Positions 1 to 64,000 of a stretch of 64,000 bases of DNA are shown piece after piece. Every line of letters starts with the position of its first letter. Within the stretch, counting starts at the first letter, position 1. The stretch comes from Thalassospira lucentensis. Its GTDB lineage: Bacteria > Pseudomonadota > Alphaproteobacteria > Rhodospirillales > Thalassospiraceae. The stretch lies in assembly GCF_001613805.1 (NCBI RefSeq), contig NZ_LPVY01000020.1:62001-126000 (forward strand), given 5' to 3'. The notes beneath the pieces were generated by a model. It worked only from the letters and a program-made list of their open reading frames with translations. It ran no database searches and was not told the DNA's origin. Made by a program: the position numbers and the translations under genes.

Positions 1-64
1 TGACACTGGTCGGGTATTGCGCCAGTGTTCGGGCAAGGTCGCTGATCCTGTCGGCATAGGCCAT
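1..64 (-). CDS. 5' end of an unidentified gene, cut by the window edge
   Basis: Read leftwards from an ATG at 64, the frame stays open to base 1 and gives 21 residues beginning MAYADRISDL. It would be divergent to the metNIQ leader. The upstream stretch has only a weak purine-rich site. Too little is present to assign a family; the start could also be chance. Confidence 0.4.
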   Translation of the reverse strand, partial: MAYADRISDLARTLAQYPTSV

Positions 65-201
65 TTGTCCGGTCCCGCTTTGGTGAAGACGTCCTATGAC
101 GCGGGCAGGCGTGGTTTGTGACGGGCGGGATTAATACAAATATTCCTTGTTGATTATTTCAATCTCATGCAAGCCATGCGTAAATTGCATGCGCATCGGG
201 A

Positions 202-230
202 TTGATGAACGGCGTTCGGTTCGCTATACA
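202..230 (+). promoter_or_regulatory. Candidate sigma-70 promoter of the metNIQ leader
   Basis: A -35-like TTGATG at 202-207 and a -10-like TATACA at 225-230 are 17 bases apart. Transcription would start near 237, just before the riboswitch aptamer. This is a match by eye to the consensus; no transcript data were available. Confidence 0.5.
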
Positions 231-240
231 TGTCATATCG

Positions 241-300
241 AACGCGCCGATTTGCTCCTCAGCTTGCGGGCGCGATAAAAATGCGGCTAAAGCGAGAGGG
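241..300 (+). promoter_or_regulatory. SAM-II (SAM-alpha) riboswitch upstream of metN
   Basis: The P1 stem is CGCGCC (243-248) with GGCGCG (269-274). The 5' loop contains GATTTG and CTTGC. The 3' half carries the conserved GATAAA and GCTAAAG blocks. A pseudoknot can form between CCTC (257-260) and GAGG (296-299), as in the SAM-II fold. SAM-II elements are typical of alphaproteobacterial methionine genes, which agrees with the downstream metNIQ importer. It probably lowers expression when S-adenosylmethionine is plentiful. Confidence 0.85.
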
Positions 301-322
301 CGTGCACGCTCCGACATGTACG

Positions 323-354
323 ACCGCCTCGGGAATAGCCGCGGCGGTTTTTTT
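323..354 (+). terminator. Intrinsic terminator between riboswitch and metN (attenuator)
   Basis: ACCGCC (323-328) pairs with GGCGGT (343-348), and an inner CGG/CCG extends the stem. Seven T follow (348-354). It lies 22 bases after the SAM-II aptamer and 23 bases before the metN ATG, so premature termination of the met transcript is likely. No simple antiterminator pairing was established. Confidence 0.7.
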
Positions 355-377
355 ATGTTCGGAAAAGGTTGGGATCC

Positions 378-1178
378 ATGATCAGGCTCTCGAACGTCCA
401 GAAGACTTACCCCGCACGGCGCGGAAGCCCGGCGCATACCGCGCTGCACGGCATCAATCTTGATATCGCAGCCGGTGAAATCGTTGGGGTTATTGGCAGG
501 TCTGGTGCGGGAAAATCCACACTTATTCGCTGCATCAACCTGCTTGAAGTCCCGACAGCGGGCAGTGTCATTGTTGATGGCACCGATGTGACGCAACTGG
601 CAAAACGCGATCTGCCGCTGTTTCGCCGTCAGCTTGGCATGGTGTTCCAGCATTTCAATCTGCTGTCATCGCGCACGGTTTACGACAATATCGCCCTGCC
701 GCTTGAACTGGCCGGGGCCAGCAAGGCGGAAATTGCCGCGGCGGTTGATCCGTTGCTGCCGCTTGTCGGGCTTGAAGACAAACGTGATCGTTATCCCGCC
801 GAACTTTCCGGTGGTCAGAAACAGCGCGTTGGCATTGCGCGCGCGCTGTCAAGCAATCCCAAGGTCGTTCTGTGTGACGAGGTCACATCCGCCCTTGATC
901 CGGAAACCACCCGCCAGATTCTCAGCCTGCTGCGTGACATCAACAAACGCCTTGGCCTGACCATGGTGGTGATCACTCATGAAATGGCCGTGGTCAAACA
1001 GCTTTGTGACCGGGTGGCGGTGATGGATGGCGGCGTGATTGTCGAGGAAGGCAAGGTTGACGCGATTTTCGCCAATCCGACCCACGCCACGACGCAATCG
1101 CTTCTGGCCGATGAATTCCTTGATTACCCGGCGCGGCCGAATGCGGCTGCGAACGCGAATACCGGGCAGGAGGTTTAA
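378..1178 (+). CDS. metN: Methionine ABC transporter ATP-binding protein MetN
   Basis: This is the ATPase that powers D/L-methionine import with MetI and MetQ at the inner membrane. Walker A lies at about residues 40-48 (GRSGAGKST). The Q-loop, an LSGGQ signature (near 145), a Walker B ending in DE, and an H-loop all follow in order. ATG 378 is preferred over an upstream TTG at 369 because AAGG at 365-368 is well spaced for it. The product is 266 residues, whereas E. coli-type MetN is about 340 with a C-terminal NIL/ACT regulatory domain. That domain is absent here. First gene of metNIQ, behind a SAM-II riboswitch. Confidence 0.9.
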
Positions 1179-1180
1179 TC

Positions 1181-1840
1181 ATGTTTGCAACACTTGCACC
1201 GATCCTGCTTCAGGCAACGCTTGAAACCTTTTCGATGGTGATTTCGGCCCTTGTGCTGGGCACGACATTCGGCTTGCCGATCGGGGTGATCCTGGCGACA
1301 TCCGGGCGCGGCGAACTGTTCGAAGCCCCGCTGTTCCAGAAAATCATTGGTCCGATCGTCAATGCGACCCGGTCCGTCCCCTTCATCATTCTGGCCGTGG
1401 CGATCATTCCGTTCACCCGTCTGGTGGCGGGGACCTCCATCGGTACGGCAGCGGCGATTGTGCCCCTGACGGTGGCGGCCATTCCGTTCATCGCACGCAT
1501 CATCGAAGGCGCTATCCGCGAGGTTGATGGCGGCCTTGTCGAAGCCGCCCAGGCCATGGGTGCACGCCCGTTCCAGGTGGTGACCAAGGTGCTGCTGCCC
1601 GAAGCCCTTCCCGGCATCATTCACGGCCTGACCTTAACCGCGGTAACCCTGATCGGTTATTCGGCGATGGTTGGCGCGGTCGGTGCTGGCGGGCTTGGCG
1701 ATCTTGGCATTCGTTACGGTTATCAGCGTTTCCGCCCCGATGTGATGGCGGCGGTTGTCATCACCCTGATTGTGGTGGTGCAGATGGTGCAAAGCCTGGG
1801 TGACTGGCTGGCGCGCAAGGCTGATAAACGCAATATCTGA
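1181..1840 (+). CDS. metI: Methionine ABC transporter permease MetI
   Basis: Inner-membrane permease of the methionine importer, 219 residues with about five hydrophobic segments. The cytoplasmic EAA loop (EAAQAMG, about residues 120-126, followed by VLLPEALPGI) is the docking site for the ATPase. The gene begins two bases after the metN stop. Its AGGAGG ribosome site lies inside the end of metN, so translation is probably coupled. Length and motifs fit the BPD_transp_1 family. Confidence 0.92.
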   Translation: MFATLAPILLQATLETFSMVISALVLGTTFGLPIGVILATSGRGELFEAPLFQKIIGPIVNATRSVPFIILAVAIIPFTRLVAGTSIGTAAAIVPLTVAAIPFIARIIEGAIREVDGGLVEAAQAMGARPFQVVTKVLLPEALPGIIHGLTLTAVTLIGYSAMVGAVGAGGLGDLGIRYGYQRFRPDVMAAVVITLIVVVQMVQSLGDWLARKADKRNI

Positions 1841-1909
1841 TCACTGTTTTTTGTTTCTTCATCTTCTTTGAATTCCCGCAAAACACCACAGTAAACAAGG
1901 AGTTTTACC

Positions 1910-2710
1910 ATGCGGTTTCTGCTTAAACTGACGGCTGCTGCCGTTCTGGCCGCCGCCCTGACCGGTCAGGCGCTGGCGAACGAGAAAATCAAGATCGGCG
2001 TCACCCCGGGTGCGCACGAAGAAGTCATGGAACAGGTCGTCAAGGTCGCGGCCAAAAAGGGCCTTGATATCGAAATCATCAGCTTCTCGGATTATGTCAT
2101 TCCGAACCAGGCGCTTGATGATGGCGACCTGCAGGCCAACAGCTTCCAGCACAAGCCTTACCTTGATAACCAGATCAAGGATCGCGGTTATGACCTTTCG
2201 GTTGTCGGCTATAACATCCTGACCCCGATGGGCATCTATTCCGACAAGATCAAGGATCTGAGCGAGCTTAAAGATGGTGCCGAAGTCGGCATTCCGAACG
2301 ATCCGACCAATGGCGGTCGTGCGCTTCTGGTGCTGCAGTCCGAAGGCCTGATCAAGGTTGATCCGGCTGCCGGTCTTTCGGTCAGCCCGCTTGATGTCAT
2401 CGAAAACCCGAAAAACATCAAATTCGTCGAACTTGATGCGGCCCAGCTTCCGCGCTCGCTTGCCGATCTGGATGCCTCGGCGATCAACACCAACTACGCA
2501 CTCGAAGCCGGTCTGAACCCGATCAAGGATTCAATCGCGATCGAAGGCAATGACAGCCCGTATGCCAACGTGATCGTCACCCGCACCCAGGACAAAGACG
2601 CTCCATGGGTCAAAACGCTGGTTGAGTCCTATCACGATGATTCGATCCGCGAATTCATCGAAACCAAGTATGAAGGTTCGGTCTTGCCAGTTTTCAAAAT
2701 TTCTGAATAA
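1910..2710 (+). CDS. metQ: Methionine-binding protein MetQ (NLPA family)
   Basis: Periplasmic substrate-binding component, 266 residues. A Sec signal peptide spans about residues 1-23, with cleavage after QALA. The mature part starts with KIKIGVTPGAHEE, typical of the NLPA/MetQ lipoprotein-9 family. There is no lipobox cysteine, so it should be soluble rather than lipid-anchored as in E. coli. AAGGAG precedes the ATG. It is last in the operon, 69 bases after metI, and followed by a strong terminator. Confidence 0.92.
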   Translation: MRFLLKLTAAAVLAAALTGQALANEKIKIGVTPGAHEEVMEQVVKVAAKKGLDIEIISFSDYVIPNQALDDGDLQANSFQHKPYLDNQIKDRGYDLSVVGYNILTPMGIYSDKIKDLSELKDGAEVGIPNDPTNGGRALLVLQSEGLIKVDPAAGLSVSPLDVIENPKNIKFVELDAAQLPRSLADLDASAINTNYALEAGLNPIKDSIAIEGNDSPYANVIVTRTQDKDAPWVKTLVESYHDDSIREFIETKYEGSVLPVFKISE

Positions 2711-2736
2711 TCGCAGCGATTATTCAAAACAAGTAA

Positions 2737-2769
2737 AGCCCGCGCTCGGATCAGAGCGCGGGCTTTTTT
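2737..2769 (+). terminator. Terminator of metNIQ
   Basis: Perfect 11-bp stem AGCCCGCGCTC (2737-2747) with GAGCGCGGGCT (2754-2764), a six-base loop and a run of six T. It lies 26 bases after the metQ stop. Confidence 0.92.
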
Positions 2770-2807
2770 GTGCGGACATATACCGATTGTCTTTCGGCTA
2801 ATCCCTG

Positions 2808-3536
2808 CTAATGACAGCAGGAATGCACCGGTTTGTAATCCTCGTACTGATCATGCAGCTTGACCCAGTCCATGACCCCGTCCTCGTTACGGCCAAAGGG
2901 TGTCATGTCGAGGAAGGCGTGCGCCCCGATCAGGGCATCACCGGCACGGGCATAACTTGAATAGGTGTGGAAAATCTCGCCGGTTTCGGGATCGCGGACA
3001 AAGACGCTTTCGCCGTGAAGGTCTTCCATCTTGCCAGTATAGGGCGCGTAATTATAGGTCGCCTTGCCTGCCTTGACATCATCGGGGCGGAAGGACGCAT
3101 CGAAATCGTAATTGAAGTCCGAACCCGCCGAGGAAACCCACGTGAAGTCCCAGCCCATGCGCTTTTTGAAATCCTGAAATTCCGCAAGCGGCGCCCGGGA
3201 AGCAGCAACCAGCGTCACGTCATGGTGTTTGAGATGCAGGTTGGCACCGTCAAAATGGTCGGCTAGGAACGAACAGCCCACACAGCCCTCTTTCCAGCCC
3301 GGTCCAAACATGAAGTGATAGACGATTAACTGATTGCGGCCGTCAAACAGATCGGCCAGCGATTTTTCACCGTCCGGCGTGTCAAAGACATACTCCTTGT
3401 CGACCCGCACCCATGGCAGGGTCCGGCGTTCCTCGCACAGGCGGTCATAGGCGCGCATATGTGCCTTTTCCCGTTCCAGATGCGCCTTGCGGGCATCAAG
3501 CCATTCCGCGCGAGAGACGATTTCGGGGCGTTTCAT
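2808..3536 (-). CDS. DUF899 thioredoxin-fold family protein
   Basis: A cytoplasmic DUF899 protein of about 242 residues. It has the family's thioredoxin-like core: GPGWKEGCVGCSFLADHFDG with a CxxC, then WVSSAGSDFNYDF. No reaction is firmly known for the family; a redox role is inferred from the fold. Two adjacent ATGs follow GGAGG. The second (3536) has the better five-base spacing and is used here; 3539 is possible. The frame extends further upstream without a ribosome site. It stands alone between metNIQ and the GNAT/MFS pair. Confidence 0.85.
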   Translation of the reverse strand: MKRPEIVSRAEWLDARKAHLEREKAHMRAYDRLCEERRTLPWVRVDKEYVFDTPDGEKSLADLFDGRNQLIVYHFMFGPGWKEGCVGCSFLADHFDGANLHLKHHDVTLVAASRAPLAEFQDFKKRMGWDFTWVSSAGSDFNYDFDASFRPDDVKAGKATYNYAPYTGKMEDLHGESVFVRDPETGEIFHTYSSYARAGDALIGAHAFLDMTPFGRNEDGVMDWVKLHDQYEDYKPVHSCCH

Positions 3537-3630
3537 CATATCCTCCTTGTTGATCGGATGGCGGCGCTGATCAGAAGGCATGCAAAGACAGTCGTGCCGG
3601 GGAAGGTCGGTGGGCAATTCAAACTTGTGT

Positions 3631-3660
3631 CGGGACCGGTCGGGTTTCTGGCCGGTCCCG
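3631..3660 (-). terminator. Hairpin downstream of the GNAT gene
   Basis: CGGGACCGG (3631-3639) pairs with CCGGTCCCG (3652-3660). It lies two bases beyond the GNAT stop. No T run follows on either strand, so it may protect the transcript 3' end or act weakly as a terminator. Confidence 0.45.
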
Positions 3661-3662
3661 GC

Positions 3663-4358
3663 TTACATTCCCTTGCAGGCGTGTTTTTGCATCTCAGCGG
3701 CAGTGCCGGTTTTAAGATTGCAGTTGGCATAGACAAAATTGTCGCTACCGGCATCGGTGCGGCGTGACGCATCGGGTCTGCCGTGGTCCCAAATCGTGCG
3801 TTTAAGTGACCAGTCGACCTTTGCGGTGCCGCATTCTGTAGTCCATTCGGGGGAATTTTCCGACCCGTGGCGTTCCGCCACGACTTCGGCCCCGAACCAG
3901 TCAGCCAGACGGGCAATCCGTTTATTGTCGCTTGCCGTAACGCCCATGATCGACGCAAGATCAAGCTCGCGGAAACCAAAGGCGATCATCATCGTGCTGG
4001 CCTCTATGGCGGCGCGGTAACGCCCCCAATGGCTCGGTGACAGCTCGATCCCGAAAATTGCGCTATCTCCCGGCAGGTCCTTGCCACGCAGGCCGACACA
4101 TCCCAGAAGATCGCCGGACGATTTATCAAAAATCCCGACCTGGAAATTGCGCCGCGGGCGTTCTTCCTGCCATGCCAGGAACCGATCAAACAGCGCACTG
4201 CTGCTCGCACGGGTGCGGTCATTATCCGCGGTGCCGTAAAGGGCGCGATACCGTTCATCCATCTGATAGGCGACAAAGGCCGCCCGGTCCGACGGCGCGA
4301 AATCGCGCAGGATGAAACGTTTGCTTTCAAGTCTTGGGGGGAGTTCCGGACTTCGCAT
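3663..4358 (-). CDS. GNAT family N-acetyltransferase (RimJ/RimL-like)
   Basis: Predicted acetyl-CoA-dependent N-acetyltransferase, 231 residues. It begins with the Acetyltransf_3 pattern (RLESKRFILRDF..SDRAAFVAYQ) and has the core strand FGIELSPSHWGRYRAAIEAS, followed by LDLASIMGVTASDNKRIARLADWFGAE. The substrate cannot be told. The C-terminal 40 residues are not typical of the family. It starts five bases after the stop of the MFS exporter, so the two are one transcription unit. A role in modifying the exported compound is possible but inferred. Confidence 0.82.
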   Translation of the reverse strand: MRSPELPPRLESKRFILRDFAPSDRAAFVAYQMDERYRALYGTADNDRTRASSSALFDRFLAWQEERPRRNFQVGIFDKSSGDLLGCVGLRGKDLPGDSAIFGIELSPSHWGRYRAAIEASTMMIAFGFRELDLASIMGVTASDNKRIARLADWFGAEVVAERHGSENSPEWTTECGTAKVDWSLKRTIWDHGRPDASRRTDAGSDNFVYANCNLKTGTAAEMQKHACKGM

Positions 4359-4363
4359 TGTGA

Positions 4364-6031
4364 CTACTCCACAGTTCCGGCGGCGCAGGCTGCCTGTTTC
4401 AGGGCCGGGTCAAGCGCAGCATCGCTTTTTGCGCCTTCCGCCCCATCATCGTTATTTGTGTCACAACGGGCATCGCGCAACGCGATCAGGGTGCCAATGG
4501 CCGACAAAACCATCAAAATTGTGCAAATAATCGAAATAACCTGTAAGCCATCCGTAAAGGCGGCGCGTGCAAGTGGCAGAATGTCAGATGATATTGACGC
4601 CGGAAGATCGGAAAGTGCATTGACGGCTCCGCCCAATGTGCTGCGGATGGCATCCGCGGCCTCATCCCCGACGCCCGCTGGCACCGCTTTGACCATCACA
4701 TCGCGATAGATCGCGGTACCGACACTGCCCAATATGGCAATGCCAAGCGCGCCGCCAAGTTCTGCACTGGTTTCCGACATCGCGGCTGCCGATCCGGCCC
4801 GATCCGAAGGTGCAGATGCGACAACCATATCCGTACAGATCATCGCAACCGGCGTAATCCCAAGCGAGAAGATCGTCGCACCCGCGACAAGGACATAAAG
4901 GCTGACAACACTGCCCGGCCAGGACAGCATGCCAAAGCCGATTGCCGTCAGGATCAGGGCACCGGTCATGACCTGCCCGGGTTTGAAGCGCCCCATCAGA
5001 ACGGGCGCCCCCATCGAGCCGACAATTCCGGCGACGGTGGCGGGCAGCATCGAAAGTCCGGCCTGAATGGGGGTAAGCCCGATGACCAGTTGCAAGGCTT
5101 GCGACAGGAACAGGAAATAGGCCATCCCGGCAAAGATCACTGCGGTCTGGATCACAATCGGCAAAGAGATGGTTTTCTGTTTAAGCAGATCAAGATCAAG
5201 CAGCGGATCGGCAAGCTTGCGCTGCCGGCGGATGAAAATCCATGCACCAAGCAGGCCAAACACGAGTGCGGCAAACGCATCACTGCCAAAGCCATAGGCG
5301 GCAATGACCTTGACCCCGTAAATGATCGCCAGAACCGAGCCAAGCGACAGGGCAGCACTGAACAGGTCAAGCCGGCCAAAGCTCTCTGCCTTGTGTTCGG
5401 GCAGAAGGATCGGGGCGACAATCAGTAAAAGCACCATCACCGGCACATTGAGCAGGAAAACAGCCCCCCACCAGAAATAGCTGAGAACAAGCCCGCCCAG
5501 AAGCGGCCCGGCGGCGGTGCCGACCATAAAGGTCGTCATCCATGCGGCAATGGCAAAGGAACGTTCCTTGTCATTGTGGAACATGGATCGGATCAGCGAC
5601 AGGGTAGAGGGCATCAATGTTGCCCCGGCAATACCCAGCACGCCACGGGCAAAGATCAGCATTTCCGGCGTATCGGAAAAGGCCGCCAGCACGGACGCCG
5701 CGCCAAAGCAGCCACCGCCGATCATCAACAGCTTGCGCCGTCCGATCCGGTCGCCAAGGGTGCCCATGGTGATCAGCGATCCGGCAATGAAAAAGCCATA
5801 GATATCGACAATCCAGAGCAACTGGTCGCTTGTCGGATTAAGGCTTGCGGTCAGATGCGGCACGGCAAGGTGCAGAACCGTCATATCCATCGCGATCAGA
5901 AGGCAGGGCAGGGCCAGAACCAGAAGGCCAATCCATTCGCGGCGGGTGGCCTTGTTATCGATGGCCGGTGACTTGGCGGGTGACGTGGCGGGTGACGCAA
6001 GGGGGGCATCGGGACGTGTCGGGGCGCTCAT
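4364..6031 (-). CDS. MFS multidrug efflux transporter, DHA2 (14-TMS) family
   Basis: Inner-membrane proton-driven exporter of 555 residues, the length of the 14-helix DHA2 group (SmvA/QacA/EmrB-like). MFS motif A is visible at about residues 90-100 (GTLGDRIGRRK). The early acidic residue in the first helix (AMDMTVLHLAVP) is typical of drug exporters. The N-terminus is a short Pro/Ser/Ala-rich tail made by a small repeat (SPATSPAKSPA). It lies upstream of and is likely co-transcribed with the GNAT gene. The substrate is unknown. Confidence 0.87.
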   Translation of the reverse strand: MSAPTRPDAPLASPATSPAKSPAIDNKATRREWIGLLVLALPCLLIAMDMTVLHLAVPHLTASLNPTSDQLLWIVDIYGFFIAGSLITMGTLGDRIGRRKLLMIGGGCFGAASVLAAFSDTPEMLIFARGVLGIAGATLMPSTLSLIRSMFHNDKERSFAIAAWMTTFMVGTAAGPLLGGLVLSYFWWGAVFLLNVPVMVLLLIVAPILLPEHKAESFGRLDLFSAALSLGSVLAIIYGVKVIAAYGFGSDAFAALVFGLLGAWIFIRRQRKLADPLLDLDLLKQKTISLPIVIQTAVIFAGMAYFLFLSQALQLVIGLTPIQAGLSMLPATVAGIVGSMGAPVLMGRFKPGQVMTGALILTAIGFGMLSWPGSVVSLYVLVAGATIFSLGITPVAMICTDMVVASAPSDRAGSAAAMSETSAELGGALGIAILGSVGTAIYRDVMVKAVPAGVGDEAADAIRSTLGGAVNALSDLPASISSDILPLARAAFTDGLQVISIICTILMVLSAIGTLIALRDARCDTNNDDGAEGAKSDAALDPALKQAACAAGTVE

Positions 6032-6170
6032 GTCTCGTGTTTCCTGTATTTCTTGTGGTGGCGCAGGCCGCGATAAATTGGGGCATCGCGGTGTTTATTC
6101 TGCGGTATTCATTCGGGGCGATGTTGCGACCTTAACCGTGGTTGAGGTCAAGACGGAAATCGGGGCAAAA

Positions 6171-6629
6171 TCATTCCGAAGTGCAACAGACTTCCAGCTT
6201 GTCGAGCGCGCTGCTCCATCCTTCCTGATGGCCATCACGCGCACGCTCGTCAAAGAACTGCGTGTGATGGAGGATCAGAATGGTGGCCGCCCCGTGATCC
6301 TCGGCCATAAAGGTCAGGGTCACGTGCGATTTGCGTTCGGGCATGGTGATCCATTGCCAACTGAATGATAGCTTTGCATCGGGTTCCACCGCGTCATAGG
6401 TGCCGCTGACATCGTGGATTTCACCCTCGGGGCCTGATTCCTTGAACCGGATGCGAAAGGTGCCGCCGGTCCGGGCGTCGATTGTGGCATCAATCATTTC
6501 GCATCCCGCAGGTCCCCACCATCTGGCGAGTTTTTCGGGTTCAATCCATGCGGCGTAAACCTTTGCCGGTGGGGCGACAATCCGGCGCCGGATCGTCAGG
6601 CTCGGTTTTTGACTTATCGTTTCAGACAT
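6171..6629 (-). CDS. SRPBCC / AHSA1 domain protein
   Basis: A 152-residue protein of the START/Bet v1-like AHSA1 family, with the hallmark RRRIVAPPAKVYAAWIEPEKLARWWGP and a closing QEGWSSALDKLE. These fold into a hydrophobic cavity that binds small ligands. The physiological ligand is unknown. It is 11 bases downstream of an ArsR-type repressor, a very common pairing, so it is probably controlled by the operator that covers the regulator's start codon. Confidence 0.87.
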   Translation of the reverse strand: MSETISQKPSLTIRRRIVAPPAKVYAAWIEPEKLARWWGPAGCEMIDATIDARTGGTFRIRFKESGPEGEIHDVSGTYDAVEPDAKLSFSWQWITMPERKSHVTLTFMAEDHGAATILILHHTQFFDERARDGHQEGWSSALDKLEVCCTSE

Positions 6630-6640
6630 ACGTCTTTTCC

Positions 6641-7009
6641 CTAGTCCGTTATTTCGTCTTTTCCCCGTTCGGGGATGGTGTCTTCTTCTTCAAGGAACGC
6701 GGCAAGCTGATCGAGTTTATGCGACCAGAAACGCTGATAGCGGGCCAGCCATTCCATGGCGTGCTCCATCGGTTCGGCATTCAGGCGCACATTGACCGTA
6801 CGTCCGGTTTTTTGCCGCGCAATCAGCCCGGCATCGGACAGAACATCCAGATGTTTCATCACCGCAGGCAATGAAACGTGAAACGGTCGCGCCAGTTCAC
6901 TGACCGACAGGTTTTCTTCCGTCTCCAGCCGCGCCAGAAGCGCACGGCGGGTTGGATCGGCAAGGGCGGCAAAGATGTCGTTCAGTTCGGCTTCTTGATA
7001 CTTAACCAT
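6641..7009 (-). CDS. ArsR-family HTH repressor paired with SRPBCC protein
   Basis: A 122-residue winged-helix regulator: IFAALADPTRRALLARL, then VSELARPFHVSLPAVMKHLDVLSDAGLI with the recognition helix, then a wing ending in GRTVNVRLN. It lacks the CxC metal site of true ArsR/SmtB sensors. The ATG lies inside a perfect inverted repeat (arms 6998-7007 and 7012-7021). No good ribosome site precedes it, so a leaderless or nearly leaderless message is likely. Probably autoregulated together with the SRPBCC gene. Confidence 0.88.
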   Translation of the reverse strand: MVKYQEAELNDIFAALADPTRRALLARLETEENLSVSELARPFHVSLPAVMKHLDVLSDAGLIARQKTGRTVNVRLNAEPMEHAMEWLARYQRFWSHKLDQLAAFLEEEDTIPERGKDEITD

Positions 7010-7021
7010 GAGGTTAAGTAT
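6998..7021. promoter_or_regulatory. Perfect palindromic operator over the ArsR start codon
   Basis: Ten-base arms ATACTTAACC (6998-7007) and GGTTAAGTAT (7012-7021) are separated by four bases. The regulator's start codon (7007-7009) falls in the centre. The symmetry suits a dimeric winged-helix repressor. Autoregulation is inferred. Confidence 0.7.
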
Positions 7022-7046
7022 TGATCAGGCCACACCGCCCTGTCAA

Positions 7047-7694
7047 TCAAAAGTTGATCCCGGTTGTCGCCATGCCCTGCCACGCGGTCAGAAGGGCAAC
7101 ACCAATAAACAGCAAACCCGCCGTCCGCCCGATGAAAATCGTTGCCACAGGATTGCCAGTAATCAGGTTGCGGCTGGTCCCGGCCGCAAGGGCCAGCGCG
7201 CCATAAACCGCAAGCTGTACGGCGGCCGTCATGATCCCCATGACAAGCGCCTGCGACCAAAGCGGCCCGTAATGCGGGCGGATGAATTGCGGATAGACCG
7301 CGAAAATGAACAGATATGCCTTGGGATTGAGCATGCAGGTGATCATGCCTTGACGAAACGCGATCCAAAGCGACGCATCCTTGGCCGCCCGGATGCGATC
7401 AACCGTGATGGCGCTGCGCAACAGCGTGATGCCGATCCAGACCATATAGGCCGCCCCGGCAAACAGCATGACATTCAAAAGCCAGGGCGCAATGGCCAGA
7501 AGGGCGCTGATGCCGATGGCACCCAGCAACGTGTGATACACCCCGCCCAGCATGATCCCGGCGGTGGCCGATAACCCGGCACGTTTGCCGCCAGTCAGGG
7601 AATTGGCAATAACGAAAAACATATCCATGCCGGGCACAATGATAATGCCCGACAGCAGAACAAAGAACAGCCAGAGATTTTCAGCATATGTCAT
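7047..7694 (-). CDS. LysE/RhtB family amino-acid exporter
   Basis: Inner-membrane translocator of 215 residues with about six hydrophobic segments. The family's N-terminal signature is VPGMDMFFVIANSLTGGKRAGLSATAGIMLG, followed by the central LNPKAYLFIFAVYPQF. Members export amino acids or related compounds; the substrate here is unknown. It stops 38 bases from the ArsR start codon, with the ArsR operator between them, and is read in the same direction. Whether it shares the ArsR/SRPBCC message is unclear. Confidence 0.88.
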   Translation of the reverse strand: MTYAENLWLFFVLLSGIIIVPGMDMFFVIANSLTGGKRAGLSATAGIMLGGVYHTLLGAIGISALLAIAPWLLNVMLFAGAAYMVWIGITLLRSAITVDRIRAAKDASLWIAFRQGMITCMLNPKAYLFIFAVYPQFIRPHYGPLWSQALVMGIMTAAVQLAVYGALALAAGTSRNLITGNPVATIFIGRTAGLLFIGVALLTAWQGMATTGINF

Positions 7695-7754
7695 GGGGCG
7701 CTCGTAATTTATCCGCCGAACGGCTTGATCGGCAGGGATAAACTAGCAGGGCGC

Positions 7755-7776
7755 TCCTGACAGGCTCATGTCAGGA
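7755..7776. repeat. Short hairpin downstream of the HxlR gene
   Basis: TCCTGACA (7755-7762) and TGTCAGGA (7769-7776) form a perfect eight-base stem with a six-base loop. It lies between the HxlR stop and the LysE start. No T run, so a terminator is not proven; it could also be an operator for lysE. Confidence 0.45.
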
Positions 7777-7815
7777 AGGTGGAGAGTGCGGCAGGTTGTA
7801 CCCGAATTCTTTTTA

Positions 7816-8268
7816 TCAGTTGTCATTGGCTTCTTTGACGCGCGTGTTGCTCCAGTCCAGAGAGCGACCGTTCTTCGCTCGTAATTCCAGTCGGGGGACC
7901 GGAGAGCCTGTTTCGGTCTCGACCAGTGAAGATCGTGCCTCGCCCTTGCGATAGAGATAGTCCTCTCCCCATTGGCGCAGTGCGACAATGACAAGAAACA
8001 GATTGCTCCCTTTTTCTGTCAGGACATATTCGCGATAGGCCGAACCGTCCGACGCGGGGGCAGTTTCCAGAATGCCCCGTTCGGTCAGCACGCGGAGACG
8101 TGTTGCCAGCATGCCTTTGGCAATGCCGAGGCCGGTCTGAAATTCGGTGTAGCGTCGGGTGCCGTTGAAGGCATCGCGGATGATCAGGAGCGACCACCAG
8201 TCTCCAATGACGTCAAGTGCTCTTGCAACCGGACAAACAGCATTGTAGAGGCTAACTCGCTTCACCAT
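7816..8268 (-). CDS. HxlR-family winged-helix regulator
   Basis: A 150-residue protein with the HxlR pattern CPVARALDVIGDWWSLLIIRDAFNGTRRYTEFQTGLGIAKGMLATRLRVLTERGIL, then a wing with YREYVLTEKG. The cysteine at about residue 12 is in the position used for thiol sensing in several HxlR proteins, so electrophile or redox sensing is possible. Divergent to an MFS exporter, with an inverted repeat between them; it probably controls that exporter and itself. Confidence 0.88.
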   Translation of the reverse strand: MVKRVSLYNAVCPVARALDVIGDWWSLLIIRDAFNGTRRYTEFQTGLGIAKGMLATRLRVLTERGILETAPASDGSAYREYVLTEKGSNLFLVIVALRQWGEDYLYRKGEARSSLVETETGSPVPRLELRAKNGRSLDWSNTRVKEANDN

Positions 8269-8295
8269 CGTTCTTCCAATTTGTCGTTAAGCCTG

Positions 8296-8310
8296 GTTCT
8301 AAAATAGAAC
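8296..8310. promoter_or_regulatory. Candidate HxlR operator in the divergent HxlR/MFS gap
   Basis: GTTCTA (8296-8301), three A, TAGAAC (8305-8310): a perfect dyad. It lies 28 bases before the HxlR start and 71 before the MFS start. Symmetry and position suggest the regulator's site; not tested. Confidence 0.5.
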
Positions 8311-8381
8311 TAGAAATGCAAAAATACAAATGGTCTTATTATGAAACCAGATTGCGTTTCATAAACTGGATCATTTTCGAC

Positions 8382-9605
8382 ATGCATCAAGAATACAAAC
8401 CTCAGGCAGAGCGCCAGACGGCTTGCGGATTGCCAAAGATCACGGCGCTGATTTTTGCAGTTGCTGCCGGACTGAGCGTCGCGAATATCTATTTCGCTCA
8501 GCCGTTACTCGATTCTATCGCACAGGACTTTGGCATTTCGCCCGCCGTGATTGGTCTGGTGATAACGCTTACACAGATTGGTTACGGCATCGGGCTGATT
8601 TTTATTGTTCCGCTTGGTGATATCGTTGATCGTCGTCGTCTGATCGTTGGTCAGGGTATTCTGTCGGCGGTGGCGCTGGTATTTGTCGCAACAGCCAGAA
8701 CGGAAGCGGTTCTGTTTACCGGTATGGCGGCAATAGGATTGCTGGCGGTTGTGGTTCAGGTGCTGGTTGCCTTTGCTGCGACGATGGCGACGCCCACCGA
8801 GAGGGGCAAGGCGGTCGGCATGGTGACGAGCGGGGTGGTGACGGGTATCCTTGGTGCCCGTTTCATCGCCGGGTTGCTTGCCGATTGGGGCGGTTGGCGA
8901 GCTGTTTATATGGCTTCGGCTGTGCTCACGCTCGTCATGGTCGGCGCGCTAATGCGCGTCCTGCCACGGCAGGTTTCGCCAAGCAGTGGCGACAGTTATC
9001 TTGCCACTCTCAAGTCCGTTCCCAGCTTGTTTTTACGGGATCAGATATTACTTGTTCGTGGCATTTTCGCCCTGCTGATCTTTGCAGCGTTCAGTACCTT
9101 CTGGACAGCGCTCGTATTGCCGTTAAGTGCACCGCCGTTCTCTTATTCCCATACCCAGATCGGTCTTATTGGTCTTGTCGGAATGGCAGGGGCTTTTGCC
9201 GCTACTGGTGCGGGGCGATTTGTTGATCGTGGTTTTGGACAATGGACTACTGGATTCTCGCTTATACTTCTTCTGTTATCCTGGGGCCTTATTGCGCTTT
9301 TGCCGCTCTCGATCACGGCATTACTCATCGGGGTCGTTCTGCTTGATGTCGCGGTACAGGCGGTCCATGTCACCAATCAAAGTATAATATTTGATTTGTA
9401 TCCGGCTGCACGTAGCCGTCTTGTCGGTGGCTATATGGTGTTCTATTCCACTGGCAGTGCGGGTGGTGCGATTGCTTCGACCGCTATATATGCATCTGCC
9501 GGGTGGTCTGGTGTTTCGATGCTGGGCGCAGCATTCAGCGCAAGTGCGTTGCTGGTCTGGGTCTTCACGCGCGGACGACTTTCGAAAGCGAGGCCAAATC
9601 CATAG
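8382..9605 (+). CDS. MFS efflux transporter controlled by HxlR
   Basis: A 12-helix major facilitator of about 407 residues. Motif A variant is PLGDIVDRRRLI, and an internal antiporter-like motif VVTGILGARFIAGLLADWGGWRAVYM follows. It resembles sugar/drug efflux permeases of the Bcr/AraJ type. ATG 8382 is favoured; the 22 codons upstream (from 8316) are AT-rich and would cover the regulatory gap. The gene is somewhat AT-richer than its neighbours (27 of 60 G/C in 9361-9420), a mild sign of transfer together with its regulator. Confidence 0.84.
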   Translation: MHQEYKPQAERQTACGLPKITALIFAVAAGLSVANIYFAQPLLDSIAQDFGISPAVIGLVITLTQIGYGIGLIFIVPLGDIVDRRRLIVGQGILSAVALVFVATARTEAVLFTGMAAIGLLAVVVQVLVAFAATMATPTERGKAVGMVTSGVVTGILGARFIAGLLADWGGWRAVYMASAVLTLVMVGALMRVLPRQVSPSSGDSYLATLKSVPSLFLRDQILLVRGIFALLIFAAFSTFWTALVLPLSAPPFSYSHTQIGLIGLVGMAGAFAATGAGRFVDRGFGQWTTGFSLILLLLSWGLIALLPLSITALLIGVVLLDVAVQAVHVTNQSIIFDLYPAARSRLVGGYMVFYSTGSAGGAIASTAIYASAGWSGVSMLGAAFSASALLVWVFTRGRLSKARPNP

Positions 9606-9659
9606 CCCTTCTTGCCGCGGATGTTGATAAGGCATTTTTCCGGCGGAGAGGCTGTTCTA

Positions 9660-10073
9660 TTACAGCTTTTTCCCCGGTAACCCGCTGGCCTGCGTGATCC
9701 AGTCGGCGAGTTGGGCTTCGTCGAGCTGATCATCCTCGTGGATATTGAGGTAGCGGATGCCTTCGACCTTGGAGGTAACCGGCGGCACCGGGGTCAGGGA
9801 CGTGCCCTGCATGAAGGTAATCTGGACGTATTTTTTGTAGCAATACATCGCCAGAAACCAGCCGTCTTCCTTGCCATAAAGCGGCGTATTCCATTTGACG
9901 GCCTTGCGGACAGTGGGAAAGACCTGCTCGATAAGGGCATCGATGCGCCGCCCGATCGCGCTTTTCCAGTCAGGCATTGCGGCGATATAGGCCTGCACCG
10001 GTTCGTTGCCGTCACCCTTGGGGATTTGCGGGTTGGTGCTTGAAAGCAGCTTTGGCGCGCTGGCATTGCTCAT
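9660..10073 (-). CDS. DUF1801 domain protein
   Basis: A 137-residue cytoplasmic protein of the DUF1801 (YdhG-like) family. It shows NEPVQAYIAAMPDWKSAIGRRIDALIEQVFPTVRKAVKWNTPLYGKEDGWFLAMYCYKKYVQITFMQG with the conserved KWNTPLYG and ITF segments. The molecular function is not established for the family. It is convergent with the MFS gene and stands alone. Confidence 0.86.
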   Translation of the reverse strand: MSNASAPKLLSSTNPQIPKGDGNEPVQAYIAAMPDWKSAIGRRIDALIEQVFPTVRKAVKWNTPLYGKEDGWFLAMYCYKKYVQITFMQGTSLTPVPPVTSKVEGIRYLNIHEDDQLDEAQLADWITQASGLPGKKL

Positions 10074-10147
10074 GGGGGCGGACGTTTATTTCAGGTTGTT
10101 GTGGTGTGGTGGATTTATACATTCTGGCGATAGTGGCGTAAAGGGAC

Positions 10148-10177
10148 GACGGCGGTTTTCAAATATCCGCCGCCGTC
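10148..10177. terminator. Hairpin downstream of the RTX gene
   Basis: GACGGCGG (10148-10155) pairs with CCGCCGTC (10170-10177). Four T follow only on the + strand, so termination of the leftward RTX transcript here is uncertain. Confidence 0.35.
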
Positions 10178-10191
10178 TTTTGCTCAACGCC

Positions 10192-11472
10192 TCAGACCTC
10201 GGCGAACATGACATTGTCCGGGGTCAGGTCGGCCTTTGCCGTGTCCTCGACAATCACGCCAAAGGTCCATGGATCGCCATTGCTGAAATCGATGTAAAGA
10301 TCGCCGCCGTCGGTTTCAGTGGCGTGATCCAGCAGGCTGTCGAAATCGGTGATGCCGGACCTTGCCTGAAGATCCGCGGTGAGAAGCAGGGTATCGCCAT
10401 CATTGCCGCTTTCGAAATCAACCACCCGATCCCGGCTGGAGGCTTCGGCGTCGAAGACGAAAGTATCGTTGCCGACATTGCCCTGAAGCCAGTCATTGCC
10501 GCCACCACCCGAAAGGATGTTGTCGGAGAAAACTTCATGGGCTATGGGGCCGGCATCAAGCGTGTCATGGCCGTCGCCGCCATAAAGCGAGACATCATAC
10601 CATTCGCCGGTGAGCGTATCATTTCCGGCTTCGCCATGGATGTTTTCGCCAACAATGAAATCGTCGCCATCGCGGCCATAGATGGTATCGCCGCCCTTGT
10701 TACCGATCAGGCGGTTATCGTTATCATCGCCGATGATCAGGTCGCTTTGATTGCTGCCATCGACATTTTCGATACTGACGAAATGATCGCCGGTGCGCCC
10801 CGATCCGGTTTCAAGATTGATCACCGGTTGCGGACCATATTCACCATAGGGCGCATCATTGCCCCAACCGGCGATGTAGCTGATGGTGTCAGACCCTTCG
10901 CCGCCGATGAAAATGCTTGTCTGTTCCTCAGAAAAAGCAGAGCCATATGCGGCATAGAAAGTGTCATCGCCGCCGCCGCCATTCATCACATCGCCGTCGC
11001 CAGCACCAGTTTGGAAAAAGGCGTTGTTGCCGTCATCGCCGATCAGAATGTCGCCATAGCGTGAATCACGGATGTCTTCGATATTGAAATAGCGGTCGCC
11101 ATCCGCATCGCCGCCCACACCAATGCCAGTGGCAAGATTGACGATGACGCCTTCCTTGGCCGAGTCATTTGAATAGGAAAATCGAATTTCATCGCGGCCG
11201 GAGCCGCCATCAATGACATCTGCCCCCGGACCGCCATCAAGTTTGTCATTGCCCGACCCGCCAAGCAGCGTGTCGTCACCGATACTTGCACGAAAATGAT
11301 CATGACCGGCACCGCCATCAAGCGTATCGTCCCCCGGTCCGATCTCATAGAAGCGGTCATTGCCGCCAAGCCCGCGGATATAATCACTGCCCGCGCGCCC
11401 AAAAATATGATCGTCCTGCTCTGTTCCGACAAGCACATCTGCGCCGTCGGTCCCATAGATGAGTTCAACCAT
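10192..11472 (-). CDS. RTX-type calcium-binding protein (hemolysin-type repeats)
   Basis: A 426-residue acidic, glycine/aspartate-rich protein built of nonapeptide calcium-binding repeats. Examples are GTDGADVLVG near the start, GGSGNDKLDGGPGADVIDG near residue 75, GGNDWLQGNVGNDTFVF near 345. It has no Sec signal and no catalytic domain I recognise. Such proteins leave by type I secretion using a C-terminal signal and fold on calcium outside the cell; the C-terminal 70 residues lack repeats, consistent with that. No type I secretion genes are adjacent. Whether it is structural, adhesive or a toxin remnant cannot be told. Confidence 0.85.
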   Translation of the reverse strand: MVELIYGTDGADVLVGTEQDDHIFGRAGSDYIRGLGGNDRFYEIGPGDDTLDGGAGHDHFRASIGDDTLLGGSGNDKLDGGPGADVIDGGSGRDEIRFSYSNDSAKEGVIVNLATGIGVGGDADGDRYFNIEDIRDSRYGDILIGDDGNNAFFQTGAGDGDVMNGGGGDDTFYAAYGSAFSEEQTSIFIGGEGSDTISYIAGWGNDAPYGEYGPQPVINLETGSGRTGDHFVSIENVDGSNQSDLIIGDDNDNRLIGNKGGDTIYGRDGDDFIVGENIHGEAGNDTLTGEWYDVSLYGGDGHDTLDAGPIAHEVFSDNILSGGGGNDWLQGNVGNDTFVFDAEASSRDRVVDFESGNDGDTLLLTADLQARSGITDFDSLLDHATETDGGDLYIDFSNGDPWTFGVIVEDTAKADLTPDNVMFAEV

Positions 11473-11590
11473 GGTCCGTCTCCCGCATTGTTTGCTTTGC
11501 CCTTGGGAAAAGCTGCGGGGAGAATTCGGCGACTTGATGGCAGCGGGGCGGGATTGACGTCAAAACAGGGGAGACGCCAGAAGGCGGCGG

Positions 11591-13501
<1,911 letters not shown>

Positions 13502-13737
13502 TTCGGGTCCGCGTTCGGGAATCGTTTGAAAATCTGTGCTTTCAATAGGGCAGGGACGGCCGTGACGCAAGGATTCTTGAAACTGTCATGAGTGGTCGAT
13601 CACAGGAGGAACGGGGTAATATCGAAGCATCGCGTGGCGGCAAGGGGCGCAGTTTCACGGGATTTGGCGGCTTTCGGGGTGTGTTCAACCGTTGATGCAA
13701 GGGGTGCAGGTCTGAATTGCGCGGGCAGAACTATGTG

Positions 13738-13766
13738 TTGCGTTGCGATCCAAGGGCGTTTATATA
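13738..13766 (+). promoter_or_regulatory. Candidate sigma-70 promoter of ndk
   Basis: TTGCGT (13738-13743) and TATATA (13761-13766) are separated by 17 bases. Transcription would start about 105 bases before the ndk ATG, leaving a leader with a strong hairpin. Confidence 0.55.
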
Positions 13767-13782
13767 GCGCCAACCTTAGGGT

Positions 13783-13830
13783 CTGCGGATGATAAGGAAG
13801 CCTTGTCGTCGGCTTTTTTATCTTCCGCAG
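13783..13830 (+). promoter_or_regulatory. Terminator-like hairpin in the ndk leader
   Basis: An outer stem CTGCGG (13783-13788)/CCGCAG (13825-13830) encloses AAGCC (13798-13802)/GGCTT (13811-13815), which is followed by six T. It lies between the ndk promoter and start codon, so it may attenuate ndk or mark the end of a short leader RNA. Confidence 0.45.
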
Positions 13831-13877
13831 TCCCTTCTTGGGGGTAACGAATTTTTACAAGTAGCTAGGTGAAACCA

Positions 13878-14300
13878 ATGGCTATCGAACGCACTCTTTC
13901 GATCATCAAGCCGGACGCAACGCGCCGCAACCTGACTGGCAAAATCAATGCCGTCATCGAAGACGCAGGCCTTCGCATCGTCGCGCAGAAGCGTGTCGCT
14001 CTGACCCGTGCACAGGCTGAAGGCTTCTACGCTGTTCACAAAGAACGTTCGTTCTTTGGTGAACTGGTAGACTTCATGGTTTCCGGCCCGGTCGTCGTCC
14101 AGGCTCTGGAAGGCGAAAACGCCGTTGCCAAATACCGCGAAGTAATGGGTGCGACCAACCCGGCCAATGCCGAGGAAGGCACCATTCGCAAACAGTTTGC
14201 AGAATCCATCGAAGCGAACTCGGTCCATGGTTCGGACTCGCTTGAAAATGCTGCAATCGAAATTTCCTATTTCTTCGCCCAGACCGACATCGTCGGTTAA
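13878..14300 (+). CDS. ndk: Nucleoside diphosphate kinase
   Basis: Transfers the gamma phosphate of ATP to NDPs through a phosphohistidine, balancing nucleotide pools in the cytoplasm. 140 residues, the usual length. [14 protein letters not shown] at the N-terminus and the active-site segment [20 protein letters not shown], with the catalytic His in VHGSDS, are intact. ATG 13878 is chosen over GTG 13869 because AGGTG at 13867-13871 is correctly spaced. The last codons and stop (DIVG-stop) are repeated 28 bases downstream. Monocistronic with its own terminator. Confidence 0.96.
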
Positions 14301-14324
14301 GGCTGTCGCTTCCGACATCGTCGG
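14284..14324. repeat. Short duplication of the ndk 3' end
   Basis: The 13-base CCGACATCGTCGG occurs at 14284-14296 and at 14312-14324, in each case followed by a TAA in the same relative frame. The second copy would also read DIVG-stop. It looks like a small tandem duplication around the stop codon; the repeat itself is a near palindrome. Confidence 0.6.
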
Positions 14325-14365
14325 CTAAGCGATCAGAGATACGGTTTCCGGTTCGCCGGATAAGG

Positions 14366-14395
14366 AACGCCCCGCTAGATGCGGGGCGTTTTTTT
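14366..14395 (+). terminator. Terminator of ndk
   Basis: AACGCCCCGC (14366-14375) pairs perfectly with GCGGGGCGTT (14381-14390), followed by a T run to 14395. Confidence 0.92.
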
Positions 14396-14416
14396 ATGCC
14401 TGAAATATGCCGATGA

Positions 14417-14551
14417 TCAGATCAGGAATGCCGCCAACAGGACCAGAAGGACGACAATCGAAATAATGTTCCAGATGATGAACTTGATAAAACCGTGCCA
14501 GCCATTTTCGTGGACCTGGACCAGTTCGGCATCATAGTCGCTTCCTTGCAT
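14417..14551 (-). CDS. aa3-type cytochrome c oxidase subunit IV-like small protein
   Basis: A 44-residue protein. A short polar N-terminus (MQGSDYDAELVQVHENGWHG) is followed by FIKFIIW and one hydrophobic helix (about residues 24-44). This matches the architecture of the alphaproteobacterial aa3-type oxidase subunit IV family: a tiny single-span subunit with a Gly-Phe before the membrane segment. A strong GGGAGG site precedes the ATG. A paralogue lies just upstream on the same strand. No other oxidase genes are nearby. The family call is by eye. Confidence 0.75.
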   Translation of the reverse strand: MQGSDYDAELVQVHENGWHGFIKFIIWNIISIVVLLVLLAAFLI

Positions 14552-14677
14552 CGTTTCCTCCCTGACTTGTTACAGGTGTGGCGTAACCCTTTGCGGGAAA
14601 CACCAAAAGCATCGTAACACATTTCAGGGGTGAATTTGGATGGTGAAAATAACGCATAAGGTTTGTTCGTGGCCAAG

Positions 14678-14704
14678 AAAAAAGCTGCCGGTTTCGGCAG
14701 CTTT
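14678..14704 (-). terminator. Terminator between the two subunit IV-like genes
   Basis: AAAGCTGCCG (14681-14690) pairs with CGGCAGCTTT (14695-14704), and a T run follows on the minus strand. It ends the message of the upstream small gene, so the two paralogues are separate transcripts. Confidence 0.85.
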
Positions 14705-14730
14705 GCATTTTTGTTCCGCGATCAGGCCGA

Positions 14731-14859
14731 TCAGAGCAGGAAAATCGCCATCACGATCAGCAGACCGATCACTGAAAGGGTGCCCCACTTCATAAAGACG
14801 GTAAAGCCGTTATAGATATCAACGTGGGTCTTGGTCAGTTCGTAGTCGTTACCCTGCAA
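14731..14859 (-). CDS. Second aa3-type cytochrome c oxidase subunit IV-like small protein
   Basis: A 42-residue protein starting at TTG 14859, read as Met. GGAGG lies five bases before it, which decides the start. Sequence: QGNDYELTKTHVDIYNGF, then VFMKWGTLS and a C-terminal hydrophobic helix. It is clearly related to the neighbour at 14417-14551 (shared QG-DY start, -NGF/GWHGF turn, single membrane helix). Probably an accessory single-span subunit of a terminal oxidase. Such genes are too short for usual ORF cut-offs and easily missed. Confidence 0.72.
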   Translation of the reverse strand: MQGNDYELTKTHVDIYNGFTVFMKWGTLSVIGLLIVMAIFLL

Positions 14860-14963
14860 ATTAGCCTCCTGCGTTTGGAATTACTCCAGTGTATAGACGT
14901 GAAGTTGTTGCAGCGCAAGACGCAGATTAACCGGCAATATCATCCATTTGGCTAATTATCGGC

Positions 14964-15347
14964 TTATTGTGGGGCGGGTGTTTTTGGCCCGCCCGGACAG
15001 CCATAGGGAAGGAACGTTCCCGAAAGGCCGCCGCTCATGACGCGCAGCGAAACCGCGTTGGCATATTGAAGCTGCGTTTCGGTTTTCGGGCAGGCATAGG
15101 CGCGGCCCCGGCATCCGCCCGAGATATAGTCTTCTTCGGCTTTGATAAAGTCGGCCCCGATATCCTCGCGCGGGATCGATTTCAGAACCTCGGCGCGGAT
15201 ATCGGTATACATCGCACATTTCGTTTCGCGCCAGTTTGCCGGTGCAGGCGGGGCCTCGTTCGCAAGAAGCGGGGCGGGAATGGCAATCACTGCCAGAACA
15301 AGGGCCACGATAGGCACCAGGGCAGGGTCAAGGACGGCAATCCGCAT
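14964..15347 (-). CDS. Small exported protein with four cysteines, unknown function
   Basis: A 127-residue protein with a hydrophobic N-terminus (about residues 9-28) and a likely Sec cleavage after PLLA. The mature part has four cysteines (TKC, GGCRGR, YAC and YGCPGG), suggesting two periplasmic disulfides, and a Pro-rich tail. No family recognised. It is the last gene of the sulfatase/HAD/FGE group, 85 bases after the FGE gene, so it may work with the sulfatase maturation pair; that is inference from position only. Confidence 0.6.
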   Translation of the reverse strand: MRIAVLDPALVPIVALVLAVIAIPAPLLANEAPPAPANWRETKCAMYTDIRAEVLKSIPREDIGADFIKAEEDYISGGCRGRAYACPKTETQLQYANAVSLRVMSGGLSGTFLPYGCPGGPKTPAPQ

Positions 15348-15432
15348 TTTCGTCTGTCTTTGTTGTTGTGGTCGGGCGCGCCATTGGCGCAGCAGATTGC
15401 GGAGGCATTATGGCTGTGGGTGCAATATCGGG

Positions 15433-16416
15433 TTACGGGCTGACATCTTTGACAATTCTGAAACCGACGTGATTGGTCGCAAGGCTGGTTTCGGCCTGCT
15501 GGCGGGCGGCAGGACGGTATCGCAGGCAATAGGACGGGGCGCAAAGCCACGACCCACCCTTTACCACATGCATCGGGCCAACAGAAGGATCGGCAAAGGT
15601 GGCGGCAATCGCCTTGGGCGGACCCTGCGGGTTGTCTTGCGTTCCGGCGGGGTGGAACGGTACCCACCAGTCAGACACATGTTCCCAGACATTGCCCGCC
15701 ATATCAAAAAGACCATAGGCATTGGGGGCGAATGATCCGACCGGGGCGGTCCCGTGATAGCCATCATCCTTGGTATCGGTACTCGGAAATTCACCCTGCC
15801 AGGTGTTGGCTTTCCAGCCTTGCGACGGATCGTATCCTTCGCCCCAGGTATATTCGTTGCCATCCAAACCGCCGCGCGCGGCAAATTCCCATTCCGCTTC
15901 GGTCGGAAGGCGACCACCGGCCCATTTGGCATAGGCCGCCGCGTCTTCGGGGGATATCTGAACCACGGGATGGTTTTCCATGCCGTCAATCGTGCTTTCG
16001 GGGCCAAGCGGATGCCGCCAGTTTGCCCCGGCCACGTAACGCCACCATTTGCGAAAATCGCGGCTGTCGACCGGGTTTGGCGGCTGGGCAAAGACCATGG
16101 AGCCGGCCTTTAGCAGATAGGCGGGCACACCCGGATATTTTTGCGGATCAAGGTCGTTCTCGGCGGTGGTGACGTAATTTGTTTCGGCGACAAATTCGGC
16201 GAATTCGGCGTTTGTCACCTCGGTCTTTTTGATTTGGAACGCGCCGACCGTTACCTGATGGGCGGCGCGTTCTTCCTGATAATGGCGATCCGATCCCATC
16301 CTGAAGGTGCCACCGTCAAGGCGCACAAAACTGTCGTCCTTGCCGAAAAACCAGATGGCTGCCGCACCCAGTATGCACACAGCAGCCAGCGCAGAACCTG
16401 CATAGAGTCTATTCAA
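15433..16416 (-). CDS. Formylglycine-generating enzyme (SUMF1 family), membrane-anchored
   Basis: Oxidises the active-site cysteine of type I sulfatases to formylglycine. About 327 residues. Family landmarks in order: FRMGSD, KTEVTNAEFAEFV, GGRLPTEAEWEFAARGG, AGNVWEHVSDW, KGGSWLC. The catalytic cysteine pair is present as C292-X4-C297 (LCAPSYCLRYRPAAR), as in true FGEs, then GFR. TTG 16416 is preferred: GGGAG sits seven bases upstream, and it yields an N-terminal hydrophobic anchor (about residues 5-24) without a clear cleavage site. Most bacterial FGEs lack such an anchor, so this one probably acts at the periplasmic face. Downstream of the arylsulfatase and HAD genes. Confidence 0.85.
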   Translation of the reverse strand: MNRLYAGSALAAVCILGAAAIWFFGKDDSFVRLDGGTFRMGSDRHYQEERAAHQVTVGAFQIKKTEVTNAEFAEFVAETNYVTTAENDLDPQKYPGVPAYLLKAGSMVFAQPPNPVDSRDFRKWWRYVAGANWRHPLGPESTIDGMENHPVVQISPEDAAAYAKWAGGRLPTEAEWEFAARGGLDGNEYTWGEGYDPSQGWKANTWQGEFPSTDTKDDGYHGTAPVGSFAPNAYGLFDMAGNVWEHVSDWWVPFHPAGTQDNPQGPPKAIAATFADPSVGPMHVVKGGSWLCAPSYCLRYRPAARQQAETSLATNHVGFRIVKDVSP

Positions 16417-16505
16417 CGGGTATGCTCCCAACGGATATGCTTTCGGACCGGCATTTCTGGCCGTTTCCGATGATTGCGGGGCGGACGGGGTTTCCCTGTC
16501 GCAGC

Positions 16506-17504
16506 TTACTGGCCGGGATAGACCTGTTTCCAGTCGTTTTTCATGCTGACGATTGTCCAGCCCAGTCCGGGCCCCTCGTCCAGAGCCTTGTCGAGTTTGC
16601 CAAATACCGATTTGCGATCATAGGCAACTTCGCGGTCGCCATCATCATGATGGACAATAAGGCCAAACCGTTTTCCGTCCCCGGACGTCGCCCATTGCAG
16701 CATCTGGAAATCGCCGTCCGAATTGCCAAAGGCGGCAATCGGGCGTTTGCCGATATGGCCCAGAATGCCAATAGGCTTGCCTTCCTTGTCATCGACAAAG
16801 TCGACGGCTGCCAGACGGTTTATGACCGGTTTACCGTCGACAACCTTGTATTCGGTTTTGATCGAGGAACCGACGACCCGTTCCGTCGGAATGCCGTAAA
16901 CCTTTTCCGTCCAGGGGCGCATGAACTCGATACCGCCGCCCGAAACGATGAAGACCCTGAAATCGTTGCTATGAAGATAATCAACCAGTTCAAGCATCGG
17001 CTGATAGACCATATCGGTATAAAGTCTGCCGGTTTTGGGGTGCTTTGCAGTCGCGATCCAGTCGGTTGCGATTTTCGTGAATTCATCGCTGGTCATCCCG
17101 GCATGGGTGACGGCAACCAGTTCGACCACGCCCTTTTCACCGGTTGCGGCAAGCCCCTTCAGGTCCCCGGCAAGGACCGATTTATAGGGCTCCTTGTCCT
17201 TCCATTCGGGGTGATCGGGCGCCATCTGTTTGATGCGATCAAGCGCAAAGGCAAGCTGCACATACATGGGCTGCTCGCTCCAGAGCGTGCCGTCATTGTC
17301 AAACGTTGCAATCCGGTCGGTTGGGGCGACGTAGTCCGGGCCACCCTCGGTGGTTACGGCCGTCACGAAATCAACAATTGCCTGCTTTGGTGCGCCCTCA
17401 TTCCACGAAGGAAGCGGATCGGATTGTGCCATCGCACCGGTAACGGACATGCAGGCGGTGACGAGGCAGACCCCGAGCACATGAAAGACTGACTTGAACC
17501 ACAT
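16506..17504 (-). CDS. Exported HAD-superfamily phosphatase-like protein
   Basis: A 332-residue HAD hydrolase with an N-terminal signal peptide (about 1-26, cleavage after GAMA). The catalytic motif is D69-N-D71-G-T (ATFDNDGTLWSEQP). Motif II lies in FRVFIVSGGGIEF, and the late acidic motif in AAFGNSDGDFQML. It resembles phosphoserine-phosphatase-like HADs. A periplasmic phosphatase is the likely activity; the substrate is unknown. It sits between an arylsulfatase and an FGE gene, so it may handle a phosphorylated product or ester substrate alongside the sulfatase (inference). Confidence 0.83.
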   Translation of the reverse strand: MWFKSVFHVLGVCLVTACMSVTGAMAQSDPLPSWNEGAPKQAIVDFVTAVTTEGGPDYVAPTDRIATFDNDGTLWSEQPMYVQLAFALDRIKQMAPDHPEWKDKEPYKSVLAGDLKGLAATGEKGVVELVAVTHAGMTSDEFTKIATDWIATAKHPKTGRLYTDMVYQPMLELVDYLHSNDFRVFIVSGGGIEFMRPWTEKVYGIPTERVVGSSIKTEYKVVDGKPVINRLAAVDFVDDKEGKPIGILGHIGKRPIAAFGNSDGDFQMLQWATSGDGKRFGLIVHHDDGDREVAYDRKSVFGKLDKALDEGPGLGWTIVSMKNDWKQVYPGQ

Positions 17505-17541
17505 GGGATAAGCCCTTTCAGGAACAATTTTTCACGGAGAC

Positions 17542-17569
17542 GTCCGCCCCGCTTTGCAACGGGGCGGAC
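17542..17569 (-). terminator. Strong hairpin between arylsulfatase and HAD genes
   Basis: GTCCGCCCCG (17542-17551) pairs with CGGGGCGGAC (17560-17569), ten perfect pairs. No T run follows on the minus strand. It probably stabilises the sulfatase message or reduces read-through into the downstream genes rather than ending transcription fully. Confidence 0.55.
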
Positions 17570-17585
17570 ATTCGGGTTTGCGGGA

Positions 17586-19232
17586 TCAGTTTCCGCTTGG
17601 CAGGCCGATATTGAAGCCTTCGTTCTTCAGGGCATCGCGTACATAGCTGAAGCGTTGATACTGGCTAAGCGTGATCGGGCCGGTATAGACTTCGCTTTGT
17701 GCCTTGCGCGGCGGGTACTTGATATAGGTTTTCATCAAATCCGCGACTTCCTGGTTGATCACCGGAAGATACCAGGTGCGTTCGGTGTAGTTGTTCATGA
17801 AGATGTCGTAGCGTTCCTGCGGATCTTGCAGGATGTCAAAGATCTGCGGAACCGCAGCGACATAGCTTTCCGGGCCTTTCCAGCCGAGGTTTGAATCAAC
17901 GGCCAGCCCACCAGTGGCGGCACCGTTATCACCCCGCAGGTTGAAGACGGCCTTATAGTGACCGACACGGGCGGCACCCGGGGTCAGTTCGTTTTCGGTG
18001 AAATAGAACCATGCTTCACGTTCCGACTCACCGCTACCTTCCCAGACCGGGGTCATATCGTAACTGTCAAAGATGATCGGCTCGCCTTCCCGGTCTTCTT
18101 TCGGCAGTTCGATACCGGCGACGGATGCAAAGGTTGCCATCAGATCAAGGCCGCCGACAACCGCCGCACTTTTGGTGTCAGGCTCGACATGGCCGGGCCA
18201 GCGAACAATCGCCGGGACGCGGTTGCCGCCTTCACGAACGGTACCTTTGGTGCCACGGAACGGCGTATAACCCGCATCCGGGTAAACGTCCTGCCATGCG
18301 CCGTTATCGGTGGTCCAGAAGACGATGGTGTTGTCTTTCAGTCCCAGCTCGTCGAGCTTGTTGACGATGTTGCCGATGCGCGTGTCAAGTTCAACAACGG
18401 AATCCGCATATTTGGATTTCGAAATCGATTTATGTTCGAAATCGGGATGCGGCATGTTGGGTTGATGCAGCTTCATGAAGTTGACATTGATGAAGAAAGG
18501 CGTGTCGGGTTTCTTTGCCGCTTCTTCAAGGAACTCGACAGTGGCTTTTTCAACATAGCCGTCAAAATAGGGAATACCGACGACACCTTTGTCCGGGGTG
18601 TCGACATACTGGCCGTTGATTTTGAAATCTTCGGTCGGTTTTTCACCGGCCTTGCCGGAAAGTGATCCCTTGGTGACATCAATGAACATCTGGCGAAGGT
18701 CATCGGGCATGTCGGGGAACCAGGTCGGATCGGCATAGGTATAGGCATTGAGGTGGTACAGGCCGACATATTTCATCACGTCATAGCCCTGGGCATTGGG
18801 AAGGGCGTAATCCTCTTCACCCAGATGCCACTTGCCGGTGAAATAGGTATCATAGCCACCGGTTTTCAGAACCGAGGCAAGAGTCCATTCGGCTGCCGGA
18901 AGGCCGCCGCCCTGTCCCTGAAAGGCCACCGTCGTCATGCCCGAACGGTTCGGAATGCGGCCGGTCTGCATGGCTGCACGGCCCGGTGTGCAGCTTGGCT
19001 GGGCATAGAAGGATGTGAACATCATGCCTTCTTCGGCCAGTTTGTCGATATTGGGGGTCGGCATACCGCGGGCCTCGCCGCCCAGATACGGACCGGTATC
19101 GCCATAACCGGTGTCGTCCGAAACAATGAACAGGATATTCGGCTTTTGCGCATTTTGTGCGAATGCCAAGCCCGGCAAGGCAGCGCAGGCAAGTCCTGCG
19201 GCCATCAGGCCCGCTATGATTTTCGGTTGCAT
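17586..19232 (-). CDS. Exported arylsulfatase (type I, formylglycine-dependent)
   Basis: Hydrolyses sulfate esters in the periplasm. 548 residues with a signal peptide (about 1-25, cleavage after AFA). PNILFIVSDDTGYGD supplies the metal-binding Asp pair (D39, D40). C81-T-P-G-R85 is the sulfatase signature in which the Cys becomes formylglycine. FTGKWHLGE and FWTTDNGAW are also present. It is the first gene of an operon with a HAD phosphatase, an FGE and a small exported protein. The FGE is presumably its activator. The physiological substrate is not known. The 428-base upstream region holds its promoter. Confidence 0.93.
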   Translation of the reverse strand: MQPKIIAGLMAAGLACAALPGLAFAQNAQKPNILFIVSDDTGYGDTGPYLGGEARGMPTPNIDKLAEEGMMFTSFYAQPSCTPGRAAMQTGRIPNRSGMTTVAFQGQGGGLPAAEWTLASVLKTGGYDTYFTGKWHLGEEDYALPNAQGYDVMKYVGLYHLNAYTYADPTWFPDMPDDLRQMFIDVTKGSLSGKAGEKPTEDFKINGQYVDTPDKGVVGIPYFDGYVEKATVEFLEEAAKKPDTPFFINVNFMKLHQPNMPHPDFEHKSISKSKYADSVVELDTRIGNIVNKLDELGLKDNTIVFWTTDNGAWQDVYPDAGYTPFRGTKGTVREGGNRVPAIVRWPGHVEPDTKSAAVVGGLDLMATFASVAGIELPKEDREGEPIIFDSYDMTPVWEGSGESEREAWFYFTENELTPGAARVGHYKAVFNLRGDNGAATGGLAVDSNLGWKGPESYVAAVPQIFDILQDPQERYDIFMNNYTERTWYLPVINQEVADLMKTYIKYPPRKAQSEVYTGPITLSQYQRFSYVRDALKNEGFNIGLPSGN

Positions 19233-19660
19233 AGCTGTATAGCTCCCTTCAGTCCGTTAAAACGGGTGGCGGCAAAGCCTCCCTGTGCTCGTGCTCCCAT
19301 TGGGAGACTTAAGGTTTCCACCTGCATTGTTCGGAAACTGTTGCCCTGATGGCGGGATTGCAGCTTCAGGAGTTCCTGGCAGTTCGATTTGCTCTTGCTG
19401 ATTAAGCCGGAGCGGTTCGGCAGCATCCGACAAGGTGACGTTTCTGATACGCTTGAGAGTTATAATTAGTGAAAACCCATAATTGATTATTGGGTCGCCA
19501 CAATAGCTTGGCAAGATGTAAACGATAATTTGTAGTCGATCGTTTTGTTACAGCCGATACGGGCATTTCTGCTGAAGGTGTCGACATCCGCCCAAAGAAA
19601 AAGGGGTGAACTTTCGTTCACCCCTTAAAACCATTTGCGGATCGCCCGCCACGGGCGCAG
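19233..19660. other. Regulatory gap between arylsulfatase and purN
   Basis: No credible gene. The sulfatase-proximal part is partly AT-rich. ACCCA (19475-19479) and TGGGT (19491-19495) flank an AT-rich core TAATTGATTAT, an imperfect dyad that could be a regulator site. The purN terminator occupies the right end. Confidence 0.5.
19598..19626 (-). terminator. Terminator of purM-purN
   Basis: AAGGGGTGAAC (19601-19611) pairs with GTTCACCCCTT (19616-19626), with T residues on the minus strand after the stem. It lies 34 bases beyond the purN stop. Confidence 0.92.
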
Positions 19661-20335
19661 TCAGTTCGGTTCAGGCACCGGATTGATCTGCGCGAAATCG
19701 GGGGCGGAGGCATCCGCAACCGTCACAATCCCGGCATCATCGGTCGAAACCCGGCCTTCGGCGATCCAGCGGATCACCTGCGGATAGATGCGGTGTTCCT
19801 GTTTAAGGATGCGCTGTGCGAGCGTACCCGCATCATCACCGGGCAGGACCGGCACCACGGCCTGCGCAATGATCGGGCCGGAATCAACCTCGGGTACCAC
19901 ATAATGCACCGTGCAGCCGGAATATTTTACCCCGGCATCAAGCGCAGCCTGATGGACATGCAGGCCCTTGAAGCTCGGCAGAAGGGACGGGTGAATATTG
20001 ATCAGGCGACCCTTCCAGCGGGTCACAAAGCTCTCGCTGACCAGACGCAGGTAACCTGCCAGAACCACCAGATCGGCACCGGATTCTTCAATCAGGCTGC
20101 TGACCGTGCTGTCATAGGTCTCGCGACCACCTTCAAAGCCCTTGTGCGAAATGGCTTCGGCCCGGATACCGGCACGGCGCGCACGTTCAAGCCCACCGGC
20201 ATCAGGCTGGTTGGAAAACACCAGAACGATTTCGGCTGGATAATCGGACGCTTTGCAGGCATCAATGATCGCCTGAAGATTCGACCCGCCGCCCGAAACC
20301 AGAACGGCAAGCTTCAGCGGCGTTACTTTTCCCAT
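19661..20335 (-). CDS. purN: Phosphoribosylglycinamide formyltransferase
   Basis: Third step of de novo purine synthesis: transfers formyl from 10-formyl-tetrahydrofolate to GAR. 224 residues. [12 protein letters not shown] binds the phosphate. [19 protein letters not shown] carries the catalytic Asn and His, and [10 protein letters not shown] the catalytic Asp. Its start overlaps the end of purM by 13 bases, the usual purMN arrangement with coupled translation. Confidence 0.95.
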
Positions 20336-21396
20336 GCAGCGGCCATGTTCTTGATGATGACCTGCGGGCCATCACCGGCACGCGGGCCGATCACACCGAT
20401 CTGGCTGACGGTTTCGCCGTTTTCACGCAGCAATGCTTCGGCCTCATTGGCCTTATCGGCCGGAACCACAACGCACATGCCAATGCCGCAGTTAAAGGTA
20501 CGCGCCATTTCAACCGACGGAATGCCGCCCTGTTTGGACAGCCATTTGAAAATCGGAAGGAATTCCCAAGTGCTGGCGTCAAACACCGCCGTCAGGTTTT
20601 CCGGCAAAACACGCGGGACGTTTTCGGTCAGACCACCGCCGGTAATATGCGCCAGCGCCTTGACCAGACCGGCCTTATGCGCCGCAAGGCAGCTTTTGAC
20701 ATAGATTTTGGTCGGTTCAAGCAGCGCCTCGCCAACATTTTTGCCCGGTGCAAACGGGGCATCGTCGGCGTAATCAAGCCCGGCAAGTTCAACAACCTTG
20801 CGCACCAGCGAATAACCGTTGGAATGAACACCGCTTGATGCCAGACCAAGGATCACGTCGCCCTCGGCAACGTTGGAACCGTCCAGCAACTCGCCACGTT
20901 CCGCCGCACCGACCGCAAAACCGGCCAGATCATATTCACCGTCCGCATACATGCCCGGCATTTCGGCGGTTTCCCCACCGATCAACGCGCATCCTGCCTG
21001 TTTGCAGCCCTCGGCAATGCCGGCAACAACATCGGTTGCCTTTTCAACGGCAAGTTTGCCGGTGGCAAAGTAATCAAGGAACAGAAGCGGTTCTGCGCCC
21101 TGAACCACAAGGTCATTGACGCTCATGGCGACAAGGTCGATGCCGACGGTATCGTGTTTGTCAGCCAGAAAGGCGACTTTAAGCTTGGTGCCAACACCGT
21201 CGGTGCAGGAAACCAGAACCGGATCATTGTAACCGGCAGCTTTCAGGTCGAACAAAGCGCCGAATCCCCCCAAACCACCGGTAACGCCGGTTCTGCTGGT
21301 TGCTTTGGCCAGCGGTTTGATTGCATCGACAAGGGCATTGCCAGCATCGATATCGACACCGGAGTCCTTATAGGTAAGGCCGTTGGAGGCGGTCAT
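20323..21396 (-). CDS. purM: Phosphoribosylformylglycinamidine cyclo-ligase
   Basis: AIR synthetase, fifth step of purine synthesis, ATP-dependent and cytoplasmic. 357 residues. It begins [22 protein letters not shown]. Family landmarks are [59 protein letters not shown], and [16 protein letters not shown]. First gene of purMN, divergent to a DUF2066 gene. A hairpin followed by a T-rich stretch lies in its leader. Confidence 0.96.
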
Positions 21397-21742
21397 TGGG
21401 TGATCCTCGGCTTAAGCGCATGGATAAAACAAAGCGGGAAACCCCGCGTTTTTCATCAGTACGCCCTGACTTCAAATTGTCATTCGCGCGATGTTCCGGG
21501 GCCGGATGAACCTGATACCCGGGAAATACCGCCATAGTGACGCCTTTAATCAGATCGATAACCACAGAAAAAGCGTCATACTGATAAAAAACGCGGGCTT
21601 GATAATTTCCGCTGGGCCGAAAATACTCAAACGCGGGCAATATGCAATGCTCAGGTGCGCATGGGAGAGTTTTCTTTCCAGAATGCTTCACTCGTGCCAC
21701 AAAGAGCATCAAACCATCGAAAAAATGGGCAAAGAGGCAAAC
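21397..21742. other. Divergent gap between purM and the DUF2066 gene
   Basis: No gene. It contains two related 22-25 base segments facing outwards (minus strand 21464-21443, plus strand 21573-21597), both reading GCGT..TACTGAT-A-rich-ACGCGGG. GCGGG (21434-21438)/CCCGC (21443-21447) forms a hairpin with T-rich flanks on both strands about 40 bases before purM. The paired elements probably mark matched divergent promoters or operators. Confidence 0.5.
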
Positions 21743-22867
21743 GTGCTTACAAGACTCAAAAAATTCAGGCTGTTGGCGGGGATCGCCGGACTTTCGGCGT
21801 CCTTATCCTTTCCGGTATTTGCACAGGATATCTTTTCGGTATCGGGCGTGCATGTTGACGAAAGCGCAGAAACCGCCGCAGCCGCACGTGATCAGGCCCT
21901 TGCCATCGGGCAGCGCAAGGCCTTCGAAGAGGTTGTCGCGCGCCTGACATTGCCCGAAGACCGCGCGGGAATTGGCAGCCCCAGCCAGGCCGATATCAAT
22001 AACATGGTGCGCGATTTCGGGGTGTCGAACGAGAAAACATCTTCGGTGCGCTATATCGCGGACATGACGGTGCGGTTCAAGGAAACCGAACTGCGCAACT
22101 ATCTGCGTTTCCGCGATATCCCGTTTGCCGAATTGCAATCCAAGCCGGTGATCGTTGTGCCGGTCTATCATTCGGGCGGTTATACCAGCCTGTGGGATGA
22201 TCCAAACCCGTGGCGCGATATCTGGAGCCGCAATTTCGCATCGGGTGGTCTGGTGCCGGTCAAGGCACCGATTGGCGATTTGCAGGATATCGGCACCGTT
22301 TCGGCCGAGCAGGCGGAAAATGGTGCGGTGGAACGCCTTAACGAACTTGCGCGGCGCTATGGTGCGAATGTTGCCGTTGTCGCCAGTGCCTCGGTTAGCG
22401 GTGAAACCGGATCGGAAACCGTTGACGTGACCGCGACGCGCTATGACACGGGCGGCGCGCCGCAGGTATTTGGCGTGACCGAAACAACCCAGTCGGGCGA
22501 AAGCCTGAACGACACGCTGATACGTGCCGCCAAGGGCGTACAGGATCAGCTTTCTGCCGGGTGGAAACGTGCCAACCTGATCAATTACGGCACCGGTGGG
22601 CAGTTGATGGTGTTCATCCCGATCACCGGGCTTGATGACTGGGCCCGGATCGAGGACCGCATTGTCGGACTGCCCGTCGTTCGTGCCAGCCGGGTTGTGG
22701 CGATGTCGCGCCGCGAAGTGCAGATTTCGGTGGACTATGTCGGTTCGATCGATCAGTTCCGGACCGCATTGGCACAGCAGAATTTAAGCCTGAGCCAGAT
22801 GGGCGAACTTTGGTTTATCCAGCCAGCCGGTTCGGATCGTTTGCAAAGCCTGTCGATCGGCGGATAA
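21743..22867 (+). CDS. DUF2066 domain exported protein
   Basis: A protein of about 374 residues. GTG 21743 is preferred because AAAGAGG lies just upstream and the product then has a clean Sec signal peptide (LTRLKKFRLLAGIAGLSASLSFPVFA). ATG 21725 is the alternative. The body shows the DUF2066 pattern: AARDQALAIGQRKAFEEVVARLTLPE, then FRDIPFAELQSKPVIVVPVY. It is likely a periplasmic protein with a TolB/DUF2066-type fold; function unknown. Followed 99 bases on by an AI-2E family permease. Confidence 0.8.
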   Translation: MLTRLKKFRLLAGIAGLSASLSFPVFAQDIFSVSGVHVDESAETAAAARDQALAIGQRKAFEEVVARLTLPEDRAGIGSPSQADINNMVRDFGVSNEKTSSVRYIADMTVRFKETELRNYLRFRDIPFAELQSKPVIVVPVYHSGGYTSLWDDPNPWRDIWSRNFASGGLVPVKAPIGDLQDIGTVSAEQAENGAVERLNELARRYGANVAVVASASVSGETGSETVDVTATRYDTGGAPQVFGVTETTQSGESLNDTLIRAAKGVQDQLSAGWKRANLINYGTGGQLMVFIPITGLDDWARIEDRIVGLPVVRASRVVAMSRREVQISVDYVGSIDQFRTALAQQNLSLSQMGELWFIQPAGSDRLQSLSIGG

Positions 22868-22966
22868 TTCCGCCGGTCTTTTTATCATGCAGGATGTACC
22901 GCAGATATCTGAGGGGGCGGGCATCATCAAGGCAGCATGACAGCGAAACAAGGGGGTTAAACGGAC

Positions 22967-24064
22967 ATGACCATCCGGCAGCAGGCACGTTTCTGGCTGA
23001 TTTTCATTGTCGGTTTTTTCCTACTGATCTGGTTGTTTTCCAGCATCCTGTTGCCGTTTGTTGCTGGGATGGCAATTGCCTATTTCCTTGATCCGCTGGC
23101 CGACCGGTTGGAAGAACGCGGATTTAACCGGACGCTGGCAACCACGGTCATCACGGTTCTGTTTTTCCTGATTTTCATTTTCGTCCTGTTGCTGATCGTG
23201 CCGATGATCGGCAACCAGCTTGCCGGTTTCCTTGAAAGGCTGCCGGGCTATATCGATACGCTGCGCAATACCATTCTGCCTCATATCCAGCATATCGTTG
23301 ACCGGGTTGCCCCGGAAACGCTGCAAAACATATCGGACTCGGCCAAGGGGCAGACGGCCAATGCCATCAAGTGGGTTGGCAATATCCTGACCAATGTGTT
23401 GTCGGGCGGATTGGCGTTGCTGAATTTCCTGAGTTTGCTGTTCATTACCCCGGTTGTGGCATTTTACCTTTTGCGCGACTGGGACAAGATCGTTGCCAAG
23501 GTCGATGGCTATCTGCCGCGCCGTTCGGCAAAGGATATCCGACAGTGCGCGCGCGAAATCGATGAAACCCTGGCGGGCTTTGTACGTGGGCAATCGACGG
23601 TCTGCATGCTGCTGGGGCTTTTCTACGCGATTGGACTAAGCCTTGTGGGGCTGGAATTCGGCTTTGTCATCGGCTTGATGACCGGGCTTGTATCCTTTGT
23701 GCCCTATGTCGGGATGATTGCCGGTTTTGCCGTCGGAATGGGGGTCGCGCTTGCACAATTCGGGGTCAGTGTCGATCTGGCGCTGGTGGCCCTTGTGTTC
23801 GGGGCGGGGCAGTTGATGGAAGGCAATTTCCTGACGCCGAAGCTGGTCGGCGACAAGGTTGGTCTGCATGCGGTCTGGGTGATGTTTGCCTTGCTGGCCG
23901 GGGGGGCGGTTTTCGGATTGCTCGGTGTGATGCTGGCCGTGCCGGTGGCCGCTGTGATCGGTGTGCTTGTGCGATATGGTTTAAGGCAGTATCTCGGGAG
24001 CCGGTTATATGATCACGGCCCGGACAATCCGGCCTATGATCCGTTAAAAGACGCCGAGAATTGA
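22967..24064 (+). CDS. AI-2E family transporter (PerM/YhhT-like)
   Basis: An inner-membrane protein of 365 residues with about eight hydrophobic segments in the family pattern. The segment LRDWDKIVAKVDGYLPR and the central IDETLAGFVRGQSTVCMLLGLFYAIGLSLVGLEFG are diagnostic. Members export autoinducer-2 or act as Na+/H+ antiporters; the substrate here is not evident. Followed 34 bases on by hdaA, a neighbourhood common in alphaproteobacteria. Confidence 0.9.
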   Translation: MTIRQQARFWLIFIVGFFLLIWLFSSILLPFVAGMAIAYFLDPLADRLEERGFNRTLATTVITVLFFLIFIFVLLLIVPMIGNQLAGFLERLPGYIDTLRNTILPHIQHIVDRVAPETLQNISDSAKGQTANAIKWVGNILTNVLSGGLALLNFLSLLFITPVVAFYLLRDWDKIVAKVDGYLPRRSAKDIRQCAREIDETLAGFVRGQSTVCMLLGLFYAIGLSLVGLEFGFVIGLMTGLVSFVPYVGMIAGFAVGMGVALAQFGVSVDLALVALVFGAGQLMEGNFLTPKLVGDKVGLHAVWVMFALLAGGAVFGLLGVMLAVPVAAVIGVLVRYGLRQYLGSRLYDHGPDNPAYDPLKDAEN

Positions 24065-24098
24065 GTTCACAGTGACCCGCGCGATCAAAAAGACGACC

Positions 24099-24818
24099 AT
24101 GGATGATACGCTGGCGGCACCCGAAAAGGGGCCGGATGGTGGATCGCCGGAATTTTCGCCACAGCAATTGCCGCTGGCGCTGGAACTGCGCCCGGCATTG
24201 GGGCGGGCCGATTTCATGGTCGCTGATTGCAATCGCGAAGCCGTTTCCTGGATCGATCACTGGCCCGATTGGCCGGTGCCCGCCCTTTGCCTTTATGGTC
24301 CGCGCGGATCGGGCAAAAGCCACCTTGCGGAAGTATGGCGGGCACGCTCGGCCGCGTTAAGCGTATCGGGGCATGACCTTGTCGGGGCGAACCCGGACGT
24401 GCTTCTGGGCGATGCCACCGGGCTTGTGATCGAGGATGCCGATCTTGGCCTCGACGAGACGGTGTGCTTCCATCTTTACAATATGCTCAAGGAACGCGGC
24501 GGGCATTTGCTGATGACCGCACAGCAACCCCCGGCGCGCTGGAAAGTCGATCTGCCGGATCTGAAATCACGGCTGGGGGCGGCACTGGTCTGCGAGATTT
24601 CCCCGCCTGATGACGACCTGATGGTCGGGCTTCTGATCAAGCTGTTTGCCGACCGGCAGATGGCACCAGGCCCGCAGATCATTGCCTATATCCTGCCGCG
24701 GATCGAACGCAGCTTTGTCGCGCTGACCGAACTGGTCGCGGCCATTGACCGGCAGGCATTGGCGCAAAAGCGCGCGGTGACATTGCCGCTGGTCCGCTCT
24801 GTGATGGATGCTCAATAA
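24099..24818 (+). CDS. hdaA: DnaA-related regulatory ATPase HdaA
   Basis: A homologue of Hda, which with the beta clamp stimulates ATP hydrolysis on DnaA and prevents re-initiation of replication. About 239 residues: the AAA+ part of DnaA without the DNA-binding domain. An N-terminal QLPLAL fits a clamp-binding motif. Walker A is GPRGSGKSH; the Walker B region is LVIEDADLG; sensor regions follow. ATG 24099 is preferred to GTG 24072, neither having a strong ribosome site. Some degenerate DnaA-like proteins are also called chromosomal replication protein; the absent domain IV argues for HdaA. Confidence 0.85.
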   Translation: MDDTLAAPEKGPDGGSPEFSPQQLPLALELRPALGRADFMVADCNREAVSWIDHWPDWPVPALCLYGPRGSGKSHLAEVWRARSAALSVSGHDLVGANPDVLLGDATGLVIEDADLGLDETVCFHLYNMLKERGGHLLMTAQQPPARWKVDLPDLKSRLGAALVCEISPPDDDLMVGLLIKLFADRQMAPGPQIIAYILPRIERSFVALTELVAAIDRQALAQKRAVTLPLVRSVMDAQ

Positions 24819-24907
24819 ATCCCGATCCCGGGCAGACGCATTTTCGATAGGCGATGCAAGCTGTTAGGCGTTATATTGGCCCGATTGAAAATTACCGGAT
24901 AGTGCAT

Positions 24908-25444
24908 GTGACGACGCGCAAGACCAAGGTTAAACCGTCCCTTAAATCCAAGACCGATGCCCTGATCAGTGCGGGGCATGTGCTGGGCTGGCGCGAATGG
25001 ATCGGATTTCCGGATTTCGACGTACCCTTCATGAAGGCCAAGGTCGATACCGGGGCGCGGACATCGTCGCTGCATGCGTTAAATCCGCGTGTCATTGATC
25101 GCGATAATCAAAAATTCGTAAAATTCATCTTGCCGCATTACCGCGGTGACGGGCATGGTCGTATTGAGTGCATGGCACCGCTGGTTGAAACGCGCGAGAT
25201 TCGCAGTTCAAACGGCGAGGCCGAAGAACGCTATGTCATTTCGACCCATATTGCCGTCGGGCATCATAAAATCCGGGTCGAGATTTCACTGGCAAACCGT
25301 TCGTTGATGGGCTTTCCCATGCTGTTGGGGCGGACCGCGATGAAGGCAGGAAGATTTTTGGTTCAACCGTCGAAATCTTATCTGGCGGGGAAACCGGAAC
25401 AGGTTTATACGGCGCTGAAATCCGACACTGTTTCGGAACAATGA
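24908..25444 (+). CDS. RimB-like retropepsin family protein (putative ATP-dependent zinc protease)
   Basis: A protein of about 178 residues with the family core GWREWIGFPDFDVPFMKAKVDTGARTSSLHA, where DTGA is the aspartic-protease-like active site, and LGRTAMKAGRFLVQPSKSYL near the end. In Pseudomonas the related RimB works with RimK on C-terminal glutamate tails. The start is uncertain: GTG 24908 is used because a promoter-like TATATT lies inside the longer frame from ATG 24854. Its basic N-terminus (RKTKVKPSLKSK) is longer than usual. Directly upstream of rimK. Confidence 0.75.
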   Translation: MTTRKTKVKPSLKSKTDALISAGHVLGWREWIGFPDFDVPFMKAKVDTGARTSSLHALNPRVIDRDNQKFVKFILPHYRGDGHGRIECMAPLVETREIRSSNGEAEERYVISTHIAVGHHKIRVEISLANRSLMGFPMLLGRTAMKAGRFLVQPSKSYLAGKPEQVYTALKSDTVSEQ

Positions 25445-25505
25445 TCCGACGCTGTCGTTGAACTTTCGACACATTCAGTAACGCTCGACCACGGGAGTCC
25501 ATTGC

Positions 25506-26411
25506 ATGAAGATCGCAATGCTTGCGCGCAATCCTAATCTGTACTCCCACAAACGGCTGGTCGAGGCGGCCGAAAGTCGCGGGCACGAAATCGATGTGAT
25601 CAACACGCTGCGCGTCACGATGAACATCACCTCCCTTAAACCCGAAGTCTATTACGGCGGCCAGAAACTGAGCGGCTATGACGCGGTCATTCCGCGTATC
25701 GGTGTTTCGGTTACGTTTTTCGGACTGGCGGTGTTGCGCCAGTTTGAAATGATGGGCGTTTATCCGTTAAACGAATCCGTGGCGATTGGCCGGTCGCGCG
25801 ACAAGCTGCGCTCCCTGCAGATCCTGTCGCGGCGTGGTGTCGGCCTGCCGGTGACGGCCTTTGCCCATGATCCGAAAAAAACTGACGAGGTGCTTTCCAT
25901 CGTTGGCGGTGCGCCGGTGGTGATCAAGCTTCTCGAAGGTACCCAGGGCATTGGCGTGGTTCTTGGCGAAACCGAAAAATCCGCCAAATCCGTGATCGAG
26001 GCCTTCCGTGGTGCCAATGTCGATATCATGGTGCAGGAATTCATCAAGGAAGCGGGCAATACCGATATTCGCTGCTTTGTGATTGGTGGCAAGGTCGTTG
26101 CCAGCATGGAACGCAAGGGGGCCGAGGGCGATTTCCGGTCCAACATTCATCGCGGCGGTTCGGCGCGGTCCGTGCGTATTACTCCGCAGGAACGCGCAAC
26201 AGCAGTTGAAGCCGCCAAGGCGATGGGGCTAAATGTCTGTGGTGTCGATATTCTTCGCTCCAACCACGGTCCGGTGGTGATGGAAGTCAATTCATCACCC
26301 GGTCTGGAAGGCATCGAAGGCGCAACCGGCAAGGACATTGCCGGGATGATTATCGATTTCATGGAAAAGGATTACCGCCCCGGCAAGGTGCGGACCAAAG
26401 GCAAGGGATAA
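25506..26411 (+). CDS. rimK: RimK family alpha-L-glutamate ligase
   Basis: ATP-grasp ligase that adds glutamates to protein C-termini; ribosomal protein S6 is the known target in E. coli. 301 residues, the usual length. [26 protein letters not shown] at the N-terminus, [28 protein letters not shown] and [23 protein letters not shown] are all canonical. GGGAG lies eight bases before the ATG. It sits between a RimB-like protease and an AstE/AspA-like hydrolase, so reversible glutamate-tail editing is the likely theme. Confidence 0.92.
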
Positions 26412-26414
26412 ACT

Positions 26415-27503
26415 GTGAACGAGATCGGGAAAAAAGTATCCAAAGCCAAATCGGCAAAGGTCGCCAGAACCCCGGACTTCGAGATTGGCGGCAAAAAAGT
26501 CCCCGCCGGGACCCGCCAGATCGTTGATATTCCGATCTCGCTTTTATCCAATCACACGCCGGTTAATCTGACGGTCAATGTGGTGCATGGCAAACGGCCC
26601 GGTCCGGTTCTGTTCGTCAGTGGTGCCGTGCATGGCGATGAAATCGTCGGGGTGGAGGTCATCCGCCGCGTTCTGAAATCGCCCGCCCTTCGCGGCATGC
26701 ATGGTACGTTGCTGGCGGTGCCGGTCGTCAATGCGTTCGGCTTTTTGAACCATACGCGCTATCTGCCTGACCGCCGTGATCTTAACCGGTGTTTCCCCGG
26801 TCATTCGGCGGGGTCGCTTGCCGCACAGCTTGCCCATCTTTTCCTGACCGAAATTGTCGAAAAATCCGACTTCGGCATTGATCTTCATTCGGCAGCCGTG
26901 AACCGCGTCAACCTGCCCCAGATCAGGGTCAATGACGATGATCAAGACATTATGGCCTATGCCGAGGCTTTTGGTGCGCCGATCATCCTGACCAGCCCGC
27001 TTCGCGAAGGATCGCTGCGCCAGGCCGGCAAAGAGGCCAAAGTCCCGATCCTGCTCTATGAGGCGGGCGAGGGGCTCCGGTTTGATGAAATGTCGATCCG
27101 GGCCGGGGTTTCGGGGGTTTTGCGTGTGATGCGCAAGCTTGGCATGACATCGGGCCGCTCTATCCGCGACCCGAAAGTTGCCCCCTTCAAATCATCCAGC
27201 AGCCATTGGCTGCGCGCGCCTGTCGGTGGGATTTTGCGGACGTTCAAGATCGCGGGCGAATTTGTCCACGAGGGCGACGTGGTCGCCGCCGTTTCCGACC
27301 CGTTCGGTCTTCGCGATGCCGAGGTGGTGGCGAAACATGCCGGGCTGATCATCGGGCGGACCAATCTGCCCATCGTCAATCAGGGCGATGCGCTTTTCCA
27401 TGTGGCGGCGATCAAACGGTCATCGGAATTGCAGGAACGCATGGATGCCATCGAAACCCATCTGCAATCCGATCCGTTGCTTGACGAGGATGAAATCATC
27501 TGA
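26415..27503 (+). CDS. Succinylglutamate desuccinylase / aspartoacylase family hydrolase
   Basis: A zinc-dependent M14-like amidohydrolase of 362 residues. Metal and substrate motifs: GAVHGDEIVG (His and Glu), RDLNRCFPG (Arg), GIDLHSAA (second His). The C-terminal third is a separate beta-rich domain (APVGGILRTFKIAGEFVHEGDVVAAVSDPFG, lipoyl-like). GTG start 26415 is four bases after the rimK stop, with AAGGG upstream, so translation is coupled. Substrate unknown; given rimK, removal of glutamyl groups is a reasonable guess. Confidence 0.85.
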   Translation: MNEIGKKVSKAKSAKVARTPDFEIGGKKVPAGTRQIVDIPISLLSNHTPVNLTVNVVHGKRPGPVLFVSGAVHGDEIVGVEVIRRVLKSPALRGMHGTLLAVPVVNAFGFLNHTRYLPDRRDLNRCFPGHSAGSLAAQLAHLFLTEIVEKSDFGIDLHSAAVNRVNLPQIRVNDDDQDIMAYAEAFGAPIILTSPLREGSLRQAGKEAKVPILLYEAGEGLRFDEMSIRAGVSGVLRVMRKLGMTSGRSIRDPKVAPFKSSSSHWLRAPVGGILRTFKIAGEFVHEGDVVAAVSDPFGLRDAEVVAKHAGLIIGRTNLPIVNQGDALFHVAAIKRSSELQERMDAIETHLQSDPLLDEDEII

Positions 27504-27592
27504 GGCGGTGGGTTTTCCGTGATTTTTACGCATGATAGCTGCCATATCGAAGCTACTGGCGGATCACGCCCGGCAATGTTATAGCAAGGTTT

Positions 27593-28762
27593 ATGGAACC
27601 AATTACAAATACAGAAGAACTGCGCGCGTTGTGCGAAAAGCTCCGGCAGTTCGAATATGTCACGGTCGATACCGAGTTCATGCGCGATTCGACCTATTGG
27701 CCGCAGCTTTGCCTTGTGCAGTTGGCAAGCCCCGAAGCATCCGATAATGGTGCGGCGGTTGATCCGCTGGCCGAGGGCATTGACCTTGCCCCGCTGTTCG
27801 ACCTGATGCAGGACGAAAGCGTGGTCAAGGTGTTTCACGCTGCCCGTCAGGATATCGAGATTTTCGTCCATCTCAGCGGCAAGGTCCCGCACCCGGTATT
27901 CGATACCCAGGTGGCGGCGATGGTGCTTGGCTATGGCGATCAGGTCGGCTACGAGACGCTGGTCAACAAGGTGGTGCGCAAGAATATCGATAAATCGATG
28001 CGCTTTACCGACTGGTCGCACCGTCCGCTTTCGACCAAGCAGCTTAGTTATGCGCTCTCGGATGTGACTCATCTTCGCGTGATTTACGAAGCCTTCCACG
28101 AACGCCTCGAAGCCAATGGTCGGGCCTATTGGCTGGCCGAGGAAATGGAACGCCTGACCGATCCGTCGATCTATTCGATTGATCCGAAAGAAGCATGGCT
28201 TCGGCTTAAAACCCGCTCCAACAGCCCGAAATTCCTGGCGGTGGCGCGCGCGCTTGGCGAATGGCGCGAGACTGAGGCACAACGCAAGAACCTGCCGCGG
28301 AACCGCGTTCTTCGCGATGATACGCTGCTTGATATCGCCGCCCGGCAGCCATTGACCGACAAGGATCTCGACAAGACCCGCGGTGTTGGCCGCAATTTCG
28401 GCAGCAGCAAACCCGGTCAGGCGATCATCGAAGCCATCCAGGCTGCCCTTGATAGCCCGCAGGAAGACTGGCCGCAGCCAAAACTCCGCCCGGACCTTCC
28501 CGCCGGGATCGGCCCGACGGTGGAGCTGCTTAAGGTGCTACTAAAGCTCTGTTCCGAGGAAAAGGGCGTGGCCCAGCGTCTTGTGGCGTCCAGCGACGAT
28601 TTGCAGAATATTGCGGCTGATGACGATGCCGACGTCCCGGCGATGCATGGCTGGCGGCGCGAATTGTTCGGGCAATATGCCCTGCAACTCAAACACGGAC
28701 AGATCGGGCTCAAGCTCAAGAACGGCGAAGTGGTTTTTGTCGAGCTTGAAGCTCGGGACTAA
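27593..28762 (+). CDS. rnd: Ribonuclease D
   Basis: 3'-5' exoribonuclease in tRNA and small RNA maturation. 389 residues. DEDD-type exonuclease motifs are VTVDTEFMRDSTYWP, FHAARQDIEIF and LSYALSDVTHLRVIYEA. An HRDC domain follows (LGEWRETEAQRKNLPRNRVLRDDTLLDIAARQP). AAGG precedes the ATG. Ends at a bidirectional terminator. An adjacency of rnd and aspS is often seen in alphaproteobacteria, but here aspS is 13 kb away. Confidence 0.93.
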   Translation: MEPITNTEELRALCEKLRQFEYVTVDTEFMRDSTYWPQLCLVQLASPEASDNGAAVDPLAEGIDLAPLFDLMQDESVVKVFHAARQDIEIFVHLSGKVPHPVFDTQVAAMVLGYGDQVGYETLVNKVVRKNIDKSMRFTDWSHRPLSTKQLSYALSDVTHLRVIYEAFHERLEANGRAYWLAEEMERLTDPSIYSIDPKEAWLRLKTRSNSPKFLAVARALGEWRETEAQRKNLPRNRVLRDDTLLDIAARQPLTDKDLDKTRGVGRNFGSSKPGQAIIEAIQAALDSPQEDWPQPKLRPDLPAGIGPTVELLKVLLKLCSEEKGVAQRLVASSDDLQNIAADDDADVPAMHGWRRELFGQYALQLKHGQIGLKLKNGEVVFVELEARD

Positions 28763-28792
28763 ATCCCGCGATCCAATCGAAGACATGAAAAA

Positions 28793-28816
28793 ACGGGCCA
28801 GCTTTGGCCCGTTTTT
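28793..28816. terminator. Bidirectional terminator between rnd and the NmrA-like gene
   Basis: ACGGGCC (28793-28799) pairs with GGCCCGT (28806-28812), with T/A runs on both sides. It serves both convergent genes. Confidence 0.88.
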
Positions 28817-28846
28817 CGTTTTTGTCCGTTTCTTGACTGCGGCGGA

Positions 28847-29707
28847 TTATTTCAGCGCCGCTTTCAGGAAGTCGGCCGTACTTTGCGGTGCGCGGCCGAC
28901 AACCTTGGCGAAGTCATCGCTGGTTTGTTCATAATCGCCATTACGCGTGCCGACATACATGCCGCTGAGCGCCTCGATCAGATGGTCGGGCAGGCCAAAG
29001 CTTGCCAGAATGCCGGTATGGACTTCGGGCGGCAGATCGACATAACGGATATCCTTGCCGGTTGCGTCGGCAATGATGGCGGCGATATCGGCAAAGCCGA
29101 TCGGCGTGCCCGAAAGGTCATAGGTCTGATTGACATGATCGGACGGATTGGCAAGCACGGTGGCGGCAGCTTCGGCAAGGTCATTACGCGGAATATAGCT
29201 GACCTTGCCATTGCCGGCAGGGGCGCCAAAATCACCGGTTTCAAGCGCATGCGGAACGCCCGCCATCAGAAGATCGGTATAGAAGCTGTTGCGCAGCAAG
29301 GTGAAGGACAGGCCGCTTGCCTTGATATAGTTTTCCGTGTCGGCATGGATGGCGGCATAGGTGAACGGGCTTTCGGGGCGCGCATCGATGAAGCTGGTAT
29401 AGACCAGATGTCTGACACCGGCGGCCTTGGCGGCATCAACCGCGGTCCGGTGCTGTTTGATGCGGGTTTCAACATCGGTTTCACCCGAAATGATCAGCGC
29501 GATATCAATGCCCTTGAACGCATTGGTCATCAGGGCAAGATCATCAAAATCACCATGGCGGACATCAATGCCTTCGGCGGCCATTTCCTGTGCCTTGGCA
29601 ACATTGCGGACACTTGCGGCAATCTGATCGGCGGAAACGCGGTTCAGCAGATGTCTGACGACAAGGCTTCCGAGCTGGCCGGTGGCGCCGGTAACGAGGA
29701 TTTTCAT
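28847..29707 (-). CDS. NmrA-like NAD(P)-binding protein (quinone oxidoreductase 2 type)
   Basis: An atypical short-chain dehydrogenase of about 286 residues. The Rossmann motif is MKILVTGATGQLGSLVVRHLL; then SVRN and HGDFDD follow. HLVYTSFIDARPESPF and SGTPIGFADIAAIIADATGKDIRYVDLP resemble YtfG/NmrA-like proteins, which reduce quinones or sense NAD(P). ATG 29707 fits the domain start and has GGAG upstream; the longer frame is not needed. Divergent to a LysR regulator, probably its target. Confidence 0.86.
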   Translation of the reverse strand: MKILVTGATGQLGSLVVRHLLNRVSADQIAASVRNVAKAQEMAAEGIDVRHGDFDDLALMTNAFKGIDIALIISGETDVETRIKQHRTAVDAAKAAGVRHLVYTSFIDARPESPFTYAAIHADTENYIKASGLSFTLLRNSFYTDLLMAGVPHALETGDFGAPAGNGKVSYIPRNDLAEAAATVLANPSDHVNQTYDLSGTPIGFADIAAIIADATGKDIRYVDLPPEVHTGILASFGLPDHLIEALSGMYVGTRNGDYEQTSDDFAKVVGRAPQSTADFLKAALK

Positions 29708-29780
29708 GGTTTCATTTCTCCGGTAATCGGTGGTGGGCATTGGCCCGTCAATGAAATGAAACTGCACCTGATTTCCCATA

Positions 29781-29795
29781 TGATCAATTCGATCA
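29781..29795. promoter_or_regulatory. Candidate LysR box between NmrA-like and LysR genes
   Basis: TGATC (29781-29785), five bases, GATCA (29791-29795): a dyad with the T-N11-A spacing of LysR sites. It lies 18 bases before the LysR start. Confidence 0.55.
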
Positions 29796-29813
29796 AGGTG
29801 ATAGTATTCATGC

Positions 29814-30725
29814 ATGAACATCGATGAATTGGATCTTGATTATCGTCTGCTGCGGCTTTTCCTGACGATCTATGACGAAGGATCGGTAACCGCCGCTGCC
29901 AATCGCCTTGGCGTCGGGCAACCCACCGTCAGCCACGGGCTCGACCGGTTGCGCCAGATTGTCGGTGATCCGCTTTTTGTCCGGTCGGGGCGGGGGATTA
30001 CGCCGACCGCCCATGCCGATGAAATGGCCGGGCGGGTGCGCATCCTGTTGCAGGATTTACGCAACCTTGCCCGCGTTGATGCCTTTGATCCGAATGATCC
30101 GGCGCAATCAGCCCGCTTTGTGATCGGCACCAACGATTACGAGGTGGCGGTGATCATGCCCGAACTGTTTCGCATCATCCGCGGCTATGCCGCCGATATC
30201 CGGCTTCGGATTTTGCCGATCCATGGCGATACCAACGTGATCGACCGGCTGCGCAGCGGCCAGCTTGATCTGGCGATTGGCCTGCATATGACTGAAAATG
30301 TTGGCGATGTCGCACAGCAAACCCTGTTTCGTGAACATATGGCCTGCTTTTACGATGCCGATTGCCATGACGTGCCACCCGATACGCTGGATCGGTACTG
30401 CAACGTGCCCCATGCGCGTGTGATCATCGGCAATAACGATCATTCGGCGGTGGACGATGCATTGCACGCCATCGGGCGCAAACGCCGCACGGTTTTGCAG
30501 GCATCAACCTTCGCCAGCATCGCAAGCCTCATCCGCGCAACGGACGTGATCGCATCGCTACCATCGCGGCTTGAACGCAATGTTATGGCGGGATTTGGCA
30601 GTTGCGCCTTCCCGCTTGATTTCCCCGAATACAGCTTTGCCCAGTCCTGGCATGTGCGCAACGCCGCCAGCGCCCCGCATAAATGGCTGCGGGGCGAGAT
30701 TTTCAAGATTTCACGATGGCTTTAG
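29814..30725 (+). CDS. LysR-family transcriptional regulator, 3' end altered by an insertion
   Basis: 303 residues. N-terminal helix-turn-helix is LDYRLLRLFLTIYDEGSVTAAANRLGVGQPTVSHGLDRLRQIVGDPLFVRSGRGITPT. The C-terminal ligand-binding domain is of the NodD/SyrM-like type. It is divergent to an NmrA-like gene. The last stretch (30651-30705) is repeated exactly at 35734-35788, where it is followed by a different ending that overlaps the stop of the DUF1835 gene. The present C-terminus (KISRWL) is therefore probably a replacement supplied by the inserted segment; the original read RVTRKLV. Confidence 0.9.
   Translation: MNIDELDLDYRLLRLFLTIYDEGSVTAAANRLGVGQPTVSHGLDRLRQIVGDPLFVRSGRGITPTAHADEMAGRVRILLQDLRNLARVDAFDPNDPAQSARFVIGTNDYEVAVIMPELFRIIRGYAADIRLRILPIHGDTNVIDRLRSGQLDLAIGLHMTENVGDVAQQTLFREHMACFYDADCHDVPPDTLDRYCNVPHARVIIGNNDHSAVDDALHAIGRKRRTVLQASTFASIASLIRATDVIASLPSRLERNVMAGFGSCAFPLDFPEYSFAQSWHVRNAASAPHKWLRGEIFKISRWL
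30651..30705. repeat. Left copy of the 55-bp direct repeat flanking the sugar island
   Basis: Identical over 55 bases to 35734-35788. It lies within the last codons of the LysR gene. Confidence 0.95.
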
Positions 30726-30744
30726 AGGCATGCTCCGGACTCGC

Positions 30745-31641
30745 CTATTGCGCGGCCCACCAGTTGATGCAGTCGGACAACGCTGTATCTATGTCGTAAT
30801 CGGCTGTGAAGCCGATCATTTGTGATAGGCGATTGGTATTGGCAACAAGATAGGGTGGATCATCGGCGCGATCCGGAAAGCCGCCGGGATTAAGTGCGCC
30901 ACGCCCGATTTTTTCGTGCAGGCGCCGGGCGATTTCAAGCAAGCTGTGACCGTTGCCGCTCGCGATATTGATAGCGCCCATCATGTCACCTTGTATCAGG
31001 GTTGCAAAGGCGCGACCGGCATCTTTGACATGTATGAAATCGCGAACTTGCTTGCCGGAACTCATATTAGCTGTTTCACCGGCCAAAAGCTTTGTCGCGA
31101 TTGAGGGAATAAAACGCGCAGGGCTTTCTCGTGGGCCAAGTAATAAAAATAGTCTCCCCCATGCGATTGAGGCTCCAGACTTGATCAGATCATCACAGTG
31201 TTTGAAAAGCCGGAGTTTTTGCTGGCCGTACAAAGTCGCCGGATGGCAGGCGGCATCTTCAGAAAGTTTCGTGCCTGCCGGGATGTTTTGCCAGTCATAT
31301 TCCGCACAACTTCCAGACACGACGACACGCGATCCACCCGATTGTAAAAAAAGCTTGATCAGGTTGCTGCTCGCTTCGTACCAATCATGATTGTCTGGGG
31401 CATTCCAAAAATGCCCATGTTTTGTTTGCCACGCCAGATGCAGCAGGCCGTCGGGTTTTTCGGTGTTGACCAGTGTCTTTTGAAAGTCGACATCAAGAAG
31501 ATCACCGGATCTATGTGAGACACTGATAATACCGGTGGGACTACGACCACAGGTCACAACGTTGATCCCGGCATCAATGAGTGATTTAACAGCGTGAACA
31601 CCGATCAGTCCGGTTGCTCCGGTCACCAGAACTTTCATCAA
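30745..31641 (-). CDS. NAD-dependent epimerase/dehydratase-type sugar reductase
   Basis: An extended short-chain dehydrogenase, 298 residues. Nucleotide site is KVLVTGATGLIGVHAVKSL. The active-site Y-x-x-x-K lies in YGQQKLRLF. HVKDAGRAFATLIQG and YDIDTALSDCINWW are typical of the family end. As the last gene of the cluster it most likely reduces the 4-keto group of the CDP-4-keto sugar. It overlaps the start side of the epimerase gene by four bases, so it is translationally coupled. Exact stereochemistry unknown. Confidence 0.8.
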   Translation of the reverse strand: MMKVLVTGATGLIGVHAVKSLIDAGINVVTCGRSPTGIISVSHRSGDLLDVDFQKTLVNTEKPDGLLHLAWQTKHGHFWNAPDNHDWYEASSNLIKLFLQSGGSRVVVSGSCAEYDWQNIPAGTKLSEDAACHPATLYGQQKLRLFKHCDDLIKSGASIAWGRLFLLLGPRESPARFIPSIATKLLAGETANMSSGKQVRDFIHVKDAGRAFATLIQGDMMGAINIASGNGHSLLEIARRLHEKIGRGALNPGGFPDRADDPPYLVANTNRLSQMIGFTADYDIDTALSDCINWWAAQ

Positions 31642-32171
31642 TCTGCCTTGAAATCGGGATAGGATGCATCACGGTCATTGATGAGCGCTGGCGCAAATGG
31701 CCATTTGATGCCAAAAGCCGGATCGTTCCATCGTACTCCATCGGCCAGATCAGTGACAAAAGGTGCACCCATCAAGTATAGCAGCTCCGCATCGTCGGTC
31801 AGGGTCAGAAAGCCATGCGCGCAGCCAGCGGGAATCAAAAAGGCATGCCGATTTTGCGCGGATAATTCGGTAGCTGTCCACTGACAAAAAGCGGGTGAAT
31901 CTGGCCGCAGGTCAACCACAACGTCGTAAACGGCACCTTTGATGCACCGGACGATTTTTGGGTCGCCAACCGGGTTTTGTTGATAATGCATGCCACGCAA
32001 TGTGCCAAGCTTATGATTGAACGACATATTTGCCTGAACGACTTCAAACGGATAACCTGCGTCGGCCAATTCATCACGGCAAAATGCACGGGCGAAGAAG
32101 CCCCGATCATCTTCATGCGGGTTCAGTTCTATCCGTTTTACGTCTGGTAAATCTGTCGCGATCAGGTTCAT
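31638..32171 (-). CDS. dTDP-4-dehydrorhamnose 3,5-epimerase family protein (RfbC-like)
   Basis: A cupin-fold sugar epimerase of about 177 residues. Family hallmarks are DDRGFFARAFCRDE, LRGMHYQQNP (catalytic His), VDLRPDSP, FLIPAGCAHGFLTL and YLMGAPF. ATG 32171 overlaps the stop of the methyltransferase gene as ATGA. In this CDP-sugar context it is expected to epimerise C5, or C3/C5, of the keto-sugar intermediate rather than make dTDP-rhamnose, because no other rml genes are present. Confidence 0.85.
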   Translation of the reverse strand: MNLIATDLPDVKRIELNPHEDDRGFFARAFCRDELADAGYPFEVVQANMSFNHKLGTLRGMHYQQNPVGDPKIVRCIKGAVYDVVVDLRPDSPAFCQWTATELSAQNRHAFLIPAGCAHGFLTLTDDAELLYLMGAPFVTDLADGVRWNDPAFGIKWPFAPALINDRDASYPDFKAD

Positions 32172-33400
32172 GGCAGGATTTGCACCTTGGGCACGGCAAC
32201 AACAAATTGGCCGTCCCAATCGCGAACATAGGAAACTGCGGCCATGATTTCATCCTTAAGGTTCCATGGCAGGATGATGACATAATCAGGCTGTTCGGTT
32301 CTCAGCGCTTCAGGTGACCTGACCGGAATGCGGCTGCCGGGCAGCAGGGTGTTTTGCTTATGCGGATTGGCATCGACAACAAAGGCAATCTGATCGCTCA
32401 TAATACCACAATAATTCAGAATCGTATTACCCTTGGCTGCGGCTCCATAGGCTGCAACTTTCTTGCCGTTGGCATTAGCCTGATTGATAAAGGCGATCAG
32501 GTCGTCGCGAATTTTTATAACTTTTTGTTCGAACCCGTCGTAGCAGTCAAGTGTGGCAATTCCCGCTGCATCTTCCTTGGCCCGAACGGCCTTAAGGCCG
32601 ACGGTTTCAGGGCGTGTGCCGGATGTTTTCTGAGCCCAGACGCGTAGGCTGCCGCCATGGGTTGGCAGTTCTTCGACATCAAATACCTTAAGGCCGTTTT
32701 GTTCAAAGCAACGCTCAACTGCATAAAGCGACAGATAGGAAAAATGTTCGTGATAGATGGTGTCGAACTGGGTTTTTTCCAAAAGATTCAAAAGATGCGG
32801 GAATTCAAAGGTCGAAACCCCGCTGTCCTTAAGAACCACCGCAAAACCCGAGACGAAGTCATTGATATCGGGCACATGGGCCAAAACGTTATTTGCAGTT
32901 GTCAGGTCGGCATGGCCATATTGCACGATAATTTTTTCAGCAGTTTCCTTGCCAAAGAAGGCAACAAGGCTACGTACGCCTCTTTTCTCGGCTTCGACGG
33001 CAACATTTGCGGCCGGTTCAACACCAAGCACCGGAACGCCAGCGCCAACAAAATGTTGCAGGAGATAGCCATCGTTCGACGCGACTTCGACAACCAGTGA
33101 CTGCCCACCGAGCGACAGGCGGTCTTTGGCCTGCTGGCAGTATTCGCGCGCATGTTCTACCCAGCTTGTCGAATAGCTCGAGAAATAAGCGTAATCACTG
33201 AAAATATCAGATGGGGGGACGACGTCATCCACCTGAACCAAAAAGCAATCGCTGCATACACGCGCATGTAGCGGATAGCGGTTGTCCGCCGTATTTTTGC
33301 GATCTAGGGTGACATATGAATTTGCCAATGGACTATCGCCCAGATCAACAAGCGTATGATTCAGTTCTGCGCCACAGGCGCGGCATTTCGGAGCTGTCAT
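32168..33400 (-). CDS. Sugar C-methyltransferase (TylC3/NovU-type, SAM-dependent)
   Basis: A 410-residue three-part protein. An N-terminal zinc-binding domain has paired CxxC motifs (CRACG and CSDCF). The central SAM-binding domain is LVVEVASNDGYLLQHFVGAGVPVLGVEPAANVA. The C-terminal domain is KVAAYGAAAKGNTILNYCG with VDANPHKQNTLLPGSRIPV. This is the architecture of enzymes that add a branching methyl to C3 or C5 of 4-keto-6-deoxy sugars. Lying between rfbG and an epimerase, it probably methylates CDP-4-keto-6-deoxyglucose. It overlaps the rfbG stop. Confidence 0.86.
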   Translation of the reverse strand: MTAPKCRACGAELNHTLVDLGDSPLANSYVTLDRKNTADNRYPLHARVCSDCFLVQVDDVVPPSDIFSDYAYFSSYSTSWVEHAREYCQQAKDRLSLGGQSLVVEVASNDGYLLQHFVGAGVPVLGVEPAANVAVEAEKRGVRSLVAFFGKETAEKIIVQYGHADLTTANNVLAHVPDINDFVSGFAVVLKDSGVSTFEFPHLLNLLEKTQFDTIYHEHFSYLSLYAVERCFEQNGLKVFDVEELPTHGGSLRVWAQKTSGTRPETVGLKAVRAKEDAAGIATLDCYDGFEQKVIKIRDDLIAFINQANANGKKVAAYGAAAKGNTILNYCGIMSDQIAFVVDANPHKQNTLLPGSRIPVRSPEALRTEQPDYVIILPWNLKDEIMAAVSYVRDWDGQFVVAVPKVQILP

Positions 33401-34485
33401 TTCCTATCCATCAAGTCTTCGTAGGACGCGACTTGCGCCGCTGTGATTTTGGTCATGGTTTGCCCGGCAAGCTGTGCCTTGTGCCACTGCACAATCCATT
33501 CAATGCACGATGCAAGGTCCAGTCGGGGTTGCCAGCCCAGCGCCGATTTCGCCAGGCTGGAATCAAGGGCCAGGGTACGGGCTTCTTTTTTTCCATCACC
33601 TTTGTCCTCGGTCACGCGGCCACTGTTGGATCCCCAATGGGCCAGCATCAGATCAACTACTTCGGCAACGGTGTTTGAGCTGTCCGGGCCGAAATTAAGC
33701 GTGGTTTCTTCAACACGGCGCTCGACAGCGGCCTGAAGAAACATCAGATATCCTGCAACTGGTTCAAGCACATGTTGCCACGGCCGAGTTGCATCCGGGC
33801 TTCTCAGAATTACTGGCTGGTTGGTGGCAATGGCGGTGATGATGTCGGTCATCAGGCGGTCTTCGGACCAGTCTCCACCGCCAATCACATTGCCCGCCCG
33901 CGCTGTAACAACGGGTATGTTCTTCTCCCGGAAGAAGCTTTGGCCAAAGCTACGGGTGACGATTTCCTGTGCACCCTTGGATGCACTGTAGGGATCACGT
34001 CCGCCAAGGGCATCACCTTCGCGGAAAATCACGTCGCCATGAGCCTGATCATAGCTGTCATTGTCATAGGCCTTGTCGCTGGTGACGATCAGAGCACCCA
34101 GAAGGTTTTCCGAGGCGCGTAGAGCGTCCAGCAAATGCGCCGTGCCCATGACATTTGTCGCCATGGTTTCAACCGGTTCGCGGTAGCCGCGTCGCACAAG
34201 AGGTTGGGCTGCCATATGCAGAACAAGTTGAGGGTCGATAGCTTTTACGGCATTAGCCACGGCATCGCGATCGCGAAGATCAGCAATATATTCCGAGGCA
34301 TAGGGAATATTTAACAAGCCGTACAAGCCGGGTTCGGTTTCAGGTGCCAGCGAGAAACCATGTACTTCAGCGCCCATATGTTTCAACCAAGCGCCAGCCC
34401 AACCGCCCTTGAAACCTGTGTGGCCGGTAAGCAAAACACGTTTCCCATACCAGAACCGATGAAGGTTTTTACTTTGGCTGGTCAT
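33397..34485 (-). CDS. rfbG: CDP-glucose 4,6-dehydratase
   Basis: Makes CDP-4-keto-6-deoxyglucose from CDP-glucose with bound NAD. About 362 residues, like Salmonella RfbG. Characteristic features: FWYGKRVLLTGHTGFKGGWAGAWLKHMGAEVHGFSL (the GHTGFKG Rossmann variant), HMAAQPLVRRGY, VTSDKAYDN, GRDPYSASKGAQE with the catalytic Y-x-x-x-K, and ARAGNVIGGGDW. ATG 34485 begins the domain and lies four bases after the rfbF stop. Confidence 0.93.
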   Translation of the reverse strand: MTSQSKNLHRFWYGKRVLLTGHTGFKGGWAGAWLKHMGAEVHGFSLAPETEPGLYGLLNIPYASEYIADLRDRDAVANAVKAIDPQLVLHMAAQPLVRRGYREPVETMATNVMGTAHLLDALRASENLLGALIVTSDKAYDNDSYDQAHGDVIFREGDALGGRDPYSASKGAQEIVTRSFGQSFFREKNIPVVTARAGNVIGGGDWSEDRLMTDIITAIATNQPVILRSPDATRPWQHVLEPVAGYLMFLQAAVERRVEETTLNFGPDSSNTVAEVVDLMLAHWGSNSGRVTEDKGDGKKEARTLALDSSLAKSALGWQPRLDLASCIEWIVQWHKAQLAGQTMTKITAAQVASYEDLMDRK

Positions 34486-34489
34486 AAGG

Positions 34490-35260
34490 TTACCAGACCT
34501 TCCAAGGGGCCTTGCCGTTCGCCCAAAGGGTTTCGAGAAGTTGCTTCTCACGTAATGTATCCATAGGTTGCCAGAAACCATCGTGACGCCATGCAGAAAG
34601 TTGATCTGCCTCGGTCAGGCGGTGCAACGGATCTGTTTCCCATATTGTTTGATCGTTTTCAATCTCACTAATTACTGATTTCTCGCAAACAAAAAAGCCC
34701 GCATTGATACGCGCGTGGTCGCCAAGAGGCTTTTCCTGAAACGCGCTGACACGATTTCCGTCAAGCACAGTTGCGCCAAAACGACCGGGTGGGGCTACGA
34801 CGGTCATTGTTGCTTTGCGGCCTTGAGCTTTGTGAAATGCGATAGAAGCCGTGATATCAACATCGCCAAGTCCGTCCCCATAGGTCAGGCAAAAGGGCTG
34901 CTCTTCATCTAAGTAATTGGCGATGCGCTTAATGCGTCCGCCAGTCATGCTGTCCTGACCGGTGTCAACAAGTGTAACTTTCCAAGGCTCGGCATTGGCA
35001 TTGTGATATTCAAGCTGATTGGTGGCCATATCGATTGTAACGTCGGCATGGTGCAAGAAGTAATTCGCAAAATATTCCTTTATTATATAGCCCTTGTAGC
35101 CCAAGCAAATTACAAAATCGTTCACCCCATGGGCTGAATATATCTTCATTAAATGCCAAATTATTGGCATTCCTCCAATCTCTACCATAGGCTTTGGCTT
35201 CGATGTTGTTTCTTCGCTCAAGCGGCTGCCGTAGCCTCCTGCAAGTATGACTGCCTTCAT
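34490..35260 (-). CDS. rfbF: Glucose-1-phosphate cytidylyltransferase
   Basis: Activates glucose-1-phosphate with CTP to CDP-glucose, the first committed step of the cluster. 256 residues, the usual RfbF length. MKAVILAGGYGSRLSEETTSKPKPMVEIGGMPIIWHLMKIYSAHGVNDFVICLGYKG and GDGLGDVDI are canonical, and INAGFFVCEKSV is typical of cytidylyl rather than thymidylyl enzymes. First gene of the island operon, with a long AT-rich upstream region holding its promoter. Confidence 0.94.
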   Translation of the reverse strand: MKAVILAGGYGSRLSEETTSKPKPMVEIGGMPIIWHLMKIYSAHGVNDFVICLGYKGYIIKEYFANYFLHHADVTIDMATNQLEYHNANAEPWKVTLVDTGQDSMTGGRIKRIANYLDEEQPFCLTYGDGLGDVDITASIAFHKAQGRKATMTVVAPPGRFGATVLDGNRVSAFQEKPLGDHARINAGFFVCEKSVISEIENDQTIWETDPLHRLTEADQLSAWRHDGFWQPMDTLREKQLLETLWANGKAPWKVW

Positions 35261-35733
35261 TGACTTGGTTATCCATTTTTAGATGAATTTATGAGTATCT
35301 ATCGATACTCGGACGTGAATGTATTGACTTGCGAATAGGAAACATCACAGCAAGATTTTTACTTTTCCACCCGAACTATACTGGACTTTGGATTTTTAAT
35401 TAGGGTCTAATCAATGCTTTTCCCGCTAAATTTTAATTCATGAGCCAATGCAAATTTGTTGGGGGGGCATACCTCATTGTATCCGCGTGCGAAGTATATG
35501 TGTGACATGCGAAATGTTCCAATATTTTTCCCCACAGTGAGTCCTGCGCGACTGAGCCAAGTCTTTATTTGGATGCATAATCGAAAGGTAGACAGTGAGG
35601 GTTCGGCGCCAAGCAGCACGACAGCGCAACCCACTCGCGTTGTTTTGTGCAAAATACAATTATATCCCTAGCGGATGTCAGCCAGATATCTTTCACTTGG
35701 GGTTGCCCGAAATACAGTTCCGGGGAGTCCTAA
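35261..35733 (-). other. AT-rich upstream region of the sugar operon
   Basis: No gene seen; short frames have no family features. Composition is far more AT-rich than the chromosome, and it presumably holds the rfbF promoter. In the last 50 bases before 35734 the sequence resembles the LysR coding sequence upstream of the left repeat (for example CCCGAAATACAG against CCCGAATACAG), but with an inserted base and a stop. Confidence 0.6.
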
Positions 35734-35788
35734 CATGTGCGCAACGCCGCCAGCGCCCCGCATAAATGGCTGCGGGGCGAGATTTTCA
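35734..35788. repeat. Right copy of the 55-bp direct repeat
   Basis: Exact copy of 30651-30705, 5,083 bases further on. Confidence 0.95.
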
Positions 35789-35811
35789 GGGTGACGCGAA
35801 AGCTGGTTTAA
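35734..35811 (+). pseudogene. Displaced 3' fragment of the LysR gene
   Basis: 25 codons in the LysR frame (HVRNAASAPHKWLRG...) followed by RVTRKLV and TAA at 35809-35811. The first 55 bases equal 30651-30705. A TAA immediately precedes the fragment, so it is not expressed as a protein. Its stop overlaps the DUF1835 stop, as expected for the original end of the LysR gene. Confidence 0.8.
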
Positions 35812-37052
35812 GGTCCTTTCGCACCGCTAATCCGGATGCCGCCAACCCATCGTTCCCCGGTATAAAACGTCATGAAATTCCGGGTGCCGGAAAGGACTTC
35901 GTTGCCGGTCTCGCAAAGCGACAGGGTGCGGTCCGGCCAGGGCGTCTGGCTCGGGTCTTCGGGATAGGTGAAAAGCGGCATTTTCGCCCGGCCCATATCA
36001 ACAAGAACTTCCCAGAACATCAAATCGCCCAGAAACGGCAGCGGGTCGTAGGTCCGCATCAGGTGGCCAAAGATTTTGCCCGCCGTGATCGGGCCATGAT
36101 CCCGGATGATTTGCAGCGTCAGTTTCTGCGTCAGGCCAAGACCGCTTTCGGGATCGGGCAATTCACGCAAATGGCGATCAAGGGCCGCGATCATGCAGGG
36201 GATTGGCGATTGTCCGTTATCAATGATGGCGCGCAGCGCATCGGGGTTTGAGGCACGGATCGCGCGCCAGACCGCTTGACCGAATGTCAGCATGTCATCC
36301 GAAACCGGCGCACGGGCATTGTCCCAGCACCAGATCAGCAGTTCGGGCGAAAGCTGACCAAGGCCGATGAAACGCTCAACCCCCGGCACCCGATCCACGC
36401 AAATCAGATCAAGCCGCGTTCGCGGGCGGAGCGTTGCGATGAAATCAAGCAGGAAGGCCAGTATAAGCTGATCGTAGCTGTCATGTTCAAACCACAGCAC
36501 GACATGATCATAATCGCCCAATGTCGCCAGCCCGGCATACTCGCGTTGCAGACGGGAAAGCGCATCGGGAAAATCAATGCGATAGGACGATGCGATAAAA
36601 CGTGAGCGCGTTTCGATAAAGTCGGGCAGGGGCACATCGGGCACCGGTCCCTGACAGAACGGATCGGAAAATTCCATGAACGGGCCAGCAAAACCGGCCA
36701 GTTCAAGGCCATGCCTGATGTCCGAGCCACAGCGCAGATGCAGGGTTTGCGGGGTATCAAGCGTTGGCAGATGCCCCGATGCAATCTGGCGCTGATGTTC
36801 GGTAATCCGGTCGATATGGGATTTCAGTTTCGGCCAGCTGGCAAAGCCGTTTTCGCGCGCGATGACAAGCTGGCTATCGGCCAGTTGCAGATCATCAATG
36901 CTTTTGCCGGGCAGGTGGGCCGCAATCCGGGTTTGGGCATCTGCCTGCTGATTACGGGCGGATTTCAGAAGTTCCTTGGCGCGCTTGCGCTGCTGCTCAA
37001 GGTTAAGGCGGCCGTCAAATATTCCGGATTTCGATGTGCGCGAAGCAGACAT
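35808..37052 (-). CDS. DUF1835 domain protein
   Basis: A 414-residue cytoplasmic protein. The N-terminal 80 residues (LEQQRKRAKELLKSAR, then LVIARENGFASWPKLKSHID) are the helical module often found before ankyrin repeats. From about residue 103 a DUF1835-type domain follows (LHLRCGSDIRHGLELAGFAGPFMEFSDPFCQGPVP) with VLWFEHDSYDQLILAFLL. Function unknown for the family. It was probably the convergent neighbour of the LysR gene before the island came in. Confidence 0.82.
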   Translation of the reverse strand: MSASRTSKSGIFDGRLNLEQQRKRAKELLKSARNQQADAQTRIAAHLPGKSIDDLQLADSQLVIARENGFASWPKLKSHIDRITEHQRQIASGHLPTLDTPQTLHLRCGSDIRHGLELAGFAGPFMEFSDPFCQGPVPDVPLPDFIETRSRFIASSYRIDFPDALSRLQREYAGLATLGDYDHVVLWFEHDSYDQLILAFLLDFIATLRPRTRLDLICVDRVPGVERFIGLGQLSPELLIWCWDNARAPVSDDMLTFGQAVWRAIRASNPDALRAIIDNGQSPIPCMIAALDRHLRELPDPESGLGLTQKLTLQIIRDHGPITAGKIFGHLMRTYDPLPFLGDLMFWEVLVDMGRAKMPLFTYPEDPSQTPWPDRTLSLCETGNEVLSGTRNFMTFYTGERWVGGIRISGAKGP

Positions 37053-37188
37053 ACGATTCCCCTGTGCTTAAGCCTGTGTCCGCCAGACAGGCAAGGAAAC
37101 CGTGTGGTTCATATGTCATCTAAGACCGGGCGCAGCCCTTTCCGCGGACGGGGTGCTTCGGGAAGCAGCCCCAGCATAGCATGCCCGG

Positions 37189-38685
37189 TCAGGGTTGGGG
37201 AAGCTGATCGACGATGACGACCTGGCTTTCGCAATCCATCAGTTTGGCAAGTTTTGATAAACGCTGTTCGACGACTTCACCATTCAGGGCCGCGAAATCC
37301 CTGTGCATCTGAAGCATGAGGACCTTGTCCTCAAGCACAAGCGCCGTACCGGGCAGGATGCCCTCGACCCCGCCTGAAAGCGTATGGCCAAGGCGGATGG
37401 CGTGACCGTAAAGGCGACCGATATTGCGCGTATCGTCGTCAAGCAACCGGTCACTGGATTCGTCACCCTTGAAATTACCGGTATAGCGCGAGCCGATGGT
37501 ATAGGCGAGGAACACCCGATCATGATGGTTCAGATCAAGATAGGGGTGATGCAGGATGCGGTTATAGCTCTGGATCGCCCGGTAATCGGGATGTTCGTTC
37601 CAGCCGACATCGCCGATGATGCAGGCAGCAAGGCGCAACCGGCCTAGATTTCCCGGTTGTTCGCGGAAGATCGGTGCCGACCAGCGATAAAGTTCCTCGC
37701 CATGCTGATGGAAACGTTCGCCGTCTTCGGCAAAGCTGAGACAGGCATCAAGCAACGGATCGCGTTCGCGCAATTCGTCGGGCAGGGCTTCATACATCCA
37801 GCCTTCGCGCAGGCCATGGCTGGAAAAGACGACTTCCTTGGCCTGCATGCGTTCAAGCAGCATGTTCATGACAAGGCCCGCATGCGGCAGGCTATCGATA
37901 CGACGTTTGGAAACACCGCCAACCTTGTCAAGCGACACACGGCTTTGCTGGGATATGATATGCGTCAGTTCGGCGATTTCGGCACGTGGCATGGTCAGAT
38001 TATGCACGACCGAAATCGGATAATTTTCCTGCGCGATATAAAGCTTGGCAATCGAACGCCACGAACCGCCAACCGCAATCAGCGGTTTGCCCGCACCTTC
38101 ATGCAGCCAGTCGACCGTATCAAGATGGGTTTTGACCTCTGCCTCAAGCCGGGCACGGTCTGCGCCGAATACCGCATGCAGGCGCATGGCGCCCAAGGGT
38201 ACGCTGACGCTTTTTTTGATCTCGCCTTCCTCAAGCAACACCAGTTCAAGCGACCCGCCACCGATATCCCCCATGATGCCGGTGGCACGACGATCACCGG
38301 AAATAATGCCAAAGGCCGAAAGACGGGCTTCTTCAAGCCCGTCAATCACCTTGACGGTCAATCCGGTTTCCGCATGCACGCGATCACAAAATGCCTGCCC
38401 GTCGCTGGCCGCACGGACGGCAGCGGTGGCAAGGATATCGACACGTGTGACCTTCATCGCACGCAACAGCCGGGCGAACCGCCGCAGGGCAGCGGTTGCC
38501 ATTTCAACGCCTTCGGGGTTCAGCCGTCCGGTATTTTCCGGATCACGGCCAAGGCCGCACATCACCTTTTCGTTGAAAATCGGGGCCGGTGCGCGTGTCA
38601 TGCCATCAAACACAACAAGACGCACCGAGTTCGAGCCAACATCAATGATGGCAATACGGTTGGAAACCCTTTGGTCAGTCAGCAT
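37189..38685 (-). CDS. ppx: Exopolyphosphatase / guanosine pentaphosphatase (Ppx/GppA)
   Basis: Degrades inorganic polyphosphate from the ends, or pppGpp. 498 residues. N-terminal ASKHA fold: IAIIDVGSNSVRLVVFDG; central GDIGGGSLELVLLEEG; catalytic Glu expected in the ATAAVR region. The C-terminal HD-like helical region is of the longer Ppx type. It is 33 bases downstream of ppk, so the polymer-making and polymer-breaking enzymes are co-transcribed. Confidence 0.9.
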   Translation of the reverse strand: MLTDQRVSNRIAIIDVGSNSVRLVVFDGMTRAPAPIFNEKVMCGLGRDPENTGRLNPEGVEMATAALRRFARLLRAMKVTRVDILATAAVRAASDGQAFCDRVHAETGLTVKVIDGLEEARLSAFGIISGDRRATGIMGDIGGGSLELVLLEEGEIKKSVSVPLGAMRLHAVFGADRARLEAEVKTHLDTVDWLHEGAGKPLIAVGGSWRSIAKLYIAQENYPISVVHNLTMPRAEIAELTHIISQQSRVSLDKVGGVSKRRIDSLPHAGLVMNMLLERMQAKEVVFSSHGLREGWMYEALPDELRERDPLLDACLSFAEDGERFHQHGEELYRWSAPIFREQPGNLGRLRLAACIIGDVGWNEHPDYRAIQSYNRILHHPYLDLNHHDRVFLAYTIGSRYTGNFKGDESSDRLLDDDTRNIGRLYGHAIRLGHTLSGGVEGILPGTALVLEDKVLMLQMHRDFAALNGEVVEQRLSKLAKLMDCESQVVIVDQLPQP

Positions 38686-38718
38686 GCGGTTGGTTGAACC
38701 TGTCTAGGTATGCACTCG

Positions 38719-40866
38719 TTAATCATCAAGCTGCAGCACGGGAACATTCGGATCTTCCTCGCTAAGCGCGCTGCCACGGCCTGAAAGTGACGGGTTGGTC
38801 ATGAAATACTGATGAGAGGAGAATGAATTTTCGTCTGCTTCGCACCGCTCATATGACCCGTCGGGCTGCAGGTACCAAGCCTGCGCCGTATCTTTCAGAT
38901 TTGCAATCATGATCTGTTCGACAATCTGGCGTTGGCAAGTGGGGTTTTCTACCGGAACCAGCGTTTCGACACGACGGTTAAGGTTGCGCGGCATCCAGTC
39001 GGCGGATGAAATAAACGCCTTGGCCTTGCGCGATGGCAGTTTCGCGCCGTTTGCAAAGACGACAATGCGCGAATGTTCAAGGAACCGACCGACGATGGAT
39101 TTAACGCGAATATTTTCTGACAAGCCCGGTACACCCGGCCGCAAACAGCAAATGCCGCGCACCACCAGTTCGATATGCACCCCGGCCTGGCTGGCACGAT
39201 AAAGCGCATCAATCACCACCGGATCGACAAGGCTGTTCATCTTGGCCCAGATGCCCGACGGTTTGCTCGCCTGACAATTTTCGATCTCGTGATCGATATG
39301 GGCAAGCAGGGTCGGGCGCAATGTATGCGGTGCAATGGCGATTTTCTCAAGCGAGCGCGGGGTGGCATAACCAGTCATGAAATTAAAGATACTGGCCGCG
39401 TCACGCCCCAATGCCGGATCGCACGAGAAGAACGAAATATCGGTATAGAATTTCGCGGTGATCGGGTGATAGTTGCCGGTCCCGAAATGCACATAGGTCC
39501 GAAGCCCGTGGCTTTCGCGCCGAACCACCAGCGACACCTTGGCATGCGTTTTCCAGTCAAGGAAACCATAAACCACCTGACAACCGGCACGCTCAAGATC
39601 CGCCGCCCAGCGCAGGTTGGCTTCCTCGTCAAAACGTGCCTTAAGCTCCACCATGGCCGTAACCGATTTGCCGGCTTCGGCGGCGGCAATCAGGGCCTTC
39701 ACAATCGGGCTGTTTTCCGATGTGCGATAAAGGGTCTGTTTGATCGTGACAACATCGGGATCACGTGCAGCCTGCAACAGGAACTGCACAACGACGTCGA
39801 AATCTTCGAACGGGTGATGAACGACGATGTCCTTTTTGCCAATCGCGGCAAAGCAATCACCGCCAAAGTCGCGCACCCGTTCGGGATAACGCGCGCCGTA
39901 TGGCGGGAACAGCAGATCATGATGCAGATCGGAATCGATCAGTTGTTTGACGTCAACAACACCCAGAAGGCCATCAACCTTGACGACTTCCTCAGGTGCG
40001 ACCGAAAGTTCATCGACCACGAAATCCAGAAGGTCTTCGGGCATCTTGGCATTGACTTTAAGCCGGATGATGCTGCCGCGGCGACGGCGTTTCAGCGCGG
40101 TCTTGAAAACGCGCACCAGATCTTCGGCTTCTTCTTCAATTTCAACGTCCGAGTCACGGATGACACGAAACAGGCCATGTTCGATCATGTCGAAACCGGG
40201 GAACAGCTTATCCAGATAAAGCACAATCGCCTGTTCCAGCGGAAGGTAGCGTTCGGTGCGGCCCGGCAGGCGCAGGAAACGGCCGATCTTCGGCGGCACC
40301 GGGATCAGGCCGCGCATGTTGTGACCATCCGCCGGGTCAAAAAGCTGCATGACAATCGCAAAGCCAAGGTTCGGAATGAACGGGAAGGGATGCGATGGAT
40401 CAATGGCAAGCGGTGTCAGCGTCGGGAAGATTTCGCGCATGAAATAGCCATCAAGCCATTTGCGGTCCGTCTGCGTCAGATCTTCCGGCCCGATCACGGA
40501 AATGCCGTGCTTTTCCATCTCGGTGCTAAGCTGCTGCCAGATGCGCTGCTGATCCTGCATCAACTGGTTGGCGTCGTATGTAATCGCACGAAGCTGCTCG
40601 GACGGGCTCATGCCATCCTGGCTGACCTTGGTCATGCCCGCGCGCAACTGCCCGACCAGCCCGGCAACGCGAACCATGTAAAATTCATCAAGGTTGCTGG
40701 CGGAAATCGACAGGAACCGCACACGTTCAAGCAACGGATGACGCTGATTTTGGGCCTCTTCAAGGACGCGACCGTTAAAGGCCAGCCACGAAAGTTCGCG
40801 GTTTATAAAGCGCTTGTCCGAATCAAGTGTGATTGCGCTTGATTGAATAACGGCGGCGTGGGTCAC
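38719..40866 (-). CDS. ppk: Polyphosphate kinase 1
   Basis: Makes polyphosphate from ATP, reversibly; membrane-associated. About 715 residues. It opens with [36 protein letters not shown]. The autophosphorylated His lies in the [11 protein letters not shown] region, and [16 protein letters not shown] is the conserved end block. GTG 40866 is chosen because AGGAGG precedes it by six bases; the frame extends to 40962 without a site. First gene of ppk-ppx, divergent to sixA. Confidence 0.95.
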
Positions 40867-41060
40867 GCTATGCCTCCTGCGAAAGTGGGTTTGTGTCCTT
40901 GAAATAAGGCGACAGGTCCCGGTTGCGATTGGAGTATAGGATAACTGCTTGTCGGGGTGCAATTTTCTTAAATTTTTAAGTCAGTTTTTATGATGGCTTC
41001 ACAGCGCCCTATGTGACATGCAAAAGTCTGCCTTTCGCGAGATTACCGGATACCGATTTT

Positions 41061-41597
41061 ATGAAGACACTGCTCCTGCTCAGGCATGCAAAATCAAGCT
41101 GGACCGATCCATCCCGATCCGATCATGACCGGGAACTGAACCGGCGCGGTGAACAGGCGGCCCCGGTGATGGGGCGCTACCTGCAGGATCAGGGGCTGGT
41201 GCCCGATCTGATCTGGTGTTCGACCGCGGCACGTGCGGTGCAGACACTGACGTTGCTGGGGCGCGATTTTGCAAGCACGTCAGACGTGATCTATAACGAA
41301 GACCTCTATATGGCGAGCGAGAAGGTGTTGCTTGACAGCCTTGTCCAGACTCATGACGAAGCGCGTTGCGTGATGATGGTCGGCCATAATCCGGGGATGG
41401 AGGATTTCGCCGCACAACTGTTTGGCGATGGTGACGGCGAGGCGTTGTTGCAGATGAAGCGCAAATTTCCCACCTGCGGACTTTGCCAGTATGAATTTGA
41501 CGTTGATCACTGGGCGGATGTCCGCCCCGAAACCGGGCGTCTGATCCGCTTTGTAAAGGTCAAGGATTTGCAGGGCATCGGTGCGCCGCCAACCTGA
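41061..41597 (+). CDS. sixA: SixA-type phosphohistidine phosphatase
   Basis: Histidine phosphatase superfamily member of about 178 residues. The RHG-type catalytic motif LLLLRHAKSSWTDPS is at the N-terminus; DHDRELNRRGEQAAPVMGRYL follows, with the second catalytic His in VMMVGHNPGMEDFA. E. coli SixA dephosphorylates histidine phosphotransfer proteins such as NPr or ArcB. ATG 41061 gives the family start; the 16 codons before it are not conserved. Divergent to ppk. Confidence 0.9.
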   Translation: MKTLLLLRHAKSSWTDPSRSDHDRELNRRGEQAAPVMGRYLQDQGLVPDLIWCSTAARAVQTLTLLGRDFASTSDVIYNEDLYMASEKVLLDSLVQTHDEARCVMMVGHNPGMEDFAAQLFGDGDGEALLQMKRKFPTCGLCQYEFDVDHWADVRPETGRLIRFVKVKDLQGIGAPPT

Positions 41598-41843
41598 AAT
41601 TCCGGCCCGCAATGCTGACCATTGCGACGGGCACTTGACGGCAGGCGTTTGGCAGCGTTTTATACCGCAGAATTTCAAGCGCCGCGTCGCGCAAACAGAC
41701 AGATCACCCGATTTGATCGCCCCGAATTGACCGGGGTGGTCGGTTTGCGGTGCTTTTTTGTTTGACAGCGCGGTGCAGCCATGCACCTTTGCGCCAAATT
41801 TGCGGCCCGAAATACCAAGCATACAAAGCAACCTGGAAAGACC

Positions 41844-43631
41844 ATGCATCCTTATCGTTCACACAATTGTAATGCGTTGCGCGCCTCTGACGCCGATGCG
41901 GAAGTGCGCCTGTCCGGCTGGATCCACCGCAAGCGCGACCACGGCAACCTTCTGTTTGTCGATTTGCGCGACCATTACGGCATCACCCAGATCGTGATCG
42001 ACATTTCAAGCCCGCTTTTCGCGGTTCTTGAAAAGTCACGCGCCGAAAGTGTGATCACGGTGGATGGCAAGGTCGTCAAACGGACCGCCGAAACCGTCAA
42101 CCCGAACCTGCCGACCGGCGAGATCGAGGTTTACGCGTCCAATATCGAAGTCCAGTCGTCGGCCGACGTTCTGCCGATGCCGGTATTTGGCGATGCCGAA
42201 TATGGCGAGGAAATCCGCCTGCGTCACCGTTACCTTGACCTGCGTCGCGAAAGTGTTCATTCGAACATCGTTCTGCGTTCGCGTGTGATTTCGGCGATGC
42301 GTCAGAAAATGACCGCACAGGGCTTCCTTGAAATCCAGACCCCGATCCTGACGGCAAGCTCGCCGGAAGGCGCGCGTGACTTCCTGGTACCGTCGCGCAT
42401 GCATCCGGGCAAGTTCTATGCCCTGCCGCAGGCCCCCCAGCAGTTCAAACAGCTTCTGATGGTTTCGGGCTTTGACCGTTACTTCCAGATCGCACCGTGC
42501 TTCCGCGATGAAGACGCCCGTGCCGACCGTTCGCCGGGCGAGTTTTATCAGCTCGACTTCGAGATGGCCTTTGCCACCCAGGACGACGTGTTTGACGCGA
42601 TCGAGCCGGTTCTTCATGACATCTTTGTCGAGTTCGGCGGTGGTCGTGACGTAACGCCGCTTCCGTTCCCGCGCATTCCGTTTGATGAATCGATGGCGAA
42701 ATACGGCTCGGACAAGCCCGACCTTCGCAACCCGATCATCCTGTCTGACGTGACCGAAGCCTTCCGTGGTTCGAATTTCGGCATCTTTGCCTCGAACATC
42801 GAAAAGGGTTCGGTGGTTCGCGCCATTCCGGCACCGGGGGCCGCAGGCCGCCCGCGCAGCTTCTTTGACAAGCTGAATGCCTGGGCACGCGAAGAAGGTG
42901 CGGCTGGTCTTGGTTACATCGTTTATGATGAAAACGGCGAAGCCAAAGGCCCGATTGCTAAGAACCTTGATGCCGAACGTATCGCGAAAATCAAGGAAGT
43001 CACCGGCGTTGCCAATGGCGATGCGGTCTTCTTTGCCTGTGACAAGGAACTGGCTGCTGCGAAATTTGCCGGCAAGTCGCGCGACAAGGTTTGCAATGAA
43101 CTGGGTCTTCGTGAAGACGGCATGTTCAAATTCTGCTGGATCGTTGATTTCCCGATGTACGAGGAAGACGACGACGGCAAGATCGAATTCAGCCACAACC
43201 CGTTCTCGATGCCGCAAGGCGGTCTTGAGGCGCTTGAAAGCATGAACCCGCTTGATATCAAGGCATGGCAGTATGACATCGTCTGTAACGGTATCGAACT
43301 GTCGTCGGGGGCCATTCGTAACCACCGCCCGGACATCATGTATAAGGCGTTCGAGATTGCCGGTTATGGCAAGGACGTCGTTGATGACCGCTTTGGCGGC
43401 ATGATCAACGCGTTCAAATTCGGCGCTCCGCCGCACGGTGGTTCGGCCCCGGGTGTTGACCGTATCGTCATGCTTCTGGCTGACGAGCCGAACATTCGCG
43501 AAGTCATTGCCTTCCCGCTGAACCAGCAGGCGCAGGATCTGATGATGAATGCCCCGGCCGAGGTCGATGACCGTCAGCTCAAGGAACTCCACCTGCGTGT
43601 GCAGCTTCCGCCGAAAATCAAAAAAGACTGA
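41844..43631 (+). CDS. aspS: Aspartyl-tRNA synthetase
   Basis: Class II synthetase charging tRNA-Asp, possibly also tRNA-Asn as in many bacteria. About 595 residues. N-terminal OB fold: [26 protein letters not shown]. Motif 2: [34 protein letters not shown]. The bacterial GAD insertion lies near residues 285-420. Motif 3: [17 protein letters not shown] 41844 with GGAAAG upstream is the start. Monocistronic with a strong terminator. Confidence 0.97.
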
Positions 43632-43648
43632 TTACTGTCTTTGACGCT

Positions 43649-43681
43649 AAAAAACGGCCCGGAAATTTCCGGGCCGTTTTT
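43649..43681 (+). terminator. Terminator of aspS
   Basis: A nearly uninterrupted inverted repeat centred on 43666/43667 (ACGGCCCGGAAA with TTTCCGGGCCGT), flanked by A and T runs. Confidence 0.93.
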
Positions 43682-43774
43682 GTTTGTCTATTGACCCTCG
43701 ATACTTACGTAATCTTAACCCGTCACAATCAACATTCACCGTGGAACAATTTATATCCTGCGGGGGATGGCGTT

Positions 43775-44695
43775 TTGAAAAAGATACTTGTGGTGGCGGC
43801 ACCGCTGGCACTGGCGGCGTGCGGTGGTCCGGTGGAACTTACGGTGGCCAAGCTGGCCGGCGATCTGATCAGCTATGTCACCACGGGCAAAAGCACCACG
43901 GATCATGCGGTCTCGGCTGTTGCCGAACGCGATTGCGCCCTGCATCGCCCGTTATTTGAAGAAGACGTCTGTCAGGATAACGTCCTGCTGGATGATGCCG
44001 TTGCCCTGGCCGAGCCGGGCGCACCATCGATCAAGCAGAAAATCCGCGACGCCGAACCCGCAATTTATGCCGTTAACGCGCCCGGCGAAGACTGGTCACA
44101 ACCCAAAGCCGGTGCCCGCACATCGGCCGTGATTGTCAAAACCGATCTGCCGCCGCGCCCGGTGATACATGACGCAGTGTCGCATGACGAAGCGACCGCT
44201 GCCCCGGTCGAAATCGCAAGCGCACAGGACCAGTTCACTCCCGACTATAACCGTACCCCGCTTCGCAACGAAGGCCCCCTTGACCCGCAGGGCGAGGCCG
44301 ATGCCGCCGTTGCCGGATATGTCGCCCCGCCAAAGCCGGTCGCACCGATTGCCGAAACCCAAACCGCCGCCCTGACCGATACCGGCATCATGACCGATGA
44401 GGTCAGCGTGATCGCGCCGGAATCCACTGCGCATGACAAGCTTGTTGCAGTGCCGCTTGCGGGGGACTATGTAGTATTGGCAAGCTTTGCCGATCAGTTG
44501 CGCGCGCAAAATGCCCTGTCGCTTTACAGTGAATATCAGCCGCGTCTGATCAGTGCGACGGTCAAGGGCCGCGAATATCTTCGTGTCGCGGTTGGTCCGC
44601 TTTCGCATGAGCATGCAAAAGATTTACGCCATCTTGCTGCCAAAAAGGGTGTCAAAGATCCCTGGATTGTCGAGATCGACGCCGCCGGAGAATAG
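43775..44695 (+). CDS. SPOR-domain lipoprotein
   Basis: About 306 residues. TTG 43775 is chosen: GGGGGA lies seven bases upstream, and the product then starts MKKILVVAAPLALAACGG, a lipoprotein signal with lipobox LAAC. The middle is Pro/Ala-rich and probably unstructured. The last 75 residues (GDYVVLASFADQLRAQNALSLY...REYLRVAVGPLSHEHAKDLRHLA) form a SPOR domain, which binds peptidoglycan denuded of stem peptides at the septum. Probably an envelope protein; two bases upstream of the EipB-like gene. Confidence 0.78.
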   Translation: MKKILVVAAPLALAACGGPVELTVAKLAGDLISYVTTGKSTTDHAVSAVAERDCALHRPLFEEDVCQDNVLLDDAVALAEPGAPSIKQKIRDAEPAIYAVNAPGEDWSQPKAGARTSAVIVKTDLPPRPVIHDAVSHDEATAAPVEIASAQDQFTPDYNRTPLRNEGPLDPQGEADAAVAGYVAPPKPVAPIAETQTAALTDTGIMTDEVSVIAPESTAHDKLVAVPLAGDYVVLASFADQLRAQNALSLYSEYQPRLISATVKGREYLRVAVGPLSHEHAKDLRHLAAKKGVKDPWIVEIDAAGE

Positions 44696-44697
44696 AT

Positions 44698-45591
44698 TTG
44701 CCAGTTATTACGGTTTGTCCTGAAAATCGACAGCGTTCCGTCTTCGGGGCGCTGATCTTTTGTGTTGCTCTGGCGGGATGTTCCGCGCAGGCGGGGCAAT
44801 CTTTTGCCGCCGGTCCCGCCGGTTTTGATCCGGCGCATGTGCGCAAGGCATCGGACACCCAGACGGAACTGGTTCCGCATATGGCGGAATATCGTTTTTC
44901 GATGGTCTCGTCGGATGTCGGCAGCTCTGTTGTCGGCGTGCGCGGTGCGCTGGGTTACCGGTTTGAAAAGGTCTGTGATGGCTGGATCACCGAGATGCAG
45001 CATCTGATGATCCTTCAGGGGGCAGAAGGGGGCGCGATCAATTCGGCCTATTCGATGACCCAGTGGGAAAGCTTTGACGGATCGAAATATCGCTTCCGCA
45101 TGCGCGATTATCTGGATGGTGTGCAGGTGGACGAGGTTGTCGGCGATGCGGTGCGCGACAAGGACAAGGTTCTTGTCACCTACGAAGTTCCGGTCGAAAT
45201 CACCGAAGAACTGCCGGCCGATACCATGTTCCCGACCCAGCATTCCGTGACCCTGCTGAAACGTGCGCTTCAGGGCGACAAATTTGCCAATGATCTGGTG
45301 TTTGACGGCAGTGGCGATACGCCGACCAACCGGATTGCCGCGGTGATTTCGGGCGCGAAACAGGCGCAAAACAATGCCGAGGATGCCGATAACATCGCAA
45401 GCCAGCCCTATCACAGTCTGAACCTGGCGTATTATCCGCTGGGCGAGGCTGAAAATGGCCCCTCGACCGAGATCGCGGTTGATTTCGGGGAAAACGGTGT
45501 CGCCCATGAACTGCGAATGAATTACGGCAGCTTCCGGGTGCGCGGTGATCTTGAGAAAGTGACACGCCTGCCAGCCCCCGAATGTGGCTAG
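44698..45591 (+). CDS. EipB family (DUF1849) cell-envelope integrity protein
   Basis: 297 residues. TTG start 44698, with GGAG in the end of the previous gene. A hydrophobic N-terminus (GALIFCVALAGCSAQA) has a possible lipobox. The DUF1849 body: HMAEYRFSMVSSDVGSSVVGVRGALGYRFEKVCDGWITEMQHLM and SFRVRGDLEKVTRLPAPECG at the end. The two conserved cysteines (CDGW and the terminal PECG) match those of the disulfide in Brucella EipB. EipB is periplasmic and supports envelope integrity. Paired with a SPOR lipoprotein here. Confidence 0.82.
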   Translation: MPVITVCPENRQRSVFGALIFCVALAGCSAQAGQSFAAGPAGFDPAHVRKASDTQTELVPHMAEYRFSMVSSDVGSSVVGVRGALGYRFEKVCDGWITEMQHLMILQGAEGGAINSAYSMTQWESFDGSKYRFRMRDYLDGVQVDEVVGDAVRDKDKVLVTYEVPVEITEELPADTMFPTQHSVTLLKRALQGDKFANDLVFDGSGDTPTNRIAAVISGAKQAQNNAEDADNIASQPYHSLNLAYYPLGEAENGPSTEIAVDFGENGVAHELRMNYGSFRVRGDLEKVTRLPAPECG

Positions 45592-45619
45592 GTCTGTTTC
45601 GGCTGTTTAAGAATAACGC

Positions 45620-45653
45620 AAAAAAGCCTGCCGGGTTTCCGACAGGCTTTTTT
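45620..45653. terminator. Bidirectional terminator after the EipB-like gene
   Basis: AAAAAGCCTG (45621-45630) pairs with CAGGCTTTTTT (45643-45653), with extra CGG/CCG pairs inside. It also serves the convergent ArsR gene. Confidence 0.88.
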
Positions 45654-45674
45654 GTGGGGGAAGTTCCATAAATC

Positions 45675-45992
45675 TTAGGCGGCGACGGCGCTGCTGTCGT
45701 CGCGGCAATACAGATCATAAAGTGTCTTGATGACGGTGACGGCTTCATCGCCTTGCAGCGAATAAAAGATCGTCTGTGCTTCGCGCCGGGTTTTTACCAG
45801 CTTGTCACGCCGCAGCCGTGCAAGATGCTGTGACAGGGCAGACTGGCTCAGCCCGACAATGCGTTCAAGTTCACCGACTGATTTCTCGCCTTCGTTCAGT
45901 TGGCAAAGAATCATAAGTCTGCTCTGATTGCTCATGGCCTTCAGAAGCGCGCTGGCTTGCTCGGCCTTTTTTTCGAGATGGTTAAGTTCCAT
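45675..45992 (-). CDS. ArsR-family regulator, BigR/SqrR-like
   Basis: A winged-helix regulator of about 105 residues. ATG 45992 has AGGGAG upstream; the longer frame is not needed. LLKAMSNQSRLMILCQLNEGEKSVGELERIVGLSQSALSQHLARLRRDKLVKTRREAQTIFYSL ends with LYDLYCRDD. The cysteines in MILCQL and DLYCRD sit where BigR and SqrR carry their persulfide-sensing pair, so it may respond to sulfide or persulfides. No sulfide genes are adjacent; targets may be elsewhere. Confidence 0.85.
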   Translation of the reverse strand: MELNHLEKKAEQASALLKAMSNQSRLMILCQLNEGEKSVGELERIVGLSQSALSQHLARLRRDKLVKTRREAQTIFYSLQGDEAVTVIKTLYDLYCRDDSSAVAA

Positions 45993-46459
45993 TTGGCTCC
46001 CTTTAGCCTGGCCATATTCGGCTTTTGTCCCAACTGGGGCATCGGGTGTATCACATTCGTGGTGATAATCTCCGATGGGATATCCCCGATTTTTTCCAAC
46101 CAACGAGGTCTTTGTGCCTCAAACCCATTAATGAAATTCAAGAATGGGAAGATTCCTATTCTCAAGTATAACATTAAACTGTCAAGACACTCTTTGTCTT
46201 GTGAACAGAGATTATGGCGATATTTCGTTCTGAGTCACCGAGTATACAATAGACAGTTCATGCGGTGATTTTGGACCAGTCATTCAAGTTCAAAACTTGC
46301 AGTCTTTGACTGATTTATGATGATCTAGAACAAGGCAGCGGATAACTTTGGCTGTCACGATGAAATAATAATAATCAGGATCGTGGTCAATAAGGCCAGT
46401 CAGCCTGTAAAGATTCGATATATCTGACATGCATCTATTCAGGAAGGTTTCCGGAAAAC
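45993..46459. other. Gap between the BigR-like and HDAC-like genes
   Basis: Nothing coding was found in this AT-rich stretch. It contains two dyads: an imperfect 22-base palindrome at 46141-46162 and a hairpin CAAGACA (46183-46189)/TGTCTTG (46195-46201). The length suggests promoters for both flanking genes. Confidence 0.5.
46141..46162. promoter_or_regulatory. Palindromic operator candidate near the BigR-like gene
   Basis: AGAAT-n-GGAA, two bases, TTCC-n-ATTCT: 18 of 22 positions are symmetric. The form suits an ArsR-type dimer. It lies 149 bases upstream of the regulator's start and about 300 upstream of the HDAC-like gene. Confidence 0.45.
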
Positions 46460-47389
46460 ATGGCGACATTATTTGTCACTCATCACAGTTGCATCGACCA
46501 TGATCCGGGACCGGGCCATCCGGAACAGCCTGATCGCCTTCGCGTGATCCAGCGGGTGCTTGAAGCCGAGGAATTCATGTTCCTGCACCGCGAAGAAGCC
46601 CCAAAGGCCGATCTTGAGCTGATCAAAAAGGTCCACGATCCGGCCTATGTCGACCGTGTCATGGCCGCCATCCCGCAAAGCGGATATGAAGCCCTTGATG
46701 GCGACACCTATGTCTCGCCCGCCTCTGGCGATGCCGCCCTGCGTGCCGCAGGTGGCGTTTGCGTCGCGATCGATGCCGTGATGGCCGGGCATGAACGCAA
46801 TGCCTTTGTCGGGGTACGCCCGCCGGGCCATCATGCGGAATATGACCGGGCGATGGGGTTCTGCCTGTTTAACAATGTCGCGGTTGGTGCGCGATATGCC
46901 CGCGATGCCTATGGCATCAAACGTGTCGCGGTGATGGATTTCGATGTTCATCACGGCAACGGAACGCAGGATCTTTTCTATAACGATCCTGACCTGTTTT
47001 ATTGCTCGACCCATCAATGGCCGCTTTATCCCGGCACCGGCGCCCCGGATGAACGCGGATGCGCCAACAATATCCTCAATGTCGGCCTGACCGCAGGGGC
47101 GGGGACGGCTGAAATGAAAGAGGCCTTCGAACAATCGGTTTTGCCCGGCATTGCCGCCTTCAAACCGGAACTGCTGATCATTTCGGCCGGCTTCGATGCG
47201 CACCGCAATGATCCGCTGGCGGGCCTTTCTTTTGTTGAAAGCGACTTCGTCTGGATGACCGAACAGCTCCTCGCCCTCGCGGGCGAGGTCTGCGACAACC
47301 GGGTTGTCTCGGTCCTTGAAGGCGGCTATGACCTGCCGTCCCTGGCAGGTTGCGTTGCGGCGCATGTGCGAACCCTGATGACGCGATAA
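46460..47389 (+). CDS. Histone deacetylase family protein (acetoin utilization/APAH type)
   Basis: A zinc-dependent deacetylase-fold enzyme of 309 residues. Metal and catalytic motifs are intact: VRPPGHHAEYDRAMGFCLFNN, VMDFDVHHGNGTQDLF, STHQWPLYPGTG, ISAGFDAHRNDPL and the late EGGYDLPSL. Bacterial members deacetylate acetylated polyamines or other small amides, or proteins; the substrate is not evident. GGAAGG-like purines precede the ATG. Upstream of xseB-ispA but separated by 161 bases. Confidence 0.92.
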   Translation: MATLFVTHHSCIDHDPGPGHPEQPDRLRVIQRVLEAEEFMFLHREEAPKADLELIKKVHDPAYVDRVMAAIPQSGYEALDGDTYVSPASGDAALRAAGGVCVAIDAVMAGHERNAFVGVRPPGHHAEYDRAMGFCLFNNVAVGARYARDAYGIKRVAVMDFDVHHGNGTQDLFYNDPDLFYCSTHQWPLYPGTGAPDERGCANNILNVGLTAGAGTAEMKEAFEQSVLPGIAAFKPELLIISAGFDAHRNDPLAGLSFVESDFVWMTEQLLALAGEVCDNRVVSVLEGGYDLPSLAGCVAAHVRTLMTR

Positions 47390-47550
47390 ATTTCCGGGAA
47401 CCTCCGGCGGCCGGGAAGCAGGGCGGTTTCGCAATTGCGAAGTTCCACAGTGTTTTCCGGTGTGTTTTCCGCTGTGATTTCCGTTCTGGCCGGTTGCCCT
47501 GCCGGGATCGTCGGCGTAAACTCCGCGCCAATCAAATCAATGGAGCAGAT

Positions 47551-47814
47551 ATGTCCGAGCCAACCCCGTCCACCACGATCCCCGATGATATCGCCAAACT
47601 CAGCTTTGAAGAGGCCCTTGGCCAGCTTGAAAGCCTCGTGCGACAGCTCGAACAGGGGCAGGTGGGGCTTGATGATGCCATTGCATCCTATGAACGCGGT
47701 GCGGCGCTGAAACGTCATTGCGCCGATAAACTGCGTGCGGCCGAAGAACGCATCGAGAAAATCACGCTGGGTGCGGATGGCCGTCCGAACGCAACCCCGA
47801 CCGAAATCGAATAA
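47551..47814 (+). CDS. xseB: Exodeoxyribonuclease VII small subunit
   Basis: 87 residues, the usual size. LSFEEALGQLESLVRQLEQGQVGLDDAIASYERGAALKRHCADKLRAAEERIEKI is diagnostic. It assembles with XseA, not in this window, to degrade single-stranded DNA. ATG 47551 has GGAG upstream; the longer frame from 47350 overlaps the HDAC gene and is rejected. Fourteen bases before ispA, the common xseB-ispA-dxs order. Confidence 0.95.
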   Translation: MSEPTPSTTIPDDIAKLSFEEALGQLESLVRQLEQGQVGLDDAIASYERGAALKRHCADKLRAAEERIEKITLGADGRPNATPTEIE

Positions 47815-47828
47815 TTCTCGCGGAGAAT

Positions 47829-48725
47829 ATGGTGAGTTACGACCTGCTTGCTGAGCTGAGTACTGCTTCTGCTGATCTTGGCGAAACGCTTGATGGCATT
47901 CTGCCGCGCCCCAATGGCCAGATCGAGCAACGCCTGTTTCAGGCGATGCGTTATTCGACCCTGGGCGAAGGCAAACGCTTGCGCCCGTTTCTGGTGTTAA
48001 GCTCCGCCGGATTGTTCCGGGTATCGCGCCAGTGCGCCTTGCGAGTCGCCGCCGCGGTTGAAATGGTGCATAGCTATTCACTGATCCATGATGATCTTCC
48101 GGCCATGGATGATGATGACCTTCGGCGTGGCAAGCCAAGCTGCCACAAGCAGTTTGACGAGGCGACCGCCATTCTGGCCGGTGACGCGCTGTTAACGCAG
48201 GCCTTCGAAGTGCTGGCCGATGAAAGCACCCATCCCGATCCGCGTGTCTGCACCGATCTTGTCCGTGCCCTTGCCCGTGCGGCCGGGCCGTACGGCATGG
48301 TCGGTGGTCAGATGATCGATCTGGCGGGCGAGGGGCAAAGCCTTGATCAGGCGCAGGTCACCCATCTGCATCTTCTCAAAACCGGGCGAATGTTTGCCTT
48401 TGCCTGCGAAGCCGGGGCAATTCTGGGCAAGGCCCCCAAAAGCATGCGCATGTCATTGCGATCCTACGCCCATGACATGGGGCTGGCCTTCCAGATCAAG
48501 GATGACCTTCTGGATGTGGAATCCAGCAGTGCGGAATTGGGCAAAACGGCCGGCAAGGATATCGATCAGGATAAATCGACCTATGTGAAGCTTCTGGGCC
48601 TTGAACAGGCCCGCGAGCAGGCCAGAATGCTCTGTGATCAGGCGATCAATCACCTGAACTGCTTTGACGGCGAAGCCGAACCGCTGCGCGAAGTCGCACG
48701 TTTTGTGATCGAACGCGGGCGTTAA
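47829..48725 (+). CDS. ispA: Farnesyl diphosphate synthase (polyprenyl synthetase)
   Basis: Condenses IPP with DMAPP and GPP to farnesyl diphosphate. 298 residues. First aspartate-rich motif: HDDLPAMDDDDLRRGKPSCHK; second: FQIKDDLLDVE. GEGKRLRPFLVL and GGQMIDL are also typical. It supplies C15 for ubiquinone and undecaprenyl phosphate. Between xseB and a hydrolase, with dxs following. Confidence 0.94.
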   Translation: MVSYDLLAELSTASADLGETLDGILPRPNGQIEQRLFQAMRYSTLGEGKRLRPFLVLSSAGLFRVSRQCALRVAAAVEMVHSYSLIHDDLPAMDDDDLRRGKPSCHKQFDEATAILAGDALLTQAFEVLADESTHPDPRVCTDLVRALARAAGPYGMVGGQMIDLAGEGQSLDQAQVTHLHLLKTGRMFAFACEAGAILGKAPKSMRMSLRSYAHDMGLAFQIKDDLLDVESSSAELGKTAGKDIDQDKSTYVKLLGLEQAREQARMLCDQAINHLNCFDGEAEPLREVARFVIERGR

Positions 48726-48740
48726 GGTCCGTCACCTGTC

Positions 48741-49709
48741 ATGAGCCAACAAGCCAGATACACAGCCGGTTTTCGTGACCGGCTGTTTGACAAGGACCCG
48801 TTCCCGCTTGCGATCTGGTATCCGTCGCACGCCGATGAACGCCCCGTGCGCCATATGGGCGTGACCTCGACCGGCGCGCGTGACGCCGATTTCGCCGATG
48901 ACGGACCCTATCCGCTGGTGATGTTCTCGCATGGGTCCGAAGGGCACCGCTTCAATCAGTTCTGGCTGGCGGAATATCTCGCACGGCGCGGTTATATCGT
49001 CGCCGCCCCGCAGCATCATGGCGATAATTACCTTGATCCGTCCGATGCGCGGCAATTGACGATCATCGAACGCCGTCCACGCGAAATGCGTCTTGCCCTT
49101 GATCTGTTGCTGGATCATGACGGCATTGCTGCTCACATTGATACGGATCGTATTTATGCGCTCGGCCATTCGGCGGGCGGGGCGACGGTGCTTAAAATGG
49201 CGGGCTGGCAGTTTGATGCCGCCGCCTGGCAAAGCTATTGCGCGCTTAATGCCGATCAGGACCGCGTGATTTGCCAGCATGCGCCCGGTGATGACCTGAT
49301 TGATGAGTTGCATGATCGTTATGGCGGCCCGGTTGTTTCTGCGCGCGATGACCGGATCGCGGGCGTGATTGCCGTAACCCCGGCCTTTGGCGTTGCCGCG
49401 ACCGATGCGGGCTTTGCCGATGTGACGGTCCCGATGCTGTTTATCGAGGCTGAAACCGATGAAATCCTGCCTGAATCGGCCAATGCCGCCCATTTTCGCA
49501 GGCTGCTGCGCGGCCGGGCAAAATTTGTGAAGGCAAAAGGGGCCGGGCATTATTCATTCCTGCCACCCTGCACACCCTATATTGCTGAAAACTTTGGTTA
49601 TTTGTGCCGGGATTTCGGGCGCGAACGCACTGATATTCACCGCACGGTCGAGCAGGTGGTGCTGAAGTTCCTCGGTGACATCAAATCAGGTGATTTTCAG
49701 GGTCGCTAA
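48741..49709 (+). CDS. Alpha/beta hydrolase (dienelactone hydrolase-like)
   Basis: A hydrolase of 322 residues. The nucleophile elbow is YALGHSAGGATVLKMAG (Ser), the oxyanion region LVMFSHGSEGHRFNQFWLAEYLARRGYIVAAPQHHGDN, the acid lies in FIEAETDEILPE, and the His in KGAGHYSFL. It resembles predicted dienelactone hydrolases and PAF-acetylhydrolase-like enzymes. No signal peptide; substrate unknown. It starts 15 bases after ispA, inserted between ispA and dxs. Confidence 0.85.
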   Translation: MSQQARYTAGFRDRLFDKDPFPLAIWYPSHADERPVRHMGVTSTGARDADFADDGPYPLVMFSHGSEGHRFNQFWLAEYLARRGYIVAAPQHHGDNYLDPSDARQLTIIERRPREMRLALDLLLDHDGIAAHIDTDRIYALGHSAGGATVLKMAGWQFDAAAWQSYCALNADQDRVICQHAPGDDLIDELHDRYGGPVVSARDDRIAGVIAVTPAFGVAATDAGFADVTVPMLFIEAETDEILPESANAAHFRRLLRGRAKFVKAKGAGHYSFLPPCTPYIAENFGYLCRDFGRERTDIHRTVEQVVLKFLGDIKSGDFQGR

Positions 49710-49822
49710 TTACAGCGAAGCTGTTTATTTTACGCAGCTTGCAATAGGGCTAAGGAAACGTCACCCTGTTGGTTTGAACGCTATATAAAAAACGCCACAC
49801 AAAACTGAAGATCGAGATCGGT

Positions 49823-51742
49823 ATGAGCACGACCTCCAAGACCCCGCTTTTGGACACGATTAACACCCCGGCTGATTTGCGCAGCCTGCAACCTGCACAG
49901 ATGAAGCAGGTCGCAGATGAATTGCGCGCCGAGGTGATTGATGCCGTGTCGGTCACCGGCGGGCATCTGGGGGCGGGGCTTGGCGTGGTCGAGTTGACCG
50001 TGGCCATCCATTACCTGTTTGATACGCCCGATGACCGGCTGATCTGGGATGTCGGGCATCAATGCTATCCGCATAAAATCCTGACCGGGCGGCGTGATCG
50101 TATCCGCACCCTTCGTCAGGGCGGCGGGCTTTCGGGCTTTACCAAACGCTCCGAGTCTGAATATGACCCGTTCGGTGCCGGGCACAGCTCGACCTCGATT
50201 TCGGCCGGGCTTGGCATGGCGGTTGCCAACCAGCTTTCGGACGATAAACGCAAAAACGTCATTGCCGTAATCGGTGATGGCTCCATGAGTGCCGGCATGG
50301 CCTACGAGGCGATGAACAATGCCGCCGCCGCTGATCAGCGCATGATTGTGATCTTGAATGATAACGACATGTCGATTGCCCCACCGGTGGGCTCCATGTC
50401 GGGCTATCTGTCGCGTCTGATTTCGGGCAAGGGCTATCAGGGCCTGCGCAATGCGGCCAAGGGCCTGACCAAACATCTGCCACGCCAGATCGAAGAAGCC
50501 GCCCGCAAGATCGAGGAATATACCCGCGGCATGGTGACCGGCGGGACCCTGTTTGAAGAAATGGGTTTCTTCTATGTCGGGCCGATTGATGGACATAATC
50601 TGGATCATCTTCTGCCGGTGCTTAAAAACGTGCGCGATGCGGATGTCGATGGCCCGATCCTTGTTCATGTCGTGACCCAGAAGGGCAAGGGCTATGGCCC
50701 GGCCGAAAATGCCGCCGACAAGTATCATGGTGTTGCCAAGTTCGACGTTGTCACCGGCAAACAGGCCAAGGCCACGCCCAATGCACCGTCCTACACCAAG
50801 GTTTACGGCGAAACGCTGACCAGACTTGCCGAAACCGATGACAAGATCACCGCCATCACGGCCGCCATGCCGTCGGGCACCGGGGTTAATATCTTTGCCG
50901 AACGGTTCCCGGATCGTGCCTTTGACGTCGGCATCGCCGAACAGCATGCCGTGACCTTTGCCGCCGGGATGGCGTGCGAGGGTTATAAACCGTTTTGCAC
51001 GCTTTATTCGACCTTCCTGCAACGCGCCTATGATCAGGTGGTGCATGATGTGGTCATCCAGAACCTGCCGGTTCGTTTCGCCATGGACCGTGCCGGGCTT
51101 GTCGGGGCGGATGGCGCAACCCATGCCGGGGCCTATGACATTGCCTATCTTGGCTGTTTGCCAAACATCGTTCTGATGGCGGCGGCTGACGAGGCCGAAC
51201 TGGTCCATATGACCACAACCGCATGGGCGATTGATGACCGCCCCAGCGCCTTCCGCTATCCAAGGGGCGAGGGTGTCGGTGTTGAAATGCCGGCCGAGGG
51301 CAAGGTTCTTGAAATCGGTAAGGGCCGTATCCTGCGCGAAGGCGGCAAGATCGCCATCCTGTCATACGGCACCCGCCTGGCAGAGGCGATGCTGGCCGCC
51401 GAAGACCTCGCTGCACGCGGCCTTCCGGCAACGGTTGCCGATGCCCGCTTTGCCAAGCCGCTGGATCATGCGCTGATCGCCGATCTGGCCCGCAACCACG
51501 AAGTCCTGATCACGATTGAAGAGGGATCTATTGGCGGCTTTGGCGCGATGGTCCTGCAACATATGGCGGGCAACGGCCTGCTGGATCATGGGCTTAAAGT
51601 CCGCACCATGGCGCTGCCCGATGCCCTGATCGATCATGACAAGCCCGATATTCAATATGCCAAGGCCGGACTTGATGCGCAAAGCATCGTCAAAACCGCC
51701 CTTGGTGCGCTGGGCCTTTCCGAAAGCAAGGCACGCGCCTGA
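49823..51742 (+). CDS. dxs: 1-deoxy-D-xylulose-5-phosphate synthase
   Basis: Thiamine-diphosphate enzyme joining pyruvate and glyceraldehyde-3-phosphate, first step of the MEP isoprenoid pathway. 639 residues. [50 protein letters not shown] (cofactor site), [14 protein letters not shown], and [21 protein letters not shown] are all canonical. Its 113-base upstream gap may hold its own promoter. With ispA it supplies the isoprenoid route. Confidence 0.97.
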
Positions 51743-51766
51743 TCGTTCAGGCAAGACCCGTTAACG

Positions 51767-51796
51767 AAAAACGCCGCCCAAAGGGGCGGCGTTTTT
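51767..51796. terminator. Bidirectional terminator between dxs and the TonB receptor
   Basis: ACGCCGCCC (51771-51779) pairs with GGGCGGCGT (51784-51792), flanked by A and T runs. Confidence 0.9.
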
Positions 51797-51817
51797 GTTT
51801 GTTTGGACTGGCCCGGA

Positions 51818-54079
51818 TCAGAAATCCGCCGTCAGCGAGATTTTGGCCGTCAACGGCGCACCCATCGTCAGATAGCCGCCATTGGCCGACGCCCAGTAAT
51901 CGCTATCCGTGACGTTTTCGATATTGGCGCGGATGGTGACAGGGTATTCGTGCACCTCGGTCGTGTAACGCGCACCAAGGTCAAGACGTGTCCATGACGG
52001 GATCGAAAGCGTGTTGGTCGCATTGACATATTGCGATGCCGTGTGAACCGCCCGCGCATTGACCGTCGCACCTTTAAGGAATGGCAGGTCATATTCAATG
52101 CCAAGCTTGGCAACATAGTCGGGAATGCCAATCGGCGTGTTGCCGTCATTGGTGCCGTTCTGGGTATCGGACAGTTCCGCATCATAAACCGTGATACCGC
52201 CCAGAATACGGGTGCCGGTCACAGGTTCGCCAAAGACCTGAAACTCAACGCCACGGTTCTGCTGCTCGCCGTCCGCGGCAAAGGTGTTGCTGGCGTTCTT
52301 GTAGGCGAAGGGTTTGGAAATCTGGAACAGGGCGACGCTGCCGCCAAAGCTGCCGAAATCCGCCTTCGCCCCGATTTCATATTGCTCGGAGGTGTAAGGG
52401 GCAAGCTGCTCGCTCGGGTTGGTCAGGGTCGCGTCACTGGCCGCACTGGCGGCTGTTTCACCGGGCGACAGGGATTCCATATAGTTTGCATAAACCGATA
52501 CCTGATCGGTCACATTGCCGACGATGCCGACCATCGGCGTGTATTCGTCCGCATCATAGTTGCTCGATTGCGCACCACTGGTCAGATCAAACTGCTTGGT
52601 ATTGACCGACTGACGGCGAATGCCACCCGTGACGCTGACGCGGTCATCAAGGAAGCTGACGGTATCAGCCAGGAAATAGCTGGTCAGTTCGTTGATATTG
52701 CGAAGTCCCGGATCGCTCAGATTTCCTGATGGCGCTGCCAGCGCCGGATAACCTGTGGGCGTCGGCCCGTAAATATTGCCGGTAAACGCCGACGCACCGG
52801 GCGAGAACGCCCATGCCTGATGGCTTTTGTTCTGAAGGTAGGAAACCCCGGCATTCAGTTCGTGTTTGACGACGCCGGTTTCAAATTTAACGCGGGCACC
52901 GGTCAGCGCACTGTTGGTCGTATCTTCGCGAATGATGGTTGAGCCGCCATAGGTCATTGTCCCGTCGGTACCGGTAATGCGCGGGGTCGAATAAATCCCG
53001 GATTCTTCCATGTGGCGGGTGCCTGCGGCGGCATAGGCCATAAGATAGTCGTTTACATCATGTTCGACGCGGCCCTGAACAAAGCTGTCCTCAAGGTCGG
53101 CCCATGTCCCATCTGCATTGTAATTGTGGCTCGCATCCGGGGCATCGGGAATGTTCGTAAGCGTGCCGAGCAGATTTACCGATGTTCGACCGTGATCAAT
53201 ATTCTTTTCATTATGCCCGGCATCAACCGTGATCCGGGTATCATCACCGCGATAATCGAATGACAGGGATCCGATCTGGCTGTTGCGGTCTTCGTCATCG
53301 ATGGCGGTTTCACCGTCGCTATATTTCAGATTGGCACGAATGCCGAACTGATTGTCCTTGCCAAATCGCCGTCCGAAATCGACATGCCCGCCGGTCTGGC
53401 TGTTCATTTCATAGGATGTGGTGACACTGGTGATCGGGTCATCCGTGGCGCGTTTGGGAATAAGGTTGATCCCGCCGCCAATGCCGCTGCCGCTGGGGGC
53501 CATGCCGTTGATGAATGCCGATGCGCCTTTGACGACTTCGACCCGGTCATACATCGACATATCGATTAACTGGCGCGGTGCCGTGCCATAAAGGCCGTCC
53601 AGCATCACGTCATCACCATCAAGAACGAAGCCGCGGATCATGAAGCGGTCACCCGAACCGCCATAGCTATAGGATGTCAGCACACCCGGATCGTTATCAA
53701 CCACATCGGCAAGCGTATCGGCCTGCTGGTTTTTGATCACTTCGCTGGTATAGCTTGTGATGCTGACCGGGATATCCAGATTGTCCTTGTTGCCCAAAAC
53801 ACCGGCCCGGCCACCCGTCGCAACCTGACCACCGGCATAGACCGGCGGGGTGGGATCACCCGCCGTGGCATTGGCTTCACCCTCGACCCGGATCGGGTCA
53901 AGATTGATGGCGCCGTCATTTTCGGTCGTCGCGGTATCGCTGGTATCGTCTGATTGCGCGTTTTGCTGTGGCGATGTGTCCTGCGCATAAGCCGGTGTCG
54001 CCATGACGGCAAAAATACTCACAGAAGCCAGCAACAGCGTACTGAATGTACGGCGTTTTGCGGTCGATGAAACGTGCAT
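51818..54079 (-). CDS. TonB-dependent siderophore receptor
   Basis: Outer-membrane ferric-siderophore importer, 753 residues. Signal peptide about 1-32 (cleavage after AYA). A plug domain follows: IPVSITSYTSEVIKNQQADTLADVVDNDPGV, then RFMIRGFVLDGDDVMLDGLYG, VEVVKGASAFINGMAPSGSGIGGGINLIPKRA. The 22-strand barrel ends in phenylalanine. The TonB box is probably LDPIRVEGE near residue 60. The plug style is like FhuA/FoxA hydroxamate receptors, but the ligand cannot be named. Two iron-box-like sites lie upstream. Confidence 0.93.
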   Translation of the reverse strand: MHVSSTAKRRTFSTLLLASVSIFAVMATPAYAQDTSPQQNAQSDDTSDTATTENDGAINLDPIRVEGEANATAGDPTPPVYAGGQVATGGRAGVLGNKDNLDIPVSITSYTSEVIKNQQADTLADVVDNDPGVLTSYSYGGSGDRFMIRGFVLDGDDVMLDGLYGTAPRQLIDMSMYDRVEVVKGASAFINGMAPSGSGIGGGINLIPKRATDDPITSVTTSYEMNSQTGGHVDFGRRFGKDNQFGIRANLKYSDGETAIDDEDRNSQIGSLSFDYRGDDTRITVDAGHNEKNIDHGRTSVNLLGTLTNIPDAPDASHNYNADGTWADLEDSFVQGRVEHDVNDYLMAYAAAGTRHMEESGIYSTPRITGTDGTMTYGGSTIIREDTTNSALTGARVKFETGVVKHELNAGVSYLQNKSHQAWAFSPGASAFTGNIYGPTPTGYPALAAPSGNLSDPGLRNINELTSYFLADTVSFLDDRVSVTGGIRRQSVNTKQFDLTSGAQSSNYDADEYTPMVGIVGNVTDQVSVYANYMESLSPGETAASAASDATLTNPSEQLAPYTSEQYEIGAKADFGSFGGSVALFQISKPFAYKNASNTFAADGEQQNRGVEFQVFGEPVTGTRILGGITVYDAELSDTQNGTNDGNTPIGIPDYVAKLGIEYDLPFLKGATVNARAVHTASQYVNATNTLSIPSWTRLDLGARYTTEVHEYPVTIRANIENVTDSDYWASANGGYLTMGAPLTAKISLTADF

Positions 54080-54135
54080 GAAAGAGCCCCATAGTCAAAG
54101 GAATTGCCGCCCCCGGCGGTTTGCATATGGGGTTC

Positions 54136-54153
54136 ATTATCACTACTGATAAT
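54136..54153. promoter_or_regulatory. Iron-box-like dyad upstream of the TonB receptor
   Basis: ATTATCA (54136-54142), four bases, TGATAAT (54147-54153): a perfect inverted repeat resembling Fur half-sites, about 60 bases before the start codon. Confidence 0.55.
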
Positions 54154-54168
54154 CAATCTCAATATAAA

Positions 54169-54183
54169 TGATTATTATTATCA
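54169..54183. promoter_or_regulatory. Fur box candidate upstream of the TonB receptor
   Basis: TGATTATTATTATCA differs at one position from the Fur 7-1-7 consensus (TGATAATNATTATCA). With the neighbouring dyad it suggests iron repression of the receptor. Confidence 0.6.
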
Positions 54184-54340
54184 ATTGCGATATAATTGTT
54201 CAGAAACTCAACCTGACGTTCAGTCACGCACAGGTGTGATGGGGTGGGGGGATGTTAACGGGGCAAACCCGCCCGCAGGAAGCAGTAAAACCGCAGAAGG
54301 AAGGGGCAGGGAAAAGACCACGTTCGCCCAAGGCTCCCGG

Positions 54341-55123
54341 TCAATCGGCATAGATCATTTTATGCGTCATGCCGCCATCAATGCGGATGGTTTCGCCAGT
54401 CATGAAACCGGACTGGTCATGATCAAGCAGGAAGGCGACCATTTTTGCGATGTCATCGGGCACGCCAATGCGCCCCGCCGGATGTTGCTGCCGGTCGATG
54501 TCGCGATGTTGCGGTTCCTCGCGGGCGGATGATTTTTGCCAGTCACCAACTTCGATCCAGCCCGGCGCAATGGCATTGACCCGAACCGCCCCCGACAGGC
54601 TGACCGCCATGGCATGGGTCAATGCCACCATGCCACCCTTTGACGCGGCATAGGCTTCGGTATTGGGTTCTGACTGAAAGGCGCGGGTGGAGGCGATATT
54701 GACGATTGCGCCGCGGGTCTTGCGCAAATGCTGTGTCGCATGTTTGGCTGCCAGAAACGCCCCGCCCAGATTGACATTGATCACGCGCTGCCAGCTTTCC
54801 CAATCCAGATGTTCGAATGATCCCGAATGCGGGTCGGCAATACCGGCATTATTGACCAGCCCGTCAATGCGCCCGAACCGGTCAACGGTCTGCTGAACCG
54901 CAATCGCCACATCATGTTCATTGGCAATGTCGCCCTTGAAAAACAGGGCACGTTCCTGCTGTTCTTCGGGAAGGGCCGTGATGGCCTCGTCCCCGGCATC
55001 CGCATCCAGATCAAACAGCATGACCTTCCACCCGGTTGACAGAAGATGCTGCGTTATGCCCAGTCCCAGGCCCTGCGCTGCACCGGTGACGAAGGCGACC
55101 TTGGGATCGGGAAAACTGTTCAT
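54341..55123 (-). CDS. SDR family oxidoreductase
   Basis: Classical short-chain dehydrogenase of 260 residues. Cofactor motif is VAFVTGAAQGLGLGI; D in FDLDAD favours NAD. NNAG is in LVNNAGIADPHSG. The catalytic Ser lies in IVNIASTRAF, with YAASKGG as the Y-x-x-x-K. The end GFMTGETIRIDGGMTHKMIYAD is typical. Substrate unknown. Transcribed toward the TonB receptor promoter; downstream of the YkgJ gene on the same strand with 97 bases between. Confidence 0.9.
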   Translation of the reverse strand: MNSFPDPKVAFVTGAAQGLGLGITQHLLSTGWKVMLFDLDADAGDEAITALPEEQQERALFFKGDIANEHDVAIAVQQTVDRFGRIDGLVNNAGIADPHSGSFEHLDWESWQRVINVNLGGAFLAAKHATQHLRKTRGAIVNIASTRAFQSEPNTEAYAASKGGMVALTHAMAVSLSGAVRVNAIAPGWIEVGDWQKSSAREEPQHRDIDRQQHPAGRIGVPDDIAKMVAFLLDHDQSGFMTGETIRIDGGMTHKMIYAD

Positions 55124-55220
55124 GTGCTGCTATGTCCGCGTTGATCTGGAAAGGAATGAATTTTGTGAACGTCTTGAAAATGGACCTGTTCCGCGAGGAT
55201 GCAACAAACAAGCCGAAAAT

Positions 55221-55940
55221 TTAATCGGCTGCCCGATCCTGCGATGGTGCCAGCCGATCAAGAAGCGCGTGGACGAACCCCTCTTGCCGCCCGTCAAGCC
55301 CGCGTGCCCTGGCGGCGTCCTGCAGGGCTTCGGTGGCTTCAAGATGCAGGCGAAAATGCCCGGGATTCTGATCAATGCGGTCTTTGCGTTGATGTTCGTC
55401 GCCAAAGACCATGGTGTGACAACGCGGCGCACTCGACGATGTAAAGGCCCGGCAGGTCAGGGGCCGAACCTCATAGATCGTGCATCTTTCATCCGCCCCC
55501 AGAAGCGGGCAGCGTGCGCGCACTTCGGATGTGGTTTTGGCCTGTTCAATGATCCGTGCGGCCTCAGCCAGACGTTCAAGCAATGCCTGTTGTTCATCAG
55601 ACGGGAACGTCTTGCGGATATGGTCGGCAATCAGGCTTGTGACACCGGGTGGAACCGCGACAAACAGATGGCAGCACGCGCTGCATCCATCCCGGCAGTC
55701 ACAATGGGGCTGATGGGGAAAACTGTCACGCAGGGTCCGGGATGCCGCATCGACCAGCATCATGGCCGCCTGTGCTGCGTCACTGATGGTCGGTGCCTGT
55801 TCAAGCACACGGGCCAGTTCGGCGCGGAAGCCGGGAAACATTTCCTCGTATCGGCGCGACGCTTCTGCGGTCAGCGCACCGGTTTGGGAAATATCACTCG
55901 TGATCCGGTCGATTGCGTCGTCAAGTTTCACCATGACCAT
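55221..55940 (-). CDS. YkgJ family cysteine-cluster protein
   Basis: 239 residues. The cysteine-rich block CDCRDGCSACCHLFVAVPPGV, with CPLLGADERCTIYEVRPLTCRAF and APRCHTM, matches the YkgJ/CxxCxxCC family (PF03692), which binds a metal or an iron-sulfur cluster. The role is unknown. The N-terminal 80 residues are helical and not shared by short family members. Start MVMVKLDD (55940) or the second Met two codons on. Upstream is a 1.3-kb repeat-rich gap. Confidence 0.87.
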   Translation of the reverse strand: MVMVKLDDAIDRITSDISQTGALTAEASRRYEEMFPGFRAELARVLEQAPTISDAAQAAMMLVDAASRTLRDSFPHQPHCDCRDGCSACCHLFVAVPPGVTSLIADHIRKTFPSDEQQALLERLAEAARIIEQAKTTSEVRARCPLLGADERCTIYEVRPLTCRAFTSSSAPRCHTMVFGDEHQRKDRIDQNPGHFRLHLEATEALQDAARARGLDGRQEGFVHALLDRLAPSQDRAAD

Positions 55941-56231
55941 GCGATTGCCTTTATCCCGATCCTGTCCGCAAAACGGGCAGGCTGATATGACAGAGCGTGG
56001 GGACCTTCATCCCATCATGCTGATTTTGGCACGCTTTTCCAAGTGCATCCTTGGAACCGATGTTCAAGACAAAACGCCCGCCAGAATTTCTGACCGTTGG
56101 CGGTTTCGTCCAATGGCGGATTTGCCAGACGGCGCGGCCAAGCCAAATCCAGCCAGGCCAACCAAGTCCACGCCACGCCCGACCAATCCCCACAACACAC
56201 CGCCAAGCAATCACCCCGATCCCCCCGCCGC

Positions 56232-56575
56232 GCCCGATGACCGGCACCTGCCGTGATCCTCCCATGCTGCCTCCGACACGTGGTCCCGCAAACCCTTGCC
56301 GCGCTGCTCCTTCGGCGGATATCCCCCGTTCGGAGAACGCGGAAATCCAGACAGGCACCGAACTCCCGTCAAGCCGCCGCAAGCTATCGCCCTGATCTTC
56401 GCTGCCCGATGACAGACAACCTGCCGCGATCCTCCCATGCTGCCTCCGGCACGTGGTTCCGCCAACCTTTGCCGCGCTGGCTCCTTTGTCGGATATCCCC
56501 CGTTTGGCGAACACGAAATCCAAACAGTCGACGGACCCCAGCCGGTCGCACCAGTCGCCCTGGACCGCCCCCTCC
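56232..56575. repeat. Two-copy tandem repeat, period 172 bases
   Basis: Copy 1 starts at 56232 and copy 2 at 56404, both with GCCCGATGAC. They share GATCCTCCCATGCTGCCTCC and GGATATCCCCCGTT and align, with changes, over most of the unit. The period is not a multiple of three. Confidence 0.75.
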
Positions 56576-56594
56576 AGTAGCCCATCTCCCGGCG

Positions 56595-56925
56595 CTGTTT
56601 GCCACCTGCTGCCCAATTCTGCCAGCCGCTGCCGATTGAAATCTCGCTGGCTACCTCGCCGCCAAGGCGGACCTCTCCCGTCCTGACCTATCGCCAACGG
56701 ACCCATCACCAGCCGCTGCTTGCCAAATGATGCCCGACGCAGCCAGGGCGCTGCCGATTGCAATCTTGCAGCCGCTCCGCGAACAAGGCGCACCTCTCCT
56801 GTCATGGCTCATCATCAGCCACCGCTTGCCTGATGCTGCCCGGCGCAGCCCAGCCGCTGTCGATCACAATTTTACCGGTTGCCTTGTCAACAAGGCGCAC
56901 TTCTCCCGTCTTGACCTTTGGGTGA
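56595..56925. repeat. Three-copy degenerate repeat, about 106-121 bases
   Basis: Units start at about 56595, 56716 and 56822 (CTG/CCG-CTTGCC-like). They share a CGCTG-CGAT-AATCT/TT block and an AAGGCG-ACCTCTCC-GTC block. Copies differ by many substitutions, indicating age. Confidence 0.65.
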
Positions 56926-57064
56926 CCTTGGGGTGGGTTAGGACACGGGCGCAAAACCTCCGTAATGGCTTTTCCACCCGCCGGTCATCATCCGGCGATG
57001 TTGCCGCCGGATCGGTCTGTCTTTGTGCCGCTGCATCATCATCACTTTCATCTGGCCCCAAACG

Positions 57065-57098
57065 CAAAAACCCGCAAAGCGAATCACGCTTTGCGGGT
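57065..57098 (-). terminator. Second hairpin downstream of the malonate operon
   Basis: ACCCGCAAAGC (57070-57080) pairs with GCTTTGCGGGT (57088-57098), with five T on the minus strand. A back-up terminator for the leftward operon or the end of a remnant transcript. Confidence 0.7.
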
Positions 57099-57183
57099 AT
57101 TGGTCCGGGCGCTTTTATCCCGTTGACTTTTCTTTTCTAGCATAACAAAAAGAACAAATCAAGAACTTTTTGAGAATCCGCGC

Positions 57184-57218
57184 AAAAAAAATCACCGGCC
57201 AGAATTTCCGACCGGTGA
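57184..57218 (-). terminator. Terminator of the malonate operon
   Basis: TCACCGG (57192-57198) pairs with CCGGTGA (57212-57218) and a run of eight T follows on the minus strand. It lies about 60 bases beyond the synthetase stop; a smaller hairpin GCTGTC/GACAGC (57228-57244) lies between. Confidence 0.85.
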
Positions 57219-57278
57219 AGGAGTTTGGCTGTCTGCAAGACAGCAGGGAGACACGGGAAAACGAAACAGAGTGTGCAG

Positions 57279-58820
57279 TTATCCGTTGGCAGATTTGCCC
57301 GACGGGGTGGCAAAGGTATTGGCATAATCCTTGCGCAGCTGGGCCTTCTGGATTTTGCCCATGGTGTTGCGCGGCAATTCGTCGAGCATCCAGATGCGTT
57401 TGGGCACCTTGAATTTCGCAAGCTTGTCCTGGGTGCGTTTGATGATGGCCTCGGCATCGGGTTTGGCACCCTTGGCCGGTACGATCACCCCGGCAACCGC
57501 TTCGCCGAAATCGGGATGCGGCAGGCCAAAGATCGCGACTTCCTCGACCTCGTCATACTCGGCGATGATTTCCTCGACTTCCTTGGGATAGACGTTGAAA
57601 CCACCCGAAATGATCAGGTCCTTGTCGCGCCCGACGATGGTGACATAACCGTCTGCGCCGATGGTCGCGAGATCGCCGGTGATAAAGAACCCATCCGTGC
57701 GGAATTCGGATGCGGTTTTTTCCGGCATCTGCCAGTAACCCTTGAAAACGTTGGGCCCGCGAACTTCAAGCACCCCGATTTCACCGACCGGTAGGACATT
57801 GCCGTCCTTGTCGCAAACACGCGCCTCGATCCCCGGAAGGGTCGGGCCGACCGCCCCCGGACGACGTTCGCCATCCAGCGGGTTTGACGTGTTCATGCAG
57901 GTTTCGGTCATGCCGTAACGTTCAAGGATTTTATGCCCGGTCCGCTCAAAGAACGCATCGTGGGTTTCCGCCAGAAGCGGGGCCGAACCCGACACGAACA
58001 GGCGCATGTTCGCGACCAGATCCTTGTCAAACTTCGGATGGGCCAGAAGGCGGGTATAGAAGGTCGGAACCCCCATCATAACGGTCGCATTCGGCAGGCG
58101 TTCCACCACATCATCGGCATCGAATTTCGGAAGCAGGATCACCTTGCCGCCATTGACCAGCATGATGTTGATCGCAACAAACAGGCCATGCGTATGGAAC
58201 AGCGGCAGGGCATGCAAAAGCGTATCACCCGACCTGAAACCCCATGCCTTGTGCAGGGTCAGCGCGTTGGAGCCGAGGTTGCCATGCGTCAGCATCGCGC
58301 CCTTGGACCGGCCCGTCGTGCCCGATGTATACAGAATGGCGGCAATGTCATCCTTGATCACATCGGCGACGTCGCCATGCGGTTTTGCACTGGCGGCCAG
58401 ATCATTAAGACTGCCATCGCCCTTGTCGCCAAGCGACAGGACCGCACCGACATTGTTCTGTGCGCCAAGGGTTTTGGCAGCATCAATATGCGCCGGGCGG
58501 CAGACAAAAACGCGCGGGGCGGCATCACCAAGGAAATAGGCGATTTCATCGCCGGTATAGGCGGTATTAAGCGGCAGGTGAATGGCGCCAAGCTGAAGGC
58601 AGGCCAGATAAAGCGCGATCACATCGGATGATTTGTCGATCTGGGCGGCAACACGGTCGCCCTTGACCACGCCATGATCGGCAAGAACCGTGGCATAACG
58701 CCCGGTACGATCCAGCAGCCAGGCAAAGCTGCGTTCGGTGCCGTCGCGTTCGATCAGAAAGGTACGCGAACGGTCCGCCGGGAAACGTTTGGTAAATTCG
58801 TTGAAAAGATTATCCGACAT
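57279..58820 (-). CDS. matB: Malonyl-CoA synthetase (MatB-like, AMP-forming)
   Basis: Converts malonate, CoA and ATP to malonyl-CoA. A 513-residue member of the acyl-adenylate family. P-loop: AAILYTSGTTGRSKGAMLTHGNLGSNALTL; ERYGMTETCMNTSNPLDGERRPGAVG; FFITGDLATIGADGYVTIVGRDKDLIISGGFNVYPKEVE; catalytic Lys near the end in LPRNTMGKIQKAQLR. Assignment to malonate rests on these motifs and on the neighbouring malonyl-CoA decarboxylase. Last gene of the operon, nine bases after the decarboxylase stop. Confidence 0.9.
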   Translation of the reverse strand: MSDNLFNEFTKRFPADRSRTFLIERDGTERSFAWLLDRTGRYATVLADHGVVKGDRVAAQIDKSSDVIALYLACLQLGAIHLPLNTAYTGDEIAYFLGDAAPRVFVCRPAHIDAAKTLGAQNNVGAVLSLGDKGDGSLNDLAASAKPHGDVADVIKDDIAAILYTSGTTGRSKGAMLTHGNLGSNALTLHKAWGFRSGDTLLHALPLFHTHGLFVAINIMLVNGGKVILLPKFDADDVVERLPNATVMMGVPTFYTRLLAHPKFDKDLVANMRLFVSGSAPLLAETHDAFFERTGHKILERYGMTETCMNTSNPLDGERRPGAVGPTLPGIEARVCDKDGNVLPVGEIGVLEVRGPNVFKGYWQMPEKTASEFRTDGFFITGDLATIGADGYVTIVGRDKDLIISGGFNVYPKEVEEIIAEYDEVEEVAIFGLPHPDFGEAVAGVIVPAKGAKPDAEAIIKRTQDKLAKFKVPKRIWMLDELPRNTMGKIQKAQLRKDYANTFATPSGKSANG

Positions 58821-58829
58821 GGTTCTGTC

Positions 58830-60146
58830 CTAGTTTCCCGTAAGCTGCATGACCGATTTCGAAACGGCGATTTTGCCGTCATTCATCAGCGCTTCGTGGT
58901 TTCGTTCAATATCGTCAAGGTGATAGGCGTAATTGACCATCATCCCGCCCGCCTGACGCAGTCCCTTGGACGATGTATCGCCAAGCCAGTTCAGGCGCTC
59001 AAGCTGCGCCCCATTGCCAAGATGGAAACGTGCGGTGGGATCAAGCGGCGATTTGCCGCGCTTGCAGGTCGCAAGATAACGCGCACACAGCATCATCGCC
59101 GGCTTTTTAAGCTCGGCGACTTTTTCCGCGTCATCAATCCAGTCGTCGTCGCTCATGGCGGCAAGGACGGTGGCGGCGATATCGGCATCGTCCGATTTGC
59201 TTTTCTGACGGGTGCGCAGCCATCCCATGAAGCCCGGAATGGGCGACAGGGTGGCGAATTGTCTGAGTTTCGGGAACTCGCGTTTAAGCTCCTCGACCAC
59301 CTGTTTGATCAGGAAGTTGCCAAACGAAATCCCCTTAAGGCCCGATTGGCAGTTGCTGATCGAATAGAAGATCGCGGTATTGGCTTTTTCCGGGGCGGTT
59401 TCATCGATTTCCGGGGCCAGAAGGGCCTGAACGCTATCGGCAAGCCCGTGAACCAGGGCAACTTCGACAAAGATCAGCGGATCATCGGGGATCGCCGGAT
59501 GGAAAAAGGCAAAGCATTTGCGATCCGTTGCCAGACGGCGGCGCAGATCGTCCCAGCCCTTGATTTCATGAACCGCTTCATAGCGGATCAGTTTTTCAAG
59601 GATGGCCGCCGACGTATCCCAATCAATATGACGCAGTTCAAGGAAGCCGCGATTAAACCAGCTTGTCAGCAGATGCTGCATATCGGCATCAAGCGGTTCA
59701 AGGTGACGGTTTTCCTTGATCAGTCCCAGAAGCGTTTCACGCATATCGACAATCGCGCGCGTGCCGCCCGGTGCCATATTGATCCGGCGCAGAAGCTCCT
59801 GCCGGGCGGGTTCCGACGCATGGGTCAGAACCGCCAGATTGGCTTCGGACGGATCATTGGCAAAAGCCTCGCTTGCCTTCTTGACCTCGGTGCGGTTGGC
59901 ACTGAAATCATTCTGCATCATTTCGAAAAAACGCAGATGATCTGCTTCGGGCAGTGTTTCCCACATGCGGACCACTTCGCGGGCAACCGCCGTTCCACGG
60001 GCTTCGCCCTTTTGTGACACAAGGTCCTTGCACATCGCTTTAAGCTGGGCAAACGGGTCCTGCGGTGTCGATAGCGGCAGGTCAAGAAGCTCCCGGCCGC
60101 GATCGGCAATGCTGGATATCCAGCTTCTGACGGAAATTCCGGACAT
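58830..60146 (-). CDS. matA: Malonyl-CoA decarboxylase (MatA/MCD family)
   Basis: Decarboxylates malonyl-CoA to acetyl-CoA. 438 residues. The N-terminal helical domain is followed by the acyltransferase-like catalytic part with SISNCQSGLKGISFGNFLIKQVVEEL and FATLSPIPGFMGWLR, the conserved MCD segment. Between the TRAP permease and malonyl-CoA synthetase. Together they turn imported malonate into acetyl-CoA. Its start lies one base from the permease stop. Confidence 0.92.
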   Translation of the reverse strand: MSGISVRSWISSIADRGRELLDLPLSTPQDPFAQLKAMCKDLVSQKGEARGTAVAREVVRMWETLPEADHLRFFEMMQNDFSANRTEVKKASEAFANDPSEANLAVLTHASEPARQELLRRINMAPGGTRAIVDMRETLLGLIKENRHLEPLDADMQHLLTSWFNRGFLELRHIDWDTSAAILEKLIRYEAVHEIKGWDDLRRRLATDRKCFAFFHPAIPDDPLIFVEVALVHGLADSVQALLAPEIDETAPEKANTAIFYSISNCQSGLKGISFGNFLIKQVVEELKREFPKLRQFATLSPIPGFMGWLRTRQKSKSDDADIAATVLAAMSDDDWIDDAEKVAELKKPAMMLCARYLATCKRGKSPLDPTARFHLGNGAQLERLNWLGDTSSKGLRQAGGMMVNYAYHLDDIERNHEALMNDGKIAVSKSVMQLTGN

Positions 60147-60147
60147 T

Positions 60148-61464
60148 TTAGCGTCCCCCTATGACCGTTTCGGGAAGCCAGGTGGCGATTTGCGGGAAGA
60201 AGCACAGGATCACGATGGCAACCACCATGCAAAGCACATAGGGCATCGCACCTTTCAGGATCGTCTGCAGGCGGATATCGGGCGCAATCCCGTTGATGAC
60301 ATAAAGGTTCAGGCCAACCGGCGGGGTAATCAGGCCGATCTCCATGTTGATCGTCAGGATCACGGCGAACCAGTAGGGATCAAACCCGGCATTGACGATC
60401 ACCGGCAGAAGGATCGGGGCCGACATCAGGATCACGGCAACCGGCGGCAGGAAGAAGCCGCTGATCAGCAGGAACACGTTGATGAAGCCCATCAGGACCC
60501 AACGGTTGACGTCAAGGGCGGAAATCCACTGTGCAATCGACTGGGTGATGAACAGCGAGGACAGCATATAGCTGAACAGACCGGCAGCCCCGATGATCAG
60601 AAGGATCATCACAGACTCTTTGGTCGTGTCGCGCATGATGTTCCAAAGCTTGCCCGGCTGCCACATGCGATAAATGATCATCGCGACAATCAGGCAGAAC
60701 AGCGCACCAACACCCGCCGTTTCAGAAGGCGTTGCCACCCCGCCATACAGCGCGAACAGAACCGCACAGATAATGACGATGAAGGGCAGGACGCGCGGAA
60801 GGATTTCAAACTTTTCCTTCCAGCTATAGGTCACCGATGCCAGTGCAACCGATGCATTGCCCTGACGCCAGGTCGAAAAAAGCGACCACGCCATGAACAG
60901 TGCCGTCAGCATCAGACCGGGCAGAAGACCAGCAAGGAACAGCCGCCCGATCGATGTATCGGTGGAGATACCATAAACAATCATGGTGACACTTGGCGGG
61001 ATCAGAATGCCAAGCGTACCGCCTGCTGCAATCGAACCGGCCGCAACCGAGCTCGGGAAGCCGCGTTCACGCATGGCGGGGATGCCCATTTTGCCAATCG
61101 CGGCACAGGTCGCCGGTGATGACCCCGACAGGGCGGAAAAGATCGCGCATGCCCCCAGGTTGGAAATAACCAATCCTCCCGGCACACGCGTTAACCAGCG
61201 ATCCAGCACGGAGTACAGATCACCACCCGCACGGGACGATGCGACAACCGCCCCCATCAGGATGAACATCGGGATCGCGAGAACTTCGAAACTTTCGAGT
61301 TTGGAAAACAGGATTTCAGGCAGCAGCGGTAACGCACTTGCGCCATCGAAAATCCAGATAAAGCCGACACCAACCATCAGAAGCCCGATGCCGACCGGAA
61401 TGCCGGAAAACAGGATCAGGGTGGTGACAATGCCAACGAGTGCTGCGAGTGAAAGCGGATCCAT
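60148..61464 (-). CDS. TRAP transporter large permease (DctM)
   Basis: Inner-membrane ion-coupled transport subunit, 438 residues with about 12-13 hydrophobic segments. DctM landmarks: GIPVGIGLLMVGVGFIW, SALSGSSPATCAAIGKMGIPAMRERGF, LGILIPPSVTMIVYG, and ITPPVGLNLYVINGIA near the end. Position in the operon predicts malonate as cargo. Twelve bases after the small permease stop. Confidence 0.93.
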   Translation of the reverse strand: MDPLSLAALVGIVTTLILFSGIPVGIGLLMVGVGFIWIFDGASALPLLPEILFSKLESFEVLAIPMFILMGAVVASSRAGGDLYSVLDRWLTRVPGGLVISNLGACAIFSALSGSSPATCAAIGKMGIPAMRERGFPSSVAAGSIAAGGTLGILIPPSVTMIVYGISTDTSIGRLFLAGLLPGLMLTALFMAWSLFSTWRQGNASVALASVTYSWKEKFEILPRVLPFIVIICAVLFALYGGVATPSETAGVGALFCLIVAMIIYRMWQPGKLWNIMRDTTKESVMILLIIGAAGLFSYMLSSLFITQSIAQWISALDVNRWVLMGFINVFLLISGFFLPPVAVILMSAPILLPVIVNAGFDPYWFAVILTINMEIGLITPPVGLNLYVINGIAPDIRLQTILKGAMPYVLCMVVAIVILCFFPQIATWLPETVIGGR

Positions 61465-61476
61465 TGCACCAGCTCC

Positions 61477-62175
61477 TTAAAACGGGTTGTCTTCGATATG
61501 GAAGGCTTTCGACCGGTTGGTCAGAAGGCACAGCAGATCGGCGAATAATTGCAGGAACAGCAGGCCAAAACCGACCGGCAGCATCAGGTAGGGCTTCCAG
61601 AGTTCAGCCGCCCAGATGGTCGGGGATTTCCAGCCGCCCTGATAGGCTTCGATGACCAGTTCGATGCCGTAAAAGGCAAACAGGCCGCTAATGCCAAGGC
61701 CGCACAGCAGGGTCGCAACCGCAAGCAGCTTGCGCGCACCACGTTTCAGATACATCGGCAGCAGATCGACATTCACATGCCCGCGCAGAAGCTGGACATA
61801 AGGAAGCCCGATCAGGGTGCCGCCGATCATCAGGTAAATCACGGCCTCCGTCTGCCAGACGGTGGACGAGTTCAGGATGTAACGGATAAAGACAAGCTGG
61901 CAGATCAGCAGCATGGCGATGAAGAACATCGATGCTGCGGCAACACCGCAGGCCTTTGACAGAAAGTGGACGAAATTGATCGCATGATCGAGCGGGCCAC
62001 GCGGTGCCATCGGGGCAGGGCGCGCGCCATTGCCGTTGCTGCCGGGTTTTTCGGGCAGCGGTTCGACATCGGGTGGCGGCGGGAAACTGTTATGGTTGGC
62101 CCGGGCACGCGGGGCGGGATTGCCATCGTCGGGCAGGTCAACCGGCAAGGAATTGGGAAAAACTGCGTTCGCCAC
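61477..62175 (-). CDS. TRAP transporter small permease (DctQ) with Pro-rich N-terminal tail
   Basis: About 232 residues with four hydrophobic helices, including VWQTEAVIYLMIGGTLIGLPYVQLLRGHVNVDLLP. GTG 62175 is chosen because AGGAG lies seven bases upstream. The first 65 residues (PDDGNPAPRARANHNSFPPPPDVEPLPEKPG) are Pro-rich and hydrophilic, unusual for DctQ, which normally begins close to helix one. Forms the membrane complex with DctM. Confidence 0.88.
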   Translation of the reverse strand: MANAVFPNSLPVDLPDDGNPAPRARANHNSFPPPPDVEPLPEKPGSNGNGARPAPMAPRGPLDHAINFVHFLSKACGVAAASMFFIAMLLICQLVFIRYILNSSTVWQTEAVIYLMIGGTLIGLPYVQLLRGHVNVDLLPMYLKRGARKLLAVATLLCGLGISGLFAFYGIELVIEAYQGGWKSPTIWAAELWKPYLMLPVGFGLLFLQLFADLLCLLTNRSKAFHIEDNPF

Positions 62176-62222
62176 GCTGGGACTCCTGAAGATCAAGGTC
62201 GTCGCAAAAAAGCGGAAAAGAA

Positions 62223-62258
62223 GTGGCGCCGGCATGCAGGGCATGCACCCGGCGCCAC
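62223..62258 (-). terminator. Strong hairpin between dctP and dctQ
   Basis: GTGGCGCCGG (62223-62232) pairs with CCGGCGCCAC (62249-62258); the loop carries two GCATGC. A pyrimidine-rich stretch follows on the minus strand. It probably lets the binding protein be made in excess over the permeases, as in many such operons. Confidence 0.6.
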
Positions 62259-62265
62259 GACACCA

Positions 62266-63273
62266 TTATTCGACAGAAAGAGCCATATCGAGCATTTCCT
62301 GACCGCCCGGGGTTTCTTCGACAAACTTGGCATAGGACGTCTGCTTGGCGAGGTCCTGCCATGCCTTGAAGTCGGCGTCGGTCAGATCGGCGATTTCAAC
62401 ACCGGCATCCTTGAAGACCGTGACACTGGCAGCGTCTTCTTTACGGGCTTCTTCGGAATAGAAGGCCTCGGCCTTTTTGGCAGCCGCAGCAAGGGCGTCT
62501 TTCTGGGCGTCGTTCAGACCGTCATAGGTTTTCTTCGACATCAGAACCGGCTGATACATGAACCACAGCGCGTTGGCACCCGCCGGGGTATAGCATTTCA
62601 CCTGTTCGTAAATGCGATACGAAACGAAGCTGGACGAACTGGTGTTGGTGGCATCCAGAACGCCGGTCTGCATCGCCGGATAGATTTCCGAGCTTGGCAT
62701 TGCGGCGATGGATGCACCGGCACCCTGAAGCATCTGTTCGAAGGATTTGCCGGCTGCACGAATTTGCAGGCCTTTGACATCATCCGGAACCCGGATGCAG
62801 CCCTTGGTCGAGGCAAAGCCACCGGCCAGCCAGCCCTTGGCAATGGTAACAACCCCGTTTTCGTTCAGAAGTTCTTCCATTTTTGCCATGAAGGGCGAGT
62901 TATTCAGACGATCGGCATGGTCATGGTTTTTCACCAGTGCCGGCATCAGGGTCAGGTTGGTTGCCGGAATACGACCACCGGCATAGGCCAGCGGATAGAC
63001 GATCATGTCAAGCTGGCCGCGTTCCATCGGAGTCCACTGTTCGTTCGCCTTGAACAGCGAGCCGGACGGGAAAATCTGGATTTCCAGATCGACATTGGCG
63101 GCTTTGACTTCGTCGGCAATGATCTGCGCGACTTTGTGACGGACATCGCCGGTCGACCACTGGTGCGACAGCTTGAGCGTTTCCGCATCAGCGTTCGAGG
63201 ACATACCGAAGGCGGCGATGGACAGGGTGATGGCGGCGACAGACGCCGACAGAGTACGTTTGAAAATCTTCAT
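62266..63273 (-). CDS. TRAP transporter substrate-binding protein (DctP)
   Basis: Periplasmic solute receptor of about 335 residues. ATG 63273 has GGGAGG upstream and gives a signal peptide (KIFKRTLSASVAAITLSIAAFGMSSNADA). Mature start: ETLKLSHQWSTGDVRHKVAQIIADEVKAANVDLEIQIFPSGSLFK. The Arg that binds carboxylates is expected in the KGLQIRAAGKSFEQML segment. Linked genes predict malonate as ligand. First gene of the operon, divergent to the GntR regulator. Confidence 0.93.
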   Translation of the reverse strand: MKIFKRTLSASVAAITLSIAAFGMSSNADAETLKLSHQWSTGDVRHKVAQIIADEVKAANVDLEIQIFPSGSLFKANEQWTPMERGQLDMIVYPLAYAGGRIPATNLTLMPALVKNHDHADRLNNSPFMAKMEELLNENGVVTIAKGWLAGGFASTKGCIRVPDDVKGLQIRAAGKSFEQMLQGAGASIAAMPSSEIYPAMQTGVLDATNTSSSSFVSYRIYEQVKCYTPAGANALWFMYQPVLMSKKTYDGLNDAQKDALAAAAKKAEAFYSEEARKEDAASVTVFKDAGVEIADLTDADFKAWQDLAKQTSYAKFVEETPGGQEMLDMALSVE

Positions 63274-63399
63274 CTTTTCCTCCCGGATGAAGCATGCGTT
63301 TCTGGATGCATTCATGACGCGTTTGCACGTCTTTTTATTGGTGCGGATTTCGCAATATCAAAAAGCGTTACAGATTTCTGGCATCCTGTCTACGGGTTT

Positions 63400-63409
63400 T
63401 TGTATACCA
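63400..63409. promoter_or_regulatory. MatR-like operator, dctP side
   Basis: TTGTATACCA, one base from TTGTATACAA, the MatR site I recall for Rhizobium. It is followed by GAA, matching in reverse the TTC before the second site. Confidence 0.6.
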
Positions 63410-63554
63410 GAAATGTGTATTGCAGTGCCACAGATGTGCGCCTGAGGATTGCAGCCATTTTCCCGGTTTTCTGCGATTGAACTTTTGCATCGCAACAGAA
63501 TTTCGATGCAGGGCAGCACGGAAAAGGCTTTGCGCGGTACCATTTTCTATGTTC

Positions 63555-63564
63555 TGGTATACCA
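63555..63564. promoter_or_regulatory. MatR-like operator, regulator side
   Basis: TGGTATACCA, a perfect ten-base palindrome sharing the GTATAC core with the site at 63400-63409. It is 28 bases before the regulator's start, so autoregulation is likely. Confidence 0.6.
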
Positions 63565-63592
63565 CGATTGCAGCGTAAGGATGAGGCTTCCC

Positions 63593-64000
63593 ATGTCACG
63601 GAACGGCAAGCTCGCCACCGACCTGGTTCAGAAACTTGAACGCGATATTGTCACCGGTGTACTTAAACCCGGCGACAAGCTGGACGAGCGCAGCCTGTCG
63701 GAACGGTTCGGCGTTTCACGCACCCCCGTGCGCGAGGCCCTGCAAACGCTGGCGGGGTCCGGACTGGTCGCGACGATGCCTCGTCGCGGGACGATTGTTG
63801 CCTCGATCACGGTGGCCGATCTGATCGAAATGTTCGAAGTCATGGCCGAACTCGAAGCCATGTGCGCGCGCCTTGCCGCACGTCGCATGCCGCGTGCGGA
63901 TATCGAAAAGCTGATTGCACTTGGCAACGAATGCAGCGAGCTTCAGGAACATGCGGATGCCGATGCCTATTACGAGGCCAACGTCAATTTCCACGAAGTG
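63593..64000 (+). CDS. GntR-family regulator (FCD type, MatR-like), truncated by window edge
   Basis: 136 codons are present and the frame runs off the window. Winged helix: KLATDLVQKLERDIVTGVLKPGDKLDERSLSERFGVSRTPVREALQTLAGSGLVATMPRRGTIV. Then comes the start of an FCD ligand domain: DLIEMFEVMAELEAMCARLAARRM. ATG 63593 has GAGG upstream; an in-frame ATG at 63581 is less well placed. Divergent to the malonate TRAP operon with two palindromes between, so it most likely represses that operon in the absence of malonate. Confidence 0.9.
   Translation, partial: MSRNGKLATDLVQKLERDIVTGVLKPGDKLDERSLSERFGVSRTPVREALQTLAGSGLVATMPRRGTIVASITVADLIEMFEVMAELEAMCARLAARRMPRADIEKLIALGNECSELQEHADADAYYEANVNFHEV

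Follow-up and report, generated by a model that had tools for sequence, protein, structure and literature searches.

A CDP-sugar operon flanked by a duplicated LysR gene end in Thalassospira lucentensis, at a site that is empty in a conspecific strain

Results

The locus and its genes

The window, the whole stretch of DNA analysed here, covers 64,000 nucleotides (64 kb) of the Thalassospira lucentensis assembly GCF_001613805.1 (genome G000; positions 62,001 to 126,000 of contig NZ_LPVY01000020.1, here C19). Between a LysR-family regulator gene and a convergent DUF1835 gene lie five sugar genes, enclosed by two copies of the LysR gene end. The features are as follows (asterisks in peptides denote stop codons; G060 is a conspecific T. 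lucentensis genome, and G024, G025, G009 and G015 are other Thalassospira genomes).

29814..30725, + strand: LysR-family regulator gene (Pfam HTH_1, LysR_substrate); of host type up to about 30705, with the final 20 bp donor-type (end of KISRWL*)
30651..30705, + strand: left copy of the exact 55-bp repeat, LysR codons HVRNAASAPHKWLRGEIF (self-comparison)
30706..30725, + strand: swapped LysR tail, of donor LysR origin (19/20 bp as in G024, 9/20 as in G060)
30745..31641, - strand: NAD-dependent sugar epimerase/ketoreductase (PF01370, 1.1e-32)
31638..32174, - strand: RmlC-type NDP-sugar 3,5-epimerase (PF00908, 4e-58; TIGR01221 above cut-off)
32168..33400, - strand: sugar C-methyltransferase (PF08421, PF13489, PF08484; without an NCBIfam match)
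33397..34485, - strand: CDP-glucose 4,6-dehydratase, rfbG/ddhB type (TIGR02622, 410 bits; cut-off 278)
34490..35260, - strand: glucose-1-phosphate cytidylyltransferase, rfbF/ddhA type (TIGR02623, 431 bits; cut-off 300)
35413..35659, - strand: probable remnant of a glycosyltransferase 2 gene (tblastn)
35660..35733, + strand: decayed LysR 3' segment, right end of the island (PKYSSGES*H against PEYSFAQSWH in frame)
35734..35788, + strand: right copy of the exact 55-bp repeat, the same as the lone copy in G060
35789..35811, + strand: host LysR tail RVTRKLV*, its stop overlapping DUF1835 (tail also in G060, G025 and G009; KVTRKLV in G015)
35808..37052, - strand: DUF1835 gene, right neighbour of the empty site (PF08874, 1.7e-10; 97% identical in G060)

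Judging from their families, the five enzymes would yield a CDP-activated, C-methylated 6-deoxyhexose for a surface glycan. A Pfam and NCBIfam profile search of the five genes found no integrase or recombinase among them, in agreement with the first-pass annotation. The probable glycosyltransferase 2 remnant scored 26.2 bits, whereas 100 shuffles gave at most 21.6; it consists of two pieces in different frames, in the same order and on the same strand as in relatives, and would correspond to a gene that other occupied loci carry here.

The insert had been described as AT-richer than its surroundings, and it is: GC content is 51.6% in the operon, 50.7% in the whole insert and 42.9% in its last 475 bp, compared with 58.1% in LysR, 57.6% in DUF1835 and 56.2% across the window. 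This is, however, not specific to the window's insert. The operon's GC deficit relative to LysR is 6.4 points here and 0.2 to 5.0 points in all nine other occupied loci described below, and we rejected the argument for foreign origin from low GC because a weaker deficit is also found there.

The repeat and its two junctions

Self-comparison of the 64-kb window confirmed the exact 55-bp direct repeat that the first-pass annotation had reported at the LysR 3' end, with an offset of 5,083 bp between the copies. All exact direct repeats of at least 22 bp in the window traced to this LysR-end repeat, for which ungapped alignment extended over 102 bp at 82% identity. The repeats are the duplicated 3' end of a gene, with LysR reconstituted. 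At the left copy the protein ends in ...EIFKISRWL*, and at the right copy in ...EIFRVTRKLV*, the stop of which (35809-35811) overlaps the DUF1835 gene (gene end 35808) by 4 bp, as had been proposed.

The left copy does provide LysR with a new ending, and of donor type. The 98% identity of LysR to its counterpart in the conspecific strain G060 is confined to bases 1-892 of 912; upstream of the swapped tail it is of host type, with single-nucleotide differences from G060 at ordinary density, the last at 30626.

Weaker similarity upstream of the right copy, read earlier as a donor-borne or decayed LysR segment, also proved real. Directly upstream of the right copy, the decayed LysR matches the window LysR in register at 20/31 and 35/74 bases; the null means were 7.7 (31 bases) and 18.7 (74 bases), and neither count was attained in 20,000 shuffles. 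One could instead envisage homology-facilitated illegitimate recombination or template switching, with homology at the left LysR and short-homology rejoining upstream in LysR at the right, so that the stretch between the two join points becomes duplicated. Such a mechanism is known from naturally competent bacteria, as described in parts of PMC2884548, and similarity just upstream of the core is patchy (6 of the last 11 bases). However, in-register LysR similarity extends upstream over 31 bases at the least, and probably over 74, which is better fitted by a decayed LysR segment, and we regard the rejoining mechanism as quite improbable.

An empty site in a conspecific strain and its nearest relatives

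If the operon had been inserted, related strains were expected to carry LysR ending in RVTRKLV, directly convergent with DUF1835. This arrangement was found exactly in the conspecific strain G060, which holds one 55/55 copy of the repeat, the RVTRKLV end and a stop overlapping DUF1835. The flanks of the site in G060 are 98.0% and 97.6% identical to the window, and no host bases were lost at the insertion site. The nearest species, G025, G009 (T. xiamenensis M-5) and G015, are likewise empty, with small sequence differences from the predicted site, an RVTRKLV or KVTRKLV tail and the 4-bp stop overlap. G024 is empty as well, with its own LysR tail and the same overlapping stops, which makes the empty alleles look old in the clade. 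Overall, the site is empty in 19 of 28 other Thalassospira genomes; the outcomes that would have spoken against an insertion, all relatives being occupied or no strain being empty, did not occur.

Single-nucleotide differences from G060 are unevenly distributed: the first 2,500 bp to the right of the insert have 95, a higher density than the 194 in 9,892 bp to the left, so that a donor tract may extend into DUF1835. This is one reason to consider an older, repeat-flanked allele that was received whole from an occupied strain of the same or a near species by recombination in the flanks, the insertion itself having occurred earlier and elsewhere. Population spread of islands through flank recombination has been described (in parts of PMC2884548), and methyltransferase homologues that are 95% and 90% identical are recorded under the names T. 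xiamenensis and T. alkalitolerans, respectively. These values approximate the LysR divergence in the clade (93% identity to G009, 89% to G024), suggesting that operon copies persist in the clade. Against such an allele, the density of differences is not raised on the left, and the 55-bp copies are identical both to each other and to that of G060, indicating that the insertion probably does not predate the present diversity of the species by much. We therefore consider this origin unlikely, though worth retaining.

The same operon at the same site across the genus

Comparison across the genus did not bear out the picture of a foreign island in a chance gene end. A homologous operon occupies the LysR-DUF1835 site in 9 of the 28 other Thalassospira genomes, and its divergence tracks that of the flanks: the operon and flank distance matrices correlate at r = 0.90 across 10 genomes (0 of 5,000 permutations as high), and the methyltransferase and flank trees contain the same three groups. 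The occupied or empty state, by contrast, clusters on the flank tree no more than expected by chance, with seven changes against a shuffled mean of 8.4 (about 100 of 500 shuffles as low), a count that does not separate gain from loss.

Self-comparison and a genome-wide LysR-end search detected no LysR repeat at any of the nine other occupied loci; the repeat-flanked unit is thus known only here. In one of them (G014) the DUF1835 side lies on a separate contig and self-comparison reached the contig end only, and this genome has a single LysR-end match genome-wide. Across the 29 genomes of the genus, no second LysR-end copy scored better than E = 0.007 besides the window's right copy, the query being the window's own sequence, which a strongly decayed copy could escape. 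Nor, among the matches listed for these 29 genomes, was the insert's right-hand end found under E = 0.078 besides itself. The search for other cargo between the same repeats found none: the repeats were detected at no other occupied locus, and the cargo there consists of versions of the operon.

The operon is, on this comparative evidence, apparently an old resident that was often lost; it would have been regained or exchanged in the window lineage, with the LysR duplication as the scar. In that respect the window locus, with its 55-bp repeat, departs from a resident operon without a scar. The converse scenario is that the repeat-flanked allele is ancestral and survived in the window strain, the operon having been removed in its relatives by recombination of one repeat with the other. 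Clean deletion at the 55-bp repeats would leave exactly the empty sites observed, the operon's divergence follows that of its flanks, and the T. xiamenensis type strain is empty, yet operon proteins exist under that name. Nevertheless, this scenario takes two to four losses (G060, G025, G009 and G015; the fork is ambiguous) rather than one gain, divergence would by then be expected between the left copy and the non-coding right one whereas the two agree at 55/55 bases, and the empty allele of G024, with its own tail and overlapping stops, looks old. We judge it improbable.

Recombinases and mobile elements

Integrase-type genomic islands at gene 3' ends have direct repeats, 3' end reconstitution and an empty site in relatives. 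The window locus shares these three features, including the single-copy empty site in a close relative, and differs in that its five genes include no integrase and that other species carry homologous cargo at the same site with no repeat detected. For these two reasons, we rejected a canonical integrative island. The earlier suggestion of integration into a gene 3' end with reconstitution stands as regards the duplicated end, the rebuilt LysR, the empty site and the lack of an integrase among the five genes; it does not fit the resident cargo.

Site-specific integration could still have occurred if the LysR 3' end were an attachment site and the recombinase acted in trans or has since been lost. 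The 55-bp identity is sharp, with both sides divergent, the gene end is reconstituted, and the core contains two perfectly inverted 8-bp arms separated by 10 bp, an arrangement present in 1.5% of the 55-bp stretches sampled across the window. Yet this inverted repeat is perfect in only 6 of 28 genomes and its pairing excess is small (0.665 versus 0.625 across 25 distinct sequences, a level attained in 24 of 2,000 permutations), and on these grounds we rejected a conserved hairpin as the attachment core. Genome-wide, the window strain has only two Phage_integrase matches (on contigs C11 and C22), for each of which the empty G060 has a counterpart of the same frame length, and one resolvase-family match on contig C18; a recombinase such as the latter may act in trans. 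Considering also the lack of an integrase among the five genes and of detected repeats at other occupied loci, site-specific integration seems to us a rather remote prospect.

Plasmid and phage origins of the insert were rejected: it had no match among 50,697 phage records, and 84 plasmid records match it partially, none covering 80% (of the best 15 among the 84, all that bear gene names represent other CDP-sugar genes). Gene transfer agent cargo was rejected since the marker GTA_TIM (PF13547) had no match in G000 or G060; among 14 control genomes, the search found it in Caulobacter vibrioides.

Discussion

The SMb21416-21418 genes of Sinorhizobium meliloti lie, unlike the window operon, on a megaplasmid. 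In part of a table contrasting this species with S. medicae (PMC4053727), they are listed as ddhA, ddhB and an NDP-hexose 3-C-methyltransferase gene, the same three enzyme types as in the window operon and likewise accessory between close species; the comparison covered the enzyme types. Among the matches listed from the Thalassospira literature on genomic islands, O-antigen, O-specific polysaccharide and lipopolysaccharide, the window locus was absent, though it may still be in print.

By its organization, the locus appears to belong to an already known kind, the small, repeat-flanked islands without a recombinase. According to the portions of PMC3191183 and PMC5426353 drawn on here, the H47 genomic island of Escherichia coli spans about 13 kb between repeats of 146/148 bp (77% identity, perfect runs of at most 20 bp), and its excision was detected by PCR. 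Excision that also proceeds without RecA is taken as a mark of this kind of island. The window insert is similarly a small island between direct repeats that lacks its own recombinase, and both have natural empty sites, which in H47 are hybrids of the two repeats. Unlike H47, the core here is a perfect 55 bp at the 3' end of a regulator gene, and the site is the native home of homologous cargo in other Thalassospira. Variable or dimorphic loci have also been attributed to homology-assisted illegitimate recombination; in the sections of PMC2884548 at hand, these are fixed-site variable segments that site-specific recombination and transposition do not explain, some repeat-flanked and some with empty alleles, as here. 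The segments stressed there measure 20-500 bp and most of their repeats are shorter than 30 bp, in contrast to 5 kb and 55 bp in the window.

Our preferred reading, held tentatively, is that a CDP-sugar operon native to Thalassospira, with its home in the LysR-DUF1835 gap, re-entered an empty site by recombination at the LysR 3' end. The empty site in G060, the foreign LysR tail on the left and the decayed LysR on the right together point to such an entry. Many lineages lack the operon; their LysR and DUF1835 genes are convergent, and in the window's clade they overlap. The incoming copy would have been bordered by a donor LysR tail to the left and a decayed piece of LysR to the right. The simplest single step would be a Campbell-type crossover, by host recombination, between an excised circular copy and the chromosomal LysR end; this would duplicate the 55 bp, pass the donor tail to the left LysR and leave the host tail on the right. 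One such crossover explains both junctions. We infer the circle, the donor, a gain in this lineage as the direction, and recombination by the host instead of a site-specific system. If the donor resembled G024, it would mismatch the host at 6/55 core bases; since the two copies are identical, the donor core would have been host-like or the core homogenised.

As the site is empty in a conspecific strain and occupied in several sister species, it seems that the operon block departs from a single place and comes back to it, moving without a movement enzyme of its own. It is conceivable, if doubtful, that the LysR 3' end serves as a homing address and that the operon circulates through Thalassospira as a non-replicating circle labelled with a piece of LysR, exiting and re-entering only here by host recombination and swapping the regulator's C-terminus each time.

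The locus also carries a caution: an AT-rich block that lies between repeats at the 3' end of a gene should not be taken for a foreign integrative island until the genus has been compared. Here, a conspecific empty site provides a clear case of a native surface-sugar operon, with genes that include no integrase, being present or absent at one fixed place, and because both junctions are readable, donor LysR tail included, the mechanism is open to testing.

A CDP-sugar operon between two copies of a LysR 3' end

The LysR and DUF1835 genes of the studied genome (G000) are separated by an island of five open genes, all on the minus strand, lying between exact 55-bp direct repeats that are spaced 5,083 bp apart and account for all exact direct repeats of at least 22 bp in the 64-kb window.

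Features of the LysR-DUF1835 locus (window positions; asterisk, stop)
29814-30725: LysR gene, with the left 55-bp copy at its 3' end; protein end KISRWL*
30651-30705: left 55-bp copy
Minus strand: glucose-1-phosphate cytidylyltransferase (over the NCBIfam cut-off)
Minus strand: CDP-glucose 4,6-dehydratase (over the NCBIfam cut-off)
Minus strand: C-methyltransferase (PF08421/PF08484)
Minus strand: RmlC-type epimerase (over the cut-off)
Minus strand: NAD-dependent epimerase/reductase
35734-35788: right 55-bp copy, continuing into the alternative ending RVTRKLV*

Together, the genes form the enzyme set needed for a CDP-linked C-methylated 6-deoxyhexose, the predicted product. The first-pass annotation had described this block as AT-richer, and its G+C content is indeed 50.7%, against 56.2% for the window. 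The annotation was also right that the LysR 3' end is duplicated and that the right copy has an alternative ending overlapping the convergent DUF1835 gene: the two stops share 4 bp.

The site is empty in the nearest genomes

The same annotation predicted an empty site in which LysR, ending in RVTRKLV, converges on DUF1835, and we found it in the conspecific genome G060. G060 matches the window at 98.0% identity, ungapped, across 20814-30705 and at 97.6% across 35703-43907, with nothing between the two matched stretches; its single copy of the 55-bp core (55/55) leads into the RVTRKLV tail and then DUF1835, and the two stops again share 4 bp. Three further genomes, G025, G009 (T. xiamenensis M-5) and G015, are likewise empty (LysR 93-94% identical to the window's), retaining 52 to 54 of the 55 core bases and the same tail, which reads KVTRKLV in G015. 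A 10,001-bp stretch of a G060 contig is 100% identical to T. lucentensis plasmid NZ_CP136683.1, and a G009 contig carries a stretch identical to plasmid NZ_CP004389.1 of T. xiamenensis M-5. Further along the window, a perfect 32-bp palindrome (43650-43681, arm AAAAACGGCCCGGAAA) with a T run at its end is terminator-like in both directions and near-identical in G060 and G009.

Occupancy varies across the genus

Rather than being filled in all relatives, the site is empty in 19 of the 28 other Thalassospira genomes, G060 included. The LysR-DUF1835 gap measures -4 to 65 bp in 18 of these; the nineteenth, G022, was scored from match positions because its LysR is split across contigs. A homologous operon adjoins LysR in the other nine (G001, G002, G005, G011, G013, G014, G017, G018 and G021), G014 being counted as occupied with its DUF1835 side on a separate contig. 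We looked for the LysR repeat at these nine loci and detected none. The annotation had also proposed looking for other cargo between the same repeats; none of the 28 other genomes showed the repeat-flanked form.

Gene content also differs. A glycosyltransferase is present in all nine occupied relatives, and six retain the dehydratase. In G005 (L064), G018 (L066) and G017 (L070) the CDP-glucose 4,6-dehydratase is absent and a plus-strand gene stands at the right end instead (SDR-family in G017, the sole one tested); the pathway must differ there or the enzyme must be borrowed from elsewhere. Similar open frames adjoin LysR in G001, G002, G011, G013, G014 and G018. The only one tested, in G002 (L068:1931-2533), is a hexapeptide acyltransferase, probably a sugar O-acetyltransferase; streptogramin/chloramphenicol acetyltransferase models match it far below their cut-offs. 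In G014, the contig end beside the operon (L071, ~8150-8461) resembles an insertion-sequence transposase and is a putative one. As for DUF1835, the G002 gene (L054) has two TGA stops within the matched region and the match starts only at residue 72-95 in nine genomes; the N-terminal part of the protein is therefore variable in the genus.

A probable old inhabitant of the site

Across the ten occupied genomes, distances of four operon proteins follow those of LysR plus DUF1835 (r = 0.90; 0 of 5,000 permutations as high), a value to be read with caution because G001 and G014 are near-copies. The methyltransferase tree (3 of 12 inner branches starred) and the flank tree recover the same three groups, with a different order within one of them. 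Mapped onto the flank tree, which covers 28 genomes and omits G022, the occupied/empty state requires 7 changes, against a mean of 8.4 for shuffled labels. Because about 100 of 500 shuffles need as few changes, presence is scattered, which is compatible with frequent loss or with exchange, two processes that change counts do not separate. Among the best 120 of 7,978 methyltransferase matches, the nearest kin are from T. xiamenensis (95%) and T. alkalitolerans (90%), with further ones at 92%, followed by other Thalassospira and others at 75-78% and then by matches of at most 70%. The T. xiamenensis type strain has an empty site, yet a methyltransferase is found under that name, so this species seems to be polymorphic too. 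We regard the operon as an old inhabitant of the LysR-DUF1835 site that is often lost.

Junctions and a possible route of insertion

On the left, LysR tracks G060 to 30705 with SNPs no denser than usual, the last of them at 30626; the following 20 bp are identical to the empty genome G024, whose own LysR ends in KISRRL, at 19 of 20 positions, and to G060 at 9 of 20. The right 55 bp and the downstream sequence are those of the host, first differing from G060 at 35818. Since this right junction is an intact empty-type allele, an empty site was re-entered; we consider entry into such a site, together with the operon's residence in the genus, very probable.

Upstream of the right copy, 20 of 31 and 35 of 74 bases agree in register with the window's LysR (0 of 20,000 shuffles reach either), and the in-frame translation reads PKYSSGES*H against PEYSFAQSWH in LysR. 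Those 31 bases match the window's own clade at 20-21 positions, against 16 for G024. Further inward, tblastn shows a weak resemblance between 35413-35659 and the glycosyltransferase gene found at this spot in the other occupied loci (26.2 bits; maximum over 100 shuffles, 21.6). Because of these two resemblances, the right end of the island looks, by sequence, like a truncated, decayed glycosyltransferase fused to a decayed LysR end, the former being the less certain part.

A single crossover between the chromosomal LysR end and a circular copy of the operon (decayed LysR, core, KISRWL tail, operon, decayed glycosyltransferase) would duplicate the core, leave the donor tail on the left and the donor fragment on the right, and cost no host bases. 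This step accounts for every feature, and we give it slightly less than an even chance; both the circle and the donor are inferred. Against it, the donor core must be host-like across 55 bases, whereas G024 differs at 6 of them; none of the other 28 genomes shows the repeat-flanked form; and the SNP density relative to G060, 194 in 9,892 bp on the left, is higher on the right, where the initial 2,500 bp hold 95, leaving room for a longer imported tract.

A recombinase supplied in trans is possible. G000 holds two Phage_integrase matches, in frames of 313 and 335 aa, sizes that we take to suggest XerC/XerD; each has an equal in the empty G060, which has a third match beyond them. One resolvase-family match lies on G000 contig C18. 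No link of these G000 matches to the LysR-DUF1835 site was found.

Relation to known islands

PMC3191183 and PMC5426353 describe the E. coli H47 island as repeat-flanked and without a recombinase, with natural empty sites and with excision and integration detected by PCR even in the absence of RecA, PCR artefact being the authors' residual doubt. PMC2884548 discusses homology-assisted illegitimate recombination and island spread through flank recombination. Like H47, the island studied here is repeat-flanked and has empty sites in nature, and the LysR-DUF1835 locus fits with both cases. To these it adds a perfect 55-bp scar at the 3' end of a regulator gene, together with a cargo that is at home at this very site in other members of Thalassospira.
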